Source: Solidesulfovibrio alcoholivorans DSM 5433 (GTDB taxonomy: Bacteria; Desulfobacterota; Desulfovibrionia; Desulfovibrionales; Desulfovibrionaceae). From it: a DNA stretch of 64,000 nucleotides. The notes beneath the pieces are model-generated. The model was given only the letters and a program-made list of their open reading frames with translations. It was not told the DNA's origin and searched no databases. Below are positions 1 through 64,000 of the stretch, piece by piece (position 1 is the first letter of the stretch; the number at the start of each line of letters is the position of its first letter). The position numbers were made by a program, and so were the translations under genes. The stretch covers positions 62,001 through 126,000 of the forward strand of contig NZ_JNJA01000007.1 of the NCBI RefSeq assembly GCF_000702665.1, read 5' to 3'.

Positions 1-63
1 AGCAATCAATCAAATATTAAGCAATGAACGAACTATCTAATCCACCACACCAGGGATTAGTCT

Positions 64-339
64 ATGCAAGAACTTTCTTTCGACCCACTTCACTATTTAC
101 GCGAAATGTGTAACTGCGAACCACACCTAGATAGCTCTAGCAATATCCAGCTAGACTTCAAGAATGGCTGCGGCTTAGAGCAAATAATGAATGCACAAAC
201 AATCGTTCGACAGTACAGATTCAAACTAACAAGACAGCTAATGCAACAAATCTCCATCGCAACCCAGCCACTATACTCAAAAAAATGTCTCAACCTTAAT
301 ACGGAGCAAAACAAAACTACAGACAATTTTGCAGCTTAA
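64..339 (+). CDS. Hypothetical protein, 91 aa
   Basis: A small AT-rich reading frame of unknown function. An AGGG element lies about 8 bases before the ATG. The product is soluble-looking, with no membrane segment, several Cys (positions 16, 18, 36 and 75) and a Gln/Asn-rich C-terminal half. It converges on the thiamine-binding-like gene with a gap of 2 bases. I do not recognise a family. An antisense frame covers most of the same bases, and this strand was preferred only for its plausible amino-acid composition and start site. Confidence 0.35.
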   Translation: MQELSFDPLHYLREMCNCEPHLDSSSNIQLDFKNGCGLEQIMNAQTIVRQYRFKLTRQLMQQISIATQPLYSKKCLNLNTEQNKTTDNFAA

Positions 340-341
340 CT

Positions 342-617
342 CTATTCCTTACGACAAGCCAAACGATTCTTGGTCCCCTTCCTCCAGATAATTTTAAAGT
401 CAATATGAACATGCTCCGAGTTTTCAGTTGCTTTATCAAAACATTGCTTTGCAACCGACATTACCTGATCCCATTCACCTTCAATACATGCAGACATCGC
501 ACCGAGCTGATAAGGCAATCCAGATGATTTTATTATTTCAATTGTCTCCGAGACAAAACGACTAATCTTATCTTTCCTGTCAAGCGGGATCAAAGAAAAC
601 TCAAGCATAATTGGCAT
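342..617 (-). CDS. Thiamine-binding (DUF77/MTH1187-YkoF type) protein
   Basis: A 91-residue protein matching the small ferredoxin-fold DUF77 family (MTH1187, YkoF half-domain), which binds thiamine or related pyrimidines in the cytoplasm. The family features visible are the N-terminal strand with SLIPLDR, the segment IKSSGLPYQLGAMSACIEGE (strand, turn and ligand-pocket region) and a C-terminal HVHIDFKIIWRKG strand. The length is normal for a single-domain member. The start is supported by an AAGGAAGG ribosome-binding site 6 bases upstream. It lies just outside a run of small minus-strand genes on the island. Thiamine binding itself is inferred from the family. Confidence 0.7.
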   Translation of the reverse strand: MPIMLEFSLIPLDRKDKISRFVSETIEIIKSSGLPYQLGAMSACIEGEWDQVMSVAKQCFDKATENSEHVHIDFKIIWRKGTKNRLACRKE

Positions 618-722
618 ACATGACCTTCCTTCTTTTTTTTAAAGGAAATTCAATAACTCTGTAGGCCCACGCCAACCCATTTTCCTGGACGACGTGGGCT
701 TCACAATCAAATCAATCCTTAA

Positions 723-1034
723 CTAGCTAATTTCGCTAGACGCAGACTCTTCTACAGCAGGAATTGCTGCAGGCTCCTCTGTCGCAGGAACATCAGTAGT
801 AAAACTTGTCTTACCAGGTTCCCATTTAATAGCGATTTTGAGCTTACCCTTACCCTTACCCTGTGAAGCTTGCATAGAAAGGTCAACAACACCCCAAGGG
901 ATTAAAGACAAAGCATTATCTTTGCTACTGATTGTAATACATCCCGATCTTAATCCAACGGCAATCCCTTCAAAAATCTTCGCAGCATCTTCCTTAAGGA
1001 GTTCTTCTTCTCGTGAAAACTTGTACTTTTCCAT
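723..1034 (-). CDS. Amphi-Trp domain protein
   Basis: The first ~70 residues fit the amphi-Trp domain, a small conserved domain of unknown function: SREEELLKEDAAKIFEGIAV, then a short strand pattern ending in KLKIAIKWEP with the characteristic Trp. The remaining ~35 residues are an acidic Ala/Glu/Pro-rich tail that looks disordered. I chose the ATG at 1034 (protein starting MEKYKF), preceded by GGGAAG, over an upstream in-frame ATG that has no ribosome-binding site and adds non-homologous residues. It is the last gene of a minus-strand run with the YcgL-like gene. An inverted repeat (GCCCACG/CGTGGGC, 665-699) lies just downstream. Confidence 0.6.
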   Translation of the reverse strand: MEKYKFSREEELLKEDAAKIFEGIAVGLRSGCITISSKDNALSLIPWGVVDLSMQASQGKGKGKLKIAIKWEPGKTSFTTDVPATEEPAAIPAVEESASSEIS

Positions 1035-1079
1035 GATGTCTTCCCACATGTTAGTAGTTGAACGAAAAAGCAAACACAC

Positions 1080-1310
1080 CTACCCAAGTCTCAAGATATA
1101 ATACTTCTTAGCTGCAACAAAATTCTCTATCTCTTTGTACCGTGGAGATATTAGCTTTGTTTCACTCTCGATAGGAAAAGAAGTCCTCAGAAATCTTATT
1201 TTTCCAATCTCCTCTAGTAATCCTCCCGGGACATAGGAGAAGTCTTCTTTTCCTCTTGTAAAGATATACAACTTGGCATCTGATTTGCTTTTATGGATTG
1301 CGAACGGCAC
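1080..1310 (-). CDS. YcgL-domain-like protein
   Basis: A 76-residue protein resembling the YcgL domain, a small alpha/beta fold of unknown function common in gammaproteobacteria. Diagnostic positions are the N-terminal IHKSKSDAKLYIFTRGKEDF, where YcgL has IYRS...TYLYVEKKDDF, the VPGGLLEEIG helix corresponding to VPEELMKGFG, and the C-terminal YYILRL strand corresponding to YYLQLP. It starts with GTG, 3 bases after the stop of the upstream 73-residue gene, with GAGGA upstream, so the two are probably translated from one message. Function is unknown even in the family. Confidence 0.55.
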   Translation of the reverse strand: MPFAIHKSKSDAKLYIFTRGKEDFSYVPGGLLEEIGKIRFLRTSFPIESETKLISPRYKEIENFVAAKKYYILRLG

Positions 1311-1313
1311 GAA

Positions 1314-1535
1314 TTAGTCCTCTTCAAGCTTGCCAAACAACGAATCAACCAATATATTAGCATCTGCGTGTAATCTCAAATCGTTAAACACTTCTGGTGG
1401 TAGCGAGCATATCTTATTTCCAAACTCTTCCCTTGATAGCTTCATTTTTTTCCATGGTTTTAACGCATCATAAGATTTTCGAGAGACTCCAAGAATTGCC
1501 CAAGGCTTTTCTTTCTCAAACTTTTCCTTCAACAT
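1314..1535 (-). CDS. Conserved small hypothetical protein (paralog of the 6,091 gene)
   Basis: A 73-residue soluble protein of unknown function. It is clearly homologous to the 88-residue protein encoded at 6,091-6,357: both share WAIL(G/K)(V/I)SRK, (L/R)PWK, SRE(E/Q)F, a LP(P/E) turn and a C-terminal LRLHADAN...LFG / IHLEADAE...AFG segment. The start has a GAGG element 4 bases upstream. It heads the operon with the YcgL-like and amphi-Trp genes. An ISL3-family IS has inserted 33 bases upstream of the start codon, so its native promoter region has been displaced. Confidence 0.5.
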   Translation of the reverse strand: MLKEKFEKEKPWAILGVSRKSYDALKPWKKMKLSREEFGNKICSLPPEVFNDLRLHADANILVDSLFGKLEED

Positions 1536-1560
1536 ACATCCTCAACGGCCAAAGCTTGTG

Positions 1561-1594
1561 CAAATTTTGGTTCTTCGACGTTTCAAATGGAATT
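1561..1594. repeat. IS left end: 8-bp target duplication plus left inverted repeat
   Basis: CAAATTTT at 1561-1568 is the target-site duplicate. It is followed at 1569-1594 by a 26-bp terminal inverted repeat starting GGTTCTTCGACG, which pairs with 2882-2907 at 24 of 26 positions. The transposase stop codon lies at the inner edge of this repeat. Confidence 0.9.
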
Positions 1595-2907
1595 CATTGA
1601 GCAAGAAAGTCGGTGATTGGGGCTGCGATCAGGTAGATCATGGTGATGAAGTTCGTGACGTTTCGGTAGCCTCTGGCCCGGGCGCGAGCGGCCTGGAAGA
1701 GACCGTTTAGGCCTTCGAGGCGAGCGTTGGTGTGCCAGGAGCACCAACGGAAGAGGATGCGGTCAAGGTGCTTCTTGTATGTCTTTAAAGCCTTGGCGAC
1801 TGGTTTGAGCAGAGGCTCGCCAGCGATCAACTCACTGGCATGGTTAAGAAAGTTTGTAGACCTCCATTGGGCCGCTTGGCTTGTTTCGGCTCGTCGAATC
1901 CATCGTAGTTGCTCTTTGACACGATAAGCGATGCCTGTGGCAAATGCTTCGCGCTCAAGTTCCTGCAATGCTTCAGCTTGAGTCTGAGTCTTAGCCGTCT
2001 CGCGGCCTTTGAGCACACCCCATCGGGTACCCTTGGGCAAGGCTCGCTCTTTTGATTCAGCCTTACGCACCTCATCCACGGCCGTCGTAAAGAGCTGGAC
2101 CACATGGAACCAGTCCACGGTTAGATCAGCTTGCGGGAAGTGTTCTTCGACGGCAGCCACAAAGCTGCCGGACATGTCACTGACGACTTCAAGCACTCGG
2201 TTGGGGTGGCCGCCCTTGGTGATGAGGTGATCCCGAAATAGCTGAACAGTCTGCTTGCCCTTGCCTTCAGTGGCGAAGACCACAGGACGGTCCTCACGAT
2301 CGAGGTCAATGAAGATGGTCACGTAGCGATGTCCGCGTTTGCAGGCAGTCTCGTCGAGGCCGAAAGCCCTAAGCCTGCTGAGGTCAACGCGCTTCATGGC
2401 CGCAGCCACATAGTGGTTGATGATTCTCCAGAGACGTTTGTCGGTCGTGCCTACAAAAGAGGCGACGGTGGCCACGGGCATCTCTCTGGCCAGGGTCATG
2501 ACCACCTGTTCGAAGAGTAGCGTAAAGTTGCTGCCAGGCCGCGACCACGGCACGACAATCCGTCGCGTGCCATGGTTGGGACAAGTTACTCGAGGCACCC
2601 TGGCAGTCAGATAGCAGTGATGTTGGAAGAAATTCAGGTGTCGCCAAGTAAACTCCTCGAAGTCATGGGCCTTGCAGTTTCGACCGCAGGTCGGACAGGG
2701 GTAGGTTGCACCCCTGTCGGCACCGAGGACCAAGTGGAGTTCATGGGGGGCCTTCTCGGTGTCCAGACGCTGGCTCAAAACCTGCCAGGGGGGAGTCAGG
2801 CCCAGACCCAAGGCGAAGATGTCTTCTGTACGCATTCTGGCCCTCCGTGAGGGGCGCTACCCCTCGCCGGAGGATAAGGTCAATTCCATTTCAAGCGTCG
2901 AAGAACC
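1569..2907 (-). mobile_element. Complete ISL3-family insertion sequence (1,339 bp)
   Basis: The element is bounded by 26-bp inverted repeats (24/26 identical) and flanked by a perfect 8-bp direct repeat CAAATTTT (1561-1568 and 2908-2915), the duplication length typical of ISL3-family transposition. It contains one full-length transposase gene. The intact ends and exact duplication indicate a recent and possibly still active insertion. It sits in the AT-rich upstream region of a small-protein operon transcribed in the same direction as the transposase. Confidence 0.92.
1594..2835 (-). CDS. ISL3-family transposase
   Basis: A 413-residue DDE transposase. The N-terminus has the ISL3 zinc-finger-like region (CPTCGRNCKAHDFEEFTWRH, then CYLTARVPRVTCPNHG), followed by a helix-turn-helix segment around residues 120-150 and a DDE core beginning at AFGLDETACKRGHRY with an SDMSGSF segment. 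Another characteristic element is the C-terminal NARLEGLNGLFQAARARARGY. The length is normal for the family and no frameshift is seen. A GGAGGG ribosome-binding site lies 5 bases before the ATG. It catalyses movement of its own element. Confidence 0.93.
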   Translation of the reverse strand: MRTEDIFALGLGLTPPWQVLSQRLDTEKAPHELHLVLGADRGATYPCPTCGRNCKAHDFEEFTWRHLNFFQHHCYLTARVPRVTCPNHGTRRIVVPWSRPGSNFTLLFEQVVMTLAREMPVATVASFVGTTDKRLWRIINHYVAAAMKRVDLSRLRAFGLDETACKRGHRYVTIFIDLDREDRPVVFATEGKGKQTVQLFRDHLITKGGHPNRVLEVVSDMSGSFVAAVEEHFPQADLTVDWFHVVQLFTTAVDEVRKAESKERALPKGTRWGVLKGRETAKTQTQAEALQELEREAFATGIAYRVKEQLRWIRRAETSQAAQWRSTNFLNHASELIAGEPLLKPVAKALKTYKKHLDRILFRWCSWHTNARLEGLNGLFQAARARARGYRNVTNFITMIYLIAAPITDFLAQ

Positions 2908-2915
2908 CAAATTTT
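2882..2915. repeat. IS right end: right inverted repeat plus target duplication
   Basis: 2882-2907 is the reverse complement of the left terminal repeat with two mismatches. 2908-2915 (CAAATTTT) is the second copy of the target duplication. Confidence 0.9.
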
Positions 2916-3315
2916 CTACTGTGGGACTTGTTTTGAATATATACAGCAGATAGCTGATAACATCAATCAGTCCAGATGTGCGATTGGGCACAAAAAAGGG
3001 CTTTCCAAAAACGCTGAACACTACCCGCATCAACACATAACCAATTGAATTTATAGACTATCTCACCAAGACAACCACATGAACACTGAACCAGTCCCGT
3101 AGAGTGGCTGAGTGTCACTGTAGCCCTGGGCCACACTGGGAACCTCGGAAAATTTATAAAGAAATTTAATTTCGATCACAACAAGATCTTTGTCACAAAT
3201 TGGTAGCAACGCATACAATTTCAGTATGAATACTTTCCCCACAACACAAACTGCATAGTAGATCTACAATAAAATAGCCTACCTATACCTTCACTGTAGT
3301 TTATCATAGAATGCA
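2916..3315. other. 400-bp non-coding AT-rich stretch
   Basis: I see no credible gene on either strand here. The stretch separates the IS right end from the minus-strand gene at 3,316. Before the IS inserted, its left part was continuous with the upstream region of the 1,314-1,535 gene, so the displaced promoter of that operon may lie here. I could not assign promoter elements confidently. Confidence 0.5.
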
Positions 3316-3942
3316 TCAGCCCTCTTTCTTCAGCCTTTTGATCATCTGGCTAGCCTCACCACCCTGTAATTCTTCTATAGATTTGTGGAACATACCATCT
3401 GCCAAATCAGATGGTGATAAAGACTGTTGACTAGCCAATGATTTAATCAAATTTAATTGTCTCTCAGTAGCTGGCTTTGTCCCACCACCATCATTTTTTA
3501 CCTGTATATACTGTGTTTTTCCTCCTGTAATATCTGTAAATTCAGCATCCATGATCTGCACCCTTGACATGTCATTTTCAGAATTATGATCATCATCTCC
3601 TTGCAGTGCGGCGCCTATATTGTATCCATCCGAGAGGACCCTTGACTTAGCCCTCGTAGAAGCCATGCGGATATAATTGCTTGAACATCCCCTGGGGACA
3701 TTTTCAGGCGTAGCATCGCCTACATCTTCAAATATACTACCATCAATCTTTTCTAACCTTGCCAATGCAATACAAGTATTGCCATTTTCTTCATTTGGCA
3801 TTTGTAATAATTTCACCTCCAAGCTCTTAATGCCAAACTGATGGGCATAATCCAATTTTGCACCATAGCTTGCAACGTCTTTCCCTTTTACATTGGCTAT
3901 CCCAGAAGTCTTTATTTTGGGGAGCCTTTTATCATCGCTCAT
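3316..3942 (-). CDS. Putative DNA-recombination/ssDNA-annealing-associated protein
   Basis: A 208-residue protein. The central part, with EDVGDATPENVPRGCSSNYI followed by RMASTRAKSRVLSDGYNIG, resembles a family of phage/plasmid proteins built like Rad52/ERF-type annealing proteins; the signature there is GDASPENV...IRMAETRAKARALR. The C-terminal 50 residues (ATERQLNLIKSLASQQ, then a helical pair ending MIKRLKK) resemble tails found in phage annealing and single-strand-binding proteins. AGGAG lies 7 bases before the ATG. It is a single gene with AT-rich flanks. Assignment rests on pattern memory only. A DNA-binding role is inference, and a catalytic function is not claimed. Confidence 0.45.
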   Translation of the reverse strand: MSDDKRLPKIKTSGIANVKGKDVASYGAKLDYAHQFGIKSLEVKLLQMPNEENGNTCIALARLEKIDGSIFEDVGDATPENVPRGCSSNYIRMASTRAKSRVLSDGYNIGAALQGDDDHNSENDMSRVQIMDAEFTDITGGKTQYIQVKNDGGGTKPATERQLNLIKSLASQQSLSPSDLADGMFHKSIEELQGGEASQMIKRLKKEG

Positions 3943-4089
3943 GAGAAATCTCCTTTCTCTCTTTGCATGGTCTTTGCCTCATTGCCTCAGACAAAAAGAG
4001 AAGAGGCAGAATACATTAGGGAAACATCCTGTCTCTTCGATATATGCTCTATACAATGAGTGTATTATATAAAATATAACTTAAAATTA

Positions 4090-4671
4090 TCAATGCAACT
4101 GAGACATGCCTAAGTTCCTCCAAGGATCACCATGATCTCTTTTATCTCTCATCTTAGCCAAATATGAAAGCTGGTGTATGACTGCTTCGTAGTTAAGCAG
4201 AGCATCTTCTCTATAAGTTTCAATCATGATGCCATTTTTAAATCCATGGACATACTCTCTGCTAATACAATTATGCACCAAGCCAAAAGCATCTACACCT
4301 AAGGTGCTACCCCAAAGACTTTGAGCATTACAAAAGACATGATGGAAGTCTCTTACCTTGTGACCATTTAGTAATAAAGCACAATGGTAATGAGGGTTAA
4401 CACTTGTATCTTGCTCTCTTACCCAAATATAAGAAGGATCCAAACCTTGTCTTTTATATTTTTGTATAATCTTTTGCATAAACTGGCTAATCAGTTCATT
4501 CGAGATAACCTGCATATAACAAACAGGAAATCTTAAATCAAATCTAACAACAAGACACTTGCTATGTCTACTCAAGTAAGAGTTTAAAAGTGCAATAATC
4601 CTTTCAAAGATCAACTGGTCATAATCCCATTTAGACATCAAAGTGTTTGTAATACTTGTAGAGTCAAGCAT
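4090..4671 (-). CDS. Inovirus Gp2-like / YagK-YfjJ C-terminal domain protein
   Basis: A 193-residue protein. Diagnostic segments are KCLVVRFDLRFP near the N-terminus and VNPHYHCALLLNG in the middle, the latter carrying a His-hydrophobic-His motif as in HUH-type rolling-circle replication initiators. These match the inovirus Gp2 / YagK-YfjJ family found on cryptic prophages and islands. I start it at the ATG at 4671, which has AAAGGAG 8 bases upstream; the longer frame would need a TTG start. A conserved catalytic Tyr was not pinned down. The large AT-rich intergenic region upstream is a plausible place for an associated origin. Confidence 0.65.
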   Translation of the reverse strand: MLDSTSITNTLMSKWDYDQLIFERIIALLNSYLSRHSKCLVVRFDLRFPVCYMQVISNELISQFMQKIIQKYKRQGLDPSYIWVREQDTSVNPHYHCALLLNGHKVRDFHHVFCNAQSLWGSTLGVDAFGLVHNCISREYVHGFKNGIMIETYREDALLNYEAVIHQLSYLAKMRDKRDHGDPWRNLGMSQLH

Positions 4672-5363
4672 TGGTGTTTCTCCTTTGTTGTGATGTGTTT
4701 CATCTAGATTGATTTTCAATATTTAAGTAGAATGATATGACTGTGTTTGCAATGTCAGTGTGTTGATTATTGTTTTTCATATGAATGTTGTTTACAAATG
4801 TGTATCCATAGAGACTCTATATTGTTTGTGATTGTTTATATTGATTGTCTATACTTTAACAATATTGGGAATGCAATGTTATTAGAATTGTAATTATATT
4901 AGAAATAGAATTAGTATTTTGAGGAATATTGTCATTGGAATGATGTTTTTAAATAGAGTAATGTTAGTATTATTATTTACTACAGAACTCCTACAGAAAA
5001 GCATCCGATCTCCATGGTGGATAAGTCGTCTTCAATGATGATATTTTAACAATCTGATCCATAATATGGTGAATGACTTAGAAAACAATATATGCGGCCC
5101 TTTGAATGTCTGCATCAGTTATCAGATCCCCCATGGCTAACATGCTCTCCATTCGTATGTTCATCATACTCCATGAACAAATATCGCACTGGCAGATTCT
5201 GGCTTACAGTCTTTCAAAAACGAGGGTTTTAGGGGGGCGGCGGAACAAACTCGCCAGAACAAGCATTCGTGGCTATCGAACCTCCCAAAACTGTATCTTG
5301 ATTTAATACCCCGAAACACGTATCCAAGAATTGAGTTTCAGGAGACAGCGAAGGATGTGCCCC
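4672..5363. other. ~690-bp AT-rich non-coding region, candidate origin or regulatory zone
   Basis: No convincing gene is visible on either strand. From about 4,740 to 5,000 it is extremely AT-rich with recurring TTGTTT/GATTGT-like words but no clean tandem iterons. Composition jumps to GC-rich near 5,225-5,350, just before the resolvase, which marks a junction inside the island. The res site of the resolvase would be expected in the last ~140 bases, but I could not define its subsites. Confidence 0.35.
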
Positions 5364-5942
5364 ATGCTGATCGGCTACGCCAGAGTCTCTACACGCGACC
5401 AAAAGCCTCATCTTCAGATCGATGCCTTGCGTGAGGCCGGCTGCGTGCGCATTTTCGAGGAAACGGCAAGCGGAGCGAAACGCGACAGGCCAGAGCTTGT
5501 TGCAGCCCTTGACTACATGCGAGACGGGGACAGCCTGGTGGTCTGGAAGCTTGACCGGCTGGCACGCTCCACCCGCCAACTGTTGGAAACGGTGGAGCAC
5601 TTGGAGCAACGCGGCATCGGTCTCAAGATTCTCACCCAAAACATCGACACCACCAATGCCGGCGGCCGGCTCATCTTCACCGTCTTTAGCGCCATCGCCG
5701 AGTTTGAAAGAGAAATCATCTGTGAACGTACCCGAGCCGGCTTGGAAGCTGCCCGTGCTCGTGGCCGTAAAGGTGGTCGCCCACGTTCTTTGTCTGAAAA
5801 GGACTTGAAGCAGGCCAAGGTATTACTAACTGATCCAGAAATTACCGTGGAGGCAGTGGCCCGACGGCTTGGCGTCGGCCCTTCCACGCTCTACCGCTAC
5901 CTACCGGCAGCGAGACAAACAATTCAAGAGGATAAAGGCTAA
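5364..5942 (+). CDS. Serine recombinase (Tn3-type resolvase/invertase)
   Basis: A 192-residue small serine recombinase. The N-terminal catalytic domain begins MLIGYARVSTRDQ, with the nucleophile Ser at residue 9. It also contains VVWKLDRLARSTRQLLE and AIAEFEREIICERTRAGLEAA, both family hallmarks, and is followed by the GRKGGRP linker and a C-terminal helix-turn-helix (VEAVARRLGVGPSTLYRYL). The ATG at 5364 is chosen because AAGGA precedes it at good spacing and family proteins start exactly there. It performs site-specific strand exchange. No cognate transposase is left nearby, so it may be a remnant of a transposon or may serve the island as a multimer resolvase. Its GC content is much higher than the DNA to its left. 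Confidence 0.92.
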   Translation: MLIGYARVSTRDQKPHLQIDALREAGCVRIFEETASGAKRDRPELVAALDYMRDGDSLVVWKLDRLARSTRQLLETVEHLEQRGIGLKILTQNIDTTNAGGRLIFTVFSAIAEFEREIICERTRAGLEAARARGRKGGRPRSLSEKDLKQAKVLLTDPEITVEAVARRLGVGPSTLYRYLPAARQTIQEDKG

Positions 5943-6090
5943 ATGTCCTCATATATCAGCTTCACTTCCACTGGGCGTTCGACATCGAACCGGAAGAAAT
6001 GAATGGCTGTGCGAGCCGTCCCTACTGATGATCGACAAGGCCAACACCGTCCGTCCCCGAAAAAGTAGGGGAACCCCTTTAGCCGACTAA

Positions 6091-6357
6091 ATGAAGGCAC
6101 CGTGCGAAACATCGCACGGGCGCTTGCAGTTTTCCTTGAGATCGCATGACCACAAACAAGCCTGGGCCATCCTCAAGATCAGCCGCAAGCGGTATTGTAC
6201 TGCGCGGCCCTGGAAGACCGCCGGCATGAGCCGGGAACAGTTCGAGCAGATCCTTGCCGTGTTGCCCGAGGGCGCAGTTGACGTGATCCACTTGGAGGCC
6301 GACGCGGAGCGGTTGATTGCCGCCGCCTTTGGAGAGGTGGAGGATCAGAAAGCATGA
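6091..6357 (+). CDS. Conserved small hypothetical protein (paralog of the 1,314 gene)
   Basis: An 88-residue protein of unknown function homologous over ~65 residues to the product of 1,314-1,535, sharing KQAWAILKISRKRY, PWK and SREQF, LPEG, and LEADAERL..AAFGEVE. It has ~18 extra N-terminal residues, and a GC-rich perfect hairpin (CCGTGCG/CGCACGG, near 6,100-6,120) overlies that part. The true start may therefore be downstream at a non-ATG codon. Codon usage here is GC-rich, unlike its AT-rich paralog, so the two copies have different histories. No membrane segment or catalytic motif is evident. Confidence 0.5.
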   Translation: MKAPCETSHGRLQFSLRSHDHKQAWAILKISRKRYCTARPWKTAGMSREQFEQILAVLPEGAVDVIHLEADAERLIAAAFGEVEDQKA

Positions 6358-6393
6358 CTATTCAGCTATCTCTAATCACAAGGAGCAGTCCAC

Positions 6394-6537
6394 ATGGTCG
6401 TGGCATTCCCCAACCTTTCCCAGTTGCGCGATGCCCGGCTCCTGGCTGTGAAATGCGATTCTACACGGCCTACGTCCGCAAATTTTACGTCCGTGTCTGG
6501 ATCCCCTGTCAGCCTGACCTTTCGCAAATTTCGTTGA
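6394..6537 (+). CDS. Possible 47-aa ORF of unknown function
   Basis: A short frame beginning MVVAFPNLSQLRDARLLAVK, with AAGGAG 8 bases before its ATG. It ends just inside the predicted promoter of the toxin gene brnT. The product is basic and Ser/Thr-rich with no recognised family. The good ribosome-binding site is the only support, and it may be a degenerate remnant. Confidence 0.25.
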   Translation: MVVAFPNLSQLRDARLLAVKCDSTRPTSANFTSVSGSPVSLTFRKFR

Positions 6538-6562
6538 CCCGATGACGCATTGTGCATACGCT
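6534..6562 (+). promoter_or_regulatory. Predicted brnTA promoter
   Basis: TTGACC (6534-6539), a 17-base spacer and TACGCT (6557-6562). Transcription would begin within a few bases of the brnT ATG at 6569, implying a leaderless or nearly leaderless message. This fits the absence of a ribosome-binding site before that ATG. Confidence 0.4.
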
Positions 6563-6568
6563 ATCCAC

Positions 6569-6838
6569 ATGCAATTTGAATGGGATGAAACCAAGCGTCA
6601 GGCAAACATAACCAAGCACGACGTGGACTTCCTGGAAGCCATGGAGCTTTTGGCCGATGCCCCGATCATGCACGACGATTCCCGCAAGGATTATGGCGAG
6701 CGCCGATGTCAGGCGGTTGGGATTGTTGACGGCAAAACGCTCGTGGTGATTTTTACCATTCGCGAAAGCTCATTTAGAATCATTTCCGCCCGCCGGGCAA
6801 ACTCCCGGGAAAGGAGGAAGTATGCCAAAGACCTATAA
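6569..6838 (+). CDS. brnT: BrnT-family toxin
   Basis: An 89-residue protein of the BrnT ribonuclease-toxin family (RelE-like fold), which cleaves RNA and blocks translation. Family features are the N-terminal MQFEWDETKRQANITKHDVD, the central strand GIVDGKTLVVIFTIRE and the C-terminal [17 protein letters not shown]. The ATG at 6569 matches the usual family start; the longer frame adds 9 non-homologous residues. It overlaps the following brnA by 17 bases, the standard toxin-first arrangement with BrnA repressing the operon. Confidence 0.9.
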   Translation: MQFEWDETKRQANITKHDVDFLEAMELLADAPIMHDDSRKDYGERRCQAVGIVDGKTLVVIFTIRESSFRIISARRANSRERRKYAKDL

Positions 6839-7178
6839 AGAAAACGGCAAGACCATCGTGCGCTACACGTTGGAAGAAGCAAGGAAGCTCCCCAGACTGA
6901 CCGACGGTTCCAGGGCCGACGCCATGACCGATGAGGAATTGACCGCCAACGCGCTTTCCGATCCAGACAACCCGCCGTTGCCGGAAGAGTTTTTCGAGAA
7001 GGCCAAGCGCGTGCGCCTGGAAGACCTTTTGCCCGAGACCAAGGAACGCGTTTGCATCCGCCTTGACCGAGATGTGCTGACGTGGTTTCGCGTCCAAAAG
7101 AAGAAGGGCTACCAGACGGCAATTAACGCAGTCCTGCGGGCCTTCGTAGAGAGCCAGGAACGCGGAAAAAGAACATAG
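6822..7178 (+). CDS. brnA: BrnA-family antitoxin
   Basis: A 118-residue antitoxin. The N-terminal half (YTLEEARKLPRLTDGSRADA, with acidic helices to residue ~70) should wrap the BrnT toxin. The C-terminal KERVCIRLDRDVLTWFRVQK, then KKGYQTAINAVLRAFVE, is the ribbon-helix-helix DNA-binding domain typical of BrnA. It neutralises BrnT and probably autoregulates the promoter at 6,534-6,562. A GGAAAGGAGG-type ribosome-binding site lies inside the end of brnT just before the ATG. The overlap with brnT implies coupled translation. Confidence 0.9.
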   Translation: MPKTYKENGKTIVRYTLEEARKLPRLTDGSRADAMTDEELTANALSDPDNPPLPEEFFEKAKRVRLEDLLPETKERVCIRLDRDVLTWFRVQKKKGYQTAINAVLRAFVESQERGKRT

Positions 7179-7469
7179 GTTCCCCCGTGGGACGCACTGG
7201 CTTGTCCTCAACGGGAAGATCAGAATATCAGGCTCAGCGCCCGAGGTGGGAGTGGGTGGTGGTCCGAAGTCTTCGGCCAGTGAGCCAAGGACGAGGCCAC
7301 AGAATTTCCAAAGAATCCTTAACCAAAGCTAGTCTGAAATCTTGAAATCATTGACTTTTACCAAAAAATCTGTGTTCCGAAATTCAAAATTTCGAATGTT
7401 CGAAAAATGCCTACGTGGCTTTATCCGAAATGACGTATTGATGCTGCTCGTTTACAAAATTATTTAGAT
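7179..7469. other. ~290-bp non-coding junction region
   Basis: No gene is visible. The left half is GC-rich and contains a small palindrome CCGAAGTCTTCGG. The right half is AT-rich with CGAAATT-CAA-AATTTCG near 7,378-7,394. It leads into a truncated IS66 transposase and is probably a scar of several insertions. Confidence 0.4.
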
Positions 7470-7787
7470 TTTATCGATCACAGCCGACACAGGAGGGTCC
7501 GGGTGGCCAAGACCTGCGATTCGCTGATCGACATGATCGTTGAGGAGATTCGCTTGAGCCCCATCGTCAACATGGACGAAACCACGGTCCAGGTGTTGCT
7601 CGAGCCGGATCGGGCCAACACCAGCAAGTCGTACATGTGGGTCGCCCGGGGCGGAACGCCGAGAAAGCCGGTCGTCGTGTTTCGCTATCATCCGACTTGG
7701 GCCGGCAGTGTGGCCGAGGAAATTCTCGGCGATTTCCAAGGTTATCTGCAGACCGACGGCTATAGCGGCTACGAAACCAGGTGTTAG
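7470..7787 (+). pseudogene. IS66-family transposase fragment
   Basis: About 100 codons of an IS66 transposase core (TnpC/DDE_Tnp_IS66). The segment LIDMIVEEIRLSPIVNMDET contains the first catalytic Asp, followed by the strand pattern YMWVARGGTP and QTDGYSGYE, which contains the second catalytic Asp. Both ends are missing: relatives are over 500 residues and continue beyond GYE, while here the frame stops 3 codons later. Homology probably begins upstream of the first GTG. No inverted repeats were found. This is a dead remnant marking a past insertion at the junction between GC-rich and AT-rich island DNA. Confidence 0.8.
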
Positions 7788-7851
7788 CGAAGGGGGCCGC
7801 CCCGTTAGTCAGGAGTGTTGAGGCATTACTCAACGCCTACTACAAGCATGG

Positions 7852-10164
7852 TCAAGAGCTTACAATATAAAATGTATCAGAAGTAGATCCTTCTTTGCGA
7901 ATAAGTCCTTTGCCTAATAAACTGAAAAGAATTTCCTTGACACGATGTTCTTTAATCTTTGTATACTTAACTATTTCTTTCTTTTTTGTTTTAACATTTT
8001 CTTTTATAAATTCAAAAATTTGATTTTCCTGGTCAGTTAATTCTGGATTATTGCATGAGCTTGATTGATTTTCACTTTCAACATTATCTTCCGCAGCGTC
8101 TGATTCGACATAGTCTTCAATAGTGTCTGCACATGTATTAGTGGCGGTCACGAATTCTTCAACGTCCTGTTCATTGTCCCCATCATCCTCACTGCTTAAA
8201 TTAACCCACTTGGAGGCTTTTGAATCAATCATAGGTTTGTTTAGGAAAAATACGCTTTGGTTGTTTTCAAGCTCGATGTATTCTTTGCATTTTTCATAGG
8301 TAACATTTATCAGAGCCCCTGGCTTTTTTAGAAACTTCTCATCTACGCCTTTAAAATAACCCTTCTCGGCAGATTCTTTGCCTGCAATTTTAATCACATT
8401 TTGCATTAAATTGTGAAGTTTTTGACTGCCGTGCATCCCGCCTTCTTTGTTTGTGTGATGTGCAAATATACTTGCAACACCTATTTCAGCCATCTTCTCC
8501 GCAAAATTAATAATTTCGCTCACAGCTTTTTCTGCCATAGTTTGTTCCCGGAGAATTGAAAATAAGTTATCGAGTGCAACGACTGAAATCCCGTTGTCTT
8601 TAATTAATTTAATCAAGAGGATTTGATTGTCGTTAGAAAAGAAATTACCAGATAATTTCTTTGTGTCGCGCAAAGAAATAAACAGGAGGTTGTCTTTGTA
8701 CAAATCTTCGTAAGGATAGGCCTCTGCCAACTGAGAAAAGCGTTGTCTGAGCTTTTTGACGCCACTCTCTCCATCGACCAACAGCACCTTTCGAGGATGT
8801 TCAACCTTAAATCCAAAGCTATTAATTTTGTACGCAATCGAATGAAGAAAAGTAAGAAGCAGCATTCCCTTTCCTGCATTTGAAGGCCCGTATATCAATG
8901 TGAAATTATCAAATGCTATTAAGCTGTCAAAAAACCGATATTGTTTATAATTAGACGCAGAGAGCAGATCAACCATCTCAGAGGCGTTCATCAAAAAAGT
9001 GTCATCGACATTGCTCTCTGGATTGTCGACCAAATCATGCTTGACACACCATGCTTCAAATTGTTTCATCGAAAGAGATAATTTTTTGATTCTATTAACA
9101 AGAAGTGACGCCTCTTTTGGCAAAAAACTAATGGCGTTTTGGGCAACGTATTGCTCCCACTTGCCGTTAAAAGTGATATTGCAATCTCCCCCGTCATACA
9201 GCACATACGGTTCCGGACAAATCAAAACTGACCTAGCCCCAATGGCTTCAATTTTTTTAGCGTACTCTAACATATTTAGATATGAATTTCGAGAAATCGA
9301 TGGAACGAGGACAACATCACGCCCATATAGGCGATCAAAGTAAACATTGTCCATCTCAGGAAATCCACCGAAGAATGTTGTCACGACAACATCTTTATCG
9401 TAAACCAGGGCGGAATCATGTATCTTTTTTTGAAAAAAATCAGCAACCACAGGATTTTCAAAAAAAACAACCACTGCCTCTCGATTCTTTTCAATCAGAT
9501 CTTCATTAACCAAGCGTAATAACTTACTAGCTCTTCCAAGATGCATTTCATAGCACGGATGCCCATTGCTCTGATCATACTTTTTAACATGGGCTGGCAA
9601 CGCGACGTATCTCTTATCTGATTTGTAAACAACAATGCCGCCACTGATATTTCCTGATATGTTTTTTATATATACAACTCTGTCTAGTTTAAAATGGCCA
9701 TCCCTCGTCTCAATTTGACCTGGAAGATATTCGCCAACAGGGTAATTAAATTTATTACTTATTTCTGGTTGGTCTTGGTGTCTTTGCACATTAAATAACC
9801 CAAACAAACTTTCAGAGTTTATCTTTATTTCTTGACCTAGAGAACTCGCCGCGTTTATTTTTGTTAGATTATTTAAAATAGAATATGCCTCAACGACTGA
9901 GTTCATTGCCATTCCATCATATCTAACGACAAAATTGTTATCTCTGTCGAAAAGCATGGCAGGTTCAGCATACATTGCAGTGTTTAAATTTGATATCCAC
10001 CTCGGAACATGGCTATTTTTAATATTTGTACTGTAGTAATACTCAACAACAGAGATAAATATATCGTCTTTTATAAACCGATCGACATCGTATAAATCGA
10101 TTAAGTTTCTTTCGCCAACGCACTTAATCCACTCTTCGTTGTTTTTCAAATCCTGCTTACTCAT
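7852..10164 (-). CDS. RepA/DnaB-like AAA ATPase, putative island replication helicase/primase
   Basis: A 770-residue protein in three parts. Residues ~1-400 form an uncharacterised region, possibly including a primase-type TOPRIM-like segment (SVLICPEPYVLYDGG). Residues ~415-640 are a RecA-fold ATPase with Walker A GPSNAGKG (~424-431), Walker B-like VVALDNL and a sensor segment SIFAHHTNKEGGMHGS, as in RepA-type hexameric helicases (AAA_25). After an acidic linker (~670-720), the C-terminal ~60 residues (QENQIFEFIKENVKTKKKEI...) look like a winged helix. AAGGA lies ~10 bases before the ATG. AT-rich codon usage sets it apart from the GC-rich operon next to it. Replication of the island is inferred from fold and context. 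A phage-defence ATPase is an alternative. Confidence 0.6.
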   Translation of the reverse strand: MSKQDLKNNEEWIKCVGERNLIDLYDVDRFIKDDIFISVVEYYYSTNIKNSHVPRWISNLNTAMYAEPAMLFDRDNNFVVRYDGMAMNSVVEAYSILNNLTKINAASSLGQEIKINSESLFGLFNVQRHQDQPEISNKFNYPVGEYLPGQIETRDGHFKLDRVVYIKNISGNISGGIVVYKSDKRYVALPAHVKKYDQSNGHPCYEMHLGRASKLLRLVNEDLIEKNREAVVVFFENPVVADFFQKKIHDSALVYDKDVVVTTFFGGFPEMDNVYFDRLYGRDVVLVPSISRNSYLNMLEYAKKIEAIGARSVLICPEPYVLYDGGDCNITFNGKWEQYVAQNAISFLPKEASLLVNRIKKLSLSMKQFEAWCVKHDLVDNPESNVDDTFLMNASEMVDLLSASNYKQYRFFDSLIAFDNFTLIYGPSNAGKGMLLLTFLHSIAYKINSFGFKVEHPRKVLLVDGESGVKKLRQRFSQLAEAYPYEDLYKDNLLFISLRDTKKLSGNFFSNDNQILLIKLIKDNGISVVALDNLFSILREQTMAEKAVSEIINFAEKMAEIGVASIFAHHTNKEGGMHGSQKLHNLMQNVIKIAGKESAEKGYFKGVDEKFLKKPGALINVTYEKCKEYIELENNQSVFFLNKPMIDSKASKWVNLSSEDDGDNEQDVEEFVTATNTCADTIEDYVESDAAEDNVESENQSSSCNNPELTDQENQIFEFIKENVKTKKKEIVKYTKIKEHRVKEILFSLLGKGLIRKEGSTSDTFYIVSS

Positions 10165-10200
10165 TATGCGCGATTCCTTTTTGTTTCATCAAATTTGTCT

Positions 10201-10231
10201 GCTGGCACCCGACAACACTTCGAGTGCCAGC
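10201..10231. promoter_or_regulatory. Inverted repeat upstream of the ATPase gene
   Basis: GCTGGCAC (10201-10208) and GTGCCAGC (10224-10231) form a perfect 8-bp stem with a 15-base loop, between the last microprotein ORF and the ATPase start. On the minus strand no T-run follows, so it is more likely an operator or processing site than a terminator. Confidence 0.35.
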
Positions 10232-10259
10232 TCTTTATCAACAAAAGATTCCGGAGACC

Positions 10260-10376
10260 TCACGTATTTCCTGCCAAAAAGAGACCTGACATAAAGCTAA
10301 TATCTTCCCTACTACCCTCCATCGGCAATGCCATGCAACAAAAATATTTTCTGCTAGCAAATATTCCACACTCCAT
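10260..10376 (-). CDS. Putative 38-aa microprotein (third of three)
   Basis: An ATG at 10376 with GGAGGAG 6 bases upstream opens a 38-codon frame that starts MECGIFASRKYFCCMALPME. The GGAGGAG motif overlaps the end of the preceding microprotein ORF. The product has three Cys in its first 14 residues and a hydrophobic C-terminal segment. Function is unknown. Support is the strong ribosome-binding site and its place at the end of a chain of coupled ORFs. Confidence 0.4.
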   Translation of the reverse strand: MECGIFASRKYFCCMALPMEGSREDISFMSGLFLAGNT

Positions 10377-10379
10377 TTT

Positions 10380-10451
10380 TTACTCCTCCATCTTTTCACG
10401 AATAAACTCAAGTACCGCCACAATCACCGGCACCCACGGAAATCCATTCAT
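10380..10451 (-). CDS. Putative 23-aa hydrophobic microprotein (second of three)
   Basis: The ATG at 10451 overlaps the stop of the preceding 43-codon ORF in an ATGA arrangement and has GGAGGT 5 bases upstream. The product starts MNGFPWVPVIVAVLEF and ends in a charged IREKMEE tail. It could be a minimal membrane or amphipathic peptide. It is too short for standard gene finders. No family is recognised. Translational coupling and a near-ideal ribosome-binding site are the evidence. Confidence 0.4.
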   Translation of the reverse strand: MNGFPWVPVIVAVLEFIREKMEE

Positions 10452-10579
10452 CGCATACCTCCTTCCTCATGTTGTTGTCCACACGACTCCCGTCCCAACA
10501 CCAAAAACCAGTTGGGCACTTTCACCTCACCACACCACGCTGGCTCACACTGCTCCTGACCTTTATTCCCTGTGTTCAT
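10448..10579 (-). CDS. Putative 43-aa microprotein (first of three)
   Basis: The ATG at 10579 overlaps the TGA stop of the VWA gene (ATGA) and is preceded by AGGAGG at 6 bases. The product starts MNTGNKGQEQCEPAWCGEVK, is soluble, and has three Cys (11, 16 and 33) and two Trp. It is the first of three tiny ORFs that continue the exonuclease-AAA-DUF3150-VWA operon with overlapping starts. Function is unknown. Confidence 0.45.
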   Translation of the reverse strand: MNTGNKGQEQCEPAWCGEVKVPNWFLVLGRESCGQQHEEGGMR

Positions 10580-12306
10580 GGCCGTCCTCCTGCTGGCCTT
10601 TGGGCCAAGGCCTTGTGCAGCAATGTGAACATCGCTTCCGGCAACTCTGACAGCGACTTTACGCCCACACTGGATCGCGGCAGCAAGGCCTGGATGGCTG
10701 CGGATTGGATGCCGATCCCGTAGACCTCAAATCCCAAGGTATGAGCGGTCCCCAGTACCCTTTGAGCGGCCGGCACCGAATCCGGCTCGCCATCCGTCAC
10801 GATGACGATCATCTTGCGATCCTCCTTGAGCAACACCATCTGCTGGAGCACCCACCACAAGACCTGGGCCAAGGGCGTGTAGCCTTCTGCCAGGATGTCG
10901 AGATGGGCGTGCACACGCTGCCCGTGTTCGATAAGCGGGGCCACGGTGACGCCGTCATGCGCACTGCCTGCCGGAAAGGTCGAGACCGCCACATTGATCC
11001 CTTTGATCCGCTCCAGGGCCAAGGCGACGGCATAGCAGGCCATGGCCGCCAATCGTAGCGGCTCCCCGGACATGGAACCACTGCTGTCGAGGAGCACGTG
11101 CACCGCCGTATGGACCGCCACCTTTTGGCCCCAAGCGGCGAACACACGGCCATCTCCGGTCAGCACCCGATGCAGCCGCTTCGTATCCAACCGGCCACGA
11201 CGCCCGCTTTGGCAACGCACCAACCGATGCGCCTGCAGCAGCCGATACAAGCGGGTCCGCATGGCCACGGACGCCTGCAGACACGCCTCCAGTTCGGAAG
11301 CGCCAAAGGGCTGCCCGGGCTTGTCGCCACGCCGGGCCACGGCCAGCGCCAAGTCGGGCGCATCCACCGCATTGGCGCAAAGCGTCTGCGCCAACTGCTC
11401 GCCCAGGTGCAACGGCCAGTCGCCCTCCAGAGGCGCGTCCAGCGCTTCCAGCAAGCTTTTTTGCACCACCCCGGCCTGGCCCTGGACCTCCTCCTCTTCT
11501 TGGGACGCAGCGGCAACAGGCACATTTTGCTCCGGTGCTAAAGCCTCATCCACCATGTCCTCGACGGGATCTTCCGACTCCTCCTTGTCCGCACCCGCCT
11601 CCGCTTCCTCCTCCTGCGCTACGGATTTCAAGCCATTGTCGCTCCCTTTGGGCATGGCATTTCCAGACGCGACAGCTTGTGCCTCCTTCCGGAGCACAGC
11701 GACAATTTCCTCGGCAAAGGTTATGGCGTCCTGGGTGCTCCGGCATGCTGCTCTCACACGGTCCAGGATTTCCTGGACGAGCGGCCACAGCCCCGGCAAA
11801 CAGGCCTCAATGGTGGCAACCGCCTTGTCCCGATTGGCCGATACCTCCGGCGCGTCCCAGGAGCGCACGGTGAGCAATATGGCGTTTAAAACGGACAGGG
11901 CCGGGGTGTTGTCCCCGGCCCTGTCCTCTTCGTCTGCGAAGTAATACGCGATGAGCCACCTGAAATTGTGGCGACAGCCTGGAAAGAGATCTCCCAGTTT
12001 GTTCTCCACCCGCCAGTCTTCCAGCGAATTCCAGATGTGCCTGGAAAACGGCGTGGACGGCCAGGCGGCCAGCGCATCAAAATCCGTTTCCCGGATATGG
12101 GCTGCCTCATGATCGATCAGGCCCCGGACCAGGGGCAACAGCGTCTCCTCTCCTTCCGCCGGCAAACTGGGCAGGCAAATGACCTTGCCGTCCGTATGGG
12201 CGTCCTTGCCGCCCATGACCACGGAAACGCCATAGGCATCCCCAAGAACCGCCGCCAGAAGCGGCAGGGATCGCAGTACGTGGCGCATGGTTCCCATGGC
12301 GCTCAC
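10576..12306 (-). CDS. CobT-like VWA-domain protein with HExxH motif
   Basis: A ~576-residue protein. The N-terminal part has LIDHEAAHIRETDFDALAAW (an HExxH at ~66-70), followed by IWNSLEDWRVENKLGDLF, resembling the metallopeptidase-like N-terminus of VWA proteins that pair with MoxR ATPases. An acidic Glu/Ala-rich region spans ~215-290. A VWA domain near ~405-570 has the MIDAS motif DSSGS and VTDGEPDS. CobT of aerobic cobaltochelatase is the named relative, but no cobalamin genes are nearby. The start is GTG at 12306, overlapping the DUF3150 stop (GTGA); ATG at 12297 is an alternative. It probably works with the AAA+ protein two genes upstream as a metal-dependent remodelling machine. Protease activity is unproven. 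Confidence 0.75.
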   Translation of the reverse strand: MSAMGTMRHVLRSLPLLAAVLGDAYGVSVVMGGKDAHTDGKVICLPSLPAEGEETLLPLVRGLIDHEAAHIRETDFDALAAWPSTPFSRHIWNSLEDWRVENKLGDLFPGCRHNFRWLIAYYFADEEDRAGDNTPALSVLNAILLTVRSWDAPEVSANRDKAVATIEACLPGLWPLVQEILDRVRAACRSTQDAITFAEEIVAVLRKEAQAVASGNAMPKGSDNGLKSVAQEEEAEAGADKEESEDPVEDMVDEALAPEQNVPVAAASQEEEEVQGQAGVVQKSLLEALDAPLEGDWPLHLGEQLAQTLCANAVDAPDLALAVARRGDKPGQPFGASELEACLQASVAMRTRLYRLLQAHRLVRCQSGRRGRLDTKRLHRVLTGDGRVFAAWGQKVAVHTAVHVLLDSSGSMSGEPLRLAAMACYAVALALERIKGINVAVSTFPAGSAHDGVTVAPLIEHGQRVHAHLDILAEGYTPLAQVLWWVLQQMVLLKEDRKMIVIVTDGEPDSVPAAQRVLGTAHTLGFEVYGIGIQSAAIQALLPRSSVGVKSLSELPEAMFTLLHKALAQRPAGGRP

Positions 12307-13322
12307 CAAAGCCCCATGCTGGGTATCCGCGCCCCGGCCCCTGGATCGGGCAAGGCCACACGTTCAAGTGATTCTTCATCCGATTCGTCCAACAGTTCCC
12401 CAAGGTCGTCCGGGGACGCTTCCGGCAATGGCGCGCGCAGGACCGCGTCGAGCACCGTGGCCGGGCCGTAGCCTTCGATGACCTTTTGGCTGTGCTCGAT
12501 CAGCGCATCAGGATCGCGCAGCAGGCAGACCAGGCCTTGGAGCATGAGCAGATCAGTGCCGGTGATGGTCCCCTTGCGGGGCAGACGCGACAGCGCCATC
12601 TGGACAATCTCCGCCACCGGAGCCACATGGGGCTCTACGAAGGTCAGGCCCATGAGCTTTTGGTACATGGTGCGAAGCGGCGAAAGGGCCTTGTGGGTGA
12701 CCTCCGTGCGGCCAGCATACACCTTGCGCCAAGTCTCATCGGCAGACTTGGCGATCTCGGTGAAAAGCGTTGCGCCAAGTTGCTCCACCTCCTCATACAA
12801 ACCAGAGGCGGCCATGGTTTCGGTATCGGGATGACCCATAAGCGGCGCGACCTTGTAGAACTGCCAGGCAAACCCCAGCCGGGCGCGCACATAGTCGCTG
12901 CCGACGGTCGCGTTGGCCAAGATGTTGGCCCAATCGGCATGCTTGGCGATCCAATCCCTGACCAGGCCATCGTATTCGGCCAGAAACACTTCCTTGTGGG
13001 CGAAAAAATCGTCGCGGATCACGGTCAGCTCCTGGACGATTTCCGTCGCCTTGTCCTCGGGAACGGCCCAGCCTCCGAGGAAACGGATGCCGTGCCGGTC
13101 CAAAAACGAAAAGGCCCGCGCCTTGAGCGTGCCGAAGATGCGCAGACTTTCCGGCGGCGCGATGCGCTTGCTGCCAAGGGACGCCAGATCTTCCGGCGGC
13201 AGGTCCACATGCCCGAAGTCTTCCAGAGTCAGTTTTTTGCGGGCCGACCACAGGGTAACATTGAGGTTGACGGCCAGGATGTTGTCCAACACGCGGATAT
13301 CGGAAAGGACGGGCGTATCCAT
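12303..13322 (-). CDS. DUF3150 family protein
   Basis: A 339-residue protein of the DUF3150 family, which is repeatedly found on phages and integrative elements between CobS-like ATPase and CobT-like VWA genes, as here. The sequence starts MDTPVLSDIRVLDNILAVNL and is mostly helical and soluble, with no membrane segment or catalytic motif I can recognise. Its C-terminus is acidic (LGELLDESDEESLE). I start it at the ATG at 13322, with GGAGGAG 5 bases upstream; the longer frame needs TTG. It overlaps the VWA start by 4 bases, so it is translationally coupled. It may be an adaptor or substrate-recognition subunit, which is inference. Confidence 0.7.
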   Translation of the reverse strand: MDTPVLSDIRVLDNILAVNLNVTLWSARKKLTLEDFGHVDLPPEDLASLGSKRIAPPESLRIFGTLKARAFSFLDRHGIRFLGGWAVPEDKATEIVQELTVIRDDFFAHKEVFLAEYDGLVRDWIAKHADWANILANATVGSDYVRARLGFAWQFYKVAPLMGHPDTETMAASGLYEEVEQLGATLFTEIAKSADETWRKVYAGRTEVTHKALSPLRTMYQKLMGLTFVEPHVAPVAEIVQMALSRLPRKGTITGTDLLMLQGLVCLLRDPDALIEHSQKVIEGYGPATVLDAVLRAPLPEASPDDLGELLDESDEESLERVALPDPGAGARIPSMGLW

Positions 13323-13344
13323 GTTCTCCTCCAAAGGATCAAGG

Positions 13345-14322
13345 TTATGCCGTCAGCGGAAACAGCCGCTGAGCCAGTTCGTGGAGCAGAGCCTGGGTTT
13401 CCTTTGTCGCGCGGTAGGCCAGGGCGCGGTCCAGGGCATAGGTCACCGGCTGGATGCCCTGGCGGGCAAGGGGCTGAAAACGGAGCGTCAGGGCGGCCCA
13501 ACGCAGCAACGTGCGGGTTGAAAAGGTCACTTCGATCGTCTTGGCGATTTCGCCCGAGGTTTGCCCGACGAAGAGCTTGCGCACCTCCTGGGCATACTCC
13601 ACCATACGGGATCGCACCGACTCGGGAAGCTGCTCCGCCTGGCGCTCCAGAAGGGCAAGCTCGGCCGAGGCCTCGGGATACCCCACTTCGCACAACCAGA
13701 AGCGGTCCATAAAAGCCAAGTTTTGCTGCAACGTCCCCTGGTAAAGACCGGTCTCGTCAAAGGAGCCGTTGGTGTTGGCCGTGGCTGCGAACCGGAACAT
13801 GGGATGCGGCGAAACGAGTTCTCCACCGTTTTCGGCCAGGCAAAGCGGCTGACCATCCAAGATGCCGTTGCAGCCGGCGGCAACATCCGGGCTGACCAGA
13901 TCAATCTCATTGAGCAGAAAGAGGCCGCCGTAGCGCATGGCCAGGGTCAAGGGACCATAGGTGTATTCCATGGAGCCCTCGCGCACGGCCAGGTGGCCGA
14001 CCAGATCGGCAAATTCCAACCGGCCGTGGGCCGTCACCTCGAAAACCGGATAGTGGAGCCTGGCGGCCAGTTCCTTGATCAAAGAAGTCTTGCCCGAGCC
14101 GGTTGGGCCAAACACGTACAGCGGATCGCTTTGGTCCAAGAACCAGACGATGATGTCGCGGCTGGATTCGTGGAACACGTAATCCGGCGACGGGATCGGC
14201 GTGTAGCGACACGGCGCGGCAAATCCCCGGACCTCCTTCCCGGACGACGTGCCGCTGAAAACCGTCCCGGCATCCAGTTCCGTGGGCTCCAGGGCATCGA
14301 GCTCCTGCAGGTCGTTGTTCAT
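13345..14322 (-). CDS. CobS/MoxR-like AAA+ ATPase
   Basis: A 325-residue AAA+ ATPase. Walker A is GPTGSGKTSLIKEL (~70-83) and Walker B is GGLFLLNEIDL (~131-141), followed by a NGILDGQPLCL turn and sensor 1 RFAATANTN. These are diagnostic of the MoxR/CobS clade, whose members form hexamers and act with VWA partners. The start is taken as the ATG at 14322, with GAGG upstream at 9 bases; the longer frame overlaps the nuclease gene without homology. It follows the nuclease stop by 11 bases and precedes DUF3150 by 22. It is predicted to supply ATP-driven remodelling for the island's recombination or replication module. Confidence 0.8.
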   Translation of the reverse strand: MNNDLQELDALEPTELDAGTVFSGTSSGKEVRGFAAPCRYTPIPSPDYVFHESSRDIIVWFLDQSDPLYVFGPTGSGKTSLIKELAARLHYPVFEVTAHGRLEFADLVGHLAVREGSMEYTYGPLTLAMRYGGLFLLNEIDLVSPDVAAGCNGILDGQPLCLAENGGELVSPHPMFRFAATANTNGSFDETGLYQGTLQQNLAFMDRFWLCEVGYPEASAELALLERQAEQLPESVRSRMVEYAQEVRKLFVGQTSGEIAKTIEVTFSTRTLLRWAALTLRFQPLARQGIQPVTYALDRALAYRATKETQALLHELAQRLFPLTA

Positions 14323-14333
14323 GGCGTTTTCCC

Positions 14334-15590
14334 TCAATTTGCGGTTGAAAATGAAGAGGCCACCCTGTCTTGGGTGGCCCCTGGTGTGGCGCGCATCGCC
14401 CGCACAAGCAGTCGTGTCGTCGGCTGCCCTCGCGTCTGGCATCGGGCAAGGAGTTGCTCCGCCTTTGAAACGGACCCTGTAAGGGCTGTGATTTCCTGGC
14501 GCAGTCTTTCCGTGTCGAGACCACGCCGTCCGTTTTGCTGCGCCAGTTTGCAGCGGTAGCCCCCTGCCTGAATCCAGGCGTGATTTGCCTGGCTCAGGGC
14601 GTATGCGGTACGGATCAGCTCCTCCTTTTCCTCAATCGTTTCCTCAAGGGCCTGCTTTTTCGCCTTCAGGGTAAAAAGCGTTCGCAGATCCCCTTCCCAG
14701 TCGTGATGCTCTTCTCCCCGAAACTTCGGGCAGTCCGCATTCCAATCGCAGTAGCTGCAGAGCCCATGACAGCCGTTGGCCGTGGGCAAGCTATCGATGT
14801 CGCTCCGGCCTTCCCGGCACGAGATGCAATGCAACCAGAGCGCGGATGCGGTCTTCAGGCACATCTCCAACATGGCCGGGTGCGCCACGTAAGGCCCAAA
14901 GGCCTTCCCATCGGTCATGGACAGGCAAAGGACCCAGGCCTGCAGATCCACCTGTTCGGGACGCTTGGGCAGTTTGACGCCAAGGCAGGCTTGGCAGAGT
15001 TCAGGAAAGGTCAGGCGGGAAGAAACCACGTGTCCGTTGGCGTCCCGCAGTGAGAAGGCCTTGGTGTTCCAGGCGGCATGGAGAAGCCCGACCTGGCCGT
15101 ACACCTGCGTTTCGTAAGACGTGTACAGCGCGTCCGGCAACCGCTGCGCGCTTTTGCACTCAAGGATGCGCACCGTGGGCACCGGCGTTGGACTCACGAG
15201 CACGAAGTCCAGGTGGGCACGAATGGGCGTCCCCTGGTGGATGATTTCGATCTCAAGTTGCCGTAGGAGCAAAAGATCATGGGCGTTTAGGGCATGGTCG
15301 ACCAGGTCCTCGAAGCAGTGCCCGCGCTGCAGCGTCAGATGCCGGCGCAGCGTTGCCTGCGCGAATTCAGGCGGCACGTCGTGGTCCCCTCCCCCTGCCG
15401 GCAACAGCTTGGACGCCACCGTCGCCCGCATGCATTCCATGGCCCGGCCCACGTCGCTGAGCCCCACGTATCCCGTGCGATCACCAAGGAATTTTTGAGT
15501 CGAAAGAGCAGCATACCGTTTGAGGCCTTGTGAAAGAATTTCAAGCAAGACCGAGGCTTGATCTTTTTGCATGACGAAATTCCTGTGCAT
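14334..15590 (-). CDS. Fe-S PD-(D/E)XK exonuclease (Cas4/RecB-like)
   Basis: A 418-residue nuclease. Core motifs are RGHCFEDLVDHAL, AHLDFVLVS (catalytic Asp), ILECKSAQRL (E-x-K, ~140-147) and YETQVYGQVGLLH (motif IV, QxxxY-like). A Cys at 53 and a C-terminal cluster GCHGLCSYCDWNADCP (~275-290) reproduce the one-plus-three Cys arrangement of Fe-S nucleases such as Cas4 and AddB. The C-terminal ~120 residues are helical, coiled-coil-like. A role analogous to lambda exonuclease, making ssDNA for the ERF protein, is inferred from gene order. The start is 15590 or the in-frame ATG at 15572, which has AGGA at 8 bases. A GC hairpin overlies its last codons. Confidence 0.8.
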   Translation of the reverse strand: MHRNFVMQKDQASVLLEILSQGLKRYAALSTQKFLGDRTGYVGLSDVGRAMECMRATVASKLLPAGGGDHDVPPEFAQATLRRHLTLQRGHCFEDLVDHALNAHDLLLLRQLEIEIIHQGTPIRAHLDFVLVSPTPVPTVRILECKSAQRLPDALYTSYETQVYGQVGLLHAAWNTKAFSLRDANGHVVSSRLTFPELCQACLGVKLPKRPEQVDLQAWVLCLSMTDGKAFGPYVAHPAMLEMCLKTASALWLHCISCREGRSDIDSLPTANGCHGLCSYCDWNADCPKFRGEEHHDWEGDLRTLFTLKAKKQALEETIEEKEELIRTAYALSQANHAWIQAGGYRCKLAQQNGRRGLDTERLRQEITALTGSVSKAEQLLARCQTRGQPTTRLLVRAMRATPGATQDRVASSFSTAN

Positions 15591-15600
15591 AGCGATCCCC

Positions 15601-15636
15601 CAAAAAAAGCGGGCTACCCCTGTGGGCAGCCCGCTT
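15601..15636 (-). terminator. Rho-independent terminator after the ERF gene
   Basis: On the minus strand, AAGCGGGCT and AGCCCGCTT (9-bp perfect stem, 12-base loop) are followed by a run of at least seven T. It lies between the ERF gene and the nuclease gene, so it should limit read-through into the nuclease-AAA-DUF3150-VWA operon. Confidence 0.85.
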
Positions 15637-15662
15637 ACGTTGACTGGATTTTGTGTGACCGA

Positions 15663-16391
15663 TCAGGAGGCATTGGCATACATCCACCACACCTTGCGTT
15701 GCGGGTTCCACCGAAAGCCTATCTCAGCCAGCATGTCCTTTTTCGCCGCCGTGTTTCCCATGGCGATGACACAGGTCCGCCCATCGTCGGCGGCAACGGT
15801 CTGGTAGGTGATGCCATCCATCTTGGGCAGGGTAGACGTCGGGATTGTCGTTGTCGGCGTGGCTGCTTTTGTCCCATTGCTGGTGGGACTGGGCACGCCA
15901 TGTGAAGATTTCTCCTGCGCATGGCGAGACGGCATGGACGCACGAGCGCCCTGCCGTGGTGCCGTCTTGGTCTGCGTTGTGGGCCGTGTCGCGCAGGCCC
16001 CTGTGCCGTCGTCGTCGGCGTCCGTAACGATCCCCAACATGGCGCTCAGCGAATACCGTCTGGCGTAGGTCATGGCGCTGCCCATGCCCTGCGGGTCGGC
16101 TTTTGGAAGCGGGACCACGGCAAGCGAGGCTTGCCATTGGCCGGATTTGGCATGGGTGAGTTTGGTGACGAGTCCCAAGTAGCCAGGATCGGCTGGAACC
16201 GGAAACTGCGTCATCCAGATGTCGTTTGAGAGCAGCGCGTCGCGACAGGATTCCATGACGCTGTTAAGGGTGGCGTATCTGTTGTGTACAAAAGGATTGG
16301 TCGCATCCTTGACCGCAGGTTGTAAGCTCTTTTGGACTGCGATGAGAGCCTTTGCCAATTCCGAGATTTCACTTGATTGATATTCAAACAT
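15663..16391 (-). CDS. ERF-family single-strand annealing recombinase
   Basis: A 242-residue ERF superfamily protein that anneals complementary ssDNA in phage-type recombination. The core (~1-130) includes NPFVHNRYATLNSVMESCRD and the hallmark DPQGMGSAMTYARRYSLSAM, then LGIVTDADDDG. A Pro/Thr/Ser-rich linker (~135-190) leads to a small C-terminal domain ending AAKKDMLAEIGFRWNPQRKV, a motif seen in unrelated island proteins and probably nucleic-acid related. AAGGAG lies 7 bases before the ATG. It is the first gene of the recombination block and is separated from the nuclease by a terminator. Confidence 0.88.
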   Translation of the reverse strand: MFEYQSSEISELAKALIAVQKSLQPAVKDATNPFVHNRYATLNSVMESCRDALLSNDIWMTQFPVPADPGYLGLVTKLTHAKSGQWQASLAVVPLPKADPQGMGSAMTYARRYSLSAMLGIVTDADDDGTGACATRPTTQTKTAPRQGARASMPSRHAQEKSSHGVPSPTSNGTKAATPTTTIPTSTLPKMDGITYQTVAADDGRTCVIAMGNTAAKKDMLAEIGFRWNPQRKVWWMYANAS

Positions 16392-16504
16392 TTATTAGCT
16401 CCTTTTCAATAAAAACTCCTCCCCATCATAGCAGTAATATATATCTGTAATCATTTGAAATACACGAGTGAAATTCAACTCAGCAATTTGAACACCAGGT
16501 GCAT

Positions 16505-18427
16505 CTATCTATCAATATACCTAAGCCATCTAAAGTCAATTCCGTAATCAAGTAACGATATTAGTTCATCATAACACATTTGGACACTAAACTTTGAGCC
16601 ATATTGACGTCCAGCAAGTTCAGATATTTCGTGTCCAAATACCTGCCGAAATAAATCATTTTGCATAGCTTTCTTCTTGTAAAAATCACTAAATGTATGC
16701 CGAAACGAATGGAATGTTTTACTTCCTTTAATTTCAAGACTTCGAATGAGCTTGCCAAAAGACTTGCCGGGCTGCTTTCCATATTTAGGCGAAGCTGCTG
16801 TTTTATTAAGCTCAGGGAATATCCTCTCCTGATTCCCCTCCTTCATTTTATTACAATACTCAACAAATCCGATCTCAACAAGAGTCTTGTGAACGGGAAT
16901 TATTCTGGTAGCGTTCTTATTCTTAAGCGTCTTGTCTATTTTTCCATCTATAGATGGTCGCGCGTTAACATCAATAACAAACAACCCAGATATTTCAGAC
17001 TCGTAAACATCTTCACAGTTCAATTGACAAATCTCCTCAAGCCTCATTCCGGTAAAGAGACTTACCAACGGTGTCCAATAAAACGATGGATACTTGAACT
17101 CATTTTTTATAAATTTATTACAGAAAAATATTTTTTTCAAATCAGACTCGTCAAAGGCATCACGCAACCCAATATCCTGCCTCTCATCTTTAACAGAAAG
17201 AGACTTTGCAGGATTAAAATTCAATATATTCTCCTTGACTCCCCACTCAAAGAGGCTTGAAGCCGCTTCAATAACCATATTTACCGTCTTAATATTCAGC
17301 ACAGTCGCAGGCTTCATTTCTAAAATCTCACTGATTGCCTTCCCCCTGTATTCTTTTAACTTCATCCTGTTTGGAGGCAACCTACGCAAGACGTCACGAA
17401 AATGGCGCATATCTTCTCGAGAGACCTTTGAAACAACCTTATCACCTAATATATCAACCAAGTTAACAAGCCTACACCTATGATCTGCAACACTGTGCTC
17501 TTTCCACTTTCCATCAGAAAGCTTCGCCTGGATATACTTTTCAACAAATTCAGACAACAATCCGTTTTTAACAGAATCAGACTGACCATTCTGACCATCA
17601 CTTTCAAGATCATCTTCTTCACTCACAACATCTTTATCTACAACTTCTTTAGCCAGAACTGGAGGACATGGATTACAAGAAGTTGCGAAGACAGCCTGCT
17701 CTGGCAAATAGTCGCCCTTAGACCGAGCTTCTTGAATCTTATGATTTGTCACCTGAATTTTTAAATACTCTTTTATTATCTGCAACACATTATCCTCCGA
17801 AATCTCTTTTTCTTTAAAAATACCCTCCGAACAAAGATTTGGAATGACTTCCACAGACAGATTTATAAGCTGTTCTGGATCGTTTACAATGCTTGTCAGC
17901 ATATTAGCATATGCCAAAGACACTTGCCCGCTCGTTAACTCAAAATCAGGAGTCTTTACATTCGGCCGAGGTCTGACATCACGGTCATCATTTTCGAGAA
18001 GCTGACGTAAGTATCCGTTCATGCGTTCCCGAATTACAGACTGCGAAACAGGCGTTTTATCCTTATCCTCAAGTAGTCGAACCAACCAATCCTTTAGCTG
18101 CTGTCGCAGTTCTTGGTAGTCCTCCATCCCATTCTCCAGAAGCGTTCGAAGTTTGAAACGCAAAGACATGGCTCTTGACCTTGCCTCACGCATATAGCCT
18201 GTTTCCAGACTCATGCGAATTTCAGCATGGCCCAGGCGATCGCGATCAAGCTTGGGAAAAGCGTACCGAAAATAAAAAAGATTGCCCTTGAGGTAAAGAT
18301 AGCTGGGGGAGGACCCCTTCAGGGACGGCGCAACGTGTCTCGAAGATTTTGCAGCAAAATTCCTTGGATCCTGTGGGAGTGAGAGTGCTTCCCCTCGACC
18401 ATGGAGCGACTGGCAGCTTGGTGACAT
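16505..18427 (-). CDS. int: Tyrosine recombinase (island integrase)
   Basis: A large phage-type integrase with an N-terminal DUF6538-like segment (SYLYLKGNLFYFRYAFPKLD). A SAM-like core-binding domain begins at LLSEFVEKYIQAKLSDGKWK and the catalytic domain follows. Catalytic residues visible are Arg in LFTGMRLEEICQL, the HxxR box in TFHSFRHTF, the His of FGHEISELAG and the Tyr of RQYGSKFS. It integrates or excises the island, and the adjacent tRNA-Leu 3' end is the expected attachment site. The frame is open to 18,538, but only TTG would serve there. I used the first ATG (18427). The homologous region starts near 18,300, so the true start is uncertain. The 5' part is GC-rich, the rest AT-rich. 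Confidence 0.9.
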   Translation of the reverse strand: MSPSCQSLHGRGEALSLPQDPRNFAAKSSRHVAPSLKGSSPSYLYLKGNLFYFRYAFPKLDRDRLGHAEIRMSLETGYMREARSRAMSLRFKLRTLLENGMEDYQELRQQLKDWLVRLLEDKDKTPVSQSVIRERMNGYLRQLLENDDRDVRPRPNVKTPDFELTSGQVSLAYANMLTSIVNDPEQLINLSVEVIPNLCSEGIFKEKEISEDNVLQIIKEYLKIQVTNHKIQEARSKGDYLPEQAVFATSCNPCPPVLAKEVVDKDVVSEEDDLESDGQNGQSDSVKNGLLSEFVEKYIQAKLSDGKWKEHSVADHRCRLVNLVDILGDKVVSKVSREDMRHFRDVLRRLPPNRMKLKEYRGKAISEILEMKPATVLNIKTVNMVIEAASSLFEWGVKENILNFNPAKSLSVKDERQDIGLRDAFDESDLKKIFFCNKFIKNEFKYPSFYWTPLVSLFTGMRLEEICQLNCEDVYESEISGLFVIDVNARPSIDGKIDKTLKNKNATRIIPVHKTLVEIGFVEYCNKMKEGNQERIFPELNKTAASPKYGKQPGKSFGKLIRSLEIKGSKTFHSFRHTFSDFYKKKAMQNDLFRQVFGHEISELAGRQYGSKFSVQMCYDELISLLDYGIDFRWLRYIDR

Positions 18428-18539
18428 GGCTTTGGCCCACGCCGGCGTCCGGCATGTTTGCCCCAGCACTTTGACCCTTTTTGCTACTTTGGCCAAATTA
18501 CTGGGCTTTTTGAAGCCTTGCCGCAACCCTGAATCCAAA

Positions 18540-18574
18540 AAGAAAAAGGGTTACAGCTAGTTAGCTGTAACCCC
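18540..18574 (-). terminator. Terminator of the tRNA-Leu transcript
   Basis: A perfect 12-bp inverted repeat, GGGTTACAGCTA/TAGCTGTAACCC (18549-18574), is followed on the minus strand by TTTTTCTTTTT, 9 bases past the tRNA CCA end. It also separates the tRNA from the integrase reading frame. Confidence 0.85.
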
Positions 18575-18582
18575 TGAAATCT

Positions 18583-18669
18583 TGGTGCCGAAGGGGAGAC
18601 TCGAACTCCCACCCCCTTGCGAGGACTAGACCCTGAACCTAGCGTGTCTACCAATTCCACCACTTCGGC
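18583..18669 (-). tRNA. tRNA-Leu(CAG)
   Basis: The acceptor stem GCCGAAG/CTTCGGC, D-arm, anticodon stem CTAGG/TCTAG with loop TTCAGGG (anticodon CAG), a class II variable arm (TCCTCGCAAGGGG region), a T-arm with GTTCGAGTC and encoded CCA are all present. The 3' end faces the integrase, so the gene remains intact and serves as the island's insertion point. Confidence 0.95.
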
Positions 18670-18683
18670 AGTGCAGAAGAAGG

Positions 18684-18712
18684 CTTATACGGAAGCGGCC
18701 CGTCCTTGGCAA
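18684..18712 (-). promoter_or_regulatory. tRNA-Leu promoter
   Basis: On the minus strand, TTGCCA (18712-18707), a 17-base spacer and TATAAG (18689-18684) lie 14 bases upstream of the mature tRNA 5' end. Confidence 0.75.
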
Positions 18713-18850
18713 GCGAAAAAATGCCTTCCCCCGCATTTTTTCTCCCTCGACGGAACCGCCCTCCGCGGTTGAAGCCGTCACGCATTTGCGGTAGCAAGGA
18801 CAGCGCGGCGGGCATGAACCGATTTTTCTCGCGCGCCGCGCCCAAACCCC

Positions 18851-19789
18851 ATGATTGTCGTCACCCGCGTCGAGGACATCCACGAGGCCTTAAGCGGCGT
18901 CTGCCTGACCATCGGCAACTTCGACGGCGTGCATATGGGCCACGCCAAACTGCTCGCCCGCGTCCGCGACCGGGCCGCTGCCGCATCCCTTGTCAGCGCC
19001 GCCCTCACCTTCGATCCCCATCCGCGCAAGGTCCTGCTCGGCGCGGCCGCGCCCCCGGCCATCACCGGCACCGAGCACAAGCTCGAATGCATGGAGGCCA
19101 TGGGCCTGCAACTGGCCGTGGTGCTGCCTTTCACCCGCGAACTGGCCGCCCGCGAGCCCGAGGACTTCGTGCGCGAGGTGCTCGTCGAGGGCCTTTGCCT
19201 CAAGCACCTCGTCATCGGCTACGACTACGCCTTCGGCAAGGGCCGCAAGGGCAATTTCGAGCTGCTCTCGGCGCTCGGGCAGAAATACGGCTTCGGCGTC
19301 GAACGCCTGGACCCGGTCATCATCAACGGCGCGGTGGTCTCCTCCACGCGCATCCGCGACATGGTGCTCGCCGGCAACGTCTGGGACGCCCGGCCCCTGC
19401 TCGGCCGCTTCCACCAGGTGCGCGGCACCGTGGCCCACGGGCACAAGCGCGGCCGCAAGCTCGGCTTCCCCACCGCCAACCTCGCCTTCCGCGAGGAGCT
19501 CGTTCCCCTCTCCGGCGTCTACGCCGTCTGGGTCGAACTGGACGGCGTCGTGCGCCCGGGCGTGGCCAACATCGGCAAGAATCCCACCTTCGGGGAATTC
19601 GAAATGTCCGTCGAAGCCCACATCCTGGACTTCAAAGGCAAAATCTATGGCGAGCACATCCGTGTGCATTTCGTGCAGCGCATCCGCAGCGAAAAGAAAT
19701 TTTCCGGCCCCGACGAGCTGATCGCCCGCATCCGCGAGGATATCGGCCTGGCCCGGATGATCCTGGCCGCACCGGATGCCAGGCCCTAG
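18851..19789 (+). CDS. ribF: Bifunctional riboflavin kinase / FAD synthetase
   Basis: A 312-residue cytoplasmic enzyme that phosphorylates riboflavin to FMN and adenylates FMN to FAD. The N-terminal nucleotidyltransferase domain shows TIGNFDGVHMGHAKLL (~20-35), GYDYAFGKGRKGN and VVSSTRIRDM. The C-terminal flavokinase domain has GRKLGFPTANL (~201) and VANIGKNPTFGE. Length and domain order are typical of bacterial RibF. The start ATG leads directly into the conserved N-terminal strand. It is followed 6 bases later by the ClC gene. Confidence 0.95.
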   Translation: MIVVTRVEDIHEALSGVCLTIGNFDGVHMGHAKLLARVRDRAAAASLVSAALTFDPHPRKVLLGAAAPPAITGTEHKLECMEAMGLQLAVVLPFTRELAAREPEDFVREVLVEGLCLKHLVIGYDYAFGKGRKGNFELLSALGQKYGFGVERLDPVIINGAVVSSTRIRDMVLAGNVWDARPLLGRFHQVRGTVAHGHKRGRKLGFPTANLAFREELVPLSGVYAVWVELDGVVRPGVANIGKNPTFGEFEMSVEAHILDFKGKIYGEHIRVHFVQRIRSEKKFSGPDELIARIREDIGLARMILAAPDARP

Positions 19790-19795
19790 CATCCC

Positions 19796-21643
19796 ATGGA
19801 CCAGCAGCAACCGTACCGGCGTCAGATACCCTCGTTCATACGCGGCCCCCGTATCGCCCTCAAACGATTGCTGCGCCGCTTCAGTCGCCAGGGCCTCATG
19901 CGCTGGCTGGCCTTCGGCGTCGTCACCGGCATCGGCTCCGGCATCCTGGCCTGCCTGTTCTACCTCGGCCTCGAACGTCTCTCCGGTTTTCTCCTGGTCC
20001 ACTGCGCCGGCCTCACCCTGCCGCACCCCTCCGGCGAATCCATGGTCCATGCCGTGCCCGGCCCCTACCGCCCCTGGCTGGTCCCGGTCTTCACCACTGG
20101 CGTGGGCCTCGTCACGGGCCTTCTCGTCACGCGCTTCATCCCCCAGGCCATGGACGGCGCGACCGACGGCACGGACGCGATGATCAAGGCGTTCCACAGG
20201 AATTCCGGCATCATCAAGCCGCTCGTGCCCCTGATCAAGGGCGCAACGGCCATCGCCACCATCGCCTCGGGCGGCAGCGCCGGCCAGGAAGGCCCCATCT
20301 CCCAGCTCGGCGCGGGTCTGGGCTCCTTTTTCGCCCAGCTGCTGCACCTGACCACGCGCCAGCGCCGCATCCTGCTGCTTGCCGGCGCGGCCGGGGGCCT
20401 CGGCGCGATCTTCCGCGCCCCCCTCGGCGGGGCCATCACCGCCGTGGAAGTGCTCTATTCCGAGGACTTCGAGGCCGAGGCCCTGCTTCCGGCCGTCGTC
20501 TCGGCCGTGGTCGCGCACACGCTGTTCTCGTTTTTCTTCGGCGGCGAAGCCATCCTCGACACGCCGACCTACGTCTTCGAAAACCCCATGGAGCTGCCAT
20601 TCTACCTGGCCCTGGCCCTGGTGGTGTCGCTCGGGGCGCGTATTTTCATCCGCTCGTTTTTCTTCTTCAAGTTCCAGATCTTCGGCCGGCTCAAGGACCG
20701 CTTCGGCTACACCGTGCCCATGGTCGTCGGGGGGCTCGCCATGGGGCTTTTCGGCATGTACTTCCCCCAGGTCCTCGGCGGCGGCTACGGCTGGCTCGAA
20801 CTGTCCATCAACGGCCAGCTCGGGCTCGGCTTTCTGGGCGGGCTTTTCTTCGGCAAGGTGCTCGCCACCTCGCTCACGGTGGGGTCGGGGCTTTCCGGAG
20901 GCATGTTCGCGCCGGCGCTTTTCCTCGGCGGCGCGGCTGGCGGCGCGGTCGGCCAGGTCGGGCACATGCTCTCGCCCTCGGTCGTGACCCAGCCCGGGGC
21001 CTACACGCTGGTCGGCATGGCCACCTTCTTCGCCGGCGTGGCCCACGCGCCCATCGGGCCGCTGATCATGGTCAGCGAGATCACGCAAGGCTACGGGCTG
21101 CTTGCGCCGCTGATGCTCTGCTCGGCCGTGGCGCTTGTGCTGTGCGACGACATCCACCTCTACGAGAACCAGGTGGAGAACAAGTTCGCCTCCCCGGCCC
21201 ACGTCTCGGACGCCACCAACAACATCCTGGAAGGCGTGCCGGTCTCGAGCGTGTTCACCCCGGGCCGGTCCACCATCCTCGAGGAAAGCGTCACCCTCAA
21301 GGCGCTTGCCCACATCATCTCGGGCACGAGCGAGCTGGTGTTTCCGGTCAAAAACGCCGAGGGCAAACTCTCCGGCATCCTGGCGCTCCAGGACGTGCGC
21401 TGCGTGGTCTTCGAGGCGTGCCTCCACGACCTCGTGCTGGTCAAGGAGCTCATGCGCCCGCCCGTGGTCGTACACCCGGACATGTCGCTCTACGACGCGC
21501 TCATGCTTTTTATCGAGACCGACCTTTCCCAGCTCCCCGTGGTGGCGTCCGAACGCCCCGACGCGGTGCTCGGCATGCTCGGCCGCCAGCACGTCTTCAC
21601 GGCCTACACGACCACCCTGCGCCATCTGAAACAGGAAGAGTAG
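19796..21643 (+). CDS. ClC-family chloride channel/transporter with CBS domains
   Basis: A 615-residue inner-membrane protein. The ClC core has ~10 hydrophobic segments and the anion-path motifs GGSAGQEGPISQLG (~158-171, equivalent to GxEGP) and GSGLSGGMFAPALFLGG. The cytoplasmic C-terminus (~475-615) contains two CBS domains that likely sense nucleotides, one ending LSQLPVVASERPDAVLGMLG. The segment conserved as GSGIP in many ClC proteins is not obvious near residue ~45, where GIGSGILACLF is seen. It probably exchanges or conducts Cl-. It is likely co-transcribed with ribF, given the 6-base gap. Confidence 0.9.
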   Translation: MDQQQPYRRQIPSFIRGPRIALKRLLRRFSRQGLMRWLAFGVVTGIGSGILACLFYLGLERLSGFLLVHCAGLTLPHPSGESMVHAVPGPYRPWLVPVFTTGVGLVTGLLVTRFIPQAMDGATDGTDAMIKAFHRNSGIIKPLVPLIKGATAIATIASGGSAGQEGPISQLGAGLGSFFAQLLHLTTRQRRILLLAGAAGGLGAIFRAPLGGAITAVEVLYSEDFEAEALLPAVVSAVVAHTLFSFFFGGEAILDTPTYVFENPMELPFYLALALVVSLGARIFIRSFFFFKFQIFGRLKDRFGYTVPMVVGGLAMGLFGMYFPQVLGGGYGWLELSINGQLGLGFLGGLFFGKVLATSLTVGSGLSGGMFAPALFLGGAAGGAVGQVGHMLSPSVVTQPGAYTLVGMATFFAGVAHAPIGPLIMVSEITQGYGLLAPLMLCSAVALVLCDDIHLYENQVENKFASPAHVSDATNNILEGVPVSSVFTPGRSTILEESVTLKALAHIISGTSELVFPVKNAEGKLSGILALQDVRCVVFEACLHDLVLVKELMRPPVVVHPDMSLYDALMLFIETDLSQLPVVASERPDAVLGMLGRQHVFTAYTTTLRHLKQEE

Positions 21644-21713
21644 CGCCGCACCGTCCTCCAAGCCACGAAAGAAAGCTCCCCGGCGGCCATGCGCCCGGGC
21701 GGGCCGGTTCCCG

Positions 21714-22850
21714 TCATGGCGCGGCCGGGGCGGCCCGGTTGCCGACCAACAGCGCGAACAGGTAGCGTTCGACCACCTCCAGCACCACCACATCCGGGCG
21801 TTCCTTCTCGATGATCTCGGGCGAGAAGGCGTGGGTCCACAGGAACACCGAGCGGGAAAAGCGCTGCGCCGCATGGGCCTGCATGGCGCGGGCGAAGGAA
21901 TCGTGGAAAAAGACCGCCCGCGGCCAGTCCTTGCGGTCGGTTTCGTAGGCGACCCGTTCGCGTTCGGGATGGTCGGCGGGGTCGGCATAGTCTCCCGGAG
22001 CGGCCGGCCGGGTCAGGGACGCCCCCCTGGGCCGGGCCGACACGTCGGGTTCGCGCCAGCGGTCGGGCAGAAGCAGCATTTCCGCCAAATCGCCGCCTGG
22101 GCGGTCGGTCACCACCAAATCATACGTCGCCGGGTCCAGGGGCTCCATGGCCGGAAAGCGTCTGGCCAGGGCGGCGACCAGGGCCGACGCGCCAAGCAAC
22201 CCGCCGTAGCCGTTCCAGTGGGTGTCCGTGAGCATGTAGGCCCGCCCGGCCGCCTTGCCGGCTATGACGGCCTCGCGCAGGTCGAGGACGTCGATGCCCG
22301 CGGCGCGCAGCCGGGGCACGATCTGCGACAGGCGCGACTCGGGCCGCAAGGGGCGCAGGCCCGGCGGCAGGTGCTCGGGATAGACGCGCTCCTTGTTCGG
22401 CGCGAAAACGATCAGGTAGGCGATGCCGCGCGCGGCCAGCCAGTCGCGGCGCGCGGCCTGGACGCGCACCATCTCCGCCATGTCGCCCTCGGAGAGCGGC
22501 ATGACGTTGAGGTAGTCGTCCAGGGCATGTTCCAGGTTGTAATACAGCCAGCCGTCCCTGCCGACGATGACGCCCGGCACCGGGGATTCGCCGAAAAGCG
22601 CCAGGCGCAGGCGGTTGTTGGCGCGGATGAGGTGGTCGCGAAAAGGCGCGGCGTCGCGGAAATGGGCGGCCATATCCGGGCCGAAGCGTGTCGGGGCGAG
22701 CACGGCCTCGGCCAGGGGCGGGACCGGGGCCAGGGGACGGTTTTCCACCGCCAGCCGGCCGCCGGGGACCCCGAGGAGCGAGAGGCCACAGGGCGCGGCC
22801 AGAAAAAAAATGACGACAAGGAGTTGCAACACATTGGCCAAGGCTGCCAT
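21714..22850 (-). CDS. AlgJ/AlgX-like SGNH acyl-transfer protein
   Basis: A 378-residue protein, probably anchored in the membrane by an N-terminal hydrophobic segment (LQLLVVIFFLAAPCGLSLLG), with a periplasmic SGNH-like domain of the alginate O-acetyltransferase AlgJ/AlgX type. The DGWLYY segment, the TDTHWNGYGGLLGASAL box (~208) and VFFHDSFARAM (~311, nucleophile Ser region) fit the family. The ATG at 22850 is 2 bases after the stop of the AlgI-like gene; the much longer open frame upstream is antisense or out-of-frame coding of that gene. It probably transfers acetyl groups delivered by its MBOAT partner to an exopolysaccharide or another surface glycan. The acceptor is unknown. Confidence 0.85.
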   Translation of the reverse strand: MAALANVLQLLVVIFFLAAPCGLSLLGVPGGRLAVENRPLAPVPPLAEAVLAPTRFGPDMAAHFRDAAPFRDHLIRANNRLRLALFGESPVPGVIVGRDGWLYYNLEHALDDYLNVMPLSEGDMAEMVRVQAARRDWLAARGIAYLIVFAPNKERVYPEHLPPGLRPLRPESRLSQIVPRLRAAGIDVLDLREAVIAGKAAGRAYMLTDTHWNGYGGLLGASALVAALARRFPAMEPLDPATYDLVVTDRPGGDLAEMLLLPDRWREPDVSARPRGASLTRPAAPGDYADPADHPERERVAYETDRKDWPRAVFFHDSFARAMQAHAAQRFSRSVFLWTHAFSPEIIEKERPDVVVLEVVERYLFALLVGNRAAPAAP

Positions 22851-22852
22851 GG

Positions 22853-24205
22853 CTAGAACCTCGCGTAGATAAAGGGCGCATAGCCGCCGGCGGCCACGGC
22901 CATGGCCGAGGCCGCCAACAGGCCGGCCAGGGCGGCCAGCCGGCCCCAGCACGAAACGGCTGCCTCGGCCCGGCCGAAACGGCGGCAAAAGCCCGCCCAC
23001 AGCCCCCCGAGCGGCATGGCGAAGACCACGGCCGCAGCCAACGCGGCCAGGCGCTGGCGGGTGGCCACGGTCATCCAGGCATAGTCGAACCCCGCGGTCT
23101 GGAAGGAAAAAAGAGCCTTGAAATAGGCCGCGGACACGGCGAAATCCGAGGCCCGGAAGAGCACCCAGCCAAGCAGTACGGCCGCCAGCAGATAACCGTG
23201 GCGCACGGCGGCCGGTGCGCGGTCGAGCAACACGCCGAGGCGCGTGCGCTCCAGGGAGAGAAACACGCCGTGCCACAGGCCCCAGACCAGGAAATTGAGG
23301 CTGGCCCCGTGCCAGACGCCGCACAGGGCAAAGACGATGAGGAGGTTCGCCTGCACGCGCCAGGGCGCCACGCGCCCGCCGCCGAGAGGAATGTAGAGGT
23401 AGTCGCGAAACCAGGTGGACAGCGAGATGTGCCAGCGCCGCCAGAACTCGCGCACGCTCCTCGAAATGTAGGGATGGTCGAAGTTCTCGGGCAGCCGCGC
23501 GCCGAACATGCGCCCGATGCCCACGGCCATGTCCGTGTAACCGGAAAAATCGTAGTAGAGCTGGCCGGCGTAGCAGACGAGCCCGAGCCAGGCCGTGGCC
23601 ATGTCAAGGCCGGCGGCGCGGCCGAAGGCGTCGTCGGCCACGGGCGCCAGGGCCCCGGCGACCAGGGTCTTTTTGGCCAGACCGACCGCCAGCCGCCAGC
23701 CGCCTTCCCGGAAATCCTCCAAGCGCGGACGCGGCGCGGCAAGCTCCGGCAAAAGCGGCCCGAACCGGGCGATGGGGCCGGCCGTGATCTTGGGGAAAAA
23801 GACCATGGCGGTCGCGAAGCGCAAGCCGTTCGCATCAGGGGCGATCTGGCCGCGACTGACGTCGACGAGATAGGCGATGGCCGCAAAGGTGAAAAACGAC
23901 ACGCCGAGAGGCGCGGTGGTCGCGGCGTACTTGTAGAACGCGAGCAAGGCGATGTTGGCGGCAACGCCCAAGGCCAGCCAGCGCCGCCGCGCCGCGCCCT
24001 GCGCGCCGCCGATAAAGCGGCCGAGCACATAGTTGCCGCACGTCGCCCCGACCAGGGCCGGCAACCCCGGGGCATCGGCCAGAAAAAAATAAGCCAGGCT
24101 TTCCGCCAGCAGCACGCCGCAACGCAGCCGCAGCGGGGCCACGTAAAAAAGCACCAGCGCCGCCGGCAGGAAGGCGTACAGAAAAAGGGGCGAATCCGGT
24201 ATCAT
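22853..24205 (-). CDS. MBOAT-family O-acyltransferase, AlgI-like
   Basis: A 450-residue polytopic membrane protein of the MBOAT family. Visible hallmarks are FFPKITAGPIARFGPLLPEL, the FWRRWHISLSTWFRDYLYIP box and the second conserved His in FALCGVWHGASLNFLVWG (~295). It moves an acyl (acetyl) group across the inner membrane for the AlgJ-like protein encoded immediately downstream. The pair alone, without alginate polymerase genes nearby, is common and acts on other glycans. Confidence 0.9.
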   Translation of the reverse strand: MIPDSPLFLYAFLPAALVLFYVAPLRLRCGVLLAESLAYFFLADAPGLPALVGATCGNYVLGRFIGGAQGAARRRWLALGVAANIALLAFYKYAATTAPLGVSFFTFAAIAYLVDVSRGQIAPDANGLRFATAMVFFPKITAGPIARFGPLLPELAAPRPRLEDFREGGWRLAVGLAKKTLVAGALAPVADDAFGRAAGLDMATAWLGLVCYAGQLYYDFSGYTDMAVGIGRMFGARLPENFDHPYISRSVREFWRRWHISLSTWFRDYLYIPLGGGRVAPWRVQANLLIVFALCGVWHGASLNFLVWGLWHGVFLSLERTRLGVLLDRAPAAVRHGYLLAAVLLGWVLFRASDFAVSAAYFKALFSFQTAGFDYAWMTVATRQRLAALAAAVVFAMPLGGLWAGFCRRFGRAEAAVSCWGRLAALAGLLAASAMAVAAGGYAPFIYARF

Positions 24206-24375
24206 TCCCCCTCCTTGCAGGAAATCATGCCAGGGGGTTTACCCGCAGCCCGTCAAAATGCAAGCTGCCCAGGGCGCGAACGGGCCGCCGGCTTCCCATC
24301 GGCCCCACGCCCGACCCGGGCAAACCGTCCGCGACCAAGGCATGCCGCCCCTTGCCCCAAAGGAGCCCAACGACT

Positions 24376-26535
24376 ATGGAAACGGAACCCCACCACGGCG
24401 TCTCCGCCGGCTCCGAGGCGACATCCATGCGCATCCGTTCGAAATTTCTCATTTTCCTGTTGGCGATGGTCATCATTCCCCTGTGCGCCCTGGGGCTCTA
24501 CGCCTGGCGGCAGACCGGCGAGCTCGGCCGGGAACTGGCCCAGGCAGCGGCCATGGCCCTGGAAAAAAACGCCTCCAAGGAACTCGAGCAGACCGCGGAC
24601 ATGCTGAGCGAAGCCAGCGCCGACACCCTGGACCTGCTCGAAACCTCCCTGTCGCTGACCGTGCGCGAAGGCGTGCAACTGCTGCAGGCCCCTCCCGGCG
24701 CGCTGCCCGCCGGCCCCGTGATCCTGGCCAAGGAATACGACAACCCGTCTTTTCCTCCGGAACTGCTCACGGACCTGCCCGGCACGGACGTGCGCGCCAC
24801 GTACGACGGCCTGGCCTTCCACCTGGCCCCGGGTCTCACCCCCGAGGCGGCAGCGCCGCAGATGCGCGCGCTATCCGGCATGCTGCCCTTTTACAACACG
24901 CTGTTTAAGCGCCACAAAAAGCTCATGCTCTTCGGCTACGTGGGCCTCGCCTCCGGCCTGCACTGCGCCTATCCCGGCCACGGCGGCTATCCCCCCGACT
25001 ACGACCCCAGACGCCGGCCCTGGTACCAGAACGCCGCCACATCCCAGGGCATCACCTGGGACATCATGACCGACGCCATCACGCGGCAGGTTCTGGCCAC
25101 CATGGCCCTGGCCCTGCGCAACAAGGACGGCAAGGTGCTCGGCGTCGCCGGCTGCGACATCCCCATGAGCGCGCTTTTCCCGGAATCCGACCTGTCGCGG
25201 ACCTGGACCGACCGCATGCGGTCCATGGTGGTGTCCTTCAACCGCCGCGATGCGCAGGGACATCCGGAACTGACCGTGGTCGCCAGCCGCGACTATGACC
25301 AGAAATCCCTGGACTGGACCGCGCCGGTGGAACTCGAGCGCATCACGTCCCCGGACGGCGAGGCCGTCCAGGCGGTCATCGACGCGCTTTCGGCCGGCAA
25401 GACGGGCGTGCGGCGGCTCACCTACCGCGGCCAGGACACGCTGTTCGCGTTCGCGCCCCTGCGCGCCAAGGAGCTGGCCGTGGTGCTGGCCGCGCCGCGC
25501 GACGTCGTGGTGGCGGACGCGCGCCGGGCCGGGGATCGCGTGCTCGGCGCGGTTTCGACCATGCTCGGGCATATCGGCTGGTTCGTGGCCGCGGCCGTGG
25601 TCGTCGTGGCCGCGATCTCGCTGCCGGCCTCGGGCACCATCGCGCGCCCGGTCATGGAACTCGCGGCCGCGGCGCGAAAGCTCGCCACGGGGGATTTTTC
25701 CGCCCGCGTCACGCCGTGCGGCAAGGACGAAATCGGGGAGCTCGCCCGCTCGTTCAACGACATGGCCCCGCAGCTGCTCGAGCGGGTCAAACTCAAAAAC
25801 GACATGGCGCTGGCCATGGAGGTGCAGCAGAACCTGCTGCCGGGACGCCCGCCGACCGTCACCGGCCTGGACGTATCGGCGCTGAGCCTCTACTGCGACG
25901 AAACGGGCGGGGACTATTTCGATTTCCTGGAATTTTCCCAGGATGACGCCGCCCATGCCGACGTGGTGGTCGGCGACGTGACCGGGCACGGCGTATCCGC
26001 GGCGCTTTTCATGGCCACGGGGCGGGCGCTTTTGCGCGGCCGCGCCATGGACCGGCCGGGGCCGGCCGCGCTTTTAACCGAGGTCAACAACCTGTTGTGC
26101 CAGGACACGCAGATGACGGGCCGGTTCATCACGCTCTTTTTCCTGCGCCTGGACCTCGCGGCCAAGGAAATGCTCTGGTGCCGCGCCGGGCACGATCCGG
26201 GCATCCTCTACGACCCGGCCACGGACCGCTTCGACCAGCTCATGGGGCCGGGCATCCCGCTCGGGGCCATGACCGGCTGGGAATACGAGGAGCTGCGCCG
26301 GCCGTGGTTCACCCCGGGCCAGGTGCTGGTGCTCTACACCGACGGCATCCACGAGGCGCGCGGGCAAAGCGACGGCATGTACGGCAAGGAGCGCATGGAG
26401 GAGATCATCCGCCGCGAGGCGGCCGGCCCGGCCTCGGCCATCGTCAACGCCCTGGTGGCGGACCTGCGCGAATTCAAGGCCGGCGCGCACCTGGAAGACG
26501 ACGTGACCCTCGTGGTCATCAAGGCGACGGCGTAG
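24376..26535 (+). CDS. Membrane receptor SpoIIE/PP2C-type serine phosphatase (Cache-HAMP-SpoIIE)
   Basis: A 719-residue signalling protein. An N-terminal membrane helix (KFLIFLLAMVIIPLCALGLY), a periplasmic Cache-type sensor (~45-385) with a typical RPWYQNAATSQG motif, and a second membrane helix (~400-425) come first. A HAMP domain (IARPVMELAAAARKLATGDF) and a SpoIIE phosphatase domain follow. The metal-binding motifs are CDETGGDYFDF and VVVGDVTGHGVSAALFMA, with LYTDGIHEARG near the C-terminus. It should dephosphorylate an anti-sigma antagonist or another Ser-phosphoprotein in response to an extracellular ligand. The ATG at 24376 is chosen because AAGGAG lies 10 bases upstream. A bidirectional terminator follows. 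Confidence 0.9.
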   Translation: METEPHHGVSAGSEATSMRIRSKFLIFLLAMVIIPLCALGLYAWRQTGELGRELAQAAAMALEKNASKELEQTADMLSEASADTLDLLETSLSLTVREGVQLLQAPPGALPAGPVILAKEYDNPSFPPELLTDLPGTDVRATYDGLAFHLAPGLTPEAAAPQMRALSGMLPFYNTLFKRHKKLMLFGYVGLASGLHCAYPGHGGYPPDYDPRRRPWYQNAATSQGITWDIMTDAITRQVLATMALALRNKDGKVLGVAGCDIPMSALFPESDLSRTWTDRMRSMVVSFNRRDAQGHPELTVVASRDYDQKSLDWTAPVELERITSPDGEAVQAVIDALSAGKTGVRRLTYRGQDTLFAFAPLRAKELAVVLAAPRDVVVADARRAGDRVLGAVSTMLGHIGWFVAAAVVVVAAISLPASGTIARPVMELAAAARKLATGDFSARVTPCGKDEIGELARSFNDMAPQLLERVKLKNDMALAMEVQQNLLPGRPPTVTGLDVSALSLYCDETGGDYFDFLEFSQDDAAHADVVVGDVTGHGVSAALFMATGRALLRGRAMDRPGPAALLTEVNNLLCQDTQMTGRFITLFFLRLDLAAKEMLWCRAGHDPGILYDPATDRFDQLMGPGIPLGAMTGWEYEELRRPWFTPGQVLVLYTDGIHEARGQSDGMYGKERMEEIIRREAAGPASAIVNALVADLREFKAGAHLEDDVTLVVIKATA

Positions 26536-26545
26536 CGCGGACATG

Positions 26546-26580
26546 AAAAAGGCCGGGAATCCCGGCCTTTTCTTTTTCTT
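26546..26580. terminator. Bidirectional terminator
   Basis: AAAAAGGCCGGG-AAT-CCCGGCCTTTTCTTTTT between the convergent SpoIIE and aldolase genes. The stem is perfect, with a T-run on the plus strand and an A-run that becomes T on the minus strand. Confidence 0.9.
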
Positions 26581-26596
26581 CAGAAAACCTTGCGCC

Positions 26597-27457
26597 TCAG
26601 TCCCCGGCGACGTCCCCCTCCCCCTCGGCCTGGTCAGCTTCGGCCGCCGCCTGGGCGGCGCGGCTGGCGGCAAGCGCCGCCTCGGCCGCTTCGAGTTCCT
26701 CGCGGCCGTGCACGAGTTCCACGATGCGGCGCATGGCCTCGCGCGGGTTCGGATTCTGGAAGACGTTGCGGCCGATGCACGTGCCCGCCGCGCCCGCATT
26801 CAGGGCGTCGGCGACCATGGCCGCGAAGCTCTTGAAATCCGCCCGCGACGGCCCGCCCGTGACCACCACCGGCGCGGACGAACCGGCGACGGCCCGGGAA
26901 AAGCTGCGCGCGTCCCCGGAATAGGGCACGCCCGTCACGTCGGCGCCGAGTTCCGCGCCGAGGCGTATGCAGTGGTTGATCAGGCTCGGGTCGTTTTCGT
27001 TGACCACCCGCTCGCCCTTGGGGGCAATAAGCGCCAGCACCGGAACGCCCAGGCCATGCGCCTCGTCCACGATGGCCCCGAGGTCCGCGAGCATCCTGTC
27101 CTCGAGCTCGTTGGCGATATTGACCATGACCGCCACCATGTCCGCGCCGATGCGCAGCGCCTCGGCCGCGCCGCACATGAGGCTGCGGGCATAGGGCGGC
27201 AGGCAGTGGCGCGTGCCGCCGGAAAGCTGGGCCACGGCCGTGGCGAAAAGCGGCACGTCGGGCAGATGCGCCCGCAGCGCCCCCTTGTTGAGCACGATGC
27301 CCTGGATGGGAAATTCGCCGACCATGGCGACAAGGCTCGCCAGTTCCTCCAGGCCGCTTAACATCCCCTCCATGACGCCGTGGTCCAGGGGGGCGATGAC
27401 GGTCCTGCCCGTGCGGGGGTGAAAAAGCCTTGCCAGTTTGCGGTCGCTGCCGTGCAT
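26597..27457 (-). CDS. DhnA-type class I aldolase paralog, apparently without the Schiff-base Lys
   Basis: A 286-residue TIM-barrel protein of the FbaB/DhnA/LsrF group. It has TVIAPLDHGVMEG at the N-terminus, an LNKG strand, VNENDPSLINHCIRLGAELG and the VVVTGGPSRADFKSF phosphate-binding region. In family members the strand after the GAELGAD helix carries the catalytic Lys (IVKTPYTGD-like). Here it reads VTGVPYSGD, with Gly in that place. An Ala/Glu-rich 30-residue tail is unusual. Either activity is lost or altered, or the Lys is supplied elsewhere. Substrates in related enzymes are fructose 1,6-bisphosphate or the precursor of the alternative aromatic pathway. It is preceded by the methyltransferase gene on the same strand with a short gap. 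Confidence 0.75.
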   Translation of the reverse strand: MHGSDRKLARLFHPRTGRTVIAPLDHGVMEGMLSGLEELASLVAMVGEFPIQGIVLNKGALRAHLPDVPLFATAVAQLSGGTRHCLPPYARSLMCGAAEALRIGADMVAVMVNIANELEDRMLADLGAIVDEAHGLGVPVLALIAPKGERVVNENDPSLINHCIRLGAELGADVTGVPYSGDARSFSRAVAGSSAPVVVTGGPSRADFKSFAAMVADALNAGAAGTCIGRNVFQNPNPREAMRRIVELVHGREELEAAEAALAASRAAQAAAEADQAEGEGDVAGD

Positions 27458-27481
27458 GCATCCTCCGAATCGCGAGATCGA

Positions 27482-28846
27482 TTACCTGTCCGACCACAGG
27501 AGCCGCGCCCCCTTGCGGGAAGCGAACCCCAGGGGCAGGCCGCGAAAAAAAAGTCCCGGCCGCGCCGGCAGCGCGGCCGCCGGCAGGCTTTGCCCGGCCA
27601 GGAGTGCCTCGATACGGGAAAGCGCGTCCTCGTTCAACCCCGCTCCTTCGCGCCACGGCGCAAGGAGCGCCCGGGCCCGGGCATGGGGCCGGAACACCCC
27701 GGCCCGGAACGTGCCCAGCGCATGCCCCTGGTAGCGCAGCCCTTCCGGCAGCCCGGCCGCAGCGGCATGGATGAAAAACACCTTGTCGCCGAACACCCGG
27801 GCCTCGCCGGGCGGCAGGCCCGCCGGATCGCAGCCGGCGGCGACGAGATTTTTCTCTTCAAGGGGCACGCCGGGAAAGCCGCGCCCGGCGTCGGACGAAA
27901 CCGCGCCAGCGGTCTTGACGAAAAGGGCCATGTAAAAGCCCTGCGCCGCCGACGCCTGGCTGTCCACGCGCAAAACCCCCGACACGTCCGCGCGGGCCGG
28001 GGCCTCGAACACGAATCCGGCCGGAGGATCGAGCGGCACGGGGGCCAGGGGCAGTTCGTCCAGGGCGAAGCGCGTCTGGTCCTCGTTTTCCGCCACGTTG
28101 GTCGTGCAGGTGGAGTAGAGAAGCCGCCCGCCCGGGGCGAGCAGCCGCGCCGCCGTGGCGAGCAGCTTGCGCTGGAGCGCGACCAGGGGCGCGACCTTGT
28201 CGCCGGCCCAGATCTTCGCCGCCTGGGGATTCTTGTCCAGGGTGCCCCAGCCGCTGCACGGCGGATCGAGCAGGATATGGCTGAAAAACCCTTCCGGGAA
28301 ATACGGCTCCAGGTCCGTGGTCGCGCAGGTGGCGGCATTGGCGAGGCTTTCGCGGAAAAGCGTCTGGCGCAGCGTCGCGAGCCGGTCCGGCGACGGTTCG
28401 TTGCCGAGCACGAAGCCCTCTTTCCCCACGAGCTGGGCGAGAAAGCCGGTCTTGCCGCCGGGCGCGGCGCACATGTCGAGCACCCGCGCCCCGGGCGGCG
28501 GGTCGAGCAGCAGCGGCGGCAGCATGGACGAGCGGTCCTGGATGTGGATGTAGCCGAAGCGCGCGGCGAGCGAACTCCCGAGCGGCACGGGCTCGGCCAC
28601 GACCTTGCGGCACCACGGGGAAAAGGGCTCGGGCGCGAAGGTGTGGCCCGTGGCGGCGAGCAGGTCCTCGACGCGTTCGCGGTCCCCGGGCGCGCAGACC
28701 AGGCGGAAGGAACGCCCGCCGGCCCGCGCGGCCGCATCGGGTGATGCGGGCGACTCGGGCGCAGCGGCAGCGGCGGAACCGGGAACGTCAGACAGGACGT
28801 GCGTGTCACGGGCATCGGGACGGCGTTGTGCGGGGCGCGGCGGCAT
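27482..28846 (-). CDS. RsmB/RsmF-type rRNA m5C methyltransferase
   Basis: A 454-residue SAM-dependent RNA cytosine-5 methyltransferase. The SAM-binding motif is [18 protein letters not shown] (~120), motif IV is [16 protein letters not shown] (~193-208, with the release Cys) and motif VI is [17 protein letters not shown] (~241, catalytic Cys). The C-terminal ~130 residues resemble the PUA-like/RsmF tail. The N-terminal ~45 residues are low-complexity and Ala-rich, so the start could be internal. It probably methylates 16S rRNA; the exact position is not predictable. It lies 24 bases upstream of the aldolase on the same strand. Confidence 0.9.
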
Positions 28847-28962
28847 GCCCGAACCTACAGCGGCGCGGCGGCGTTGAAAAGCCCCGCCGGGGGCCTGTCC
28901 CCTTGCAAAAGTCCCGCCCGCCGCCTATGCAGGGTCCGCCAAACACGCGCAAAGGAGCCACC

Positions 28963-29616
28963 ATGGATTTTCACGCGCATCTGATCGATTTCGTACTGCA
29001 CGTCGACAAATATTTAAACGCCCTCGCCGCGCAGTACGGCGTCTGGACCTACCTGATCCTGTTCGCGATCATCTTTTGCGAGACAGGGCTCGTGGTCACG
29101 CCGTTCCTGCCCGGCGATTCGCTGCTCTTCGCCACGGGCGCACTGTGCGGCGGCGGCGTGCTCGACCCCAACCTCATCTTCATCCTGCTCGTTTCCGCGG
29201 CGTTTCTCGGCGACAATGTCAACTACTGGATCGGCAGGCGCGTGGGACCGGCGGTGTTCGAGCGCGAAAAGACGCGCTTTTTCAAGAAGGAATACCTGAT
29301 GCGCGCCCACGCCTTCTACGAGCGCCACGGCGGCAAGACCGTGATCATCGCCCGGTTCGTGCCCATCGTGCGCACGTTCTCGCCGTTCGTGGCCGGCATC
29401 GCCCACATGACCTACGCCAAGTTCCTGGCCTACAGCGTGACCGGCGCGGTCGTCTGGGTGGGCATCTTCGTCTACGCCGGCTACTTTTTCGGCAACATGC
29501 CGTTTATCAAACGCAATTTCAGCGTGGTCATCGTGGCGATCATCATCATCTCGGTGCTGCCCGGGGTGATCGAATACCTGCGCCACCGCCGCGCCGCCGC
29601 CAAGGTCGAGGAATAG
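28963..29616 (+). CDS. DedA-family membrane protein
   Basis: A 217-residue inner-membrane protein of the DedA/VTT family, linked in bacteria to lipid-carrier recycling and proton-motive-force maintenance. Diagnostic sequence includes [20 protein letters not shown], a re-entrant ENYWIGRR-like [12 protein letters not shown], and the second re-entrant loop [20 protein letters not shown] with conserved Arg. AAAGGAG lies 7 bases before the ATG; the upstream in-frame extension lacks homology. It is monocistronic and followed by a polypurine/hairpin repeat. Confidence 0.93.
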
Positions 29617-29711
29617 AGAGAGGGAGAGGGAGGAGGGGGAAGAGAGAGGGGGAGAATGCCTCCGGCGGCCAGGAGGGGCCGAGGACCCCTCCTGGACCAC
29701 CCCGAAAGGGA
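29617..29711 (+). repeat. Polypurine-hairpin intergenic repeat, copy A
   Basis: A GA-rich tract follows the DedA stop, then ATGCCTCCGGCGGCC (from 29656) and a perfect 10-bp hairpin CCAGGAGGGG/CCCCTCCTGG (29669-29695), then ACCACCCC. The same architecture recurs at 37,377 and 62,614, always just after a gene on the plus strand. It probably acts as a terminator or 3'-end stabiliser. Confidence 0.85.
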
Positions 29712-29794
29712 GGAGCCCAGTGCGCCATGCGATGCGGCACGACGCAGGTATGTCCCGCCACACGCTTTCGCGAAGAGGCGGTTGGCCCGCCGCT

Positions 29795-30196
29795 TCAGCG
29801 CACGGGGTAGCTGCCGGAACAGCCGTCGCCCTCGGCAATGCCGTCGCGCCAGCGCTTGAGCGCCTCCGTGCGCTGCCTGGTCAGCGCCACGACCTCCGTG
29901 CAATAGCAGTAGTTGTACATCGATCCGTATTCCATCTGGACGTCCTCGGCCGGATAGCGCGCGGCCATCTCGGCATCGCGAAACGCCACCCAGGCGCGCT
30001 GCGCCGCGCGAAACTTGGCCGTGAAACGCTTGTCCCCGGCATTTTGCCGCAAGACGGCCTGATAGACCGCGTTGAGTTCGCGATCGGCCGCGGCGGAACC
30101 GGCGCATGCCTGCGCGTTGATTTCGGCCTGGGACTGGGCCCGCGCAACAGCTGCGACTGCAAGCAGCAGCAGGACGCACAGGACGCTCACGCGCAT
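29795..30196 (-). CDS. LprI/DUF1311-like secreted protein
   Basis: A 133-residue exported protein. A signal peptide (MRVSVLCVLLLLAVAAVARA) ends at AQSQ. The mature part matches the lysozyme-inhibitor LprI N-terminal domain (DUF1311): ACAGSAAADRELNAVYQAVL, then KFRAAQRAWVAFRDAEMAAR, with paired Cys including MYNYCYCTEVV. The ATG at 30196 has GGAGG 4 bases upstream; the longer frame is non-homologous. It is periplasmic or secreted. Lysozyme inhibition is only suggested by the family name. Confidence 0.85.
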   Translation of the reverse strand: MRVSVLCVLLLLAVAAVARAQSQAEINAQACAGSAAADRELNAVYQAVLRQNAGDKRFTAKFRAAQRAWVAFRDAEMAARYPAEDVQMEYGSMYNYCYCTEVVALTRQRTEALKRWRDGIAEGDGCSGSYPVR

Positions 30197-30326
30197 AAGG
30201 CCTCCGCTTCGCCGGGGCGAATCGCCCCGGATTACTGTTGACGCCGTGGCCGGCTGCGGGCCATCAGGGAGAAAGAACGCCCCGGCCGACAAGGCATCCA
30301 CAGGCGAAACACGCGCAGGAGCAGAA

Positions 30327-30770
30327 GTGGACAGCGCGCCCTCCCCTCCCCCGCCATCGCGCGCGGCCCGCCTCCTCTGGGCCACGGCCGTCGTCGCCGG
30401 CTACCCGCCGGCATTCCTTTTCGCCTACCTGCTCGATTTCGGCCTGCCCTACGGCACGATCCCCCTGGAGACCAACGTCGTCATGCCGGTTTTCCCGGTC
30501 CTGGCGGCCCTGCTGGCGGCTATCGCCCTTGCGCGCTACCGGCTGTGGCGGGCGCTGCGCCGCCGGTTTCGCCACGACGACGGCAAGGACGCCTGGCTCC
30601 GTTTCCGCCTGGCCCACAAGCCTGCCGCGCTGTGCCTGCCGCTGACGCTCCCCTTGTGCTTCGCGCCCATGGAAGGCAACGCCTTCGGCTTCCTCGTCCT
30701 CCCGACGCTGCTCCTGCTGACGCTCACGATCGGCGTCTGGGTCCAGCGCCGGCTCTGGCGGCGGGGCTAA
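30327..30770 (+). CDS. Hypothetical membrane protein, 147 aa
   Basis: A small membrane protein of unknown function with three or four hydrophobic segments: LLWATAVVAGYPPAFLFAYL, VMPVFPVLAALLAAIALA and VLPTLLLLTLTIGVW. A basic loop (YRLWRALRRRFRHDDGKDAW) lies between them. I start it at GTG 30327, preceded by AGGAG at 5 bases, because the longer ATG frame runs antisense through the LprI-like gene. Its stop overlaps that of the convergent transglycosylase gene by 3 bases. Confidence 0.6.
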   Translation: MDSAPSPPPPSRAARLLWATAVVAGYPPAFLFAYLLDFGLPYGTIPLETNVVMPVFPVLAALLAAIALARYRLWRALRRRFRHDDGKDAWLRFRLAHKPAALCLPLTLPLCFAPMEGNAFGFLVLPTLLLLTLTIGVWVQRRLWRRG

Positions 30771-31552
30771 TCGGCCCTGCCCTTTCCCTTCTTTTTCGCC
30801 TTGGCCGCGACGACATTCTTCTTGGGCGCAAGGCCGGGATGGTCTGCCTTGAGCATGGCGTAGCGGGTCAGGATGCGCGAGACGTAGTTGCGCGTCTCGG
30901 GGATGTTCGGGATGCCGCCGCAGCGGGCCACGGTCTCGGGGCCGGCGTTGTAGGCGGCCAGCGCCAGGGAAAGGTCGCCGAAGCGGCTGAGGAGCGATTG
31001 CAAAAACTTCGCCCCGGTGGCCACGTTGCGCTCGGGGTCGAAGGGGTTGGCCACGCCGTAGGTGGCCTGGGTCGCGGGCATGAGCTGCATGAGCCCGGCC
31101 GCGCCCTTGGGCGAGACGGCGCAGGCGGAAAAGCGCGATTCCTGCTCGATGACCGCATAGAGCAGTTCCGGCTCGAGGCCCGTAGCCCGGCTCTTGTCGC
31201 GCACGATATCAAGCAGCGGCCCGGATTCGATCACGGCGGGATAGCCGCCCGGGCCAAGCGGCGCCGTGCCCATGCGCACGTAGGACCGGGTGGCCTCGAG
31301 AATCCAGCCGTCCTTGCGGTCCTTGGACACCGCGCCGAGGTCGCTGATGCGCTTCTTGATGGCCGCAAAGCCCATTTTCGGGTCCTTGGGGCCTTCAAAA
31401 AGCAGCACGTACTTGTCGTCGAGGGGCTCTTCGCTCAGATGCACGAGGCCGTAATCGTCCTCGTAGCCGTAGAGCGTATACGCGCCCGCATGAAGCGGGA
31501 AAAGGAAAACGGCCCCGCCGAGGAGCAGGGCCGTGAGATGCGGATGCCGCAT
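30767..31552 (-). CDS. SLT-family lytic transglycosylase
   Basis: A 261-residue exported enzyme that cleaves peptidoglycan glycan strands. A signal peptide (LTALLLGGAVFLFPLHAGA) is followed by a ~100-residue N-terminal region (YTLYGYEDDYGLVHLSEEP) of the kind found in these proteins. The C-terminal SLT domain has the catalytic Glu in VIEQESRFSACAVSPKGAAG, then LMQLMPATQATYGVANPFDP and LALAAYNAGPETV. The ATG at 31552 is selected for its GGAGG 4 bases upstream. It acts in the periplasm. Confidence 0.93.
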   Translation of the reverse strand: MRHPHLTALLLGGAVFLFPLHAGAYTLYGYEDDYGLVHLSEEPLDDKYVLLFEGPKDPKMGFAAIKKRISDLGAVSKDRKDGWILEATRSYVRMGTAPLGPGGYPAVIESGPLLDIVRDKSRATGLEPELLYAVIEQESRFSACAVSPKGAAGLMQLMPATQATYGVANPFDPERNVATGAKFLQSLLSRFGDLSLALAAYNAGPETVARCGGIPNIPETRNYVSRILTRYAMLKADHPGLAPKKNVVAAKAKKKGKGRAD

Positions 31553-31615
31553 TGTGCCTCCAGCCGGCTTGGCCATCCTCACATAGGACGGTGCGACCGG
31601 CCGGTCAAGGGCCGG

Positions 31616-33259
31616 CTATTTGCCGAAGGGACACTTGGGATACGTGCAGGCGCGGCACGAGAGGCACATCGCGCCCTCGGCCAAGCCGGCGAGTTCCCGG
31701 CGGGTGATCGCGACCCCGGCCAGCACCCGGGGCAGCAGCAGGTCGAAGCTCGTGGTGCGGTGGAAAAGCGCGCACGCGGGCACGCCGATGACGTCCACGC
31801 CGCCGATGCGCCCGACGAGCGCCATGGCCCCGGGCAGCACGGGCATGCCGTGCACGGCGTCGGTGAGACCGGCGTCGTCGAGGCCCGCGCGGGTGACGTC
31901 GTCGGGGTCCACGGAAAGCCCCGCCGTGGTGACGATGAGATCCGCGCCGGCGGCAAGGAGCCGGCGCACGCCTTCGGCCACGGCGGCCCGGTCGTCCGGG
32001 ACGGTGACCGCGGCCACGACCGAGCCGCCGAGCGCCTCGACCTTGGCGCGCACCACCGGCTCGAACTTGTCCTCGATGAGCCCCGAATGGATTTCCGTGC
32101 CCGTGACCAGCACGCCGGTGCGCGGCTGGCGCAACGGCCGCACCACGAAAAGCGGGCCCTCGGCCAGCACGTGCATGGCCGCGTCGAACACCCGGCGCGG
32201 CAGGTAGAGCGGAATGGCGCGGCAGCCGGCCACGGGCTTGCCGGCCTCGACCACGAGGCTGTCCTGGCGGCTGGCGCACATGACGCCTTCGATCATGTTG
32301 AATTTCGTAAGCCGCGCCTTGTCGAGGGTGAAAAAGCCGTCTGCGGCGGCGAGCAGTTCCACCTTGCCCTCGCGCGGCGGGCCGGAGGTGACGAGCCCGG
32401 GACCGCACATGGCCTCGGCAAAGGCCAGGGCGGCCTCGTTTTCATGCACGAACGCGCCGCCCGGTTCGGACAGGTCCTCCACGTAGACGCGGTTCTTGCC
32501 CATGGTCTGCAGGCGGCAGACGTCGCCGGCGGTGATGTCCGCGCCGGCGGTCACGGCCACGCCCTTGGACGTGCCGGGCTCGATGCGGGTCATGTCGTGC
32601 AGGGCGCGGCGGCCGGCGGCCTCGCCCACGGGCATGGCGCGCAGCTTCGGGGAATCGCCCTCGCGCAGGTACGGGGCCTCGCCGGCGCAGCCGCGGCAGA
32701 TGGCGCCGTCGGCCTTGGGATAGCCCTCGCCGCACACCGGGCACACGCCGATGGCCCCCATGTGGGGCTTGGCCACGAAATCCGGGCGCACCTTCACCTT
32801 GGCCACGAGGCACAGGTCGCGGCCGCCGGATTTGATCTCGGCGAAAAGCCGCGCGCGGTCCTGCTCCTTTTTCGGCTTGGTCTTGAGATACCAGGCGTGG
32901 ATCTCGGGCCAGGCCTTCAAATGTTCGGGATCGAGCCAGACGCGGTAGCCTTCGCCCGTGAACTTGTCGTAGAGCGAAAGCGCGTAACGGCCGAGGTTGC
33001 GCACCCGCATCCAGCCGTTGCCGTAGCTTGGCGGAGTGAGGATCTGCACGGCATCGGGCAGGCATTTATTGGTTTCCACAACGGCGTCGAAGAGCGTGCC
33101 CTCGGGCAGAAACGCCCGGGCCGCATCGACCATGAAGCCGCCGATGATCAGCCCCGGCGCGGGATTGCCGTGGAAGGCGGCGGCGACTTCGAGAAATTCC
33201 TCGAAGGAATAGGGCCCGATGGAGCTGTCGGCCGCCATCAGTTCAGTCACATTTGACAT
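31616..33259 (-). CDS. FmdE-like / molybdopterin-binding (MoeA/MogA-type) fusion protein
   Basis: A 547-residue cytoplasmic protein. Residues ~1-150 resemble FmdE (PYSFEEFLEVAAAFHGNPAP, then GLIIGGFMVDAA). A zinc-knuckle region has CPVCGEGYPKADGAICRGC (~173). From ~220 onward there is a MoeA/MoCF-type segment with VLVTGTEIHSGLIEDKF and DLIVTTAGLSVDPDDVTR. A C-terminal Cys cluster CLSCRACTYPKC may hold an Fe-S centre or zinc. FmdE proteins accompany molybdenum or tungsten formylmethanofuran and formate-type enzymes. Here the gene belongs to an operon with a MarR regulator and a molybdopterin oxidoreductase, so cofactor insertion or delivery is the likely role. Confidence 0.8.
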   Translation of the reverse strand: MSNVTELMAADSSIGPYSFEEFLEVAAAFHGNPAPGLIIGGFMVDAARAFLPEGTLFDAVVETNKCLPDAVQILTPPSYGNGWMRVRNLGRYALSLYDKFTGEGYRVWLDPEHLKAWPEIHAWYLKTKPKKEQDRARLFAEIKSGGRDLCLVAKVKVRPDFVAKPHMGAIGVCPVCGEGYPKADGAICRGCAGEAPYLREGDSPKLRAMPVGEAAGRRALHDMTRIEPGTSKGVAVTAGADITAGDVCRLQTMGKNRVYVEDLSEPGGAFVHENEAALAFAEAMCGPGLVTSGPPREGKVELLAAADGFFTLDKARLTKFNMIEGVMCASRQDSLVVEAGKPVAGCRAIPLYLPRRVFDAAMHVLAEGPLFVVRPLRQPRTGVLVTGTEIHSGLIEDKFEPVVRAKVEALGGSVVAAVTVPDDRAAVAEGVRRLLAAGADLIVTTAGLSVDPDDVTRAGLDDAGLTDAVHGMPVLPGAMALVGRIGGVDVIGVPACALFHRTTSFDLLLPRVLAGVAITRRELAGLAEGAMCLSCRACTYPKCPFGK

Positions 33260-33307
33260 AACGACCCCTGGGACGCGTCCCCTGATACGGGACGCGGACG
33301 TGCGATG

Positions 33308-33787
33308 CTACGAAACGTTGGCGTAGACGCGGTTGAGCAGGCTTTTGAGGGTCTCGACCTCTTGCTTGGACAGGCCGCGGCAGGCCTGCTGGTAGCACTC
33401 CGTGCCGAGGGCGAGGAGCCGGGGCTCGAGAGCGCGTCCGGCGTCGGTGAGCACGATGTGGTGGCTGCGCCGGTCCCTGGGATCGGGTTCCCGGGCGACG
33501 AGCCCCTTGTCTTCGAGAATCTTGAGCAGCCGCGTGACGTTGGGCTTGTCCTTGTCCGCGCGCCGGGCCAGCTCCACGGGCGTCTGCCCGTCGGCTTCCC
33601 ACAGCAGGTTCAGGATGCCCCACTGGTCCACGGTAATGTCCTCGCCGGCTTCCTGCAAAATGACGTTGCCGAGCAGGCGCAGCTTGAGCGCCGTGCGCAC
33701 GAGCAGGAAGCCCAGCGACTGGCGCAGGGGATAGGGACGCAGGTCCTCGGAGGTGGGCGGCGTGCTTTCCATGAGGATTATGTTCAT
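33308..33787 (-). CDS. MarR-family transcriptional regulator
   Basis: A 159-residue winged-helix regulator. The core DITVDQWGILNLLWEADGQT, then ELARRADKDKPNVTRLLKIL and GLVAREPDPRDRRSHHIVLT, is typical MarR, with helical dimerisation ends. It lies between the FmdE-like and oxidoreductase genes and probably regulates them. The start is ambiguous: ATG 33787 or 33772, neither with a ribosome-binding site. A TTGACC-16-TTATGA promoter overlaps the first, so the message may be leaderless and use 33772. The ligand is unknown. Confidence 0.85.
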   Translation of the reverse strand: MNIILMESTPPTSEDLRPYPLRQSLGFLLVRTALKLRLLGNVILQEAGEDITVDQWGILNLLWEADGQTPVELARRADKDKPNVTRLLKILEDKGLVAREPDPRDRRSHHIVLTDAGRALEPRLLALGTECYQQACRGLSKQEVETLKSLLNRVYANVS

Positions 33788-33926
33788 AACAACAAAAGAA
33801 CCGCGGGTCAACGGACTTTATGAATTTTCGTGACCCTCGCATGGTGGCTCCGTTACGGTTTCCCACAAGGGCGAAACGCCGGCAACCCTGTGCATTGCTG
33901 ACGTTTCGCCTGTTTTATCGGGACGA

Positions 33927-36014
33927 TCAGGCCGGAGCCACCGTCACGAAATGCTCCTGCATGCACACGCCGCCGCCGCCCTTGTCCCAGTTGGCGATGC
34001 CGCCGGGCATGAGCTCGTTGTCGGCCGCGCCGCGTCCCCGGGCCCGGCTTTCCACGGGCAGGGTGTGCCCGAAGCCGTGGACCATGAACACGGTTTCGGG
34101 ATGGATGCCCTCGGTGACTTTCGCCTTGAGCCTGCCCGCGAAGGAGCCGTTTCGCACCTCCACCAGCGCGCCGTCGGCGATGCCGCGCTTGGCGGCCTCG
34201 GCGGCGTTGATCCACAGCACGTTCTCCGGCATCTGCGCGAAAAGCAGCGGATTGTTGACGGTATGGCCCTGGGTGTGCAGCCCCACGCGGCCGAAGCTCA
34301 CGCGGAAGGCCCCTTCGGGCGGCGCGGCCGGCGAGACGTAGGGCGCCAGGGAGACCACGCCGTCGGCTTCGAGCTTGGGGTTTACCATTTCGATCTTGCC
34401 CGAGGCGGTCTTGAAGGTCTTCTCATCCACGGGACGGTACAGCGGCCCGCCGAGGCCGACCATGCCCGTAGCCTCGAAGTCGGCGATGGAAAGCCCGGTG
34501 TCTTGCAGCTGGTAGGCCCAGATGTCCTCGATCCCCGCGAAATCGAGTTCCTTGATGCCCATGACCCGGGCGAGGTCGCGGTAGATCTCCCAGTCGGCGC
34601 GGGTGTCGAAACGCGGCTCAAGCGCCCGGCGGCGCACGAAAAACGACGGCGACACGCCGCTTTTGGAGGCGATCATGGATTCGCGCTCGAGGTACGGCGA
34701 CATGGGCAGGACCACGTCGGAAAACCAGGCCGTGTCGGACCAGGAAAAGGTCACGGACACGAGCAGTTCGAGCTTCGCCCAACGCCGCTTGAGGTCGGCG
34801 GTGTCCGGGAAGGCCATGAGCGGGTCGTGGCGGTGTGCGATGTAGGCGCGGATGGGATAGGGTTCGCCCGACTCGATGGCCTCGTAGGCCAGGTTGACGA
34901 GTCCCGGCCCGGTATCGAAGTGGGTGCGCCCTTCCATCCAGCCCACGCCGTCCACGCGCTTGTCCCCGGGCTTGGGAAAGAGGTCCACGAGGTTCTTGAG
35001 TCCCTTCTTGCCCACGTGCGCCGGCTTGTTGACCAGCGGCAGCCCGCCCTTGGCCCCGATGGAGCCGAGCAGCGCGTTGATGACGTAGGCCGAGCGGCAG
35101 ACGTTGAAGGAGTCGCCGTAGCGGGCGGTCATCCAGCCGGGGTGCCAGATGACGGCCGGCGCGGCCGCGGCCAGGGCGTCGGCCAGGGCCGCGATGCGCG
35201 AGGCCGGCACGCCCGTCTCGGCGGCGGCGAAATGCGTGTCGTAGGGCGCGACGAAGGCCTTGAGCGCATCGAGATCCTTGATCCAGGCCGCGGCAAAGGC
35301 CTTGTCGTAGAGGTCGCGGGAAAGCAGTTCGTGGATGACGGCAAGGTTGAGGGCGTAATCCGTGCCCGGGCGCACCATGAGGAAAGTGTCGGCCTTGGCC
35401 GCCGTGACCGTCGTGCGCACGTCGATGCAGGTGATCTTGGCCCCGGCGTCCTTGGCGTCGAGCAGGTCGTTGACCTCCTTGACGTTGATCGCCTCGAAGA
35501 TGTTGCGCGTCTGGAGCACCACGTGCTTGCTGTTCTTGTAGTCGTAGGCCACGTCCTTTCTGCCGAAGCCGAACAGGGACAGGGCGGCGTGCTGCACGTT
35601 GCGCGCGCAGGCGGAATCATGGTTGCAGTAGTTGGGGCTGCCGAGGGCCTTCAAAAAGGCCCGGTGCATGTCGCGGAAGGGGCCGCCGCGGTCGGAGAGC
35701 AGGATGGAGCGCGCGCCGTGGGCTTCCTTGATGCGGGAAAGCTCCCCGGCCACGTAGGCCAGCGCCTCGTCCCAGGACACCTTGCGCCATTTGCCCTCGC
35801 CGCGCTCGCCGGCGCGGATCATGGGGAATTGCGGCCGTTCGTCGTCGGCAATGAGCGCCGCGCCCGCCGCGCCGCGGGCGCAAAGCGCCCCCTTGATGCC
35901 CGACGCGTGGGGGTTGCCTTGCAAATGCACGACCTTGTTGCCGGACACGGTGGCCATCATGGGGCAGCGCACCGTGCACATGCCGCAGACGCTATAGACC
36001 TTGCTGTGTTTCAT
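33927..36014 (-). CDS. Cytoplasmic molybdopterin (bis-MGD) oxidoreductase, PhsA/PsrA-like
   Basis: A 695-residue member of the DMSO-reductase superfamily. The N-terminus holds the [4Fe-4S] motif VCGMCTVRCPMM with a fourth Cys in GALCARG. NHDSACARNVQHA (~135) contains a candidate Cys ligand to the metal. Typical cofactor-binding segments follow (WHPGWMTARYGDSFN; VHGFGHTLPVESRARG). There is no twin-arginine signal, so it is cytoplasmic, unlike standard thiosulfate or polysulfide reductases. The ATG at 36014 has GGAGC upstream. Partners are likely the two Fe-S proteins encoded divergently. Sulfur-compound reduction is a family-level guess. An aldehyde, formate-like or hydratase reaction is possible. 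Confidence 0.85.
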   Translation of the reverse strand: MKHSKVYSVCGMCTVRCPMMATVSGNKVVHLQGNPHASGIKGALCARGAAGAALIADDERPQFPMIRAGERGEGKWRKVSWDEALAYVAGELSRIKEAHGARSILLSDRGGPFRDMHRAFLKALGSPNYCNHDSACARNVQHAALSLFGFGRKDVAYDYKNSKHVVLQTRNIFEAINVKEVNDLLDAKDAGAKITCIDVRTTVTAAKADTFLMVRPGTDYALNLAVIHELLSRDLYDKAFAAAWIKDLDALKAFVAPYDTHFAAAETGVPASRIAALADALAAAAPAVIWHPGWMTARYGDSFNVCRSAYVINALLGSIGAKGGLPLVNKPAHVGKKGLKNLVDLFPKPGDKRVDGVGWMEGRTHFDTGPGLVNLAYEAIESGEPYPIRAYIAHRHDPLMAFPDTADLKRRWAKLELLVSVTFSWSDTAWFSDVVLPMSPYLERESMIASKSGVSPSFFVRRRALEPRFDTRADWEIYRDLARVMGIKELDFAGIEDIWAYQLQDTGLSIADFEATGMVGLGGPLYRPVDEKTFKTASGKIEMVNPKLEADGVVSLAPYVSPAAPPEGAFRVSFGRVGLHTQGHTVNNPLLFAQMPENVLWINAAEAAKRGIADGALVEVRNGSFAGRLKAKVTEGIHPETVFMVHGFGHTLPVESRARGRGAADNELMPGGIANWDKGGGGVCMQEHFVTVAPA

Positions 36015-36070
36015 GACTTGCTCCAATCGAGGCGGCGTTGCGTTTGCCGGGATGCTTTAGCATCTCACGC

Positions 36071-36098
36071 ATTATCAAGAATTCGTGATCGGGTGCAA
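36071..36098 (-). promoter_or_regulatory. Promoter of the molybdo-oxidoreductase operon
   Basis: On the minus strand, TTGCAC (36098-36093), a 16-base spacer and GATAAT (36076-36071). A small hairpin GATGC-TTTA-GCATC (36051-36064) lies in the predicted leader. Confidence 0.55.
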
Positions 36099-36191
36099 GG
36101 GAAAAGTGTCGTGAAATGAGGAACGTGCGAAGTGCGTAATCACGCTCTTCAAACAAGATGTTTGTGAACGCGGGAACTTGTGACCCGATCG

Positions 36192-36220
36192 TTGACACGG
36201 CGCGAAAAAAACCGTTTAGA
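36192..36220 (+). promoter_or_regulatory. Promoter of the Fe-S protein operon
   Basis: TTGACA (36192-36197), a 17-base spacer and TTTAGA (36215-36220), divergent from the oxidoreductase promoter ~95 bases away. The shared intergenic region is the likely target of the MarR regulator, but no clear operator palindrome was identified. Confidence 0.6.
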
Positions 36221-36272
36221 CTGGCTCAGGACCGCTCGCGCACGCGCGGCCAAACCCATGGAGGGCAGAATC

Positions 36273-36866
36273 GTGACCGTAAGCAGTCTGCTGGCCGAAG
36301 CCGCCACGGGCATCAAAAGCCTGCTCGTGGGCCTCGGCATCACCGGCAAGGCCCTGACCAAACCCGCCGTCACGGTGCTCTACCCCATGGGCGAGGTGCG
36401 AAACCTCGACACCTACCGGGGCCATGTGGAGCTCATCGGCAAGGAGGACGACCCGGCCGTGCCGCGCTGCATCGCCTGCGGCGCCTGCGTGCGCGCCTGC
36501 CCGTCGTCGTGCATCGCCGTGGGCTGTTTCGTCGGCGGCGGCGCTTCCGGCCCGGCCGGCCGCGAGGCCGAGGAAATGGCCGGCGAACTCATCGCCCGCG
36601 CCGAGGCCATGGCCCCGGCCCCGCAAAAAGGCTGCAAGACCCCCGGGGCGTTCATCCTCGATTACTCGCTGTGCAGCTTGTGCGGCCAGTGCGCCCGGGC
36701 CTGCCCCGTGGATTCGCTGCGCTTTTCCCAGCATGTCTACTACGTCGGGAGCTCCCGGGCGGATTTCCGCCTGGACCTCCTGGCGCGCCTTCGCGAGCAG
36801 GCGCTCGCCGCGCCCGCCCAACCCGCCGTCGCCGCCCCGACCGCCGACGCCAAGGAGCCCCAATGA
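36273..36866 (+). CDS. NuoI-like 2x[4Fe-4S] ferredoxin protein
   Basis: A 197-residue protein with two classical [4Fe-4S] motifs, CIACGACVRACPSSC (~69-83) and CSLCGQCARACPVD (~134-147). The segment before the first motif (TKPAVTVLYPMGE) resembles NuoI/HycF-type subunits, and an Ala/Pro-rich tail follows. I chose GTG 36273, with GGAGGG 7 bases upstream. The ATG at 36258 lies just before that ribosome-binding site. It likely relays electrons between the molybdo-oxidoreductase encoded divergently and a redox partner. It overlaps the next gene by 4 bases (ATGA). Confidence 0.8.
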   Translation: MTVSSLLAEAATGIKSLLVGLGITGKALTKPAVTVLYPMGEVRNLDTYRGHVELIGKEDDPAVPRCIACGACVRACPSSCIAVGCFVGGGASGPAGREAEEMAGELIARAEAMAPAPQKGCKTPGAFILDYSLCSLCGQCARACPVDSLRFSQHVYYVGSSRADFRLDLLARLREQALAAPAQPAVAAPTADAKEPQ

Positions 36867-37369
36867 GCAAATACATGATCCAACTCGACAAGAAGCGCTG
36901 CATCGCCTGCCACGCCTGCGAGGTGCACTGCCAGGTCAAAAACGCCGTGCCGCCCTCGGCCAAACCGGGCAAGCTCGTCACCGTGGGCCCGGACATGGTC
37001 AAGGCCAAGCCGCGGCTCCTCAATCTCTACATGTCCTGCTTCCACTGCGAACGGCCCTGGTGCGTGCCGGCCTGCCCCACCGGGGCCATGACCCGGCGCG
37101 AGGAGGACGGGGTCGTCTACGTGAAGGAAGAGCTGTGCGTGGGCTGCAAGGCCTGCATCCAGGCCTGCCCCTGGCGCATCCCGCAGTGGAACGAGGCCAC
37201 GGGCAAGGTGGTCAAGTGCGACTACTGCCGCGACCGCATCGACGAAGGCCTCGACCCGGCCTGCGTCACGGGCTGCACCGCCCACGCCCTGCGCTTCGTG
37301 CGGCCGGGCAAGGACAACGTGGACGAACGCGACACCTACGGCAAACGCCTGCTGCTGCGCCAGATGTGA
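36863..37369 (+). CDS. DmsB/NrfC-like 4x[4Fe-4S] electron-transfer subunit
   Basis: A 168-residue iron-sulfur protein with the sixteen-Cys pattern of DmsB/PhsB/NrfC subunits: CIACHACEVHC, CFHCERPWCVPACP, CVGCKACIQACP and CDYCRDRIDEG...CVTGC. It has no Tat signal, matching the cytoplasmic catalytic subunit encoded divergently. AAGGAG lies 7 bases before its ATG, which overlaps the previous stop (ATGA). It is predicted to be the electron-transfer subunit of the molybdenum enzyme. Confidence 0.88.
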   Translation: MSKYMIQLDKKRCIACHACEVHCQVKNAVPPSAKPGKLVTVGPDMVKAKPRLLNLYMSCFHCERPWCVPACPTGAMTRREEDGVVYVKEELCVGCKACIQACPWRIPQWNEATGKVVKCDYCRDRIDEGLDPACVTGCTAHALRFVRPGKDNVDERDTYGKRLLLRQM

Positions 37370-37376
37370 GGCGGGG

Positions 37377-37446
37377 GAAAGGAGAAGAGGGAAGATGAAG
37401 AGTTGAAGATGCCTCCGGCGGCCGGGGGGGATAATCCCCCCCGGCC
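37377..37446 (+). repeat. Polypurine-hairpin intergenic repeat, copy B
   Basis: A GA-rich tract follows the Fe-S gene stop, then ATGCCTCCGGCGGCC (from 37409) and a perfect 10-bp hairpin GCCGGGGGGG/CCCCCCCGGC (37421-37445) with loop ATAAT. It is the same family as copies at 29,617 and 62,614. Confidence 0.8.
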
Positions 37447-37519
37447 CCCCTTGCTGGAGGGATGAGATAAAATTGGGACGACCCCGGGATTCGCTGCGGC
37501 GGATTCCGGGGTCGTTGCG

Positions 37520-38113
37520 TCAGGAGGGGGTGCGGTCGGCCGGGGGTGCGGTTTCGGAGGGCTCCTGCGACGCGCCCTCCCCTGCTGCCGGCGCGGGGGG
37601 TGTTGCGGCGGAGGCAACGCCCGCCGTGTCGTCGCCGGTTTCGACGGCTTCGGGCGCCGGCGCGGCGTCCGGCATCTGGCGCAAGATCTCCGTGGCAAGG
37701 GGCGCGGTCTGCGCATTGGCGGCAAGGGTCTTGGCCGCGCGCACCAGGATGGCGTCCGCGAATTCGCCCTTGTCCGGATAGTGCATCGCCCCCAGGAAAT
37801 CGCGCACCGCGTCGAGGCTCGGGCAGGCATGCACGTATTCGTGCCGCCCGGCGATGTCTTCGCTCTCGGGATAGGAAACGGCGTAATAGACCACGAACCG
37901 GCCGGCCGCGGAAAGAAGCACGCCTAGAAGCTCCACGCGCCCGGCGGCAGGCGGCATGAGGCCGTCGGGCAGGGCGTCGCGGCGGTAGTGGGCCAGCAGA
38001 CGGCCCGATACGAACACGGCCGCGCCGTTGCGGCGCAGCCGATACTTGCGCGGCTTGCCGTAGAGCTTCTCGGCAAAGTCCTTCTGTGTCTTGGGACCGA
38101 AAAAGGGGAGCAT
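37520..38113 (-). CDS. Hypothetical protein, 197 aa
   Basis: A soluble protein of unknown function. The first ~130 residues look folded (MLPFFGPKTQKDFAEKLYGK at the start; FVVYYAVSYPESEDIAGRHE in the middle). The last ~50 residues are Ala/Pro/Glu-rich and likely disordered. The ATG at 38113 has GGAGA 8 bases upstream and a good promoter lies at 38166-38194; the far longer open frame upstream is coincidental. It is monocistronic, with no catalytic motif or homolog recognised. Confidence 0.65.
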   Translation of the reverse strand: MLPFFGPKTQKDFAEKLYGKPRKYRLRRNGAAVFVSGRLLAHYRRDALPDGLMPPAAGRVELLGVLLSAAGRFVVYYAVSYPESEDIAGRHEYVHACPSLDAVRDFLGAMHYPDKGEFADAILVRAAKTLAANAQTAPLATEILRQMPDAAPAPEAVETGDDTAGVASAATPPAPAAGEGASQEPSETAPPADRTPS

Positions 38114-38165
38114 CGGCAGGTCTCCGCGATAAGGGGCTCGCCCGGACCGGGTCCGGGGCGGGCGT

Positions 38166-38194
38166 GGTATAGCGCGCAACCTGCCACGGGTCAA
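38166..38194 (-). promoter_or_regulatory. Promoter of the 197-aa hypothetical gene
   Basis: On the minus strand, TTGACC (38194-38189), a 17-base spacer and TATACC (38171-38166), about 50 bases upstream of the start codon. Confidence 0.7.
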
Positions 38195-38323
38195 AGGGAA
38201 AACGCGGCCTACCCGGTTCGTGCGGCGCCGACGGAAATTTCGTCTTTCGGAGAGGTTGCGTCCCTTGCCATCCGCGCCCGCTTGTGCCAGAAGGAAGCCG
38301 TCCGGCCCGCAGGCCGGCGACAG

Positions 38324-38353
38324 GGCTTTGCCGGGGCGGCAAGGCCTTTTTTT
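38324..38353 (+). terminator. Rho-independent terminator of an unidentified plus-strand transcript
   Basis: GGCTTTGCC (38324-38332) pairs with GGCAAGGCC (38338-38346, one G-U) across a 5-base loop and is followed by seven T. No protein gene on the plus strand leads into it. Confidence 0.75.
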
Positions 38354-38364
38354 ATGGCCTGACT

Positions 38365-38382
38365 TTGTGAAAAAGATCACAA
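38365..38382. promoter_or_regulatory. HcpR/CRP-type operator palindrome
   Basis: TTGTGA-AAAAGA-TCACAA is a perfect 18-bp palindrome. To my knowledge this matches the site of the CRP/FNR-family regulator HcpR described for Desulfovibrio, and also E. coli CRP half-sites. It lies ~80 bases upstream of the TTGACA promoter for the TauE/SafE gene. Confidence 0.6.
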
Positions 38383-38460
38383 ATTCAGGCCCCGTTTTCC
38401 GGCTCCTTGCCCCCCCTCCAGGGAAAAAATTGCGAAAAACGGAACGATTGCAGTGATTCC

Positions 38461-38491
38461 TTGACAATTGCAAGGCGCGATGCTCTATCCT
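38461..38491 (+). promoter_or_regulatory. Predicted promoter for the TauE/SafE gene
   Basis: The consensus -35 TTGACA is at 38461-38466. The best -10 is TATCCT at 38486-38491 with a long 19-base spacer, which suggests activator dependence. Confidence 0.4.
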
Positions 38492-38759
38492 GATCCTAAG
38501 CAGTCGCCACACCGTCACGGACGGGAGGCGCATGTCGGGTGCACTGCGTGGGAATGGCGCGTGGAGGGGAAAGACGCGCAAAAGCCTTTCACGACCGTTT
38601 CGCAGCGGTCCGTTTCCCACGACAGTGCCTGGAGTTGCGGCGGCAGGCAGGCAATGTCGCCCCGCTTCCTGGCTGGGGATGCGCGCCCGGCGTTTCTGAA
38701 AAGCCGTGCGGCGTCCCATCGCGCAATGGACGATTTCGCCGCCAAAAAAGGAGACCACC

Positions 38760-39911
38760 GTGAAAAACTGGAAACTGACCCTGCCCGTGGGCCTCGTCGC
38801 CCTCGCGGTGCTGGCCCTGTGGTTCGAACCGGCTTTCGCCGACAAGCTGGCCGACGCCATCGCCAAGACCCCGGTGGGCAGCGGCCCCGGACAGATCGAC
38901 CCGGCCGCGCCCAAGGGCTTCCTTGGCATCCCCGGCGCGCCCGAGGTCAGCCTCGGACTGGCCTTCGGCTGGGCCGTGTGGGTCGGCTGGATCTTCTCCA
39001 CGGTGGGCGCCTTCGGCGGCGTCATGGCCGGCGTCGGCCACATCTCCGTCTACGGCTACGGCGCTTACGCCAAGACCTTCAAGCAGACCGCGCCTGAGCT
39101 CAACAAGCTCGTCACCGACTCCATCCGCACCTCCAACCAGTGGCTGGTCGGCCTTTCCGCGCTGATCTCCTCGTTCAACTACTGGAAGATGGGCCGCCTC
39201 GTGCTGCCGCTCGCCGCGGCGCTCGGACTCGGTTCCATCGCAGGCAGTTGGATGTCCGTGACGCTCACCGCCGGCAAGGTGTCCTTCTCCTCCTACCAGG
39301 GCTACTTCGGCCTGTTCGTGCTCCTGCTCGGCTGCTACCTGTTCTGGGAAACCACCCCGACCGGCCAGGCAAGCAAGAAAAAGGCCAAGGCCGCGGCCAA
39401 GGCCTTCGAGGAAACCGTCAAGCGCCAGAAGAGCGGCGAAAAGATCGACACCAAGGCCCTGGGCGTCAAGGTCACGTCCCTGGGCCTCACCCGCATCACC
39501 TTCACCTTCTACGGCGTCGAATTTGGCTTCAACCCCCTGATCCCGTTCGTCGGCGGCATCGTCATCTCGGCCCTGGCCGCGTTCCTCGGCGTCGGCGGCG
39601 GCTTCCTGCTCGTGCCCTTCCTCACCAGCGTCGCCCAGCTGCCCATGTACCTGGCCGCCGGCACCTCGGCCCTGGCGGTGCTCGTCAGCATGATCACCTC
39701 CATCGCCACCTTCATGTCCGGCGGCGTGCCCCTGCACTGGCACATGATCGGCATCGAGTTGGTCGGCGTCGTGGTCGGCTCCATCATCGGCCCGCGCACC
39801 TCCAAGTATATCCCGGACATCTGGCTCAAGCGCCTGTTCATCGTCCTGGCCCTGTACGTGGGCATCGACTATGTCCTGCGCGGCTTTTTCAACTTCCGGA
39901 TTTTCGGTTAA
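38760..39911 (+). CDS. TauE/SafE-family sulfite/organosulfonate exporter-like permease
   Basis: A 383-residue membrane protein. It has a signal-like N-terminal helix (LPVGLVALAVLALWFEPAFA), a first half of TauE type (GWIFSTVGAFGGVMAGVGH), a ~60-residue basic cytoplasmic loop (KKKAKAAAKAFEETVKRQKS) and a second half with the repeated FVGGIVISALAAFLGVGGGF motif. Translation starts at GTG 38760, with AAAGGAG 6 bases upstream. Members export sulfite, sulfoacetate or similar anions. In a sulfate reducer, sulfur-oxyanion transport is plausible but unproven. The gene is single, with a strong terminator downstream and an HcpR-like site upstream. Confidence 0.88.
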   Translation: MKNWKLTLPVGLVALAVLALWFEPAFADKLADAIAKTPVGSGPGQIDPAAPKGFLGIPGAPEVSLGLAFGWAVWVGWIFSTVGAFGGVMAGVGHISVYGYGAYAKTFKQTAPELNKLVTDSIRTSNQWLVGLSALISSFNYWKMGRLVLPLAAALGLGSIAGSWMSVTLTAGKVSFSSYQGYFGLFVLLLGCYLFWETTPTGQASKKKAKAAAKAFEETVKRQKSGEKIDTKALGVKVTSLGLTRITFTFYGVEFGFNPLIPFVGGIVISALAAFLGVGGGFLLVPFLTSVAQLPMYLAAGTSALAVLVSMITSIATFMSGGVPLHWHMIGIELVGVVVGSIIGPRTSKYIPDIWLKRLFIVLALYVGIDYVLRGFFNFRIFG

Positions 39912-39936
39912 CGGAAAAAAGCCCTTCCCAAACGGC

Positions 39937-39967
39937 GGCCCCGGGCCTTGCGCCCGGGGCCTTTTTT
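39937..39967 (+). terminator. Terminator of the TauE/SafE gene
   Basis: GGCCCCGGG-CCTTGCG-CCCGGGGCC followed by TTTTTT, 26 bases after the stop codon. Confidence 0.92.
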
Positions 39968-40042
39968 GCGACTTCCGGCCGCCTTCGCTTTCCCGCGAAG
40001 CTGGTGTAGACCCTCTTCCAACGCCACGAAACGAGGGACCGC

Positions 40043-40606
40043 GTGAACGAACTGCTCGACGCCGTGCTCATCTTTCCTTTTCGCCTGCCCGGGTCCGCCG
40101 TGGCCGGCTTCTACCTGGGCACGCTGCTGCTTGCCCTGGGCTGCCTGCTGCTCGGCCGTCTCAGCTACGACCTCGTGTGGCTGTTCAACCGCAGCCATTA
40201 CGCCAAGGAAGAAGGCGAGATGACGCGCATGCACAACCTGTCTGTGGCCGCCATCGAGGCCGGGGACAAGGTCGCGTACAAGGCCGCCAACAAGGAGGCC
40301 AACGAGGCTTTCGGCAAGTCCTTTTTCGCGGGCGCGGCGCTTTTTTCCGTCTCCGTCTGGCCGGTACCGTTCGCCCTGGCCTGGCTGGCCACACGCTTCG
40401 ACGGCGTGGACGTGCCGGTCTTCCCCGGCCATGCCGTACGTTACAACGCCGTGTTCCTGGGCTTCTACATCCTGCTGCGCCTGGCCATGTGGCCGCTTTG
40501 GCAAAAGATTCCCGTGCTCGGCCGCGTCGAGCGCAAACGCCGCGAGATGGCCGCACGCCGCGCCAAACTGCGTCCCTGGACCGACCTCGGCAAACCCGGG
40601 GCCTGA
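40043..40606 (+). CDS. Hypothetical membrane protein, 187 aa
   Basis: An unrecognised membrane protein with a GTG start and GAGG upstream. Hydrophobic segments are at ~18-45 (AGFYLGTLLLALGCLLLGRL), ~90-115 (SFFAGAALFSVSVWPVPFAL) and ~138-155 (FLGFYILLRLAMWPLW). A helical hydrophilic loop (EGEMTRMHNLSVAAIEAGDK) lies between the first two. The arrangement is loosely reminiscent of small EMC3/DUF106-like proteins, but I would not assign it. It appears monocistronic. Confidence 0.6.
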   Translation: MNELLDAVLIFPFRLPGSAVAGFYLGTLLLALGCLLLGRLSYDLVWLFNRSHYAKEEGEMTRMHNLSVAAIEAGDKVAYKAANKEANEAFGKSFFAGAALFSVSVWPVPFALAWLATRFDGVDVPVFPGHAVRYNAVFLGFYILLRLAMWPLWQKIPVLGRVERKRREMAARRAKLRPWTDLGKPGA

Positions 40607-40713
40607 GCCGCCCGGCGGCGGCCCGGCTCGCGCGCAAGGGCGCGAGCCGCGTCCGACCCTTTCCAGCCGTCGCGAAACCGCGTATTCTTCCCCGACTGAC
40701 GGGAGGAATCTGC

Positions 40714-41645
40714 ATGCGGCGACGTGACGTCCTGCGGGCCTTGCTGGCCCTGCCAGCCCTGCTGGCCGGCTGCGGCGACGACGAGGACGCCGTGCGCGTC
40801 AATCTGTCGCGCCGCGAGGAGCCGACCTTGCGCGTGCCGCCGCGCGCCGTCACCTACGCCTACCTCCCCCAGTACGCCCACACCGTCTCCTACGAGCGCC
40901 ACCGCCTGCTGCTCGAGTACCTCGGCAGGGCCACCGGCCTCTCCCTGCGCCAGATCTTCCCCGACACCTTCGAGGAGCACGTGCGCATGGTCGAGCGCGG
41001 CGAAATCGACATCTCCTATTCCAACCCCTTCGCCTACATCCGCATGGCCCGCTCCGGCGCGCGCGCCTTCGCCCGCATCATCGAGCCCTCGGGCAAGCCG
41101 GATTTCCGCAGCCAGATCATCTGCCGCCGTGACAACCCGGAGCTCAAAACCATCGCCGACTGCCGGGGCAAACGCTGGATGGCCGTGGACCCGTCCTCGG
41201 CCGGCGGCTACCTCTACGCGCTCGGCGAATTCCTCGACCACGGCATCCGCCGCCGCGACTTCGCCGAAGTGAGCTTCGCCCCGGGGCCGGGCGGCAAGCA
41301 GGAAAAGGTGGTGCTCGCCGTGTTCGCCGGCACCTGCGACGTGGGCTCCATCCGTGACGGCGCCCTCGACATCCTGCGCGGCAAGATCGACATCGGCCAG
41401 ATCCGCGTCCTGGCCGAGAGCAAGGCCTATCCCGGCTGGGTCTACGCCGCCCGGGCCGGGCTCGCCCCGGACGTGGTCGAGCGGATCTCCCACGCCATGT
41501 TCGCCCTGTCCATGAAGCGCCCCGACGACGCCGTCATCCTCCAGACCGCCGGCATGCGCGGCATCATCCCGGCCACGGACGCCGATTACGCGCCGGTGCG
41601 CGAACTGGCCGAGAAGCTCGACCTCGTCGCGGCGGAGAATACGGA

Positions 41646-41649
<4 letters not shown>
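40714..41649 (+). CDS. PhnD-like periplasmic substrate-binding lipoprotein
   Basis: A 311-residue lipoprotein. The signal peptide ends in a lipobox (LLALPALLAGC), followed by a PhnD/SsuA/transferrin-fold binding domain: AVTYAYLPQYAHTVSYERHR, then GEIDISYSNPFAYIRMARSG and DPSSAGGYLYALGEFLDHGI. GGAGG lies 8 bases before the ATG. No ABC permease or ATPase is adjacent. Instead the next gene is a sensor kinase whose ATG overlaps this stop (ATGA). The protein therefore probably presents its ligand (a phosphonate, phosphite or other oxyanion) to that kinase. Confidence 0.88.
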
Positions 41650-43703
<2,054 letters not shown>

Positions 43704-43705
43704 AC

Positions 43706-44077
43706 ATGGCCGACATCATCGTGCTGGACGACGTCATCGACGCCGGCGTGGTCATCAAGCGCATCCTTGAACGCAAAGGCCACAGCGTCGGCGTTTTCAC
43801 CGAAGAGGAAGAGGCGCTCGCCCATGTGGCGAAAAAAAAGCCCGACCTCGCCATCCTCGACATGAAGCTCAAGAAGATGAGCGGCGTGGAAGTGCTCGAG
43901 GAAATCAAGAAACGCTCCCCCGAAACCCGGGTCATCATGCTCACGGGCTACCCGACCCTCGAAACCGCCCGCGAATCCGTGCGCCTGGGGGCCTGCGAAT
44001 ACTGCGTCAAGCCCATCGACAAGGAAGAACTCGAACGCAAGGTGGAGGAGGCGCTCGCCGCATCGCAGGGCGGTTGA
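43706..44077 (+). CDS. Single-domain response regulator
   Basis: A 123-residue CheY-like receiver. The phosphoacceptor Asp is in LAILDMKLKKMSG, the acidic pocket in IIVLDDVID, with a conserved Thr (VIMLTGYPT) and Lys (YCVKPIDKEE). It has no output domain, so it acts by protein contact. The gene follows the kinase by 2 bases. The likely effector is one of the next two gene products. Confidence 0.92.
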   Translation: MADIIVLDDVIDAGVVIKRILERKGHSVGVFTEEEEALAHVAKKKPDLAILDMKLKKMSGVEVLEEIKKRSPETRVIMLTGYPTLETARESVRLGACEYCVKPIDKEELERKVEEALAASQGG

Positions 44078-44089
44078 GCGGGGATTGCC

Positions 44090-46552
44090 GTGTTTTCCAA
44101 GGAACTCTTTCGACGTTGGACCTACCAGGTCTTTGCCCCGGGCGTGCTGCTGCGGGAAAAGTACAACGCCTTCCGGGAACTTTTGCGTTTCGACGACCTG
44201 TGCCTGGAGCTCATCGCCGCCGTGGAGGACGTCCATTACGGCTCGGCCGTGGCGGACTGGGCCAGAGTCGCCCACCTGACCAGGCGGCTGCGCCTGTCGG
44301 TGTCGGAAATGGTCGCGCGCCTGGGGCGGCTGTCGCCGAGCAGGCACCTGGACCTGGCCGAGTACGCCAAGAAGGTGGATTTTTACGTCCAGATGGCCCT
44401 GGACGTGCCCGCCGGGGACATGGCCGCGCCCTTCGTGCGCCCCCTGGAAGCACTGGCAGGCGATGCGGACACAGCCGGCGGCAAGGCCGCCAACCTGGCC
44501 CGGGCCGCCGCGGCGGGCGTGCCCGTGCCCCCGGGCTTCACGGTGACCACGGGCGCGTTCCGCTATTTCCTGGAAGCCTGCGAACTGCGCCCCAAGATCA
44601 ACCGCCACCTGCGCCGCGTGGACCTTTCCCGGCCGGGCGACGTGGCCGAGGCCGCGGCCGCCATCCGCGAACTCGTGCTCGGCGCGGTCCTGCCCGAGGA
44701 AATCGCCGTCCCCCTTGGCGACGCGGCCAAGGCCCTGGCCGCCAACCCCGGCGGCGAGCCGCTGCTGCTCGCCGCGCGCAGCTCGGCCGTGGCCGAGGAC
44801 GGCCGCGCCTCCTTCGCCGGCCAGTACGAAAGCCTGCTGCACGTCGCGCCGGACGACGCCGCGAAAGCCTACCAGCGCGTGGTCGCGGGCAAGTACGCGG
44901 CCAAGGCCATCACCTACCGGGTGCTCACCGGCTACGCCGACGAGGAAACGCCCATGGCGGTCCTGTACCTGCCCATGCTGCCGGCCGCGGCCTCGGGCGT
45001 GCTCTACACGCGCGACAGCGGCGACCCGGGCGCGCCCATGGCCGTCTACGCCGTGCCGGGCCTCGGCGGCGCGCTGGTCGAGGGCGCGACCAGCCCCGAA
45101 CGCCTGGTGCTGTCCCACGACCCGCCGCATTTCCTCCTCGACCGCGCAAGCCTCGACGGCGAGGTGCTCGCCGAAAAGCAGGCCACCCGCCTCGCCGGTC
45201 TCGGGCTTTCCCTGGAAAAGGCCTTTGGCGCGCCTCAGGACATCGAATGGGTGCAAACGCCCGGCCGCGAACTGTTCGTCGTGCAATCCCGGCCCATGGC
45301 CGTCGAATCCGAGGAAGAGACCGCGCCGCAGGCCGCGCCCCGGGAGCGCCCGGGCATCGCGCCTCTCGTCTCCGGCGGCCAGCGGGCCTCGGGCGGGGCG
45401 GCCGCCGGCACGGTGCTTTTCGCCGCCACGGTCCTCGACGTGGACGCCATCGTGCCGGGCACGGTGCTGGTCACGCCCACGCTGCCGACCACGCTCGCCC
45501 GGGTCGTGGACAGGCTGGCCGCGGTGGTCGCGCTTTCCGGCAGCCGCGCCGGGCATTTCGCCTCCGTGGCCCGGGAATTCGGCGTGCCGGTGCTGACGGG
45601 TGTGACCGACGCCTTCGAGTCCCTGCACGAAGGCGAAGTCGCGACCGTGGACGCCGACGCCGGGGCCGTGTACCGCGGCCGCGTGGAGGGGCTGCTCACC
45701 CGGCCGCGCCAGGCGCGCGCCGACGCCGGGTCGCCGGTCGCCGCGCGCCTGGCCCGCCTCGTGCCGCTGCTTGCCTCGCTGACCCTGACCGACCCCACCT
45801 CCCCGGATTTCACCCCGGCCAAGGTCCGCTCGCTGCACGACGTGGTGCGCTTCGCCCACGAAAAGGCCGTGACCGAGATGTTCGCCCTGGTCGGCGACGA
45901 CGCGCGCGGCATGGCCTCGGCGCGCAAGGTCAAAAGCGGGCTTCCCATGAGCATGTACGTGCTCGACCTCGGTGGCGGCGTGTTCGAGTCCGCGGCGGCG
46001 GACAAGGAACTGCGCCCGGACCAGATCAGGAGCGCGCCCATGTGGGCGCTGTGGGCGGGGCTCGCGGCCGAGGACGCGCCCTGGCCCGAGGGGCCGCCCA
46101 TCACCGACGACGTCGCGCTCGACCGCACGAATGCCGGCATCTTCCTCGGCGAGGACCGGCACCTGGCCAGCTACGCCGTCATTTCCGACGTCTACGCCCA
46201 CGTCATGCTGCGCTTCGGCTACCACTTCACCGTGGTGGACGCGCTGTGCGGGCCCAAGGAGAACCAGAACTTCGTCCATTTCCGCTTCAAGGGCGGCGGA
46301 GCGGACATCGCCCGCCGGGCGCTGCGGCTTTCCTGCGTGCGCCGGGTGCTCGCCCATTTCGGCTTCGAGGTCCGCGTCACGGGCGATCTGCTCGACGCGA
46401 CGCTGGCGCGCATTCCGGAGCACGTGGCGCAAAAACGCCTGGCCATGCTCGGCTGCCTGCTCGCGGCCACACGTCTGCTCGACATCCGGCTGGAGGACAC
46501 GGCCGCGGGCGACGCCTGGGTGGACGCCTTCATCGAACGCACCGACCGTTGA
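44090..46552 (+). CDS. PEP-synthase-like protein lacking the PEP-binding barrel
   Basis: An 820-residue protein starting at GTG. After ~110 novel residues it has the ATP-grasp PPDK N-terminal domain (TAGGKAANLARAAAAGVPVP, then ARSSAVAEDGRASFAGQYES and FVVQSRPM). Next is the phosphohistidine swivelling domain (~440-530) with the mobile His in SGSRAGHFASVAREFGVP. The usual C-terminal PEP/pyruvate TIM barrel is missing. In its place are ~290 residues (e.g. SGLPMSMYVLDLGGGVFESA; GKENQNFVHFRFKGG-like GPKENQNFVHFRFKGG) that I do not recognise. It could phosphorylate its His from ATP and pass phosphate to an unknown acceptor. Its position behind a two-component pair and before a phosphatase suggests a signalling or regulated phosphotransfer role. 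Confidence 0.75.
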   Translation: MFSKELFRRWTYQVFAPGVLLREKYNAFRELLRFDDLCLELIAAVEDVHYGSAVADWARVAHLTRRLRLSVSEMVARLGRLSPSRHLDLAEYAKKVDFYVQMALDVPAGDMAAPFVRPLEALAGDADTAGGKAANLARAAAAGVPVPPGFTVTTGAFRYFLEACELRPKINRHLRRVDLSRPGDVAEAAAAIRELVLGAVLPEEIAVPLGDAAKALAANPGGEPLLLAARSSAVAEDGRASFAGQYESLLHVAPDDAAKAYQRVVAGKYAAKAITYRVLTGYADEETPMAVLYLPMLPAAASGVLYTRDSGDPGAPMAVYAVPGLGGALVEGATSPERLVLSHDPPHFLLDRASLDGEVLAEKQATRLAGLGLSLEKAFGAPQDIEWVQTPGRELFVVQSRPMAVESEEETAPQAAPRERPGIAPLVSGGQRASGGAAAGTVLFAATVLDVDAIVPGTVLVTPTLPTTLARVVDRLAAVVALSGSRAGHFASVAREFGVPVLTGVTDAFESLHEGEVATVDADAGAVYRGRVEGLLTRPRQARADAGSPVAARLARLVPLLASLTLTDPTSPDFTPAKVRSLHDVVRFAHEKAVTEMFALVGDDARGMASARKVKSGLPMSMYVLDLGGGVFESAAADKELRPDQIRSAPMWALWAGLAAEDAPWPEGPPITDDVALDRTNAGIFLGEDRHLASYAVISDVYAHVMLRFGYHFTVVDALCGPKENQNFVHFRFKGGGADIARRALRLSCVRRVLAHFGFEVRVTGDLLDATLARIPEHVAQKRLAMLGCLLAATRLLDIRLEDTAAGDAWVDAFIERTDR

Positions 46553-46557
46553 CCGTC

Positions 46558-47625
46558 ATGGCCGAAAAACCCGCCGCGCACGCCTATCCCCTGACCTGGG
46601 TCACGGACCATCTGGCCGTCGGCGGCGCGCCCATGTCCCACGAACAGCTCGCGTCCCTCAAGGAACAGGGCATCACGGCCATCCTCAACCTGTGCGCGGA
46701 ATTCTGCGACCTGCACGACATCGAGGCCGCCGCCGGCTTCGAGGTCCGCTACCTGCCCGTCGCCGACGAGCAGGCCCCGGACCTCGCCGCCCTGGAATCG
46801 GCCCTGGCCTGGCTCGACGAGGCCATCTACCTCGGCAAGAAGGTGCTCATCCACTGCCGCCACGGCATCGGCCGTACGGGCACGGTCCTAAACGCCTACC
46901 TGCTGCGCCGGGGCCTGGGCCACAAGCTGGCCGCAAGGGTGCTGCGGCCCCTGCGCTCCAAGCCCGCGAACTTCGACCAGTGGTGGACCATCCGGCGCTA
47001 CGGCAAGGCGGCGGGCAGGCTCACCATCCGCGAACCGCGCCTGGAATGCGGCCACCTCGTGGACCTGCATCCGTTCCTGGCCGATTACGCCGCCCTGGTG
47101 GCCGCCGCGCGCATGGCCGCGAAAAACCTGCCCCGCTGCGGCCGCGACCACGCCCGCTGCTGCCGCCGGCCCCTGTTCCTGTCGCTGATCGAGGCCGTGC
47201 ACGTGAGCAACCGCATCAACGTCGGCCTTTCCAGCGAAACGCGGCTGGCCGTGATCGAGGAGGCGGCCGCGGCCGCGCGCGAGATGGAGGACCTCGCCCG
47301 GCGCTACGGCGCGGGCAGCGCGCACTGCCTGTCCTCCTGGGCGCGGCTGTGCCCTCTTTCCCGAGAGGGCGTATGCCTGATTTTCGCCAATCGCCCCATC
47401 GCCTGCATCCTCTCCGGCATGGAACAGGCGGCCGAGGCGGCGCTTTGGGAAACGACCCTCGAACCCGGGCTTTCCCGGCTGTCGGGACAGGTGTTCCTGG
47501 CGCTCGCCGGCTCCCTCGGCGACGCGAGCCTGCCCCGCTTCCCCCTGCCCGACGTGGTCTCGGGACGCTACGTGTCCGCGGTGTTCAAGTACCTGCTGGC
47601 ACTGGCGGGCAGAGCCCGTCGTTGA
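46558..47625 (+). CDS. Dual-specificity phosphatase fused to a YkgJ-like Cys domain
   Basis: A 355-residue protein. The N-terminal half (~1-155) is a cysteine-dependent dual-specificity phosphatase with the P-loop signature HCRHGIGRTG (~100-109), an upstream general-acid region VADEQAP and a WWTIRRYG end. The C-terminal half carries a YkgJ-type (CxxxCC) metal-chelating pattern: CGHLV, CGRDHARCCRRPLF and LCPLSREGVCLIFANRPIAC. The fusion suggests redox or metal control of the phosphatase. It follows the PEP-synthase-like gene by 5 bases, making the phosphohistidine or another phosphate on that protein an attractive but unproven substrate. Confidence 0.85.
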   Translation: MAEKPAAHAYPLTWVTDHLAVGGAPMSHEQLASLKEQGITAILNLCAEFCDLHDIEAAAGFEVRYLPVADEQAPDLAALESALAWLDEAIYLGKKVLIHCRHGIGRTGTVLNAYLLRRGLGHKLAARVLRPLRSKPANFDQWWTIRRYGKAAGRLTIREPRLECGHLVDLHPFLADYAALVAAARMAAKNLPRCGRDHARCCRRPLFLSLIEAVHVSNRINVGLSSETRLAVIEEAAAAAREMEDLARRYGAGSAHCLSSWARLCPLSREGVCLIFANRPIACILSGMEQAAEAALWETTLEPGLSRLSGQVFLALAGSLGDASLPRFPLPDVVSGRYVSAVFKYLLALAGRARR

Positions 47626-47678
47626 CCGTGCCCGCCCCCCCGGGCTACAAACCCCGGACGTCTCGCCAAGGAGGTCAC

Positions 47679-48050
47679 ATGGCCGAGGATTTCAGGACGC
47701 TGCTCATGGAGTCGGACCGTCTGGAGGACGGGGACCGCTGGTTCGGGGACATCCAGATCGGCGGCTGGTTCTATTTTTCCGCCCAGGCCGGCCCGTTTCA
47801 CGAAAGCCGCCCCAAGACCCTCCAAGGCCCCATGGGCTACGAATCCTTCGAACTGCGCCTGCAATCCGTCAGCGGCGTCATCAGCTACGGCCGCCACGGG
47901 GCCTGGGAGGAACTTTCCGCCAAGCCCTGGGCGGCGCTCTTCAGCCAGGACGGCCCCACGCTCATGCGCGCCCCGGACGTGCCCGTGGCCACCTGCCAGC
48001 GGATCTACGAGGACCTGCTGGAATACGCGCGCACGCATCCCCTGCCCTAG
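47679..48050 (+). CDS. Hypothetical protein, 123 aa
   Basis: A small soluble protein of unknown function with an excellent AAGGAGG ribosome-binding site 5 bases before the ATG. It begins MAEDFRTLLMESDRLEDGDR and has an aromatic-rich middle (IGGWFYFSAQAGPF) and a helical C-terminus with one Cys. It has no membrane segment. It may be the last gene of the preceding operon (53-base gap). Two GC hairpins follow. Confidence 0.6.
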   Translation: MAEDFRTLLMESDRLEDGDRWFGDIQIGGWFYFSAQAGPFHESRPKTLQGPMGYESFELRLQSVSGVISYGRHGAWEELSAKPWAALFSQDGPTLMRAPDVPVATCQRIYEDLLEYARTHPLP

Positions 48051-48109
48051 GCGCTGCTTCCCCGCGCGCCGGCTTCGCCGGCCCGCCTTGCGCATCCGGT
48101 CCCAGTTCT

Positions 48110-48133
48110 CCGGCGACGCCCCGGCGTCGCCGG
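48110..48133 (+). terminator. GC hairpin, probable terminator
   Basis: CCGGCGACGCC-CC-GGCGTCGCCGG is a perfect 11-bp inverted repeat, followed after a few bases by a weak T-rich run (TTTCTTGTTCTTT). A second small hairpin, GCCGGC-TTC-GCCGGC, lies at 48067-48081. Together they insulate the next gene. Confidence 0.5.
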
Positions 48134-48144
48134 CTGGAAGTTTC

Positions 48145-48173
48145 TTGTTCTTTCAATAGATATTTTCTATTGA
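48145..48173 (+). promoter_or_regulatory. Promoter of the DsrE-like selenoprotein gene
   Basis: TTGTTC (48145-48150), a 17-base spacer and TATTGA (48168-48173), in an island of AT-rich sequence inside GC-rich DNA. Transcription would start near 48,180, about 15 bases before the ATG. Confidence 0.65.
48154..48172. promoter_or_regulatory. Palindromic operator overlapping the promoter
   Basis: CAATAGA-TATTT-TCTATTG is a perfect 7+7 bp inverted repeat lying across the spacer and -10 element, the classic position for a repressor. The cognate regulator is unknown. An Rrf2-type regulator is encoded at 54,994-55,437, but nothing links the two. Confidence 0.6.
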
Positions 48174-48194
48174 TTGTGACGAGAGGCATCGACT

Positions 48195-48515
48195 ATGCAA
48201 ATACTTATCATCCTTTCCAGTCCGGACCCCGAAATCAAATGGAACGCCGTGCGGCTCGGCAATTTCCTGCTCAACAAGGGCGAAGAGGTCACCATCTTCC
48301 TGAACGGACCGGCCGTGGACCTGCTGGCCGGGGACAGCGCGGCCCTGCCCATCGCGGCCGAGGCAAAACTCTTCGGATTGAGCGAAGGCCGGCTCGCCGC
48401 CTGAGGCAAATGCCTGGGCATCCACGGAGTGGAAGCCGAAGCGCCGGTTTCGTTGTCCAACATGCAGTTCCTCTATGACCAGATGCGGATTGCGGACAAG
48501 ATCCTGTCGTATTGA
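48195..48515 (+). CDS. DsrE-family selenoprotein (in-frame TGA = Sec at codon 70)
   Basis: The frame reads MQILIILSSPDPEIKWNAVR and on to codon 69, then TGA (48402-48404), then GKCLGIHGVEAEAPVSLSNM to a final TGA at 48515, 106 codons in all. DsrE-family proteins of this type have a strand-turn ending in CGxC followed by LKIRG-like residues and a C-terminal ADKVV(T/S)F. Here the C-terminal part (MRIADKILSY) is intact and the TGA falls exactly on the first Cys of CGxC, giving UGKC. A SECIS-like hairpin follows at the right distance. GAGAGG lies 8 bases before the ATG. Read conventionally, the product would be a 69-residue truncation lacking the redox motif. It is a small cytoplasmic protein probably handling sulfur or selenium redox chemistry. 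Confidence 0.82.
48417..48437 (+). promoter_or_regulatory. Putative bacterial SECIS element
   Basis: GGC-A-TCCAC-GGA-GTGGA-A-GCC: a 5-bp apical stem, an A-A mismatch and 3 more pairs, with a GGA apical loop starting 21 bases after the TGA. A short stem capped by a loop with G in the first two positions, ~16-37 bases after UGA, is the known bacterial SECIS pattern recognised by SelB. Confidence 0.7.
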
Positions 48516-48578
48516 ACAGAAAATCGGTATGCGGCCGTCCGCGTTGCCAACGTCGGCGGCCCGCGCTATAGCCCGGAA

Positions 48579-49733
48579 ATGAACGATTCCACGCGGCTTC
48601 CCGGGCGTTTCGCGGTCCTTTGTTGCGTGCTTGCGGTCCTTTTCGGCCTTTCCGGCTGCGCCGGCGTCGAGACGCCGGCTCCCGAAACGCCCAAGTCCCG
48701 CGCCGCCGCGCCGACGCCGCCGCCGACCGGGCTTTTCAGCCAGGCCGCGCCGACCACCCCCTGGAACACGCGCATCTCCCCGGCCAGCCAGCAGATCACG
48801 AGCTTCGCCGCCCTGGCCCCGGCCGTGGACCGCTCCATCGCCTACACGGCGCGAAAGCCCGCCGGAGCCGTGGCCGTGGACCGTCCCGGCGCGACCATGA
48901 CCTGGGGCCAGCTTCACCAGACGCTGGTCACGTTCCGCCGCATCCTGCCCGAACTCGACCGCGACCCGTCGCTCCTTTCCAAATATTTCAAATGGACGCC
49001 GCTCGATTCCGACACGCTCCTCACCGGCTACTACGAGCCCGAAATCGAGGTTTCGCGCACTTCCCACGGCCCCTACGTCTGGCCCATCTACCGCAACCCG
49101 GGGGCGCTTGCCAAAAAGCACAGCCGCGAGGCCATCGACTACCACGGCGCGCTGCGCGGCCGGGGACTCGAAATCGGCTGGGCCAAGGACCCCATCGCGG
49201 TCTTTTTCCTGCACGTCCAGGGCTCGGGCAAACTGCGCTTCGTGGAGGACGGCTCCACGGTCTACGCGCTGTTCGGCGGCAACAACGGCCACCGCTACGT
49301 GGGCGTGGGCCGGGTGATGGTCAACCGGGGCTGCTTTCCCGAGGAAGAGATGAGCATGCAGCGCATCCGCCGCTACCTCGAGGAGCATCCGTCGGAGATG
49401 CGGGAATACCTGACTTCCAACCCGAGCTACATCTTCTTCAAGGAATCGCAGACCCCGCCCGTGGGCGCCATGGGCGCGCCGGTCACGCCCCACGCCAGCG
49501 TGGCCGTGGACCCGGGATTCGTGCCCTACGGCACGTTGCTCGCCGTCGACGGCGACCTGCCCGGCTTTCCCGGGCCCGCGCCGGAACGCTTCACGGGCTT
49601 CGTCATGGCCCAGGACACGGGCTGCATGCGCGGCAACCACTTCGACCTCTACCTCGGACCGGGAGCCAAGGCCGCCCATCAGGCCGGGCTCATGAAGGGC
49701 ACGGCCAAGGCCTACGTCCTCATGCTCCGCTAG
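48579..49733 (+). CDS. mltA: Membrane-bound lytic transglycosylase A
   Basis: A 384-residue outer-membrane lipoprotein with lipobox LFGLSGC. The MltA barrel shows LLTGYYEPEIEVSRT, IAVFFLHVQGSGKLRF, GHRYVGVGRVMV and MREYLTSNPSYIFFKES. The 3D-type C-terminal domain has GFVMAQDTGCMRGNHFDLYL containing the catalytic Asp. It cleaves peptidoglycan, producing 1,6-anhydromuropeptides. A ~30-residue Pro/Ala linker follows the lipid anchor. It is followed 8 bases later by the RsbU-type regulator gene. Confidence 0.95.
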   Translation: MNDSTRLPGRFAVLCCVLAVLFGLSGCAGVETPAPETPKSRAAAPTPPPTGLFSQAAPTTPWNTRISPASQQITSFAALAPAVDRSIAYTARKPAGAVAVDRPGATMTWGQLHQTLVTFRRILPELDRDPSLLSKYFKWTPLDSDTLLTGYYEPEIEVSRTSHGPYVWPIYRNPGALAKKHSREAIDYHGALRGRGLEIGWAKDPIAVFFLHVQGSGKLRFVEDGSTVYALFGGNNGHRYVGVGRVMVNRGCFPEEEMSMQRIRRYLEEHPSEMREYLTSNPSYIFFKESQTPPVGAMGAPVTPHASVAVDPGFVPYGTLLAVDGDLPGFPGPAPERFTGFVMAQDTGCMRGNHFDLYLGPGAKAAHQAGLMKGTAKAYVLMLR

Positions 49734-49741
49734 GCCGCGCC

Positions 49742-50860
49742 ATGCCCTGCGTGCTCATCGCCGACGACAACCCCCTGTTTCGCGAGCTGCTCAAACGGCA
49801 CGTGACCGGGACCTTCGGCTACGAGGTGGTGGAGGCGGAAAACGGGGCCGAGGCCGTGGCCCTCGCGCCGCAGGTGCGCCCTGACCTGATCCTGCTCGAC
49901 CTCATGATGCCGGGCACCGACGGCATCGAGGCCACGCGGCGCATCCGGGAGCTGCCCGGGTTTGGCGACGTGCCCATCGTGCTGCTTTCGGCCGAACCCG
50001 ACCGGCGCAAATGGGCCGAGGCGCTGGCGGCCGGGGCCAACGATTTCGTGTCCAAGCCCTACCACCCCGGGGAACTGGCGGCCCGGCTGGCGCTGCACCT
50101 CAAGCTCTCCCTGCTCGGCCGCGAACTGCGCAACCAAAACGCCCTGTTTTCCCGGGAACGCTACCTGGCCGGCTGCGTGCAGCGCCAGCTTTTGCCCAAG
50201 GACCTGGACTTCGAGGGGTTCGCATCGGCCGCGGTGTACCAGGCCCAGGAGCAGGTCGGCGGGGATTTCTACGAAGCCTGGGACGACGGCTCGGGCGTGT
50301 ACATGCTCATGGCCGACATCTCCGGCCACGGGGCCTCGGCGGCCATGCTCATGGCCGTGTGCAAGGGGCTTTTTCTGTCGCTCAAGGCGGCGAGGCTTTC
50401 CCCGGCCAAGATCGTGTCGCGGCTCAACAGGCTGTTGTGCGACCTGCTCGAAGGCGGCGACCTGGACATGTTCGTGACCATGATCCTGTGCCGCATCGAC
50501 CGCGCCACGCCCGTGCTGGAGGCGGTTTCGGCCGGGCATGTCCCGGCCTTCGTCATCGGGGAGCAGCGCCTTCGGGAAATCGTGTCCACCGGCCCGGCGC
50601 TCGGCATCATCCCGGAGTTCGAATGGACCGGGACGGTGGTGCCGTTTCGGCCCGGGGAGACGCTGTTCCACTACACCGACGGCCTGACGGAATTGCGCTC
50701 GCCCGCGGGCGAATTTTTCGGCGACGCGCGCCTGCGCGCCCTGCTGCGGCCGGACCGTTCGCCCAAGGACCTCATCGGCGAGGTCATCGAGGCGGCCCTG
50801 CCCTTTTGCAAGGGCACGCTCCACGACGACCTGGCCATGACCGCGCTGCGCCGGCTGTAG
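49742..50860 (+). CDS. Response regulator with SpoIIE/RsbU phosphatase output
   Basis: A 372-residue protein. An N-terminal receiver (~1-122: VLIADDNPLFRELLK, phospho-Asp in LILLDLMMPGTDG, Lys in FVSKPYHPGE) is joined by a helical linker to a PP2C/SpoIIE domain. The phosphatase motifs are QEQVGGDFYEAWDDGSG, LMADISGHGASAAMLMA and LFHYTDGLTELRSP. Phosphorylation should switch on a Ser/Thr phosphatase. The convergent neighbouring STAS antagonist (50,876-51,220) is the obvious substrate candidate in a partner-switching circuit. Confidence 0.93.
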   Translation: MPCVLIADDNPLFRELLKRHVTGTFGYEVVEAENGAEAVALAPQVRPDLILLDLMMPGTDGIEATRRIRELPGFGDVPIVLLSAEPDRRKWAEALAAGANDFVSKPYHPGELAARLALHLKLSLLGRELRNQNALFSRERYLAGCVQRQLLPKDLDFEGFASAAVYQAQEQVGGDFYEAWDDGSGVYMLMADISGHGASAAMLMAVCKGLFLSLKAARLSPAKIVSRLNRLLCDLLEGGDLDMFVTMILCRIDRATPVLEAVSAGHVPAFVIGEQRLREIVSTGPALGIIPEFEWTGTVVPFRPGETLFHYTDGLTELRSPAGEFFGDARLRALLRPDRSPKDLIGEVIEAALPFCKGTLHDDLAMTALRRL

Positions 50861-50875
50861 CGCCGGGAAGCGCGG

Positions 50876-51220
50876 TCAGCCGCACAGCCGCGCCACGGCC
50901 GCTTCCCGGTCGGGGAACGCCTCGAAGAGGGTGCCGAGCGTCACCACGCGGATGATTTTCTCCACATGGGGATGCAGGTTGCACACGCCGAGCCGGCCGC
51001 CCCGGCCGACCACCGCCTTGCGCATGCTCACCATCGCCCCGATGGCCTTGCTGTCGAGAAACGTCACCCGGCCGAGGTCGAGAATCAGTTCCCGAGCGTT
51101 GGCGGCCTCGTAGCGCATAAGCACCGCGTCCTTGAATTCCTCGCTCACCGTATGGTCCACTTCCGCGGCGAGCACGCCGACCACCAGACACGCGCCTTCC
51201 CGGGTCACGGACAGTTCCAT
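50876..51220 (-). CDS. STAS-domain anti-sigma-factor antagonist
   Basis: A 114-residue SpoIIAA/RsbV-like protein. Strands VTREGACLVVGVLA and ARELILDLGRVTFLDSKAIG carry the phosphorylatable Ser in the DSKAIG position of the family DSxGxG box, followed by a MVSMRKAVVGRGGRLGVCN helix-strand. The ATG at 51220 matches family length; longer frames extend without homology. When dephosphorylated, presumably by the convergent RsbU-type phosphatase, it would bind an anti-sigma or kinase partner. No such kinase is adjacent. Confidence 0.85.
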   Translation of the reverse strand: MELSVTREGACLVVGVLAAEVDHTVSEEFKDAVLMRYEAANARELILDLGRVTFLDSKAIGAMVSMRKAVVGRGGRLGVCNLHPHVEKIIRVVTLGTLFEAFPDREAAVARLCG

Positions 51221-51294
51221 GGGGCACCTCGCGGGGTTTCGCCGTAAACGCAAGGCGGTTTTCGGAAAACGGGCACAGCGCCCGCGGCGCGGCG

Positions 51295-52518
51295 CTATGC
51301 CTCCTGCGTGTCCGCGCCGCGGTCCACGACCGCGGCGCAGGCCTCGCGCCAGGCCGGCAGCCGGTCCGACAACCCGGATGCGGCCAGGTACAGCTCGTCC
51401 AGGGAATTGATGGCATAGCCCCGGTGGATGACCACGAGTTCGTGCTCGAGCCGGTTGGCCACATGCACGGCCAGAAGCGGCGAGAAACCCGCATGGCGGT
51501 CGCGGCCGGGTTCGTGGTGCAGGTAGACCGCGCGCACGACGGCGTCCTCCACGCCCCACAACCCGAGCAGATAGGCCCCGACCTCGGCGTGGGACGCGCC
51601 GAAGACGCGCTGTTCCATCTCGAGGATCGTGCCCGCCCCTTCCTGGCAGGCGGTGATGACTTCCCGGTAGGCTCCGGGAAAGTTGGTGGCCATGACAAGC
51701 TTGCCGACATCGTGGAGCAGCCCGGCGATGTAGCAGTGCTCCCGCACGGCCGAGGCCGCGCCCTCGACCTCGGCGATCTCCCGCGCCAGCCGGCCCGTGC
51801 CGAAGCTGTGGCCCCACAGCTTCTCCAGGTCGAAATCCCGGAAGGATTCCTTGTCGAAGCGGTCGAAGAGCCCGATGCCGAGCACCAGCGCCTTGACGAT
51901 CTCGAGTCCCAGGAGGTTGACCGCGTGCACGGGGCTGGCGACGTGGGTGCGCAGGCCGAAAAAGGCCGAATTGACGAGCTTCAAGATGCCGGCGGACATG
52001 CCCACGTCCTGGGCGACGAGCCCGGCCACCTCGCGCATGGACGGTTCCTCCCGGGACAGGGCGTCAAGCAGGGCCGCGTAGAGGCGCGGCACCGTGGGCA
52101 GCCGGTCGAGCTTGGCCACCACGTTTTTCACCCGCTCGTCCAGGAACACCTCGCGCAGCGCGAGCCCCCGGGCGATGACCGCCTTGAGTTCCGCCGGCTG
52201 GCAGGGTTTGGGCAGGAACTGGTGGGCCGGGCGCACGGTCTGCAACACCATGTCCCGGTCGGAGTGGCCCGAAAGCACGATGCGGATGGCCCCGGGGTTG
52301 GCAGTCTGCGCCTCGCGCAGGAACGTGGCCCCGTCCATGCCCGGCATGCGCATATCCGCAACGACCACGTCGAAGGGCTGCTCCGCGATCATGGCCAGCC
52401 CCGACGGGCCGTCCGTGGCGAAGGCCATCTCCCACTCGCCGCGCATGTCGTGGAACATGCGCCGCAGGGCCGAAAGCACGTTGGGCTCGTCGTCGACGAA
52501 AAGAATGCGGGTCTTCAC
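51295..52518 (-). CDS. Response regulator with HDOD domain
   Basis: A 407-residue protein. The receiver (~1-120) has VDDEPNVLSALRRMF, phospho-Asp in VVVADMRMPGMDG, IVLSGHSD and FLPKPCQ. The HDOD domain (~130-330: LPTVPRLYAALLDALSREEP, then FGLRTHVASPVHAVNLLGLE) ends with a vestigial HD-like CYIAGLLHDVGKLVMATNFP. Translation starts at GTG 52518, overlapping the kinase stop (GTGA). HDOD regulators typically influence c-di-GMP or motility signalling. The exact output is unknown. Confidence 0.9.
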   Translation of the reverse strand: MKTRILFVDDEPNVLSALRRMFHDMRGEWEMAFATDGPSGLAMIAEQPFDVVVADMRMPGMDGATFLREAQTANPGAIRIVLSGHSDRDMVLQTVRPAHQFLPKPCQPAELKAVIARGLALREVFLDERVKNVVAKLDRLPTVPRLYAALLDALSREEPSMREVAGLVAQDVGMSAGILKLVNSAFFGLRTHVASPVHAVNLLGLEIVKALVLGIGLFDRFDKESFRDFDLEKLWGHSFGTGRLAREIAEVEGAASAVREHCYIAGLLHDVGKLVMATNFPGAYREVITACQEGAGTILEMEQRVFGASHAEVGAYLLGLWGVEDAVVRAVYLHHEPGRDRHAGFSPLLAVHVANRLEHELVVIHRGYAINSLDELYLAASGLSDRLPAWREACAAVVDRGADTQEA

Positions 52519-54917
52519 GACATTTCTCCGATGGGCGTCGCGCGGCCGTCGCCGTCGCCGAAAGGCACGCGCACGATGAACGTGGTTCCCTTGCCCGGCT
52601 CGCTCTCGAAATCGATGGAGCCGCCGTGCTTGGCCACCACGATGTTGTGGGTGATGGCCAACCCCTGTCCCGTGCCCTTGCCCACCTCTTTGGTGGTGAA
52701 AAAGGGGTCGAAGATCTTGGGCCGGTTCGCCTCGCTGATGCCCATGCCGGTGTCGGTCACGGAGAGCTTGAGGAAATCGCCGTCGGCTTCGGTGCGAATG
52801 GTGATGCGCCCCTTGTCCGTGGTGCCCTTGACCTTTTCGCCCACGGCGTGGGCGGCGTTGACGAGGATATTGAGGATGACCTGGTTGAAGTCCCCGGGCA
52901 GGCACAGGACCGGCGGCAGGGTCCGGTCGAGCGCAAGGTCCACGTCGGCCACGTACTTCCATTCGTTTTTCGCCACGATGACGGTGTTTTCCACGGCGGC
53001 GTTGACGTCCACGGCGGTCTTCTCCTCGCCGCCGGGGTGGGAGAACTTCTTCATGGCCGAGACGATGGCCGTGACCCGGCCCACGCCTTCCACGGACTGC
53101 TCCAGGGCGTTCGGGGCCTCCGCCAGCAGGAAATCCACGTCCGCGCCGGCCCGGGCCGCGTCGATGTCCGCCAGGGCCCGCGCGTCGCCGGTCGCCGCGG
53201 CCAGCCGCCTGGCCACGGCCTCGACGCCGGCCAGGGCCTCCCGCAGCCCGGCGAAGGCGGTGGTGAGAAAATGCAGGTTGTCGCCGATGTACTGGGTGGG
53301 TGTGTTGATCTCGTGGGCGATGCCGGCGGCCAGTTCGCCCACGGATTCGAGCTTCTGTGCGATCGCCAACTGGCGCTCCAGGGCCTTGCGGTCGCTTATG
53401 TCGAAGACGATCTCGAACAGGAGCAGTTCGCCGCGCCGTTTGGCCGAGATCACGGTCTTGATGATGGGCACGATGCGCCCGTCCGAACGCATCAGGCGCA
53501 TCTCCTCGTTGACCATGTTGCGCTCGGCCAGGATACAGTTCGAAAACTCCCGGCCGTCGGGATAACGCCAGCCGATCTCCTTGCAGGTGCGGCCGATGAG
53601 ATCGTCCCGCGAGCGGCCGCACAACTCCTCGGCCACGGGGTTGACGTCCTTGATGCGCATGGTCCTCGGCTCGATGACGAAGATGCCGGCCCGGATGCCC
53701 GCGAGAATGCGCCGCAGCACGTCCTGTTCGTCGCGCAGGGCCTTTTCCACGAGCTTGCTGTCGGTCATATCCGTGGCCACGCCCACGATGCCCTGCGGCC
53801 TGCCGTCGGCGTCGTCGAAACGGGCGCGGTGGAAAACCAGGTGGCGCTCCCGGCCCGACGCGTCCTCCAGGGCCACTTCGAAGCGCTGCACCCCGCCCGA
53901 CTCCAGGATCTCCCGGTCCTTGTCGGCCAGCAGCTCCCCGGTCTCCTCGGAAAAGATCTCCCGCGCCGTGAGCCCCAGGGCACCCTGGACGGACACGCCG
54001 AGAAAGGTCTCGAACGCCCGGTTGAGGCTCACGTAATGGCCCTGCGGGTCCTGGACGTAGATCGGGTTGACGGCGGCGTCCATGAGACTGCGCTGGAAGG
54101 AAAGCTGGTTGACGAGCTCCACTTCGGCCCGGCGGCGGTCGGTGATGTCCTCGGCGATGGCCAGCAGGCACTCGACCTTGCCCGAGGCGTCGCGCACGGC
54201 CGTGAGGTTGAGGCGGCACCAGACCACCGTAGCGTCCGGGCGCACGTAACGCTTCTCCCGGGCCACGGAGTCCTGGTTGCCGGCGAGCAGTTCTCCGAGC
54301 GCCCCGTCCTGGTCCTCGCGGTCGTCGGGATGGGTGATCTCTGAAAACGAGCGGCCCACGAGTTCCATGGGCTTGCGCCCCACCATGCGGGCGAAGCGCT
54401 CGTTGACCTCGAGGAACCGGCCTTCGGGCGTCTGCCTGGTGACTCCGACCCCGGCCTGTTCGAACACGGCCCGGAAACGCCGTTCGCTTTCGGTCAGTTC
54501 CTGGTAGCGCCGGGTGAGCGTCTCCTCGACCTGCAGCCGCTGGGCCGTTTCCAGGGCCACGGCCAGCAGATGCTGCTCCACGGGTTTGAGCAGCAACCCG
54601 CAGGGCTTGGCCTGGGCCGCCCGGAACATGACGCCGAGTTCCCGCTTGGAGGTGGTGAAGATGACGGGGATACTTCGGGCGGCCACGGCGCGCCCCAGGT
54701 CCAGGCCGGTGACGGCGTCGGGCGGCGACAGGTCGATGATGGCGATGTCCGGGGCGAGCCTGGCGACCATGTCCATGGCCGTCAGCGCATCCGCGGCCGG
54801 TCCCAGCGGCTGGTAGCCCTGGTTCGTGAGCAGCGCGCGCAACTGGTCGGCCGCAGCCAGGTCGGCCTCGGCGATCAGAACGCGTTTGCGTTCCCTTGTG
54901 CTCTCCGTGTCCGCCAT
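52515..54917 (-). CDS. Soluble multi-PAS histidine kinase with N-terminal receiver
   Basis: An 800-residue cytoplasmic kinase with no membrane helix. It has an N-terminal receiver (~12-125; RVLIAEADLAAADQL, phospho-Asp in IAIIDLSPPD, Lys in GLLLKPVEQ), then three PAS/PAC domains (~145-265, ~275-390, ~400-515). HisKA has ESVGELAAGIAHEINTPTQY, with an unusually long helical insertion before the next conserved block. The HATPase shows NQVILNILVNAAHAVGEK, DTGMGISEANRP and GTGQGLAITHN. It is coupled to the HDOD regulator. PAS1 and PAS3 have typical DITDRR and DISDRK ends. Ligands are unknown. Confidence 0.93.
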   Translation of the reverse strand: MADTESTRERKRVLIAEADLAAADQLRALLTNQGYQPLGPAADALTAMDMVARLAPDIAIIDLSPPDAVTGLDLGRAVAARSIPVIFTTSKRELGVMFRAAQAKPCGLLLKPVEQHLLAVALETAQRLQVEETLTRRYQELTESERRFRAVFEQAGVGVTRQTPEGRFLEVNERFARMVGRKPMELVGRSFSEITHPDDREDQDGALGELLAGNQDSVAREKRYVRPDATVVWCRLNLTAVRDASGKVECLLAIAEDITDRRRAEVELVNQLSFQRSLMDAAVNPIYVQDPQGHYVSLNRAFETFLGVSVQGALGLTAREIFSEETGELLADKDREILESGGVQRFEVALEDASGRERHLVFHRARFDDADGRPQGIVGVATDMTDSKLVEKALRDEQDVLRRILAGIRAGIFVIEPRTMRIKDVNPVAEELCGRSRDDLIGRTCKEIGWRYPDGREFSNCILAERNMVNEEMRLMRSDGRIVPIIKTVISAKRRGELLLFEIVFDISDRKALERQLAIAQKLESVGELAAGIAHEINTPTQYIGDNLHFLTTAFAGLREALAGVEAVARRLAAATGDARALADIDAARAGADVDFLLAEAPNALEQSVEGVGRVTAIVSAMKKFSHPGGEEKTAVDVNAAVENTVIVAKNEWKYVADVDLALDRTLPPVLCLPGDFNQVILNILVNAAHAVGEKVKGTTDKGRITIRTEADGDFLKLSVTDTGMGISEANRPKIFDPFFTTKEVGKGTGQGLAITHNIVVAKHGGSIDFESEPGKGTTFIVRVPFGDGDGRATPIGEMS

Positions 54918-54993
54918 GCCCCGCCCTTACGCATGCGTTTATACCAAACCTTGCGTACAGTAGGGCAAAACGCGGGCGGCGTTCAAGCACAAT

Positions 54994-55437
54994 TCACGAA
55001 CATCCGCCATTGCCCTTGCGGGGGGGCGTGCCGGCCCGGGCCACGAGGTCGGCCAGGGAGATGGCGTCCAGGGCCTTGTGCATGGCCCGGGAGGCCTCGG
55101 CCCAGACCTCGCGCGTGAGGCAGTCGGCCAGGCGCGGGCAGGTGCGGCCAGAATCGGCATCGCACTCGACCAGCGACAGCTCGCCCTCGAGCGTGCGCAC
55201 GATGTCCCCCACCGTGACCGCCTCCAGGGGCATGGCCAGCTCGTGGCCGCCGCGCGGCCCGCGGCGGCTGCGCACGAACCCGGCCTGCTTGAGCTCGCGC
55301 ACGAGTTTTTCCAAGTATTTGACGGACACGCCCTGGCGTTCGGCGATATCCTTGATGCGCACGGGGCCGTCCTGCCCGTGCAGGGCCATGTCGAGGATCA
55401 TCCGGGTTCCGTAGCGGCTTCGCGTGGTGAGCTTCAT
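54994..55437 (-). CDS. Rrf2-family Fe-S transcriptional regulator
   Basis: A 147-residue Rrf2/IscR-type regulator. The winged helix is MKLTTRSRYGTRMILDMALH, then DIAERQGVSVKYLEKLVREL and GFVRSRRGPRGGHELAMP. The three-Cys motif CDADSGRTCPRLADC (~101-115) would coordinate a [2Fe-2S] or [4Fe-4S] cluster. Such proteins sense iron-sulfur status, nitric oxide or redox. Targets are not evident: no isc or cysteine genes are adjacent. Confidence 0.92.
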   Translation of the reverse strand: MKLTTRSRYGTRMILDMALHGQDGPVRIKDIAERQGVSVKYLEKLVRELKQAGFVRSRRGPRGGHELAMPLEAVTVGDIVRTLEGELSLVECDADSGRTCPRLADCLTREVWAEASRAMHKALDAISLADLVARAGTPPRKGNGGCS

Positions 55438-55696
55438 GACCGCGGCCTCCTGGCTGGCAGGTGTGCGGCTGACGGCCGCCGCACGGGGATGGCATCCCTA
55501 CGAAGAAGGTAGAAAAATCGGATGGCGGCGTCAACGCGTCGCTCCTGCCCCGTTTGCGGGGGCGAAACACCGGGCGCGGTCCTGCCGGGGGGGCGCACCG
55601 CGCCAGGCCGCCCCCCCCATGGAGGAGATTTTACCCTTGCTTCACGGCATGTTGCGTCATCGTTGTGCCATCCCGTCACAAATCCGCCCCGGCTTC

Positions 55697-55725
55697 TTGA
55701 CAGGGACGCGGGCCGGGCCTAAAGA
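55697..55725 (+). promoter_or_regulatory. Promoter of the tetR-sulP operon
   Basis: TTGACA (55697-55702), a 17-base spacer and TAAAGA (55720-55725). The start of transcription falls on the adjacent palindrome. Confidence 0.7.
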
Positions 55726-55730
55726 AAAAC

Positions 55731-55748
55731 CGACTGAGTACTCAGTCG
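55731..55748. promoter_or_regulatory. TetR operator palindrome
   Basis: CGACTGAGTACTCAGTCG is a perfect 18-bp palindrome at the predicted transcription start and 18 bases before the tetR ATG, so autorepression is expected. Confidence 0.75.
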
Positions 55749-55766
55749 ATTTGTGCGGGACTTCAC

Positions 55767-56363
55767 ATGACGCGAAAAGAAGCCATACGCTACGCCGCCA
55801 CCGTGCTCTTCGCCCACAAGGGGTTCCAGGAGACCACCATGCAGGACATCTGCAAGGTCACCGGAACGGCCGAAGGCACGATCTTTTATCACTTCAAGAG
55901 CAAGGAAGGCCTGCTCATCGCCATCCTCGAGCACGCCAAGACGCAGATCCTCACCGAGTACGACGCAGCCTTCACCGGGCGCACGTTCGCCTCGGGCCTG
56001 GAGATGATGGAAGAGGCGGTCGCGCATTATTTTCACCTGGCAGGCGTCATGGAGCACGAGTTCACCCTGCTCCAGCGACAGTTCCCGCACCAGCTGGCCG
56101 AGGACAACCCCGAATGCCGGTCCCACCTGGCGGCCATCTACAGCTGCCTGACCGACATCTTCGAGCGGGTGGTCCGGGCCGGCCAGGCGGACGGATCCAT
56201 GGGCGCGTTTCCGCCCCGGGAGACGGCCATGATCCTGTTCGCCATGGTGGACGGCCTGTTGCGCCTGAAAACCTGCAACCTCTACGACGCCGGGGCGCTC
56301 TACGACGAGCTGATCGCATCCTGCCGCAGGATGCTGGCCAAACCATGTGACGGGAGTCGCTGA
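55767..56363 (+). CDS. TetR-family transcriptional repressor
   Basis: A 198-residue regulator. The N-terminal helix-turn-helix TRKEAIRYAATVLFAHKGFQ, then TMQDICKVTGTAEGTIFYHF with KSKEGLL, is typical TetR. The ligand-binding C-terminal domain is helical with TetR_C-like features (EFTLLQRQFPHQLAEDNPEC). Its stop overlaps the SulP start (TGATG). It most likely represses the operon from the palindrome at 55731-55748 and senses the transported anion or a toxic derivative. Confidence 0.92.
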   Translation: MTRKEAIRYAATVLFAHKGFQETTMQDICKVTGTAEGTIFYHFKSKEGLLIAILEHAKTQILTEYDAAFTGRTFASGLEMMEEAVAHYFHLAGVMEHEFTLLQRQFPHQLAEDNPECRSHLAAIYSCLTDIFERVVRAGQADGSMGAFPPRETAMILFAMVDGLLRLKTCNLYDAGALYDELIASCRRMLAKPCDGSR

Positions 56364-58492
56364 TGCTGCTACGAATCTTCCCCTTCCTCGGCTGGTTTTC
56401 GGGCTACGACATGGCCAAGCTGCGCGCCGACGCCATCGCCGGCCTGACCGTGGCCCTCGTGCTCATCCCCCAATCCATGGCCTACGCCCAGTTGGCCGGC
56501 ATGCCGCCGTACTACGGCCTGTACGCGTCGTTTCTGCCGCCGCTGGTGGCCGCGCTGTTCGGTTCGAGCAGGCAGCTCGCAACCGGCCCCGTGGCCGTGG
56601 TGTCGCTCATGACCTCGGCGTCGCTGGCCCCCCTGGCCACGGCCGGGTCGGAGGGCTACATCGCCTACGCCATCCTGCTCGCGCTGCTCGTCGGCGTCTT
56701 CCAGTTCCTGCTCGGCGTCCTGCGCCTGGGGCTCGTGGTCAACTTCCTGTCCCACCCCGTGGTCAACGGCTTCACCAACGCCGGCGCGCTGATCATCGCC
56801 TCCTCCCAGCTGTCCAAGATGTTCGGCGTGTCCGTGGACGACGCCGAACACTACTACGAAACCATCGCGCGCGTCGTGGCCGCGGCCTGGCATCACACGC
56901 ACTGGCCGACCTTCATCATGGGCGCGGCGGCCTTCGCCATCATGTTCGGGCTCAAGAAGCTCAACCCCCGCATTCCCAACGTGCTCGTGGCGGTCGTGCT
57001 CACCACGCTCGTCTCCTGGGCCATCGGCTTCGAGCACAACGCCACCGTGAACCTTGCCGCCATCCGCTCGCCCCAGGTCGCGGCCGACGTCGAAGCCTTC
57101 AACAAGGCGGCGGCGGCCCTGCCGGAAATCGCGTCCAAGCGCGCGGCCCTGACTCCCCGCGAGGACGCGGCCAAGGCTTCGGGCGACCCCTCGGCCATCC
57201 TGGCCGTGGAACACGACCTGGCCCTGCTCGACCTGGATAAAAACGCAGCCAAACGGGAAGCCGGCCTCTACCGGGCCAAGCTGCGCGCCTATCTGCTCAC
57301 GGGCGTGACCGGGGCCGACGGCAGCCTGGCCTTTTATGAAAAAAGCGCGGTGCCGGCCGACGCCAAGACCGACGGCCGCACCTGGATCATGCGCGTGGGC
57401 AACAACCCGCTCAAGACCGACAAGCTGCTGCTGATCGGCGGCGGCCAGGTCGTCGGCGTCGTGCCCTCGGGCCTGCCGGCGTTTACCATCCCCACGCTCG
57501 ACATCAAGGCCATGCTCCGGCTTCTGCCCTTCGCGGCCATCATCTCGCTGCTGGGCTTCATGGAAGCCATCTCCATCGCCAAGGCCATGGCCGCCAAGAC
57601 CGGCCAGCGCCTGGATCCCAACCAGGAACTCATCGGCCAGGGCCTGGCCAACATCCTGGGCGCGGTGGGCAAGAGCTACCCGGCCTCGGGCTCGTTCTCC
57701 CGCTCCGCCGTCAACCTGCAGGCCGGCGCGGTCACCGGTTTTTCCTCGGTGTTCACCAGCGCCACCGTGGTCATCGCCCTGTTCTTCTTCACGCCGCTGC
57801 TCTACAACCTGCCGCAAAGCGTGCTCGCCGCGGTCATCATGATGGCGGTCATCGGACTCTTAAACGCCACGGGCTTCATCCACGCCTGGAAGGCGCAGTG
57901 GTACGACGGGGCCATCTCCATCATCACCTTCATCGCCACGCTGGCCTTCGCCCCGCACCTGGACAAGGGCATCATGATCGGCGTGACGCTTTCGCTGCTG
58001 GTGTTCCTGTACAAGAGCATGCGTCCGCGCGTGGCCTCGCTGTCGCTCACCGAGGACAGCGCCTACCGCGACGCCTCGGTCTTCAAGCTCGCCGAGTGTC
58101 CGTTCGTGGCCGTGGTGCGCTTCGACGGCACGCTTTTCTTCGCCAACGCGAGCTTCCTCGAAGACCAGATCACCGAGCGCATGCAGACCGGCAAAAAGCT
58201 CAAGCACATCATCCTGGCCGCCGACGGCATCAACGACATGGACGCCTCGGGCGAGGAAGCGCTGTCCCTGCTCGTGGACCGCGTGCGCAGCGCCGGCCTT
58301 GACATCTCCCTTTGCGGCGTGAAGGAATCCGTCATGGACGTCATGAAGCGGACCCACCTTCTGGAGCATATCGGCGAGGACCATCTCTATCCGGATCTGG
58401 GCCAGGCGCTTTGCGCCGTGCATAAGGACTCCTGGCATAACCCGGGGGAAAGCTGCCCCCTGACCAGCGTCTGTCGCCTGCCCGGCGCGTAA
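56363..58492 (+). CDS. SulP-family anion transporter with STAS domain and large soluble insertion
   Basis: A 709-residue inner-membrane transporter. The SulP core starts YDMAKLRADAIAGLTVALVL, then IPQSMAYAQLAGMPPYYGLY with SSRQLATGPVAVVS. The second half has ISLLGFMEAISIAKAMAAKT, then NQELIGQGLANILGAVGKSY and SGSFSRSAVN. The C-terminal STAS domain (~570-690) follows. Between the two membrane halves, ~230-370 form a mostly hydrophilic insertion with a coiled-coil-like part (ALTPREDAAKASGDPSAILA), absent from typical members. The likely substrate is sulfate or another oxyanion, or bicarbonate. The downstream receiver and kinase genes suggest its activity or expression is tuned by signalling. 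Confidence 0.93.
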   Translation: MLLRIFPFLGWFSGYDMAKLRADAIAGLTVALVLIPQSMAYAQLAGMPPYYGLYASFLPPLVAALFGSSRQLATGPVAVVSLMTSASLAPLATAGSEGYIAYAILLALLVGVFQFLLGVLRLGLVVNFLSHPVVNGFTNAGALIIASSQLSKMFGVSVDDAEHYYETIARVVAAAWHHTHWPTFIMGAAAFAIMFGLKKLNPRIPNVLVAVVLTTLVSWAIGFEHNATVNLAAIRSPQVAADVEAFNKAAAALPEIASKRAALTPREDAAKASGDPSAILAVEHDLALLDLDKNAAKREAGLYRAKLRAYLLTGVTGADGSLAFYEKSAVPADAKTDGRTWIMRVGNNPLKTDKLLLIGGGQVVGVVPSGLPAFTIPTLDIKAMLRLLPFAAIISLLGFMEAISIAKAMAAKTGQRLDPNQELIGQGLANILGAVGKSYPASGSFSRSAVNLQAGAVTGFSSVFTSATVVIALFFFTPLLYNLPQSVLAAVIMMAVIGLLNATGFIHAWKAQWYDGAISIITFIATLAFAPHLDKGIMIGVTLSLLVFLYKSMRPRVASLSLTEDSAYRDASVFKLAECPFVAVVRFDGTLFFANASFLEDQITERMQTGKKLKHIILAADGINDMDASGEEALSLLVDRVRSAGLDISLCGVKESVMDVMKRTHLLEHIGEDHLYPDLGQALCAVHKDSWHNPGESCPLTSVCRLPGA

Positions 58493-58514
58493 GCACGATC
58501 ACAAGGAGCGATCC

Positions 58515-59741
58515 ATGTCCGTCATCTCCCTGTTTAGCGGCGCTTTTTGCAAGGAAGCCGCCGTCATCGCGGCCCTGGAAACGACCACGGGACTGCCTGT
58601 GGTCCGCGACGCCGACCTTACCGATCTGGCCGGCAAGCTCTCCGGGCTCGGCCCGGACAAAATCGGCAAGGCCTTCTCCGCCAAGACCTCGGTATTTAAC
58701 AAGTTCACCCACGAGAAGCAGCGCGCCGTGGCCTGGCTGCGCCTGGCCCTGGCGACCCGGCTCGCCGAGGAGGAGCGCATGCTCCTCGCCGGCTATTGCG
58801 CCCTGCTCCCCCCGCGCGAAATCGCCCACGTGCTGCGCGTGTGCCTGATCGCCGACGCCGCCTTCCGCCGCGCCGCGGCCACAGAGGAGGCGGGGCTCGC
58901 CGACCGCGACGCCCAGCGCGCCCTGGAGCGCGCCGACGAGGACGCCTCCCTGTGGACGGCGCTCGCGGCCGGCTCCAAGGACCCCTGGGCGCCCTCGCTC
59001 TACGACATGGTCGTGCCCATGGACAAGACCGGCGTGGACGAGGCGGGCGTGCTCATCGCCAAACACTTGGCCGACCCCGCCGTGCGCGTCACCGACGCCT
59101 CGAAAGCCTGCGTCCGCGACTTCCTCCTGGCCGCCCGGGTCGAGACCGTGGTCACGGGCAAGGGCCACGACGTCGGCGTTTCCGCCAAGGACGGCGTGGT
59201 CTTCCTGACCATCAACAAAAAGGTGCTGCTCCTCGACCGCCTGGAAAACGAATTGCGCGGCATCGTCGGCAAGATCGAAGGCGTCTCCGACGTGGTCACC
59301 AAGGTGGGCAAGGGCTACTACCAGACCGACATCTACCGCCGCGCCGATTTCGAGATGCCGACCAAGGTCCTGCTCGTGGACGACGAGCGCGAATTCGTGC
59401 AGACCCTCTCCGAGCGTCTGTCCATGCGCGAGGTCGGCTCCCACGCGGTCTTCGACGGCGAATCCGCCCTGCGCATGATGGCCGACGACGAGCCCGAAGT
59501 CATGGTGCTCGACCTCAAGATGCCGGGCATCGACGGCCTGGAGGTGCTCAAGCGCACCAAGGCCGAACGCCCCGACGTCGAGGTCATCATCCTCACCGGC
59601 CACGGCTCCGAGGCGGACCAGGAAGAGTGCATGCGCCTGGGCGCGTTCGCCTACCTGCAAAAGCCCGTGGATATCGAAAAGCTGAGCGACACCCTCAAGC
59701 GGGCCAACGAGAAGGTCCGCGCCCGCAAGGCCACGGCCTGA
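58515..59741 (+). CDS. Cytidylate-kinase-like / BON-like / receiver fusion protein
   Basis: A 408-residue multidomain regulator. The N-terminal ~200 residues resemble the cytidylate-kinase-like family (SVISLFSGAFCKEAAVIAAL at the start; ARVTDASKACVRDF-like end), but the glycine-rich P-loop is degenerate. A BON-like segment (~205-270) contains GVSAKDGVVFLTINKKVLLL and IEGVSDVVTKVGKGYY. The C-terminal receiver (~278-400) has VLLVDDEREFVQTLSERLS, phospho-Asp in VMVLDLKMPGIDG, ILTGHGSEAD and LQKPVDIEK. Three functions on one chain point to a regulatory adaptor tied to the SulP transporter encoded 22 bases upstream. Confidence 0.75.
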   Translation: MSVISLFSGAFCKEAAVIAALETTTGLPVVRDADLTDLAGKLSGLGPDKIGKAFSAKTSVFNKFTHEKQRAVAWLRLALATRLAEEERMLLAGYCALLPPREIAHVLRVCLIADAAFRRAAATEEAGLADRDAQRALERADEDASLWTALAAGSKDPWAPSLYDMVVPMDKTGVDEAGVLIAKHLADPAVRVTDASKACVRDFLLAARVETVVTGKGHDVGVSAKDGVVFLTINKKVLLLDRLENELRGIVGKIEGVSDVVTKVGKGYYQTDIYRRADFEMPTKVLLVDDEREFVQTLSERLSMREVGSHAVFDGESALRMMADDEPEVMVLDLKMPGIDGLEVLKRTKAERPDVEVIILTGHGSEADQEECMRLGAFAYLQKPVDIEKLSDTLKRANEKVRARKATA

Positions 59742-59879
59742 CGTCCGAGGGGAAGCGAGACGGCACGGCGCGGCGCGCAAGAGGCCGCGCCGCCGCGCGA
59801 GAAACGCAACGACGCCCTGGCGGCCGCCGGATGCCCGGTTCCGGCGGCCGCTCTCCGGCCGGCCACAAGGACTGCCGCC

Positions 59880-61616
59880 ATGGGGATTATGGATCGCCTG
59901 CGACCGGAATTCTGGAACGGCGCCGCCGACGGCGAACCGTACCGCAGCCTGTTCAACTACAGGCGCGTCTGGCGGCTGTCCGTGCTGCTGCTCGCCGCCG
60001 TGACGCTCACGCCCCTTTGCATCATGACGGTCATCGACTTCAATGTCACCAAACAGGCCGTCACCCAGGAGAACCTCCACCGCACCACCATCACCACGTC
60101 CAACACGCGGCGCACCCTGTCCTATTTCCTCGACGAGCGCCTGGCCGCGCTCAATTTCGCCGCGCGTGAGGAGTCCGCGCGCCAGCTCGCCATCAAGGGC
60201 CGCCTGGGCGCGCTCCTGGCCGACCTCAAGGCCGCCTTCGGCGGCTTCATGGACCTCGGCGTCATCGACGCCACGGGCCGCCAGAGCGCCTACGACGGTC
60301 CCTACGACCTGCTCGGCATCGACTATTCCTCCCAGGAATGGTTCAAGAAGACCATGGCCTCGGGCTCCTACATCAGCGACGTGTTCCTGGGCTTTCGCAA
60401 CGTGCCCCACATGATCATCGCCGTGCGCGGCGAAAACCCGGACGGCGGGGCCTTCGTGCTGCGCGCCTCGGTCGACACCCAGCGCATCAACGACATCCTG
60501 GCCGGCCTCGACCTCTCCGGCGGCGGCGACGCCTTCCTCGTCAACCGCGACGGCATCCTCCAGACCGTGTCCCGCTCCCACGGTTCGGTGTTCGAACACC
60601 TGGACATCCCCGTGCCGGAAGACGCCGACCGCACCGAAGTCCGCGAGATCCCCGACGACGGAGGGCTCATCGTCGGCTACGCCTCCATCGAACGCACGCC
60701 GCTGGTCCTCATGGTGGTCAAGCGGCAAGCCGAGCTCATGCGCCCCTGGTACGCCATGCGCGTCAACCTCCTCGGCTTCCTCGGCGCGAGCATCCTGGTC
60801 ATCCTCGTGGTCATCCTTGGCGTGGCCACCTACATGGTGGAGAAGATCTTCCACGCCGACCAGACCCGGGCCAAGACCATGCACCAGATGGAGCACACCA
60901 ACCGCATGGCCTCCATCGGCCGCCTGGCCGCGGGCGTGGCCCACGAGATCAACAACCCCCTGGCCATCATCAACGAGAAGGCCGGGCTCATGCAGGACCT
61001 CATCCGCTTCTCCAAGGAGCCGCCCCCCACGGAGCGCATCTCCGGGCTCGTGGACTCCATCCTGGCTTCGGTGGAGCGCGCCGGCACCATCACCAAGCGC
61101 CTGCTCTCCTTCGCCCGCCACCTGGAAGTGCACGTCGAGGCCGTCAACCTGTGCAAGATCGCCGAGGAAGTCTTAAGCTTCCTCACCAAGGAGGCGGAAT
61201 ACCGCCGCATCGCCGTGGAGGTCGCGGCCGACCCGGCCGTGCCGGACATCGAGTCCGACCGGGGCAAGCTGCAACAGATCCTGCTCAACCTCGTCAACAA
61301 CGCCTTCCAGGCCATGGACGACGGCGGCAGCCTGCGCGTGCGCGTGTTCTCGCCGGACGCGCAGCACGTGGCCGTGTCCGTGTCCGACAACGGCTGCGGC
61401 ATCCCGGCCGCGGATGTCAAACGGATCTTCGAACCGTTTTTTTCCACCAAAAAAAAGAAAGGGGGCACGGGACTGGGCCTGTCCATCACCTACGGGCTGG
61501 TCCAGGAACTCGGCGGCACGCTCGGCGTGGAAAGCGAGCTCGGCCACGGTTCCACCTTTACCGTGACCTTCCCCCTGGCCAAAGGAGTCGACGGTGCGCC
61601 TGTTGCTCGTGGATGA
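59880..61616 (+). CDS. Cache-domain sensor histidine kinase
   Basis: A 578-residue membrane kinase. A first helix (LSVLLLAAVTLTPLCIMTVI) is followed by a periplasmic double-Cache domain (~65-290; YSSQEWFKKTMASGSYISDV) and a second helix (LLGFLGASILVILVVILGVA). HisKA has IGRLAAGVAHEINNPLAIIN, and the HATPase has LLNLVNNAFQAMDDGG, DNGCGIPAADV and KGGTGLGLSITYGL. It overlaps the next response-regulator gene by 23 bases, its probable phosphotransfer partner. It likely senses a small extracellular ligand such as the transported anion. Confidence 0.93.
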   Translation: MGIMDRLRPEFWNGAADGEPYRSLFNYRRVWRLSVLLLAAVTLTPLCIMTVIDFNVTKQAVTQENLHRTTITTSNTRRTLSYFLDERLAALNFAAREESARQLAIKGRLGALLADLKAAFGGFMDLGVIDATGRQSAYDGPYDLLGIDYSSQEWFKKTMASGSYISDVFLGFRNVPHMIIAVRGENPDGGAFVLRASVDTQRINDILAGLDLSGGGDAFLVNRDGILQTVSRSHGSVFEHLDIPVPEDADRTEVREIPDDGGLIVGYASIERTPLVLMVVKRQAELMRPWYAMRVNLLGFLGASILVILVVILGVATYMVEKIFHADQTRAKTMHQMEHTNRMASIGRLAAGVAHEINNPLAIINEKAGLMQDLIRFSKEPPPTERISGLVDSILASVERAGTITKRLLSFARHLEVHVEAVNLCKIAEEVLSFLTKEAEYRRIAVEVAADPAVPDIESDRGKLQQILLNLVNNAFQAMDDGGSLRVRVFSPDAQHVAVSVSDNGCGIPAADVKRIFEPFFSTKKKKGGTGLGLSITYGLVQELGGTLGVESELGHGSTFTVTFPLAKGVDGAPVARG

Positions 61617-61956
61617 CGAAGCGGAACTGGTTTCAGCCCTGGCCGAACGCCTGTCCCTGCGCGGCATCGAGGCCGACTACGCCACGGACGGCGACGCGGC
61701 CGCGGACAAGGTCCGCGCCAGCGCCTACGACCTGGCCGTGCTCGACATGAAGATGCCGGGCTTAAGCGGCCTGGACCTCAAAAAGAAGCTCCAGCGCCTG
61801 CGCCCGGGCATGCGCTTCATCTTCATGACCGGCCACGGCTCCGAGGAGGATTTCCGGGCCGGCTCGGCCGAAGCCGCCGGCTACCTGGTCAAACCCGTGC
61901 GCATCGAGGCGCTCATCGCCGCGGTGGAAACGGCCCTGGCCGCCGGACGCGGCTAG
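61594..61956 (+). CDS. Single-domain response regulator
   Basis: A 120-residue receiver starting at GTG inside the kinase 3' end, with AAGGAG ~7 bases upstream. Phosphorylation residues are VDDEAELV, LAVLDMKMPGLSG and FMTGHGSEEDF, with the C-terminal Lys in GYLVKPVRIEA. It is closely related in sequence to the receiver of the 58,515 protein, suggesting internal duplication. There is no output domain. Confidence 0.93.
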   Translation: MRLLLVDDEAELVSALAERLSLRGIEADYATDGDAAADKVRASAYDLAVLDMKMPGLSGLDLKKKLQRLRPGMRFIFMTGHGSEEDFRAGSAEAAGYLVKPVRIEALIAAVETALAAGRG

Positions 61957-62004
61957 ACGCCTCGCCCACGAAAAAGGAACGCATTGCACCCAAGGGAGGC
62001 CGCC

Positions 62005-62613
62005 ATGCCCGGTTCCGATGCCCTGGCCTTTTTCGGCGGCGTCTGCGCCGCCATGTCCCACGAGCTCAAAAACGTCCTGGCCGTCATCAACGAACAGGCC
62101 GGGCTGCTCGGCGACCTGTCCTGCATGGCCGCCCGGGGCATGCCGCTCGACCCCGACCGCCTCGCCGCCGTGGCCGCCTGCCTGCAAAAGCAGGTCTGCC
62201 GCGGCGACGCCATCCTCACGGACGTGAGCCGCTTCGCCCATACCGCCGATCCCGCCCCCCGCCCCCTGCCCCTGGGCGAGGCCGCCTGCCTGGCCGTTTC
62301 CCTCTGCCAGCGCCGCGCCGCCATGCGCCAGGTGGCCCTCAGCGCGACGCCCGGCAGCGACGCCCTGGCCCCGGGCGGCGCCTTCGCTCTCGTCCGCCTC
62401 GTCGCACTGTGCCTGGAACGGGCCATGGACACCCCGGACGCGGCCAAGGCCGTCACCGCCGCAGCGTCGGACGCCCCGGACGGCCCGACGCTCACCATCT
62501 CCGGCATGGCCGCCGACGCCGCCCTGGGCGACGACGACCCGCTGCGCGAACTCGCCGCCGCCCAGGGCGCGCGTTTGGACGTCGTCCCGGGAGGGCTGAC
62601 GCTGACGTGGTGA
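62005..62613 (+). CDS. Degenerate kinase-like phosphotransfer protein (HisKA-like, no catalytic domain)
   Basis: A 202-residue protein. The N-terminal part, FFGGVCAAMSHELKNVLAVI then NEQAGLL, is a HisKA-like dimerisation helix with the phosphoacceptor His in SHELKN. The following ~130 residues correspond in place to a HATPase domain but lack its N, G1 and G2 boxes, ending in short strands (PTLTISGMAADAALGDDDPL). The ATG at 62005 has GGAGG 5 bases upstream; the earlier TTG is less likely. It may accept phosphate from the neighbouring system as a histidine phosphotransfer module, or act as an inhibitor or scaffold. Confidence 0.7.
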   Translation: MPGSDALAFFGGVCAAMSHELKNVLAVINEQAGLLGDLSCMAARGMPLDPDRLAAVAACLQKQVCRGDAILTDVSRFAHTADPAPRPLPLGEAACLAVSLCQRRAAMRQVALSATPGSDALAPGGAFALVRLVALCLERAMDTPDAAKAVTAAASDAPDGPTLTISGMAADAALGDDDPLRELAAAQGARLDVVPGGLTLTW

Positions 62614-62704
62614 CGAGAGGGTGAGGCGAGAGAGGGAGAGGGGAAAGGATAAGAGATGCCTCCGGCGGCCAGGAGGGGGGCACCCCCTCCTGGACCTCCC
62701 GAAA
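62614..62704 (+). repeat. Polypurine-hairpin intergenic repeat, copy C
   Basis: A GA-rich tract is followed by ATGCCTCCGGCGGCC (from 62656) and a perfect 11-bp hairpin CCAGGAGGGGG/CCCCCTCCTGG (62669-62693) with loop GCA, then ACCTCCC. It is the closest match to copy A. Confidence 0.85.
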
Positions 62705-62767
62705 AGGGCTGTTCTGTTGCGCGCGGGGATGGACACGCAAGGCAACGACCTGATTAAATTTCCTGAC

Positions 62768-62968
62768 TATAATTATAACTGCAACAGCCTGTCGGCCTCG
62801 AAAACCGCCACCGCGCCTTTCGGCGGGGGCGCGACGAGTCCTGGCCGGCGCGCCCCCGGGTCTTGGCCTGCAACCTCGCTTACTTTATTGTAAGGCGATT
62901 GCCGCAACGGCCCAAGACCCATCTCGCGCGGCGCGTTTCCGGCGTCGCGCCCAAAGGAGCGCACCCCC
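62768..62968 (+). promoter_or_regulatory. nhaB promoter and structured leader, candidate riboswitch
   Basis: A consensus -10 TATAAT (62768-62773) lies in an AT-rich patch, with no good -35. The ~190-base leader contains GGGGGCGCG/CGCGCCCCC (62825-62833 with 62849-62857, perfect 9 bp). It abuts directly on GGGTCTTGG/CCAAGACCC (62858-62866 with 62912-62920, perfect 9 bp), which encloses an inner hairpin CGC-TTAC-TTTATT-GTAA-G-GCG. Two abutting stems with an internal branch before a Na+/H+ antiporter gene look like a ligand-binding RNA. I could not match it to a known class. Confidence 0.5.
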
Positions 62969-64000
62969 ATGCCAAGGACCCTGCCCCGGGCGTTTCTCGC
63001 CAACCTGCTCGGCGCTTCGCCCGACTGGTACAAACTGACCATCGCCGCCTTTCTCGTCGCCAATCCGCTGCTGCTGACCCTGGCCGGCCCCTTCGTCACG
63101 GGCTGGGCGCTCATTGCCGAATTCATCTTCACCCTGGCCATGGCCCTGTCCTGCTATCCCCTGCCGGCCGGCGGCCTGCTCGCCCTGGAGGCGGTGCTGC
63201 TCGGCATGACCAGCCCCGAAACCCTCTATGCCGAGGCCGAGCACAACTTTCCGGTCATTTTGCTGCTGATCTTCATGGTCGCCGGCATCTATTTCATGAA
63301 GGACATGCTGCAATACACCTTCACGAAGATCCTCATGAAAGTGCGCTCCAAGATCGCGCTGTCCCTGCTCTTTTGCTTCGCCGGGGCGTTTTTGTCCGCC
63401 TTCCTCGACGCCCTGACCGTGACTGCGGTCATCATCGCCGTGGCCTACGGCTTTTACGAAGTCTACCACCGCTACGTCTCGTCCGGGAAATGCCGCCTGG
63501 GCGACGAAACCGCCCTCACGGACGACTGCCGCAAGGACCTCAAGGAATTCCGCGGATTCTTGCGCAACCTCATGATGCACGGCGCGGTGGGCACGGCCCT
63601 TGGCGGCGTGTGCACGCTGGTCGGCGAACCGCAGAACCTGCTCGTGGCCCACGAGATGGGCTGGCATTTCGGGGAATTCTTCCTCAAGGTCGCCCCGGTC
63701 TCCATGCCGGTCCTGGTCCTCGGGCTGCTCACGACCGTCGTGGTCGAACGCTTCGGGCTGTACGGCTACGGCCACGCCCTGCCCCCCGCCGTGCGCGAAG
63801 TGCTGGCCGCCAACGACGCCAAGCGCCAGGCCGAGATGACCAAGCGGACCAAGGCCGCGCTCATCGTCCAGGCCGTGGCCGCCGTCTACCTCGTCGTGGC
63901 CCTGGCCCTGCATCTGGCCGAGGTCGGCATCATCGGCCTCTCCATCATCATTTTGCTCACGGCCCTTTGCGGCAAGACCGAAGAGCACCAGATCGGCAAC
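62969..64000 (+). CDS. nhaB: NhaB-like Na+/H+ antiporter (5' part; runs off the window)
   Basis: 344 codons are present without a stop; full-length NhaB is about 500 residues or more. The start [20 protein letters not shown] follows AAAGGAGC at 7 bases. Family features are [16 protein letters not shown], then LVANPLLL, the [19 protein letters not shown] membrane segment, [20 protein letters not shown] with the conserved Asp region, and [20 protein letters not shown]. An ArsB/NhaD-type permease is the alternative, but the EPQNLLVAH box and overall order favour NhaB. It exports Na+ in exchange for protons at the inner membrane. A structured leader lies upstream. Confidence 0.9.

Follow-up and report, generated by a model that had tools for sequence, protein, structure and literature searches.

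A DsrE-fold selenoprotein gene of Solidesulfovibrio alcoholivorans that shares a candidate operator with a selenium metabolism-associated LysR regulator

In the 64,000-nucleotide stretch of DNA analyzed here (the window), the gene sec-dsrE (48195–48515, forward strand, stop codon included) is almost certainly a genuine selenoprotein gene. Selenocysteine (Sec) insertion at codon 70, proposed in a preliminary description of the sequence, is supported by conservation of the in-frame TGA, by selection on the codons after it, by a covarying SECIS-like hairpin, by the presence of sel genes in the assembly, and by DsrE-like selenoproteins in the literature. Our overall reading, to which we assign a probability of about three in four, is that sec-dsrE forms a single-gene unit for a Sec-containing protein of DsrE/YchN fold, which would act by selenol-based transfer or reduction and whose transcription would be controlled by the regulator LysR_Sec_metab.

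The gene was delimited by its ORF, TGA conservation, Pfam DsrE, an AlphaFold2 model, and Foldseek. Its frame starts with the ATG at 48195, and codon 70 is a TGA (48402–48404, forward strand) read as Sec 70, residue 1 of a UGKC motif. Past the TGA, the frame continues with GGC AAA TGC and runs for 36 codons to the stop TGA at 48513–48515, in line with the family-like continuation reported earlier. The 106-residue read-through product matches PF02635 (Pfam DsrE) with 30.1 bits (cut-off 22.7), its sole Pfam match, whereas the 69-residue stub has no Pfam DsrE match; the downstream half therefore belongs to the DsrE domain. Among eight same-genus copies, pN/pS was 0.33 for codons 71 to 106 and 0.22 for codons 1 to 69, and every column varies in the 36 triplets that follow the final stop (taken without realignment). 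Thus, the sequence beyond the TGA is protein coding. The window protein had no match in NCBIfam up to E 1 or in PHROGs up to E 0.001, and its two sequence matches in the PDB were both at chance level. Because no NCBIfam model matches, automatic annotation would probably cut the gene to 69 codons.

The TGA is widely conserved. Among 59 related whole genomes, 23 yielded 27 matches, all with the in-frame TGA; their motifs were UGKC (22), UQKS (L018 and L020), UGKL (L023), and, in the distant L021 and L022, UGVC. Profile searches matched 74 of 348 genomes at the level of the class and 80 of 395 at that of the phylum, with an in-frame TGA at 79 of 88 and 69 of 94 listed places, respectively, some of the non-TGA places being partial matches that end short of the column. 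N-terminal patterns that exclude the Sec column, scanned over a named genome collection, yielded 25 loci, of which 24 pass the profile. All 24 have TGA at the Sec column, although the frame of one (L064) ends soon afterwards; their hosts are Solidesulfovibrio, Pseudodesulfovibrio, Humidesulfovibrio, Desulfomicrobium, Desulfosarcina, and others. The remaining locus, from Thiothrix, is weak and fails the profile, and no D. vulgaris record is among the 25. Conservation past codon 70, on which the preliminary description had made its proposal depend, is present, with codons 71 to 106 evolving as protein. The same description gave relatives CGxC at this column: Cys forms (CGTC, CGKC, and others) do occur, mainly in more distant groups, but the nearest relatives have Sec.

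A recent duplication is seen in one genome (G028), where two widely separated sec-dsrE copies of a single contig (L012 and L024) encode identical proteins and agree in the translation of the 20 triplets upstream. Tandem DsrE genes elsewhere in the phylum place Sec beside Cys copies (UGVC with CGTC, UKKA with CGTC; L128, L123, and L132) or combine two Sec copies (L133).

Bacterial SECIS elements are hairpins just after the UGA with a G in the apical loop. The core of the SECIS-like hairpin in the window (48420–48434, forward strand) has arms at 48420–48425 and 48429–48434 and a GGA loop at 48426–48428; its outermost pair is A–A, and five of six pairs form. In the fold of 48402–48452, GGC/GCC below the core stem extends the hairpin to 48417–48437 (forward strand). 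This fold of the 51 bases from the TGA has an energy of −21.8 kcal/mol (z −2.58), and 2 of 200 shuffles were as low. A hairpin with a GGA loop had been described as starting 21 bases after the TGA; such a hairpin exists, with the loop, not the stem, starting at that distance. The 51 bases align gap-free in 73 relatives, in which 97.7% of the core-stem cells (columns 19–24 with 28–33, GGN loop) are paired, against 32 to 61% for slid versions of the stem. Changes on both sides were found for five of the six pairs, none of 500 shuffles (uncorrected for kinship) reached any of five core-stem measures, and RNAalifold recovered the same stem. The first base of the apical loop is G in all 73 rows, and the second is G in at least 90%. 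Certain compensations alter the encoded residue: in L106, L110, and L111, Glu becomes Lys as GTGGAG turns into GTGAAG on one side and CTCCAC into CTTCAC on the other. Among 17 Cys homologues, 49 of 102 cells in the stem columns are paired, and two of the loops start with GG; this loss of the stem is not clean, since L108 and L118 keep five of the six pairs and L117 and L129 keep four. An Rfam search of 48150–48650 gave no SECIS family, only four matches under their gathering scores. As a predicted element, the window hairpin fits a bacterial SECIS with G in the apical loop, and a figure legend in PMC1088965 notes conserved apical-loop guanosines.

The same assembly encodes SelB (340.3 bits), SelA (610.3 bits), and SelD (335.1 bits), all over their cut-offs, together with a tRNA-Sec of 81.5 bits (weaker matches of 49.5 and 48.3 bits also exceed the gathering score), and a search for selA, selB, selD, and the tRNA gene, advised earlier, thus found each of them. 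The selD gene itself carries one TGA. Two formate dehydrogenase alpha subunits, each with one in-frame TGA, and a second sec-dsrE copy (L026, contig C28 of the same genome, G000) suggest that Sec decoding is in use elsewhere in this genome. The assembly has a listed contamination of 7.78%, so genes on other contigs could in principle be foreign. Together, a DsrE domain over the full read-through, a conserved in-frame TGA with UxxC, a SECIS-like hairpin, and Sec-decoding genes in the genome mark sec-dsrE as a DsrE-like selenoprotein gene.

The best AlphaFold2 model of the protein, with residue 70 modeled as Cys, has a mean pLDDT of 93.5; three of the five models exceed 92, and two are poor (68.9 and 54.6). 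Foldseek identified the DsrE fold, with TMq of 0.86 to YchN (1jx7), 0.82 to chain A of DsrEFH (2hy5), and 0.79 to chain A of 3pnx. Residue 70 is the last of a strand and is followed by a short helix. The DsrE fold by itself points to sulfur transfer, and in the modeled structure the selenol would serve as nucleophile or as carrier when sulfur (or selenium) is transferred or reduced.

A tree was built from those of the 143 profile hits that gave distinct rows with 98 or more residues, 111 in all (94 Sec and 17 Cys; the Cys rows were fetched deliberately, and this ratio is no survey). The window gene is on one side of a well-supported (100/99) branch with 72 rows, of which 70 are Sec and 2 are Cys. 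The Sec/Cys label changes seven times over the whole tree, at least six of these changes being forced by well-supported branches, with few resolving columns. In 17 of the 94 Sec rows the Cys at +3 is replaced (UGKL in nine, UGKS in three, UQKS in two, UKKA in two, and UGKR in one), and eight of the 17 have no Cys at all within the matched stretch. By sequence, the partner Cys appears dispensable in relatives while Sec is kept, which is new relative to the literature searched, and the UxxC label is too narrow for the wider family.

These rows bear on an earlier suggestion that Sec 70 creates a selenylsulfide redox centre. Because its partner Cys is present, the window protein may form a selenylsulfide; as a general mechanism of the family, the suggestion does not hold, given the Sec rows without a partner Cys. 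Classical UxxC selenylsulfide oxidoreductase chemistry, with thioredoxin-like reduction instead of sulfur or selenium transfer, is a possible but rather doubtful account of the protein. It would fit the +3 Cys of 77 of the 94 Sec rows, the UGKC of 54, and the UxxC class given to DsrE-like selenoproteins in two reviews (PMC9312934 and PMC13188914). Against it stand the Leu, Ser, Ala, or Arg at +3 in the other 17 rows, the eight without Cys, and a modeled fold that is that of sulfur-transfer proteins. We retain transfer or reduction by the selenol as the preferred reading of the chemistry.

Three elements were recognized upstream of sec-dsrE. An inverted repeat that has arms of 11 bases and a T-rich stretch behind it (48110–48133, forward strand), overlapping a terminator-like stem at 48121–48137, is the probable end of the upstream transcript. 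An operator-like inverted repeat, CAATAGATATTTTCTATTG (48154–48172, not assigned to a strand), was identified from its pattern in relatives and from a LysR-promoter matrix; it lies at −41 from the ATG, and its pattern, ATxG-N7-CxAT, is what we take to be a LysR-type form. A Shine–Dalgarno-like GAGAGG, read from the sequence, is located at 48181–48186 (forward strand), 8 bases before the ATG. Because a terminator-like repeat lies upstream and no neighbor recurs widely, sec-dsrE is probably its own transcription unit.

The arms of the operator-like repeat vary together upstream of many copies (ATAGA/TCTAT, ATCGA/TCGAT, and ATTGA/TCAAT), and in 14 genomes of the genus, the strict form also stands directly before a LysR gene in three (G003, G009, and G011). 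The LysR behind this shared site is NF040786 (LysR_Sec_metab), "selenium metabolism-associated LysR family transcriptional regulator," with 266.1 bits (cut-off 250). The LysR of the window's own genome scores 269.4 bits against the same cut-off, and all eight LysR proteins of a second test pass. An orthologue was present in 28 of the 30 genomes chosen, including three (G003, G011, and G013) that lack a sec-dsrE match. The own-genome regulator gene (L208 5773–6666, contig C5 of G000) follows ribosomal-protein and RNA-polymerase-alpha-like genes and precedes flagellin-like and tungstate-binding-protein-like genes, all named by resemblance. Further sites occur near the tungstate-binding-protein-like gene by lysR (L208 8067 and L210 3423), at differing distances.

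The pattern AT[ACT]G-N7-C[AGT]AT was present at −31 to −36 in 17 of 24 lysR upstreams, against a mean of 0.22 and a maximum of 2 in 300 shuffled runs that ignore kinship. The 24 come from 29 loci, the start of five not being placed by the motif and G009 giving two rows; in G119, the lysR site is at −108, outside the 90-base upstream set. For sec-dsrE, we used Sec rows with 90 upstream bases, the last 60 non-repeated, and divided them into 70 K-type (motif UGK, UQK, or UGS) and 24 V-type (UGV, UGT, UGA, ULT, or UKK). The pattern was found at −39 to −41 in 23 of the K-type upstreams (shuffled mean 0.86, maximum 5, again ignoring kinship) and in one of the V-type upstreams. A matrix made from 16 lysR sites ranked 48154–48172 first of 63,982 window positions, with 18.2 bits; with the window's own genus removed (8 sites), the repeat ranked second in the window. 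The lysR-site matrix gave more than 13 bits to 30 of the 94 sec-dsrE upstreams, against six positions in the whole window. The second sec-dsrE copy has a site of 14.6 bits at −41, and the own-genome lysR has GTATAGGTTTTGTCTATGG at −33. By pattern and position, sec-dsrE and the own-genome lysR promoter share a putative operator-type site.

Genome-wide counts of strict patterns showed no excess: ATAGA-N5-TCTAT, counted once as a palindrome, occurred at 21 places in the 14 genus genomes and its reversed control at 17, and ATAG-N7-CTAT occurred eight times in the own genome against nine for the control. Since these counts are near their controls, the pattern alone defines no regulon, and the operator signal rests on position and gene context. 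The own selA, selB, selD, selC, and two fdhA loci have no strong site (best 6.6 bits). A 14.1-bit site in the wider selA/selB stretch (L201 9710) falls within a 571-codon ORF, and a 20.0-bit site at L212 5407, lying 0.8 kb from the second copy of dsrE, was set aside as it falls within a cytochrome-like ORF. The two genomes without a regulator match at 1e-40 (L010 and L017), few as they are, also lack the site, and in those of L074, L088, and L094, the regulator and its site are present with a dsrE that has no good site.

The repeat might instead be a promoter or leader feature, such as an extended −10 element (TATAGAT, for example) or an RNA hairpin at the ribosome binding site, that is shared by chance or composition. 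We regard this as unlikely. The repeat does lie where a −10 box could be, TATAGAT is the reading of several copies, in some relatives the ATG is preceded by further half sites (ATAGAC), the promoter is undefined because a sigma-70 scan returned none, and the absence of a genome-wide excess would also agree. However, the arms vary as a palindrome, the LysR_Sec_metab upstreams have the pattern at a fixed position far above the shuffled mean, and a matrix built from LysR sites only puts the window site first. An extra half site (ATAGAC or ATCGAC; 48188–48193 in the window) just before the ATG of many copies could be a regulator contact or part of a leader hairpin around the ribosome binding site.

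No widely recurrent neighbor, and so no operon partner, was found among the 25 loci (first 40 clusters, neighbors not annotated singly): clusters that span 13 to 16 loci consist of dsrE or of frames overlying it, and the others have at most five loci. Partners of DsrFH or TusBC type were likewise not recognized among recurrent neighbors, which were not annotated singly. By resemblance, the second copy in the own genome (L212, contig C28 of G000, about 4268–4585) is located between a flavodiiron-like gene and cytochrome nrfH/nrfA-like genes. In L051, L063, and L064, probably one family, sec-dsrE is located between ilvN-like and ilvC-like genes (also named by resemblance) of a branched-chain amino acid operon. 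Elsewhere in the window, positions 1–20000 look like a genomic island: GC content is 46 to 51% in four of five 4-kb blocks and 61% in the fifth, against 66 to 71% after 20 kb, and a tRNA-Leu (cag) is located at 18583–18669, near the end of the low-GC stretch. Two ORFs within it, at 7503–7787 (94 codons) and 7852–10164 (770 codons), resemble a transposase fragment and an ATPase, respectively.

Sec could also be a ligand that traps a metal or metalloid rather than a redox or transfer group. Relatives with Sec but no Cys in the matched stretch fit a ligand as well as a nucleophile, and such roles are proposed for the SaoB, SaoC, and UXX-star selenoproteins in passages of PMC13188914. This account is quite improbable: no recurrent neighbor (neighbors not annotated singly) points to metal resistance, and a lone Sec with no other soft ligand would be a poor site unless an oligomer gathers several. 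Least of all is the TGA a plain nonsense mutation of a Cys codon in a pseudogene, or a sequencing error, a virtually untenable account which the small size of the protein and the single base between TGA and TGC or TGT would allow but which conflicts with the TGA of all 27 matches in 23 genomes, its conservation across genera, the selection on later codons, the covarying hairpin, and the sel genes.

The preferred reading, a selenol-based DsrE protein under LysR_Sec_metab, would operate as follows. A single-gene transcription unit would yield the 106-residue DsrE/YchN-fold selenoprotein, with UGA 70 decoded as Sec through SelB, tRNA-Sec, and the predicted hairpin directly downstream. Sec 70, at the strand end before the short helix, would take the place of the first Cys in CGxC-type relatives. 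Most likely, the selenol of this residue would both attack and act as the carrying atom when a thiol/persulfide (or selenide) group is transferred or reduced, and the step would be resolved by the Cys at +3 or by an outside thiol. Transcription would most likely be under the control of LysR_Sec_metab, which appears to bind the 48154–48172 repeat as well as a site of this kind ahead of the lysR gene. The shared, fixed-position sites before sec-dsrE and LysR_Sec_metab genes suggest that sec-dsrE expression is controlled by selenium status, with the protein level tracking selenium supply.

We advance a further-reaching idea only tentatively: the DsrE selenoprotein may be a dedicated LysR_Sec_metab target outside the sel genes and a selenium-status-dependent carrier, for a sulfur or selenium atom, whose only indispensable residue is Sec, as the relatives with no cysteine in the matched stretch would allow. 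If so, the protein would belong to selenium homeostasis itself rather than being one more redox selenoprotein. DsrE-like proteins are among the selenoproteins whose functions passages of PMC13188914 call largely uncharacterized. A named regulator and a defined candidate site offer a handle on this physiology, since the response to a change in selenium can be tested in sulfate reducers. The probable link to a selenium regulator is new relative to the literature searched: no connection between LysR_Se and the DsrE selenoprotein was found in the portions available of papers naming LysR, selenoprotein, and DsrE, a search for selenium, LysR, Desulfovibrio, and selenoprotein found no paper (most subscription journals lie outside both searches), and the word "LysR" is absent from the text of PMC13188914.

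Among known systems, YchN (1jx7), 2hy5, and 3pnx have the same fold as the window model. The window protein differs from them in an identity of 21% or less, in Sec in place of Cys, and in having no widely recurrent gene neighbor (neighbors not annotated singly). YedF (TIGR03527), as presented in sections of PMC5322559, has a DsrE-like C-terminal domain with CGxC and a link to selenium. The window protein is not a YedF: it has no SirA/TusA domain, only 106 residues, DsrE as its only Pfam match, and no NCBIfam match up to E 1 (the YedF score cut-off is 110). Weak YedF matches under that cut-off did occur in four of eight related Cys and Sec forms. Assignment as a TusD/DsrE sulfurtransferase subunit (TIGR03012) was rejected on the same lack of an NCBIfam match up to E 1. 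The regulator corresponds to LysR_Se, proposed as a selenium regulator, whose archaeal form HrsM represses Cys isogenes (passages of PMC5322559 and PMC11097638) and was later verified by experiment, according to part of PMC9312934. These sources, in the portions concerned, tie LysR_Se/HrsM (NF040786) to Sec biosynthesis genes and Cys isogenes and state no link to a DsrE-like selenoprotein; in the window's genus and family, the regulator's own gene carries the same kind of site as sec-dsrE. DsrE-like selenoproteins have been in print since 2005, so the window gene belongs to a known kind: passages report them from a Sargasso Sea survey (PMC1088965) and, in 2006, from Desulfovibrio vulgaris (PMC1794560), and tables in PMC2398784 include them, which agrees with the statement of the preliminary description that deltaproteobacterial surveys report them. 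The UGKL, UGKS, UQKS, UKKA, and UGKR forms of the relatives described here are absent from the published tables available, and the D. vulgaris protein is compared by description only. As far as those sources extend, the published proteins (including WP_014524487.1 in PMC9312934 and PMC13188914) have Pfam DsrE, UxxC, and a predicted SECIS, as in the window, and the protein of PMC1794560 shares with the window gene a deltaproteobacterial host.
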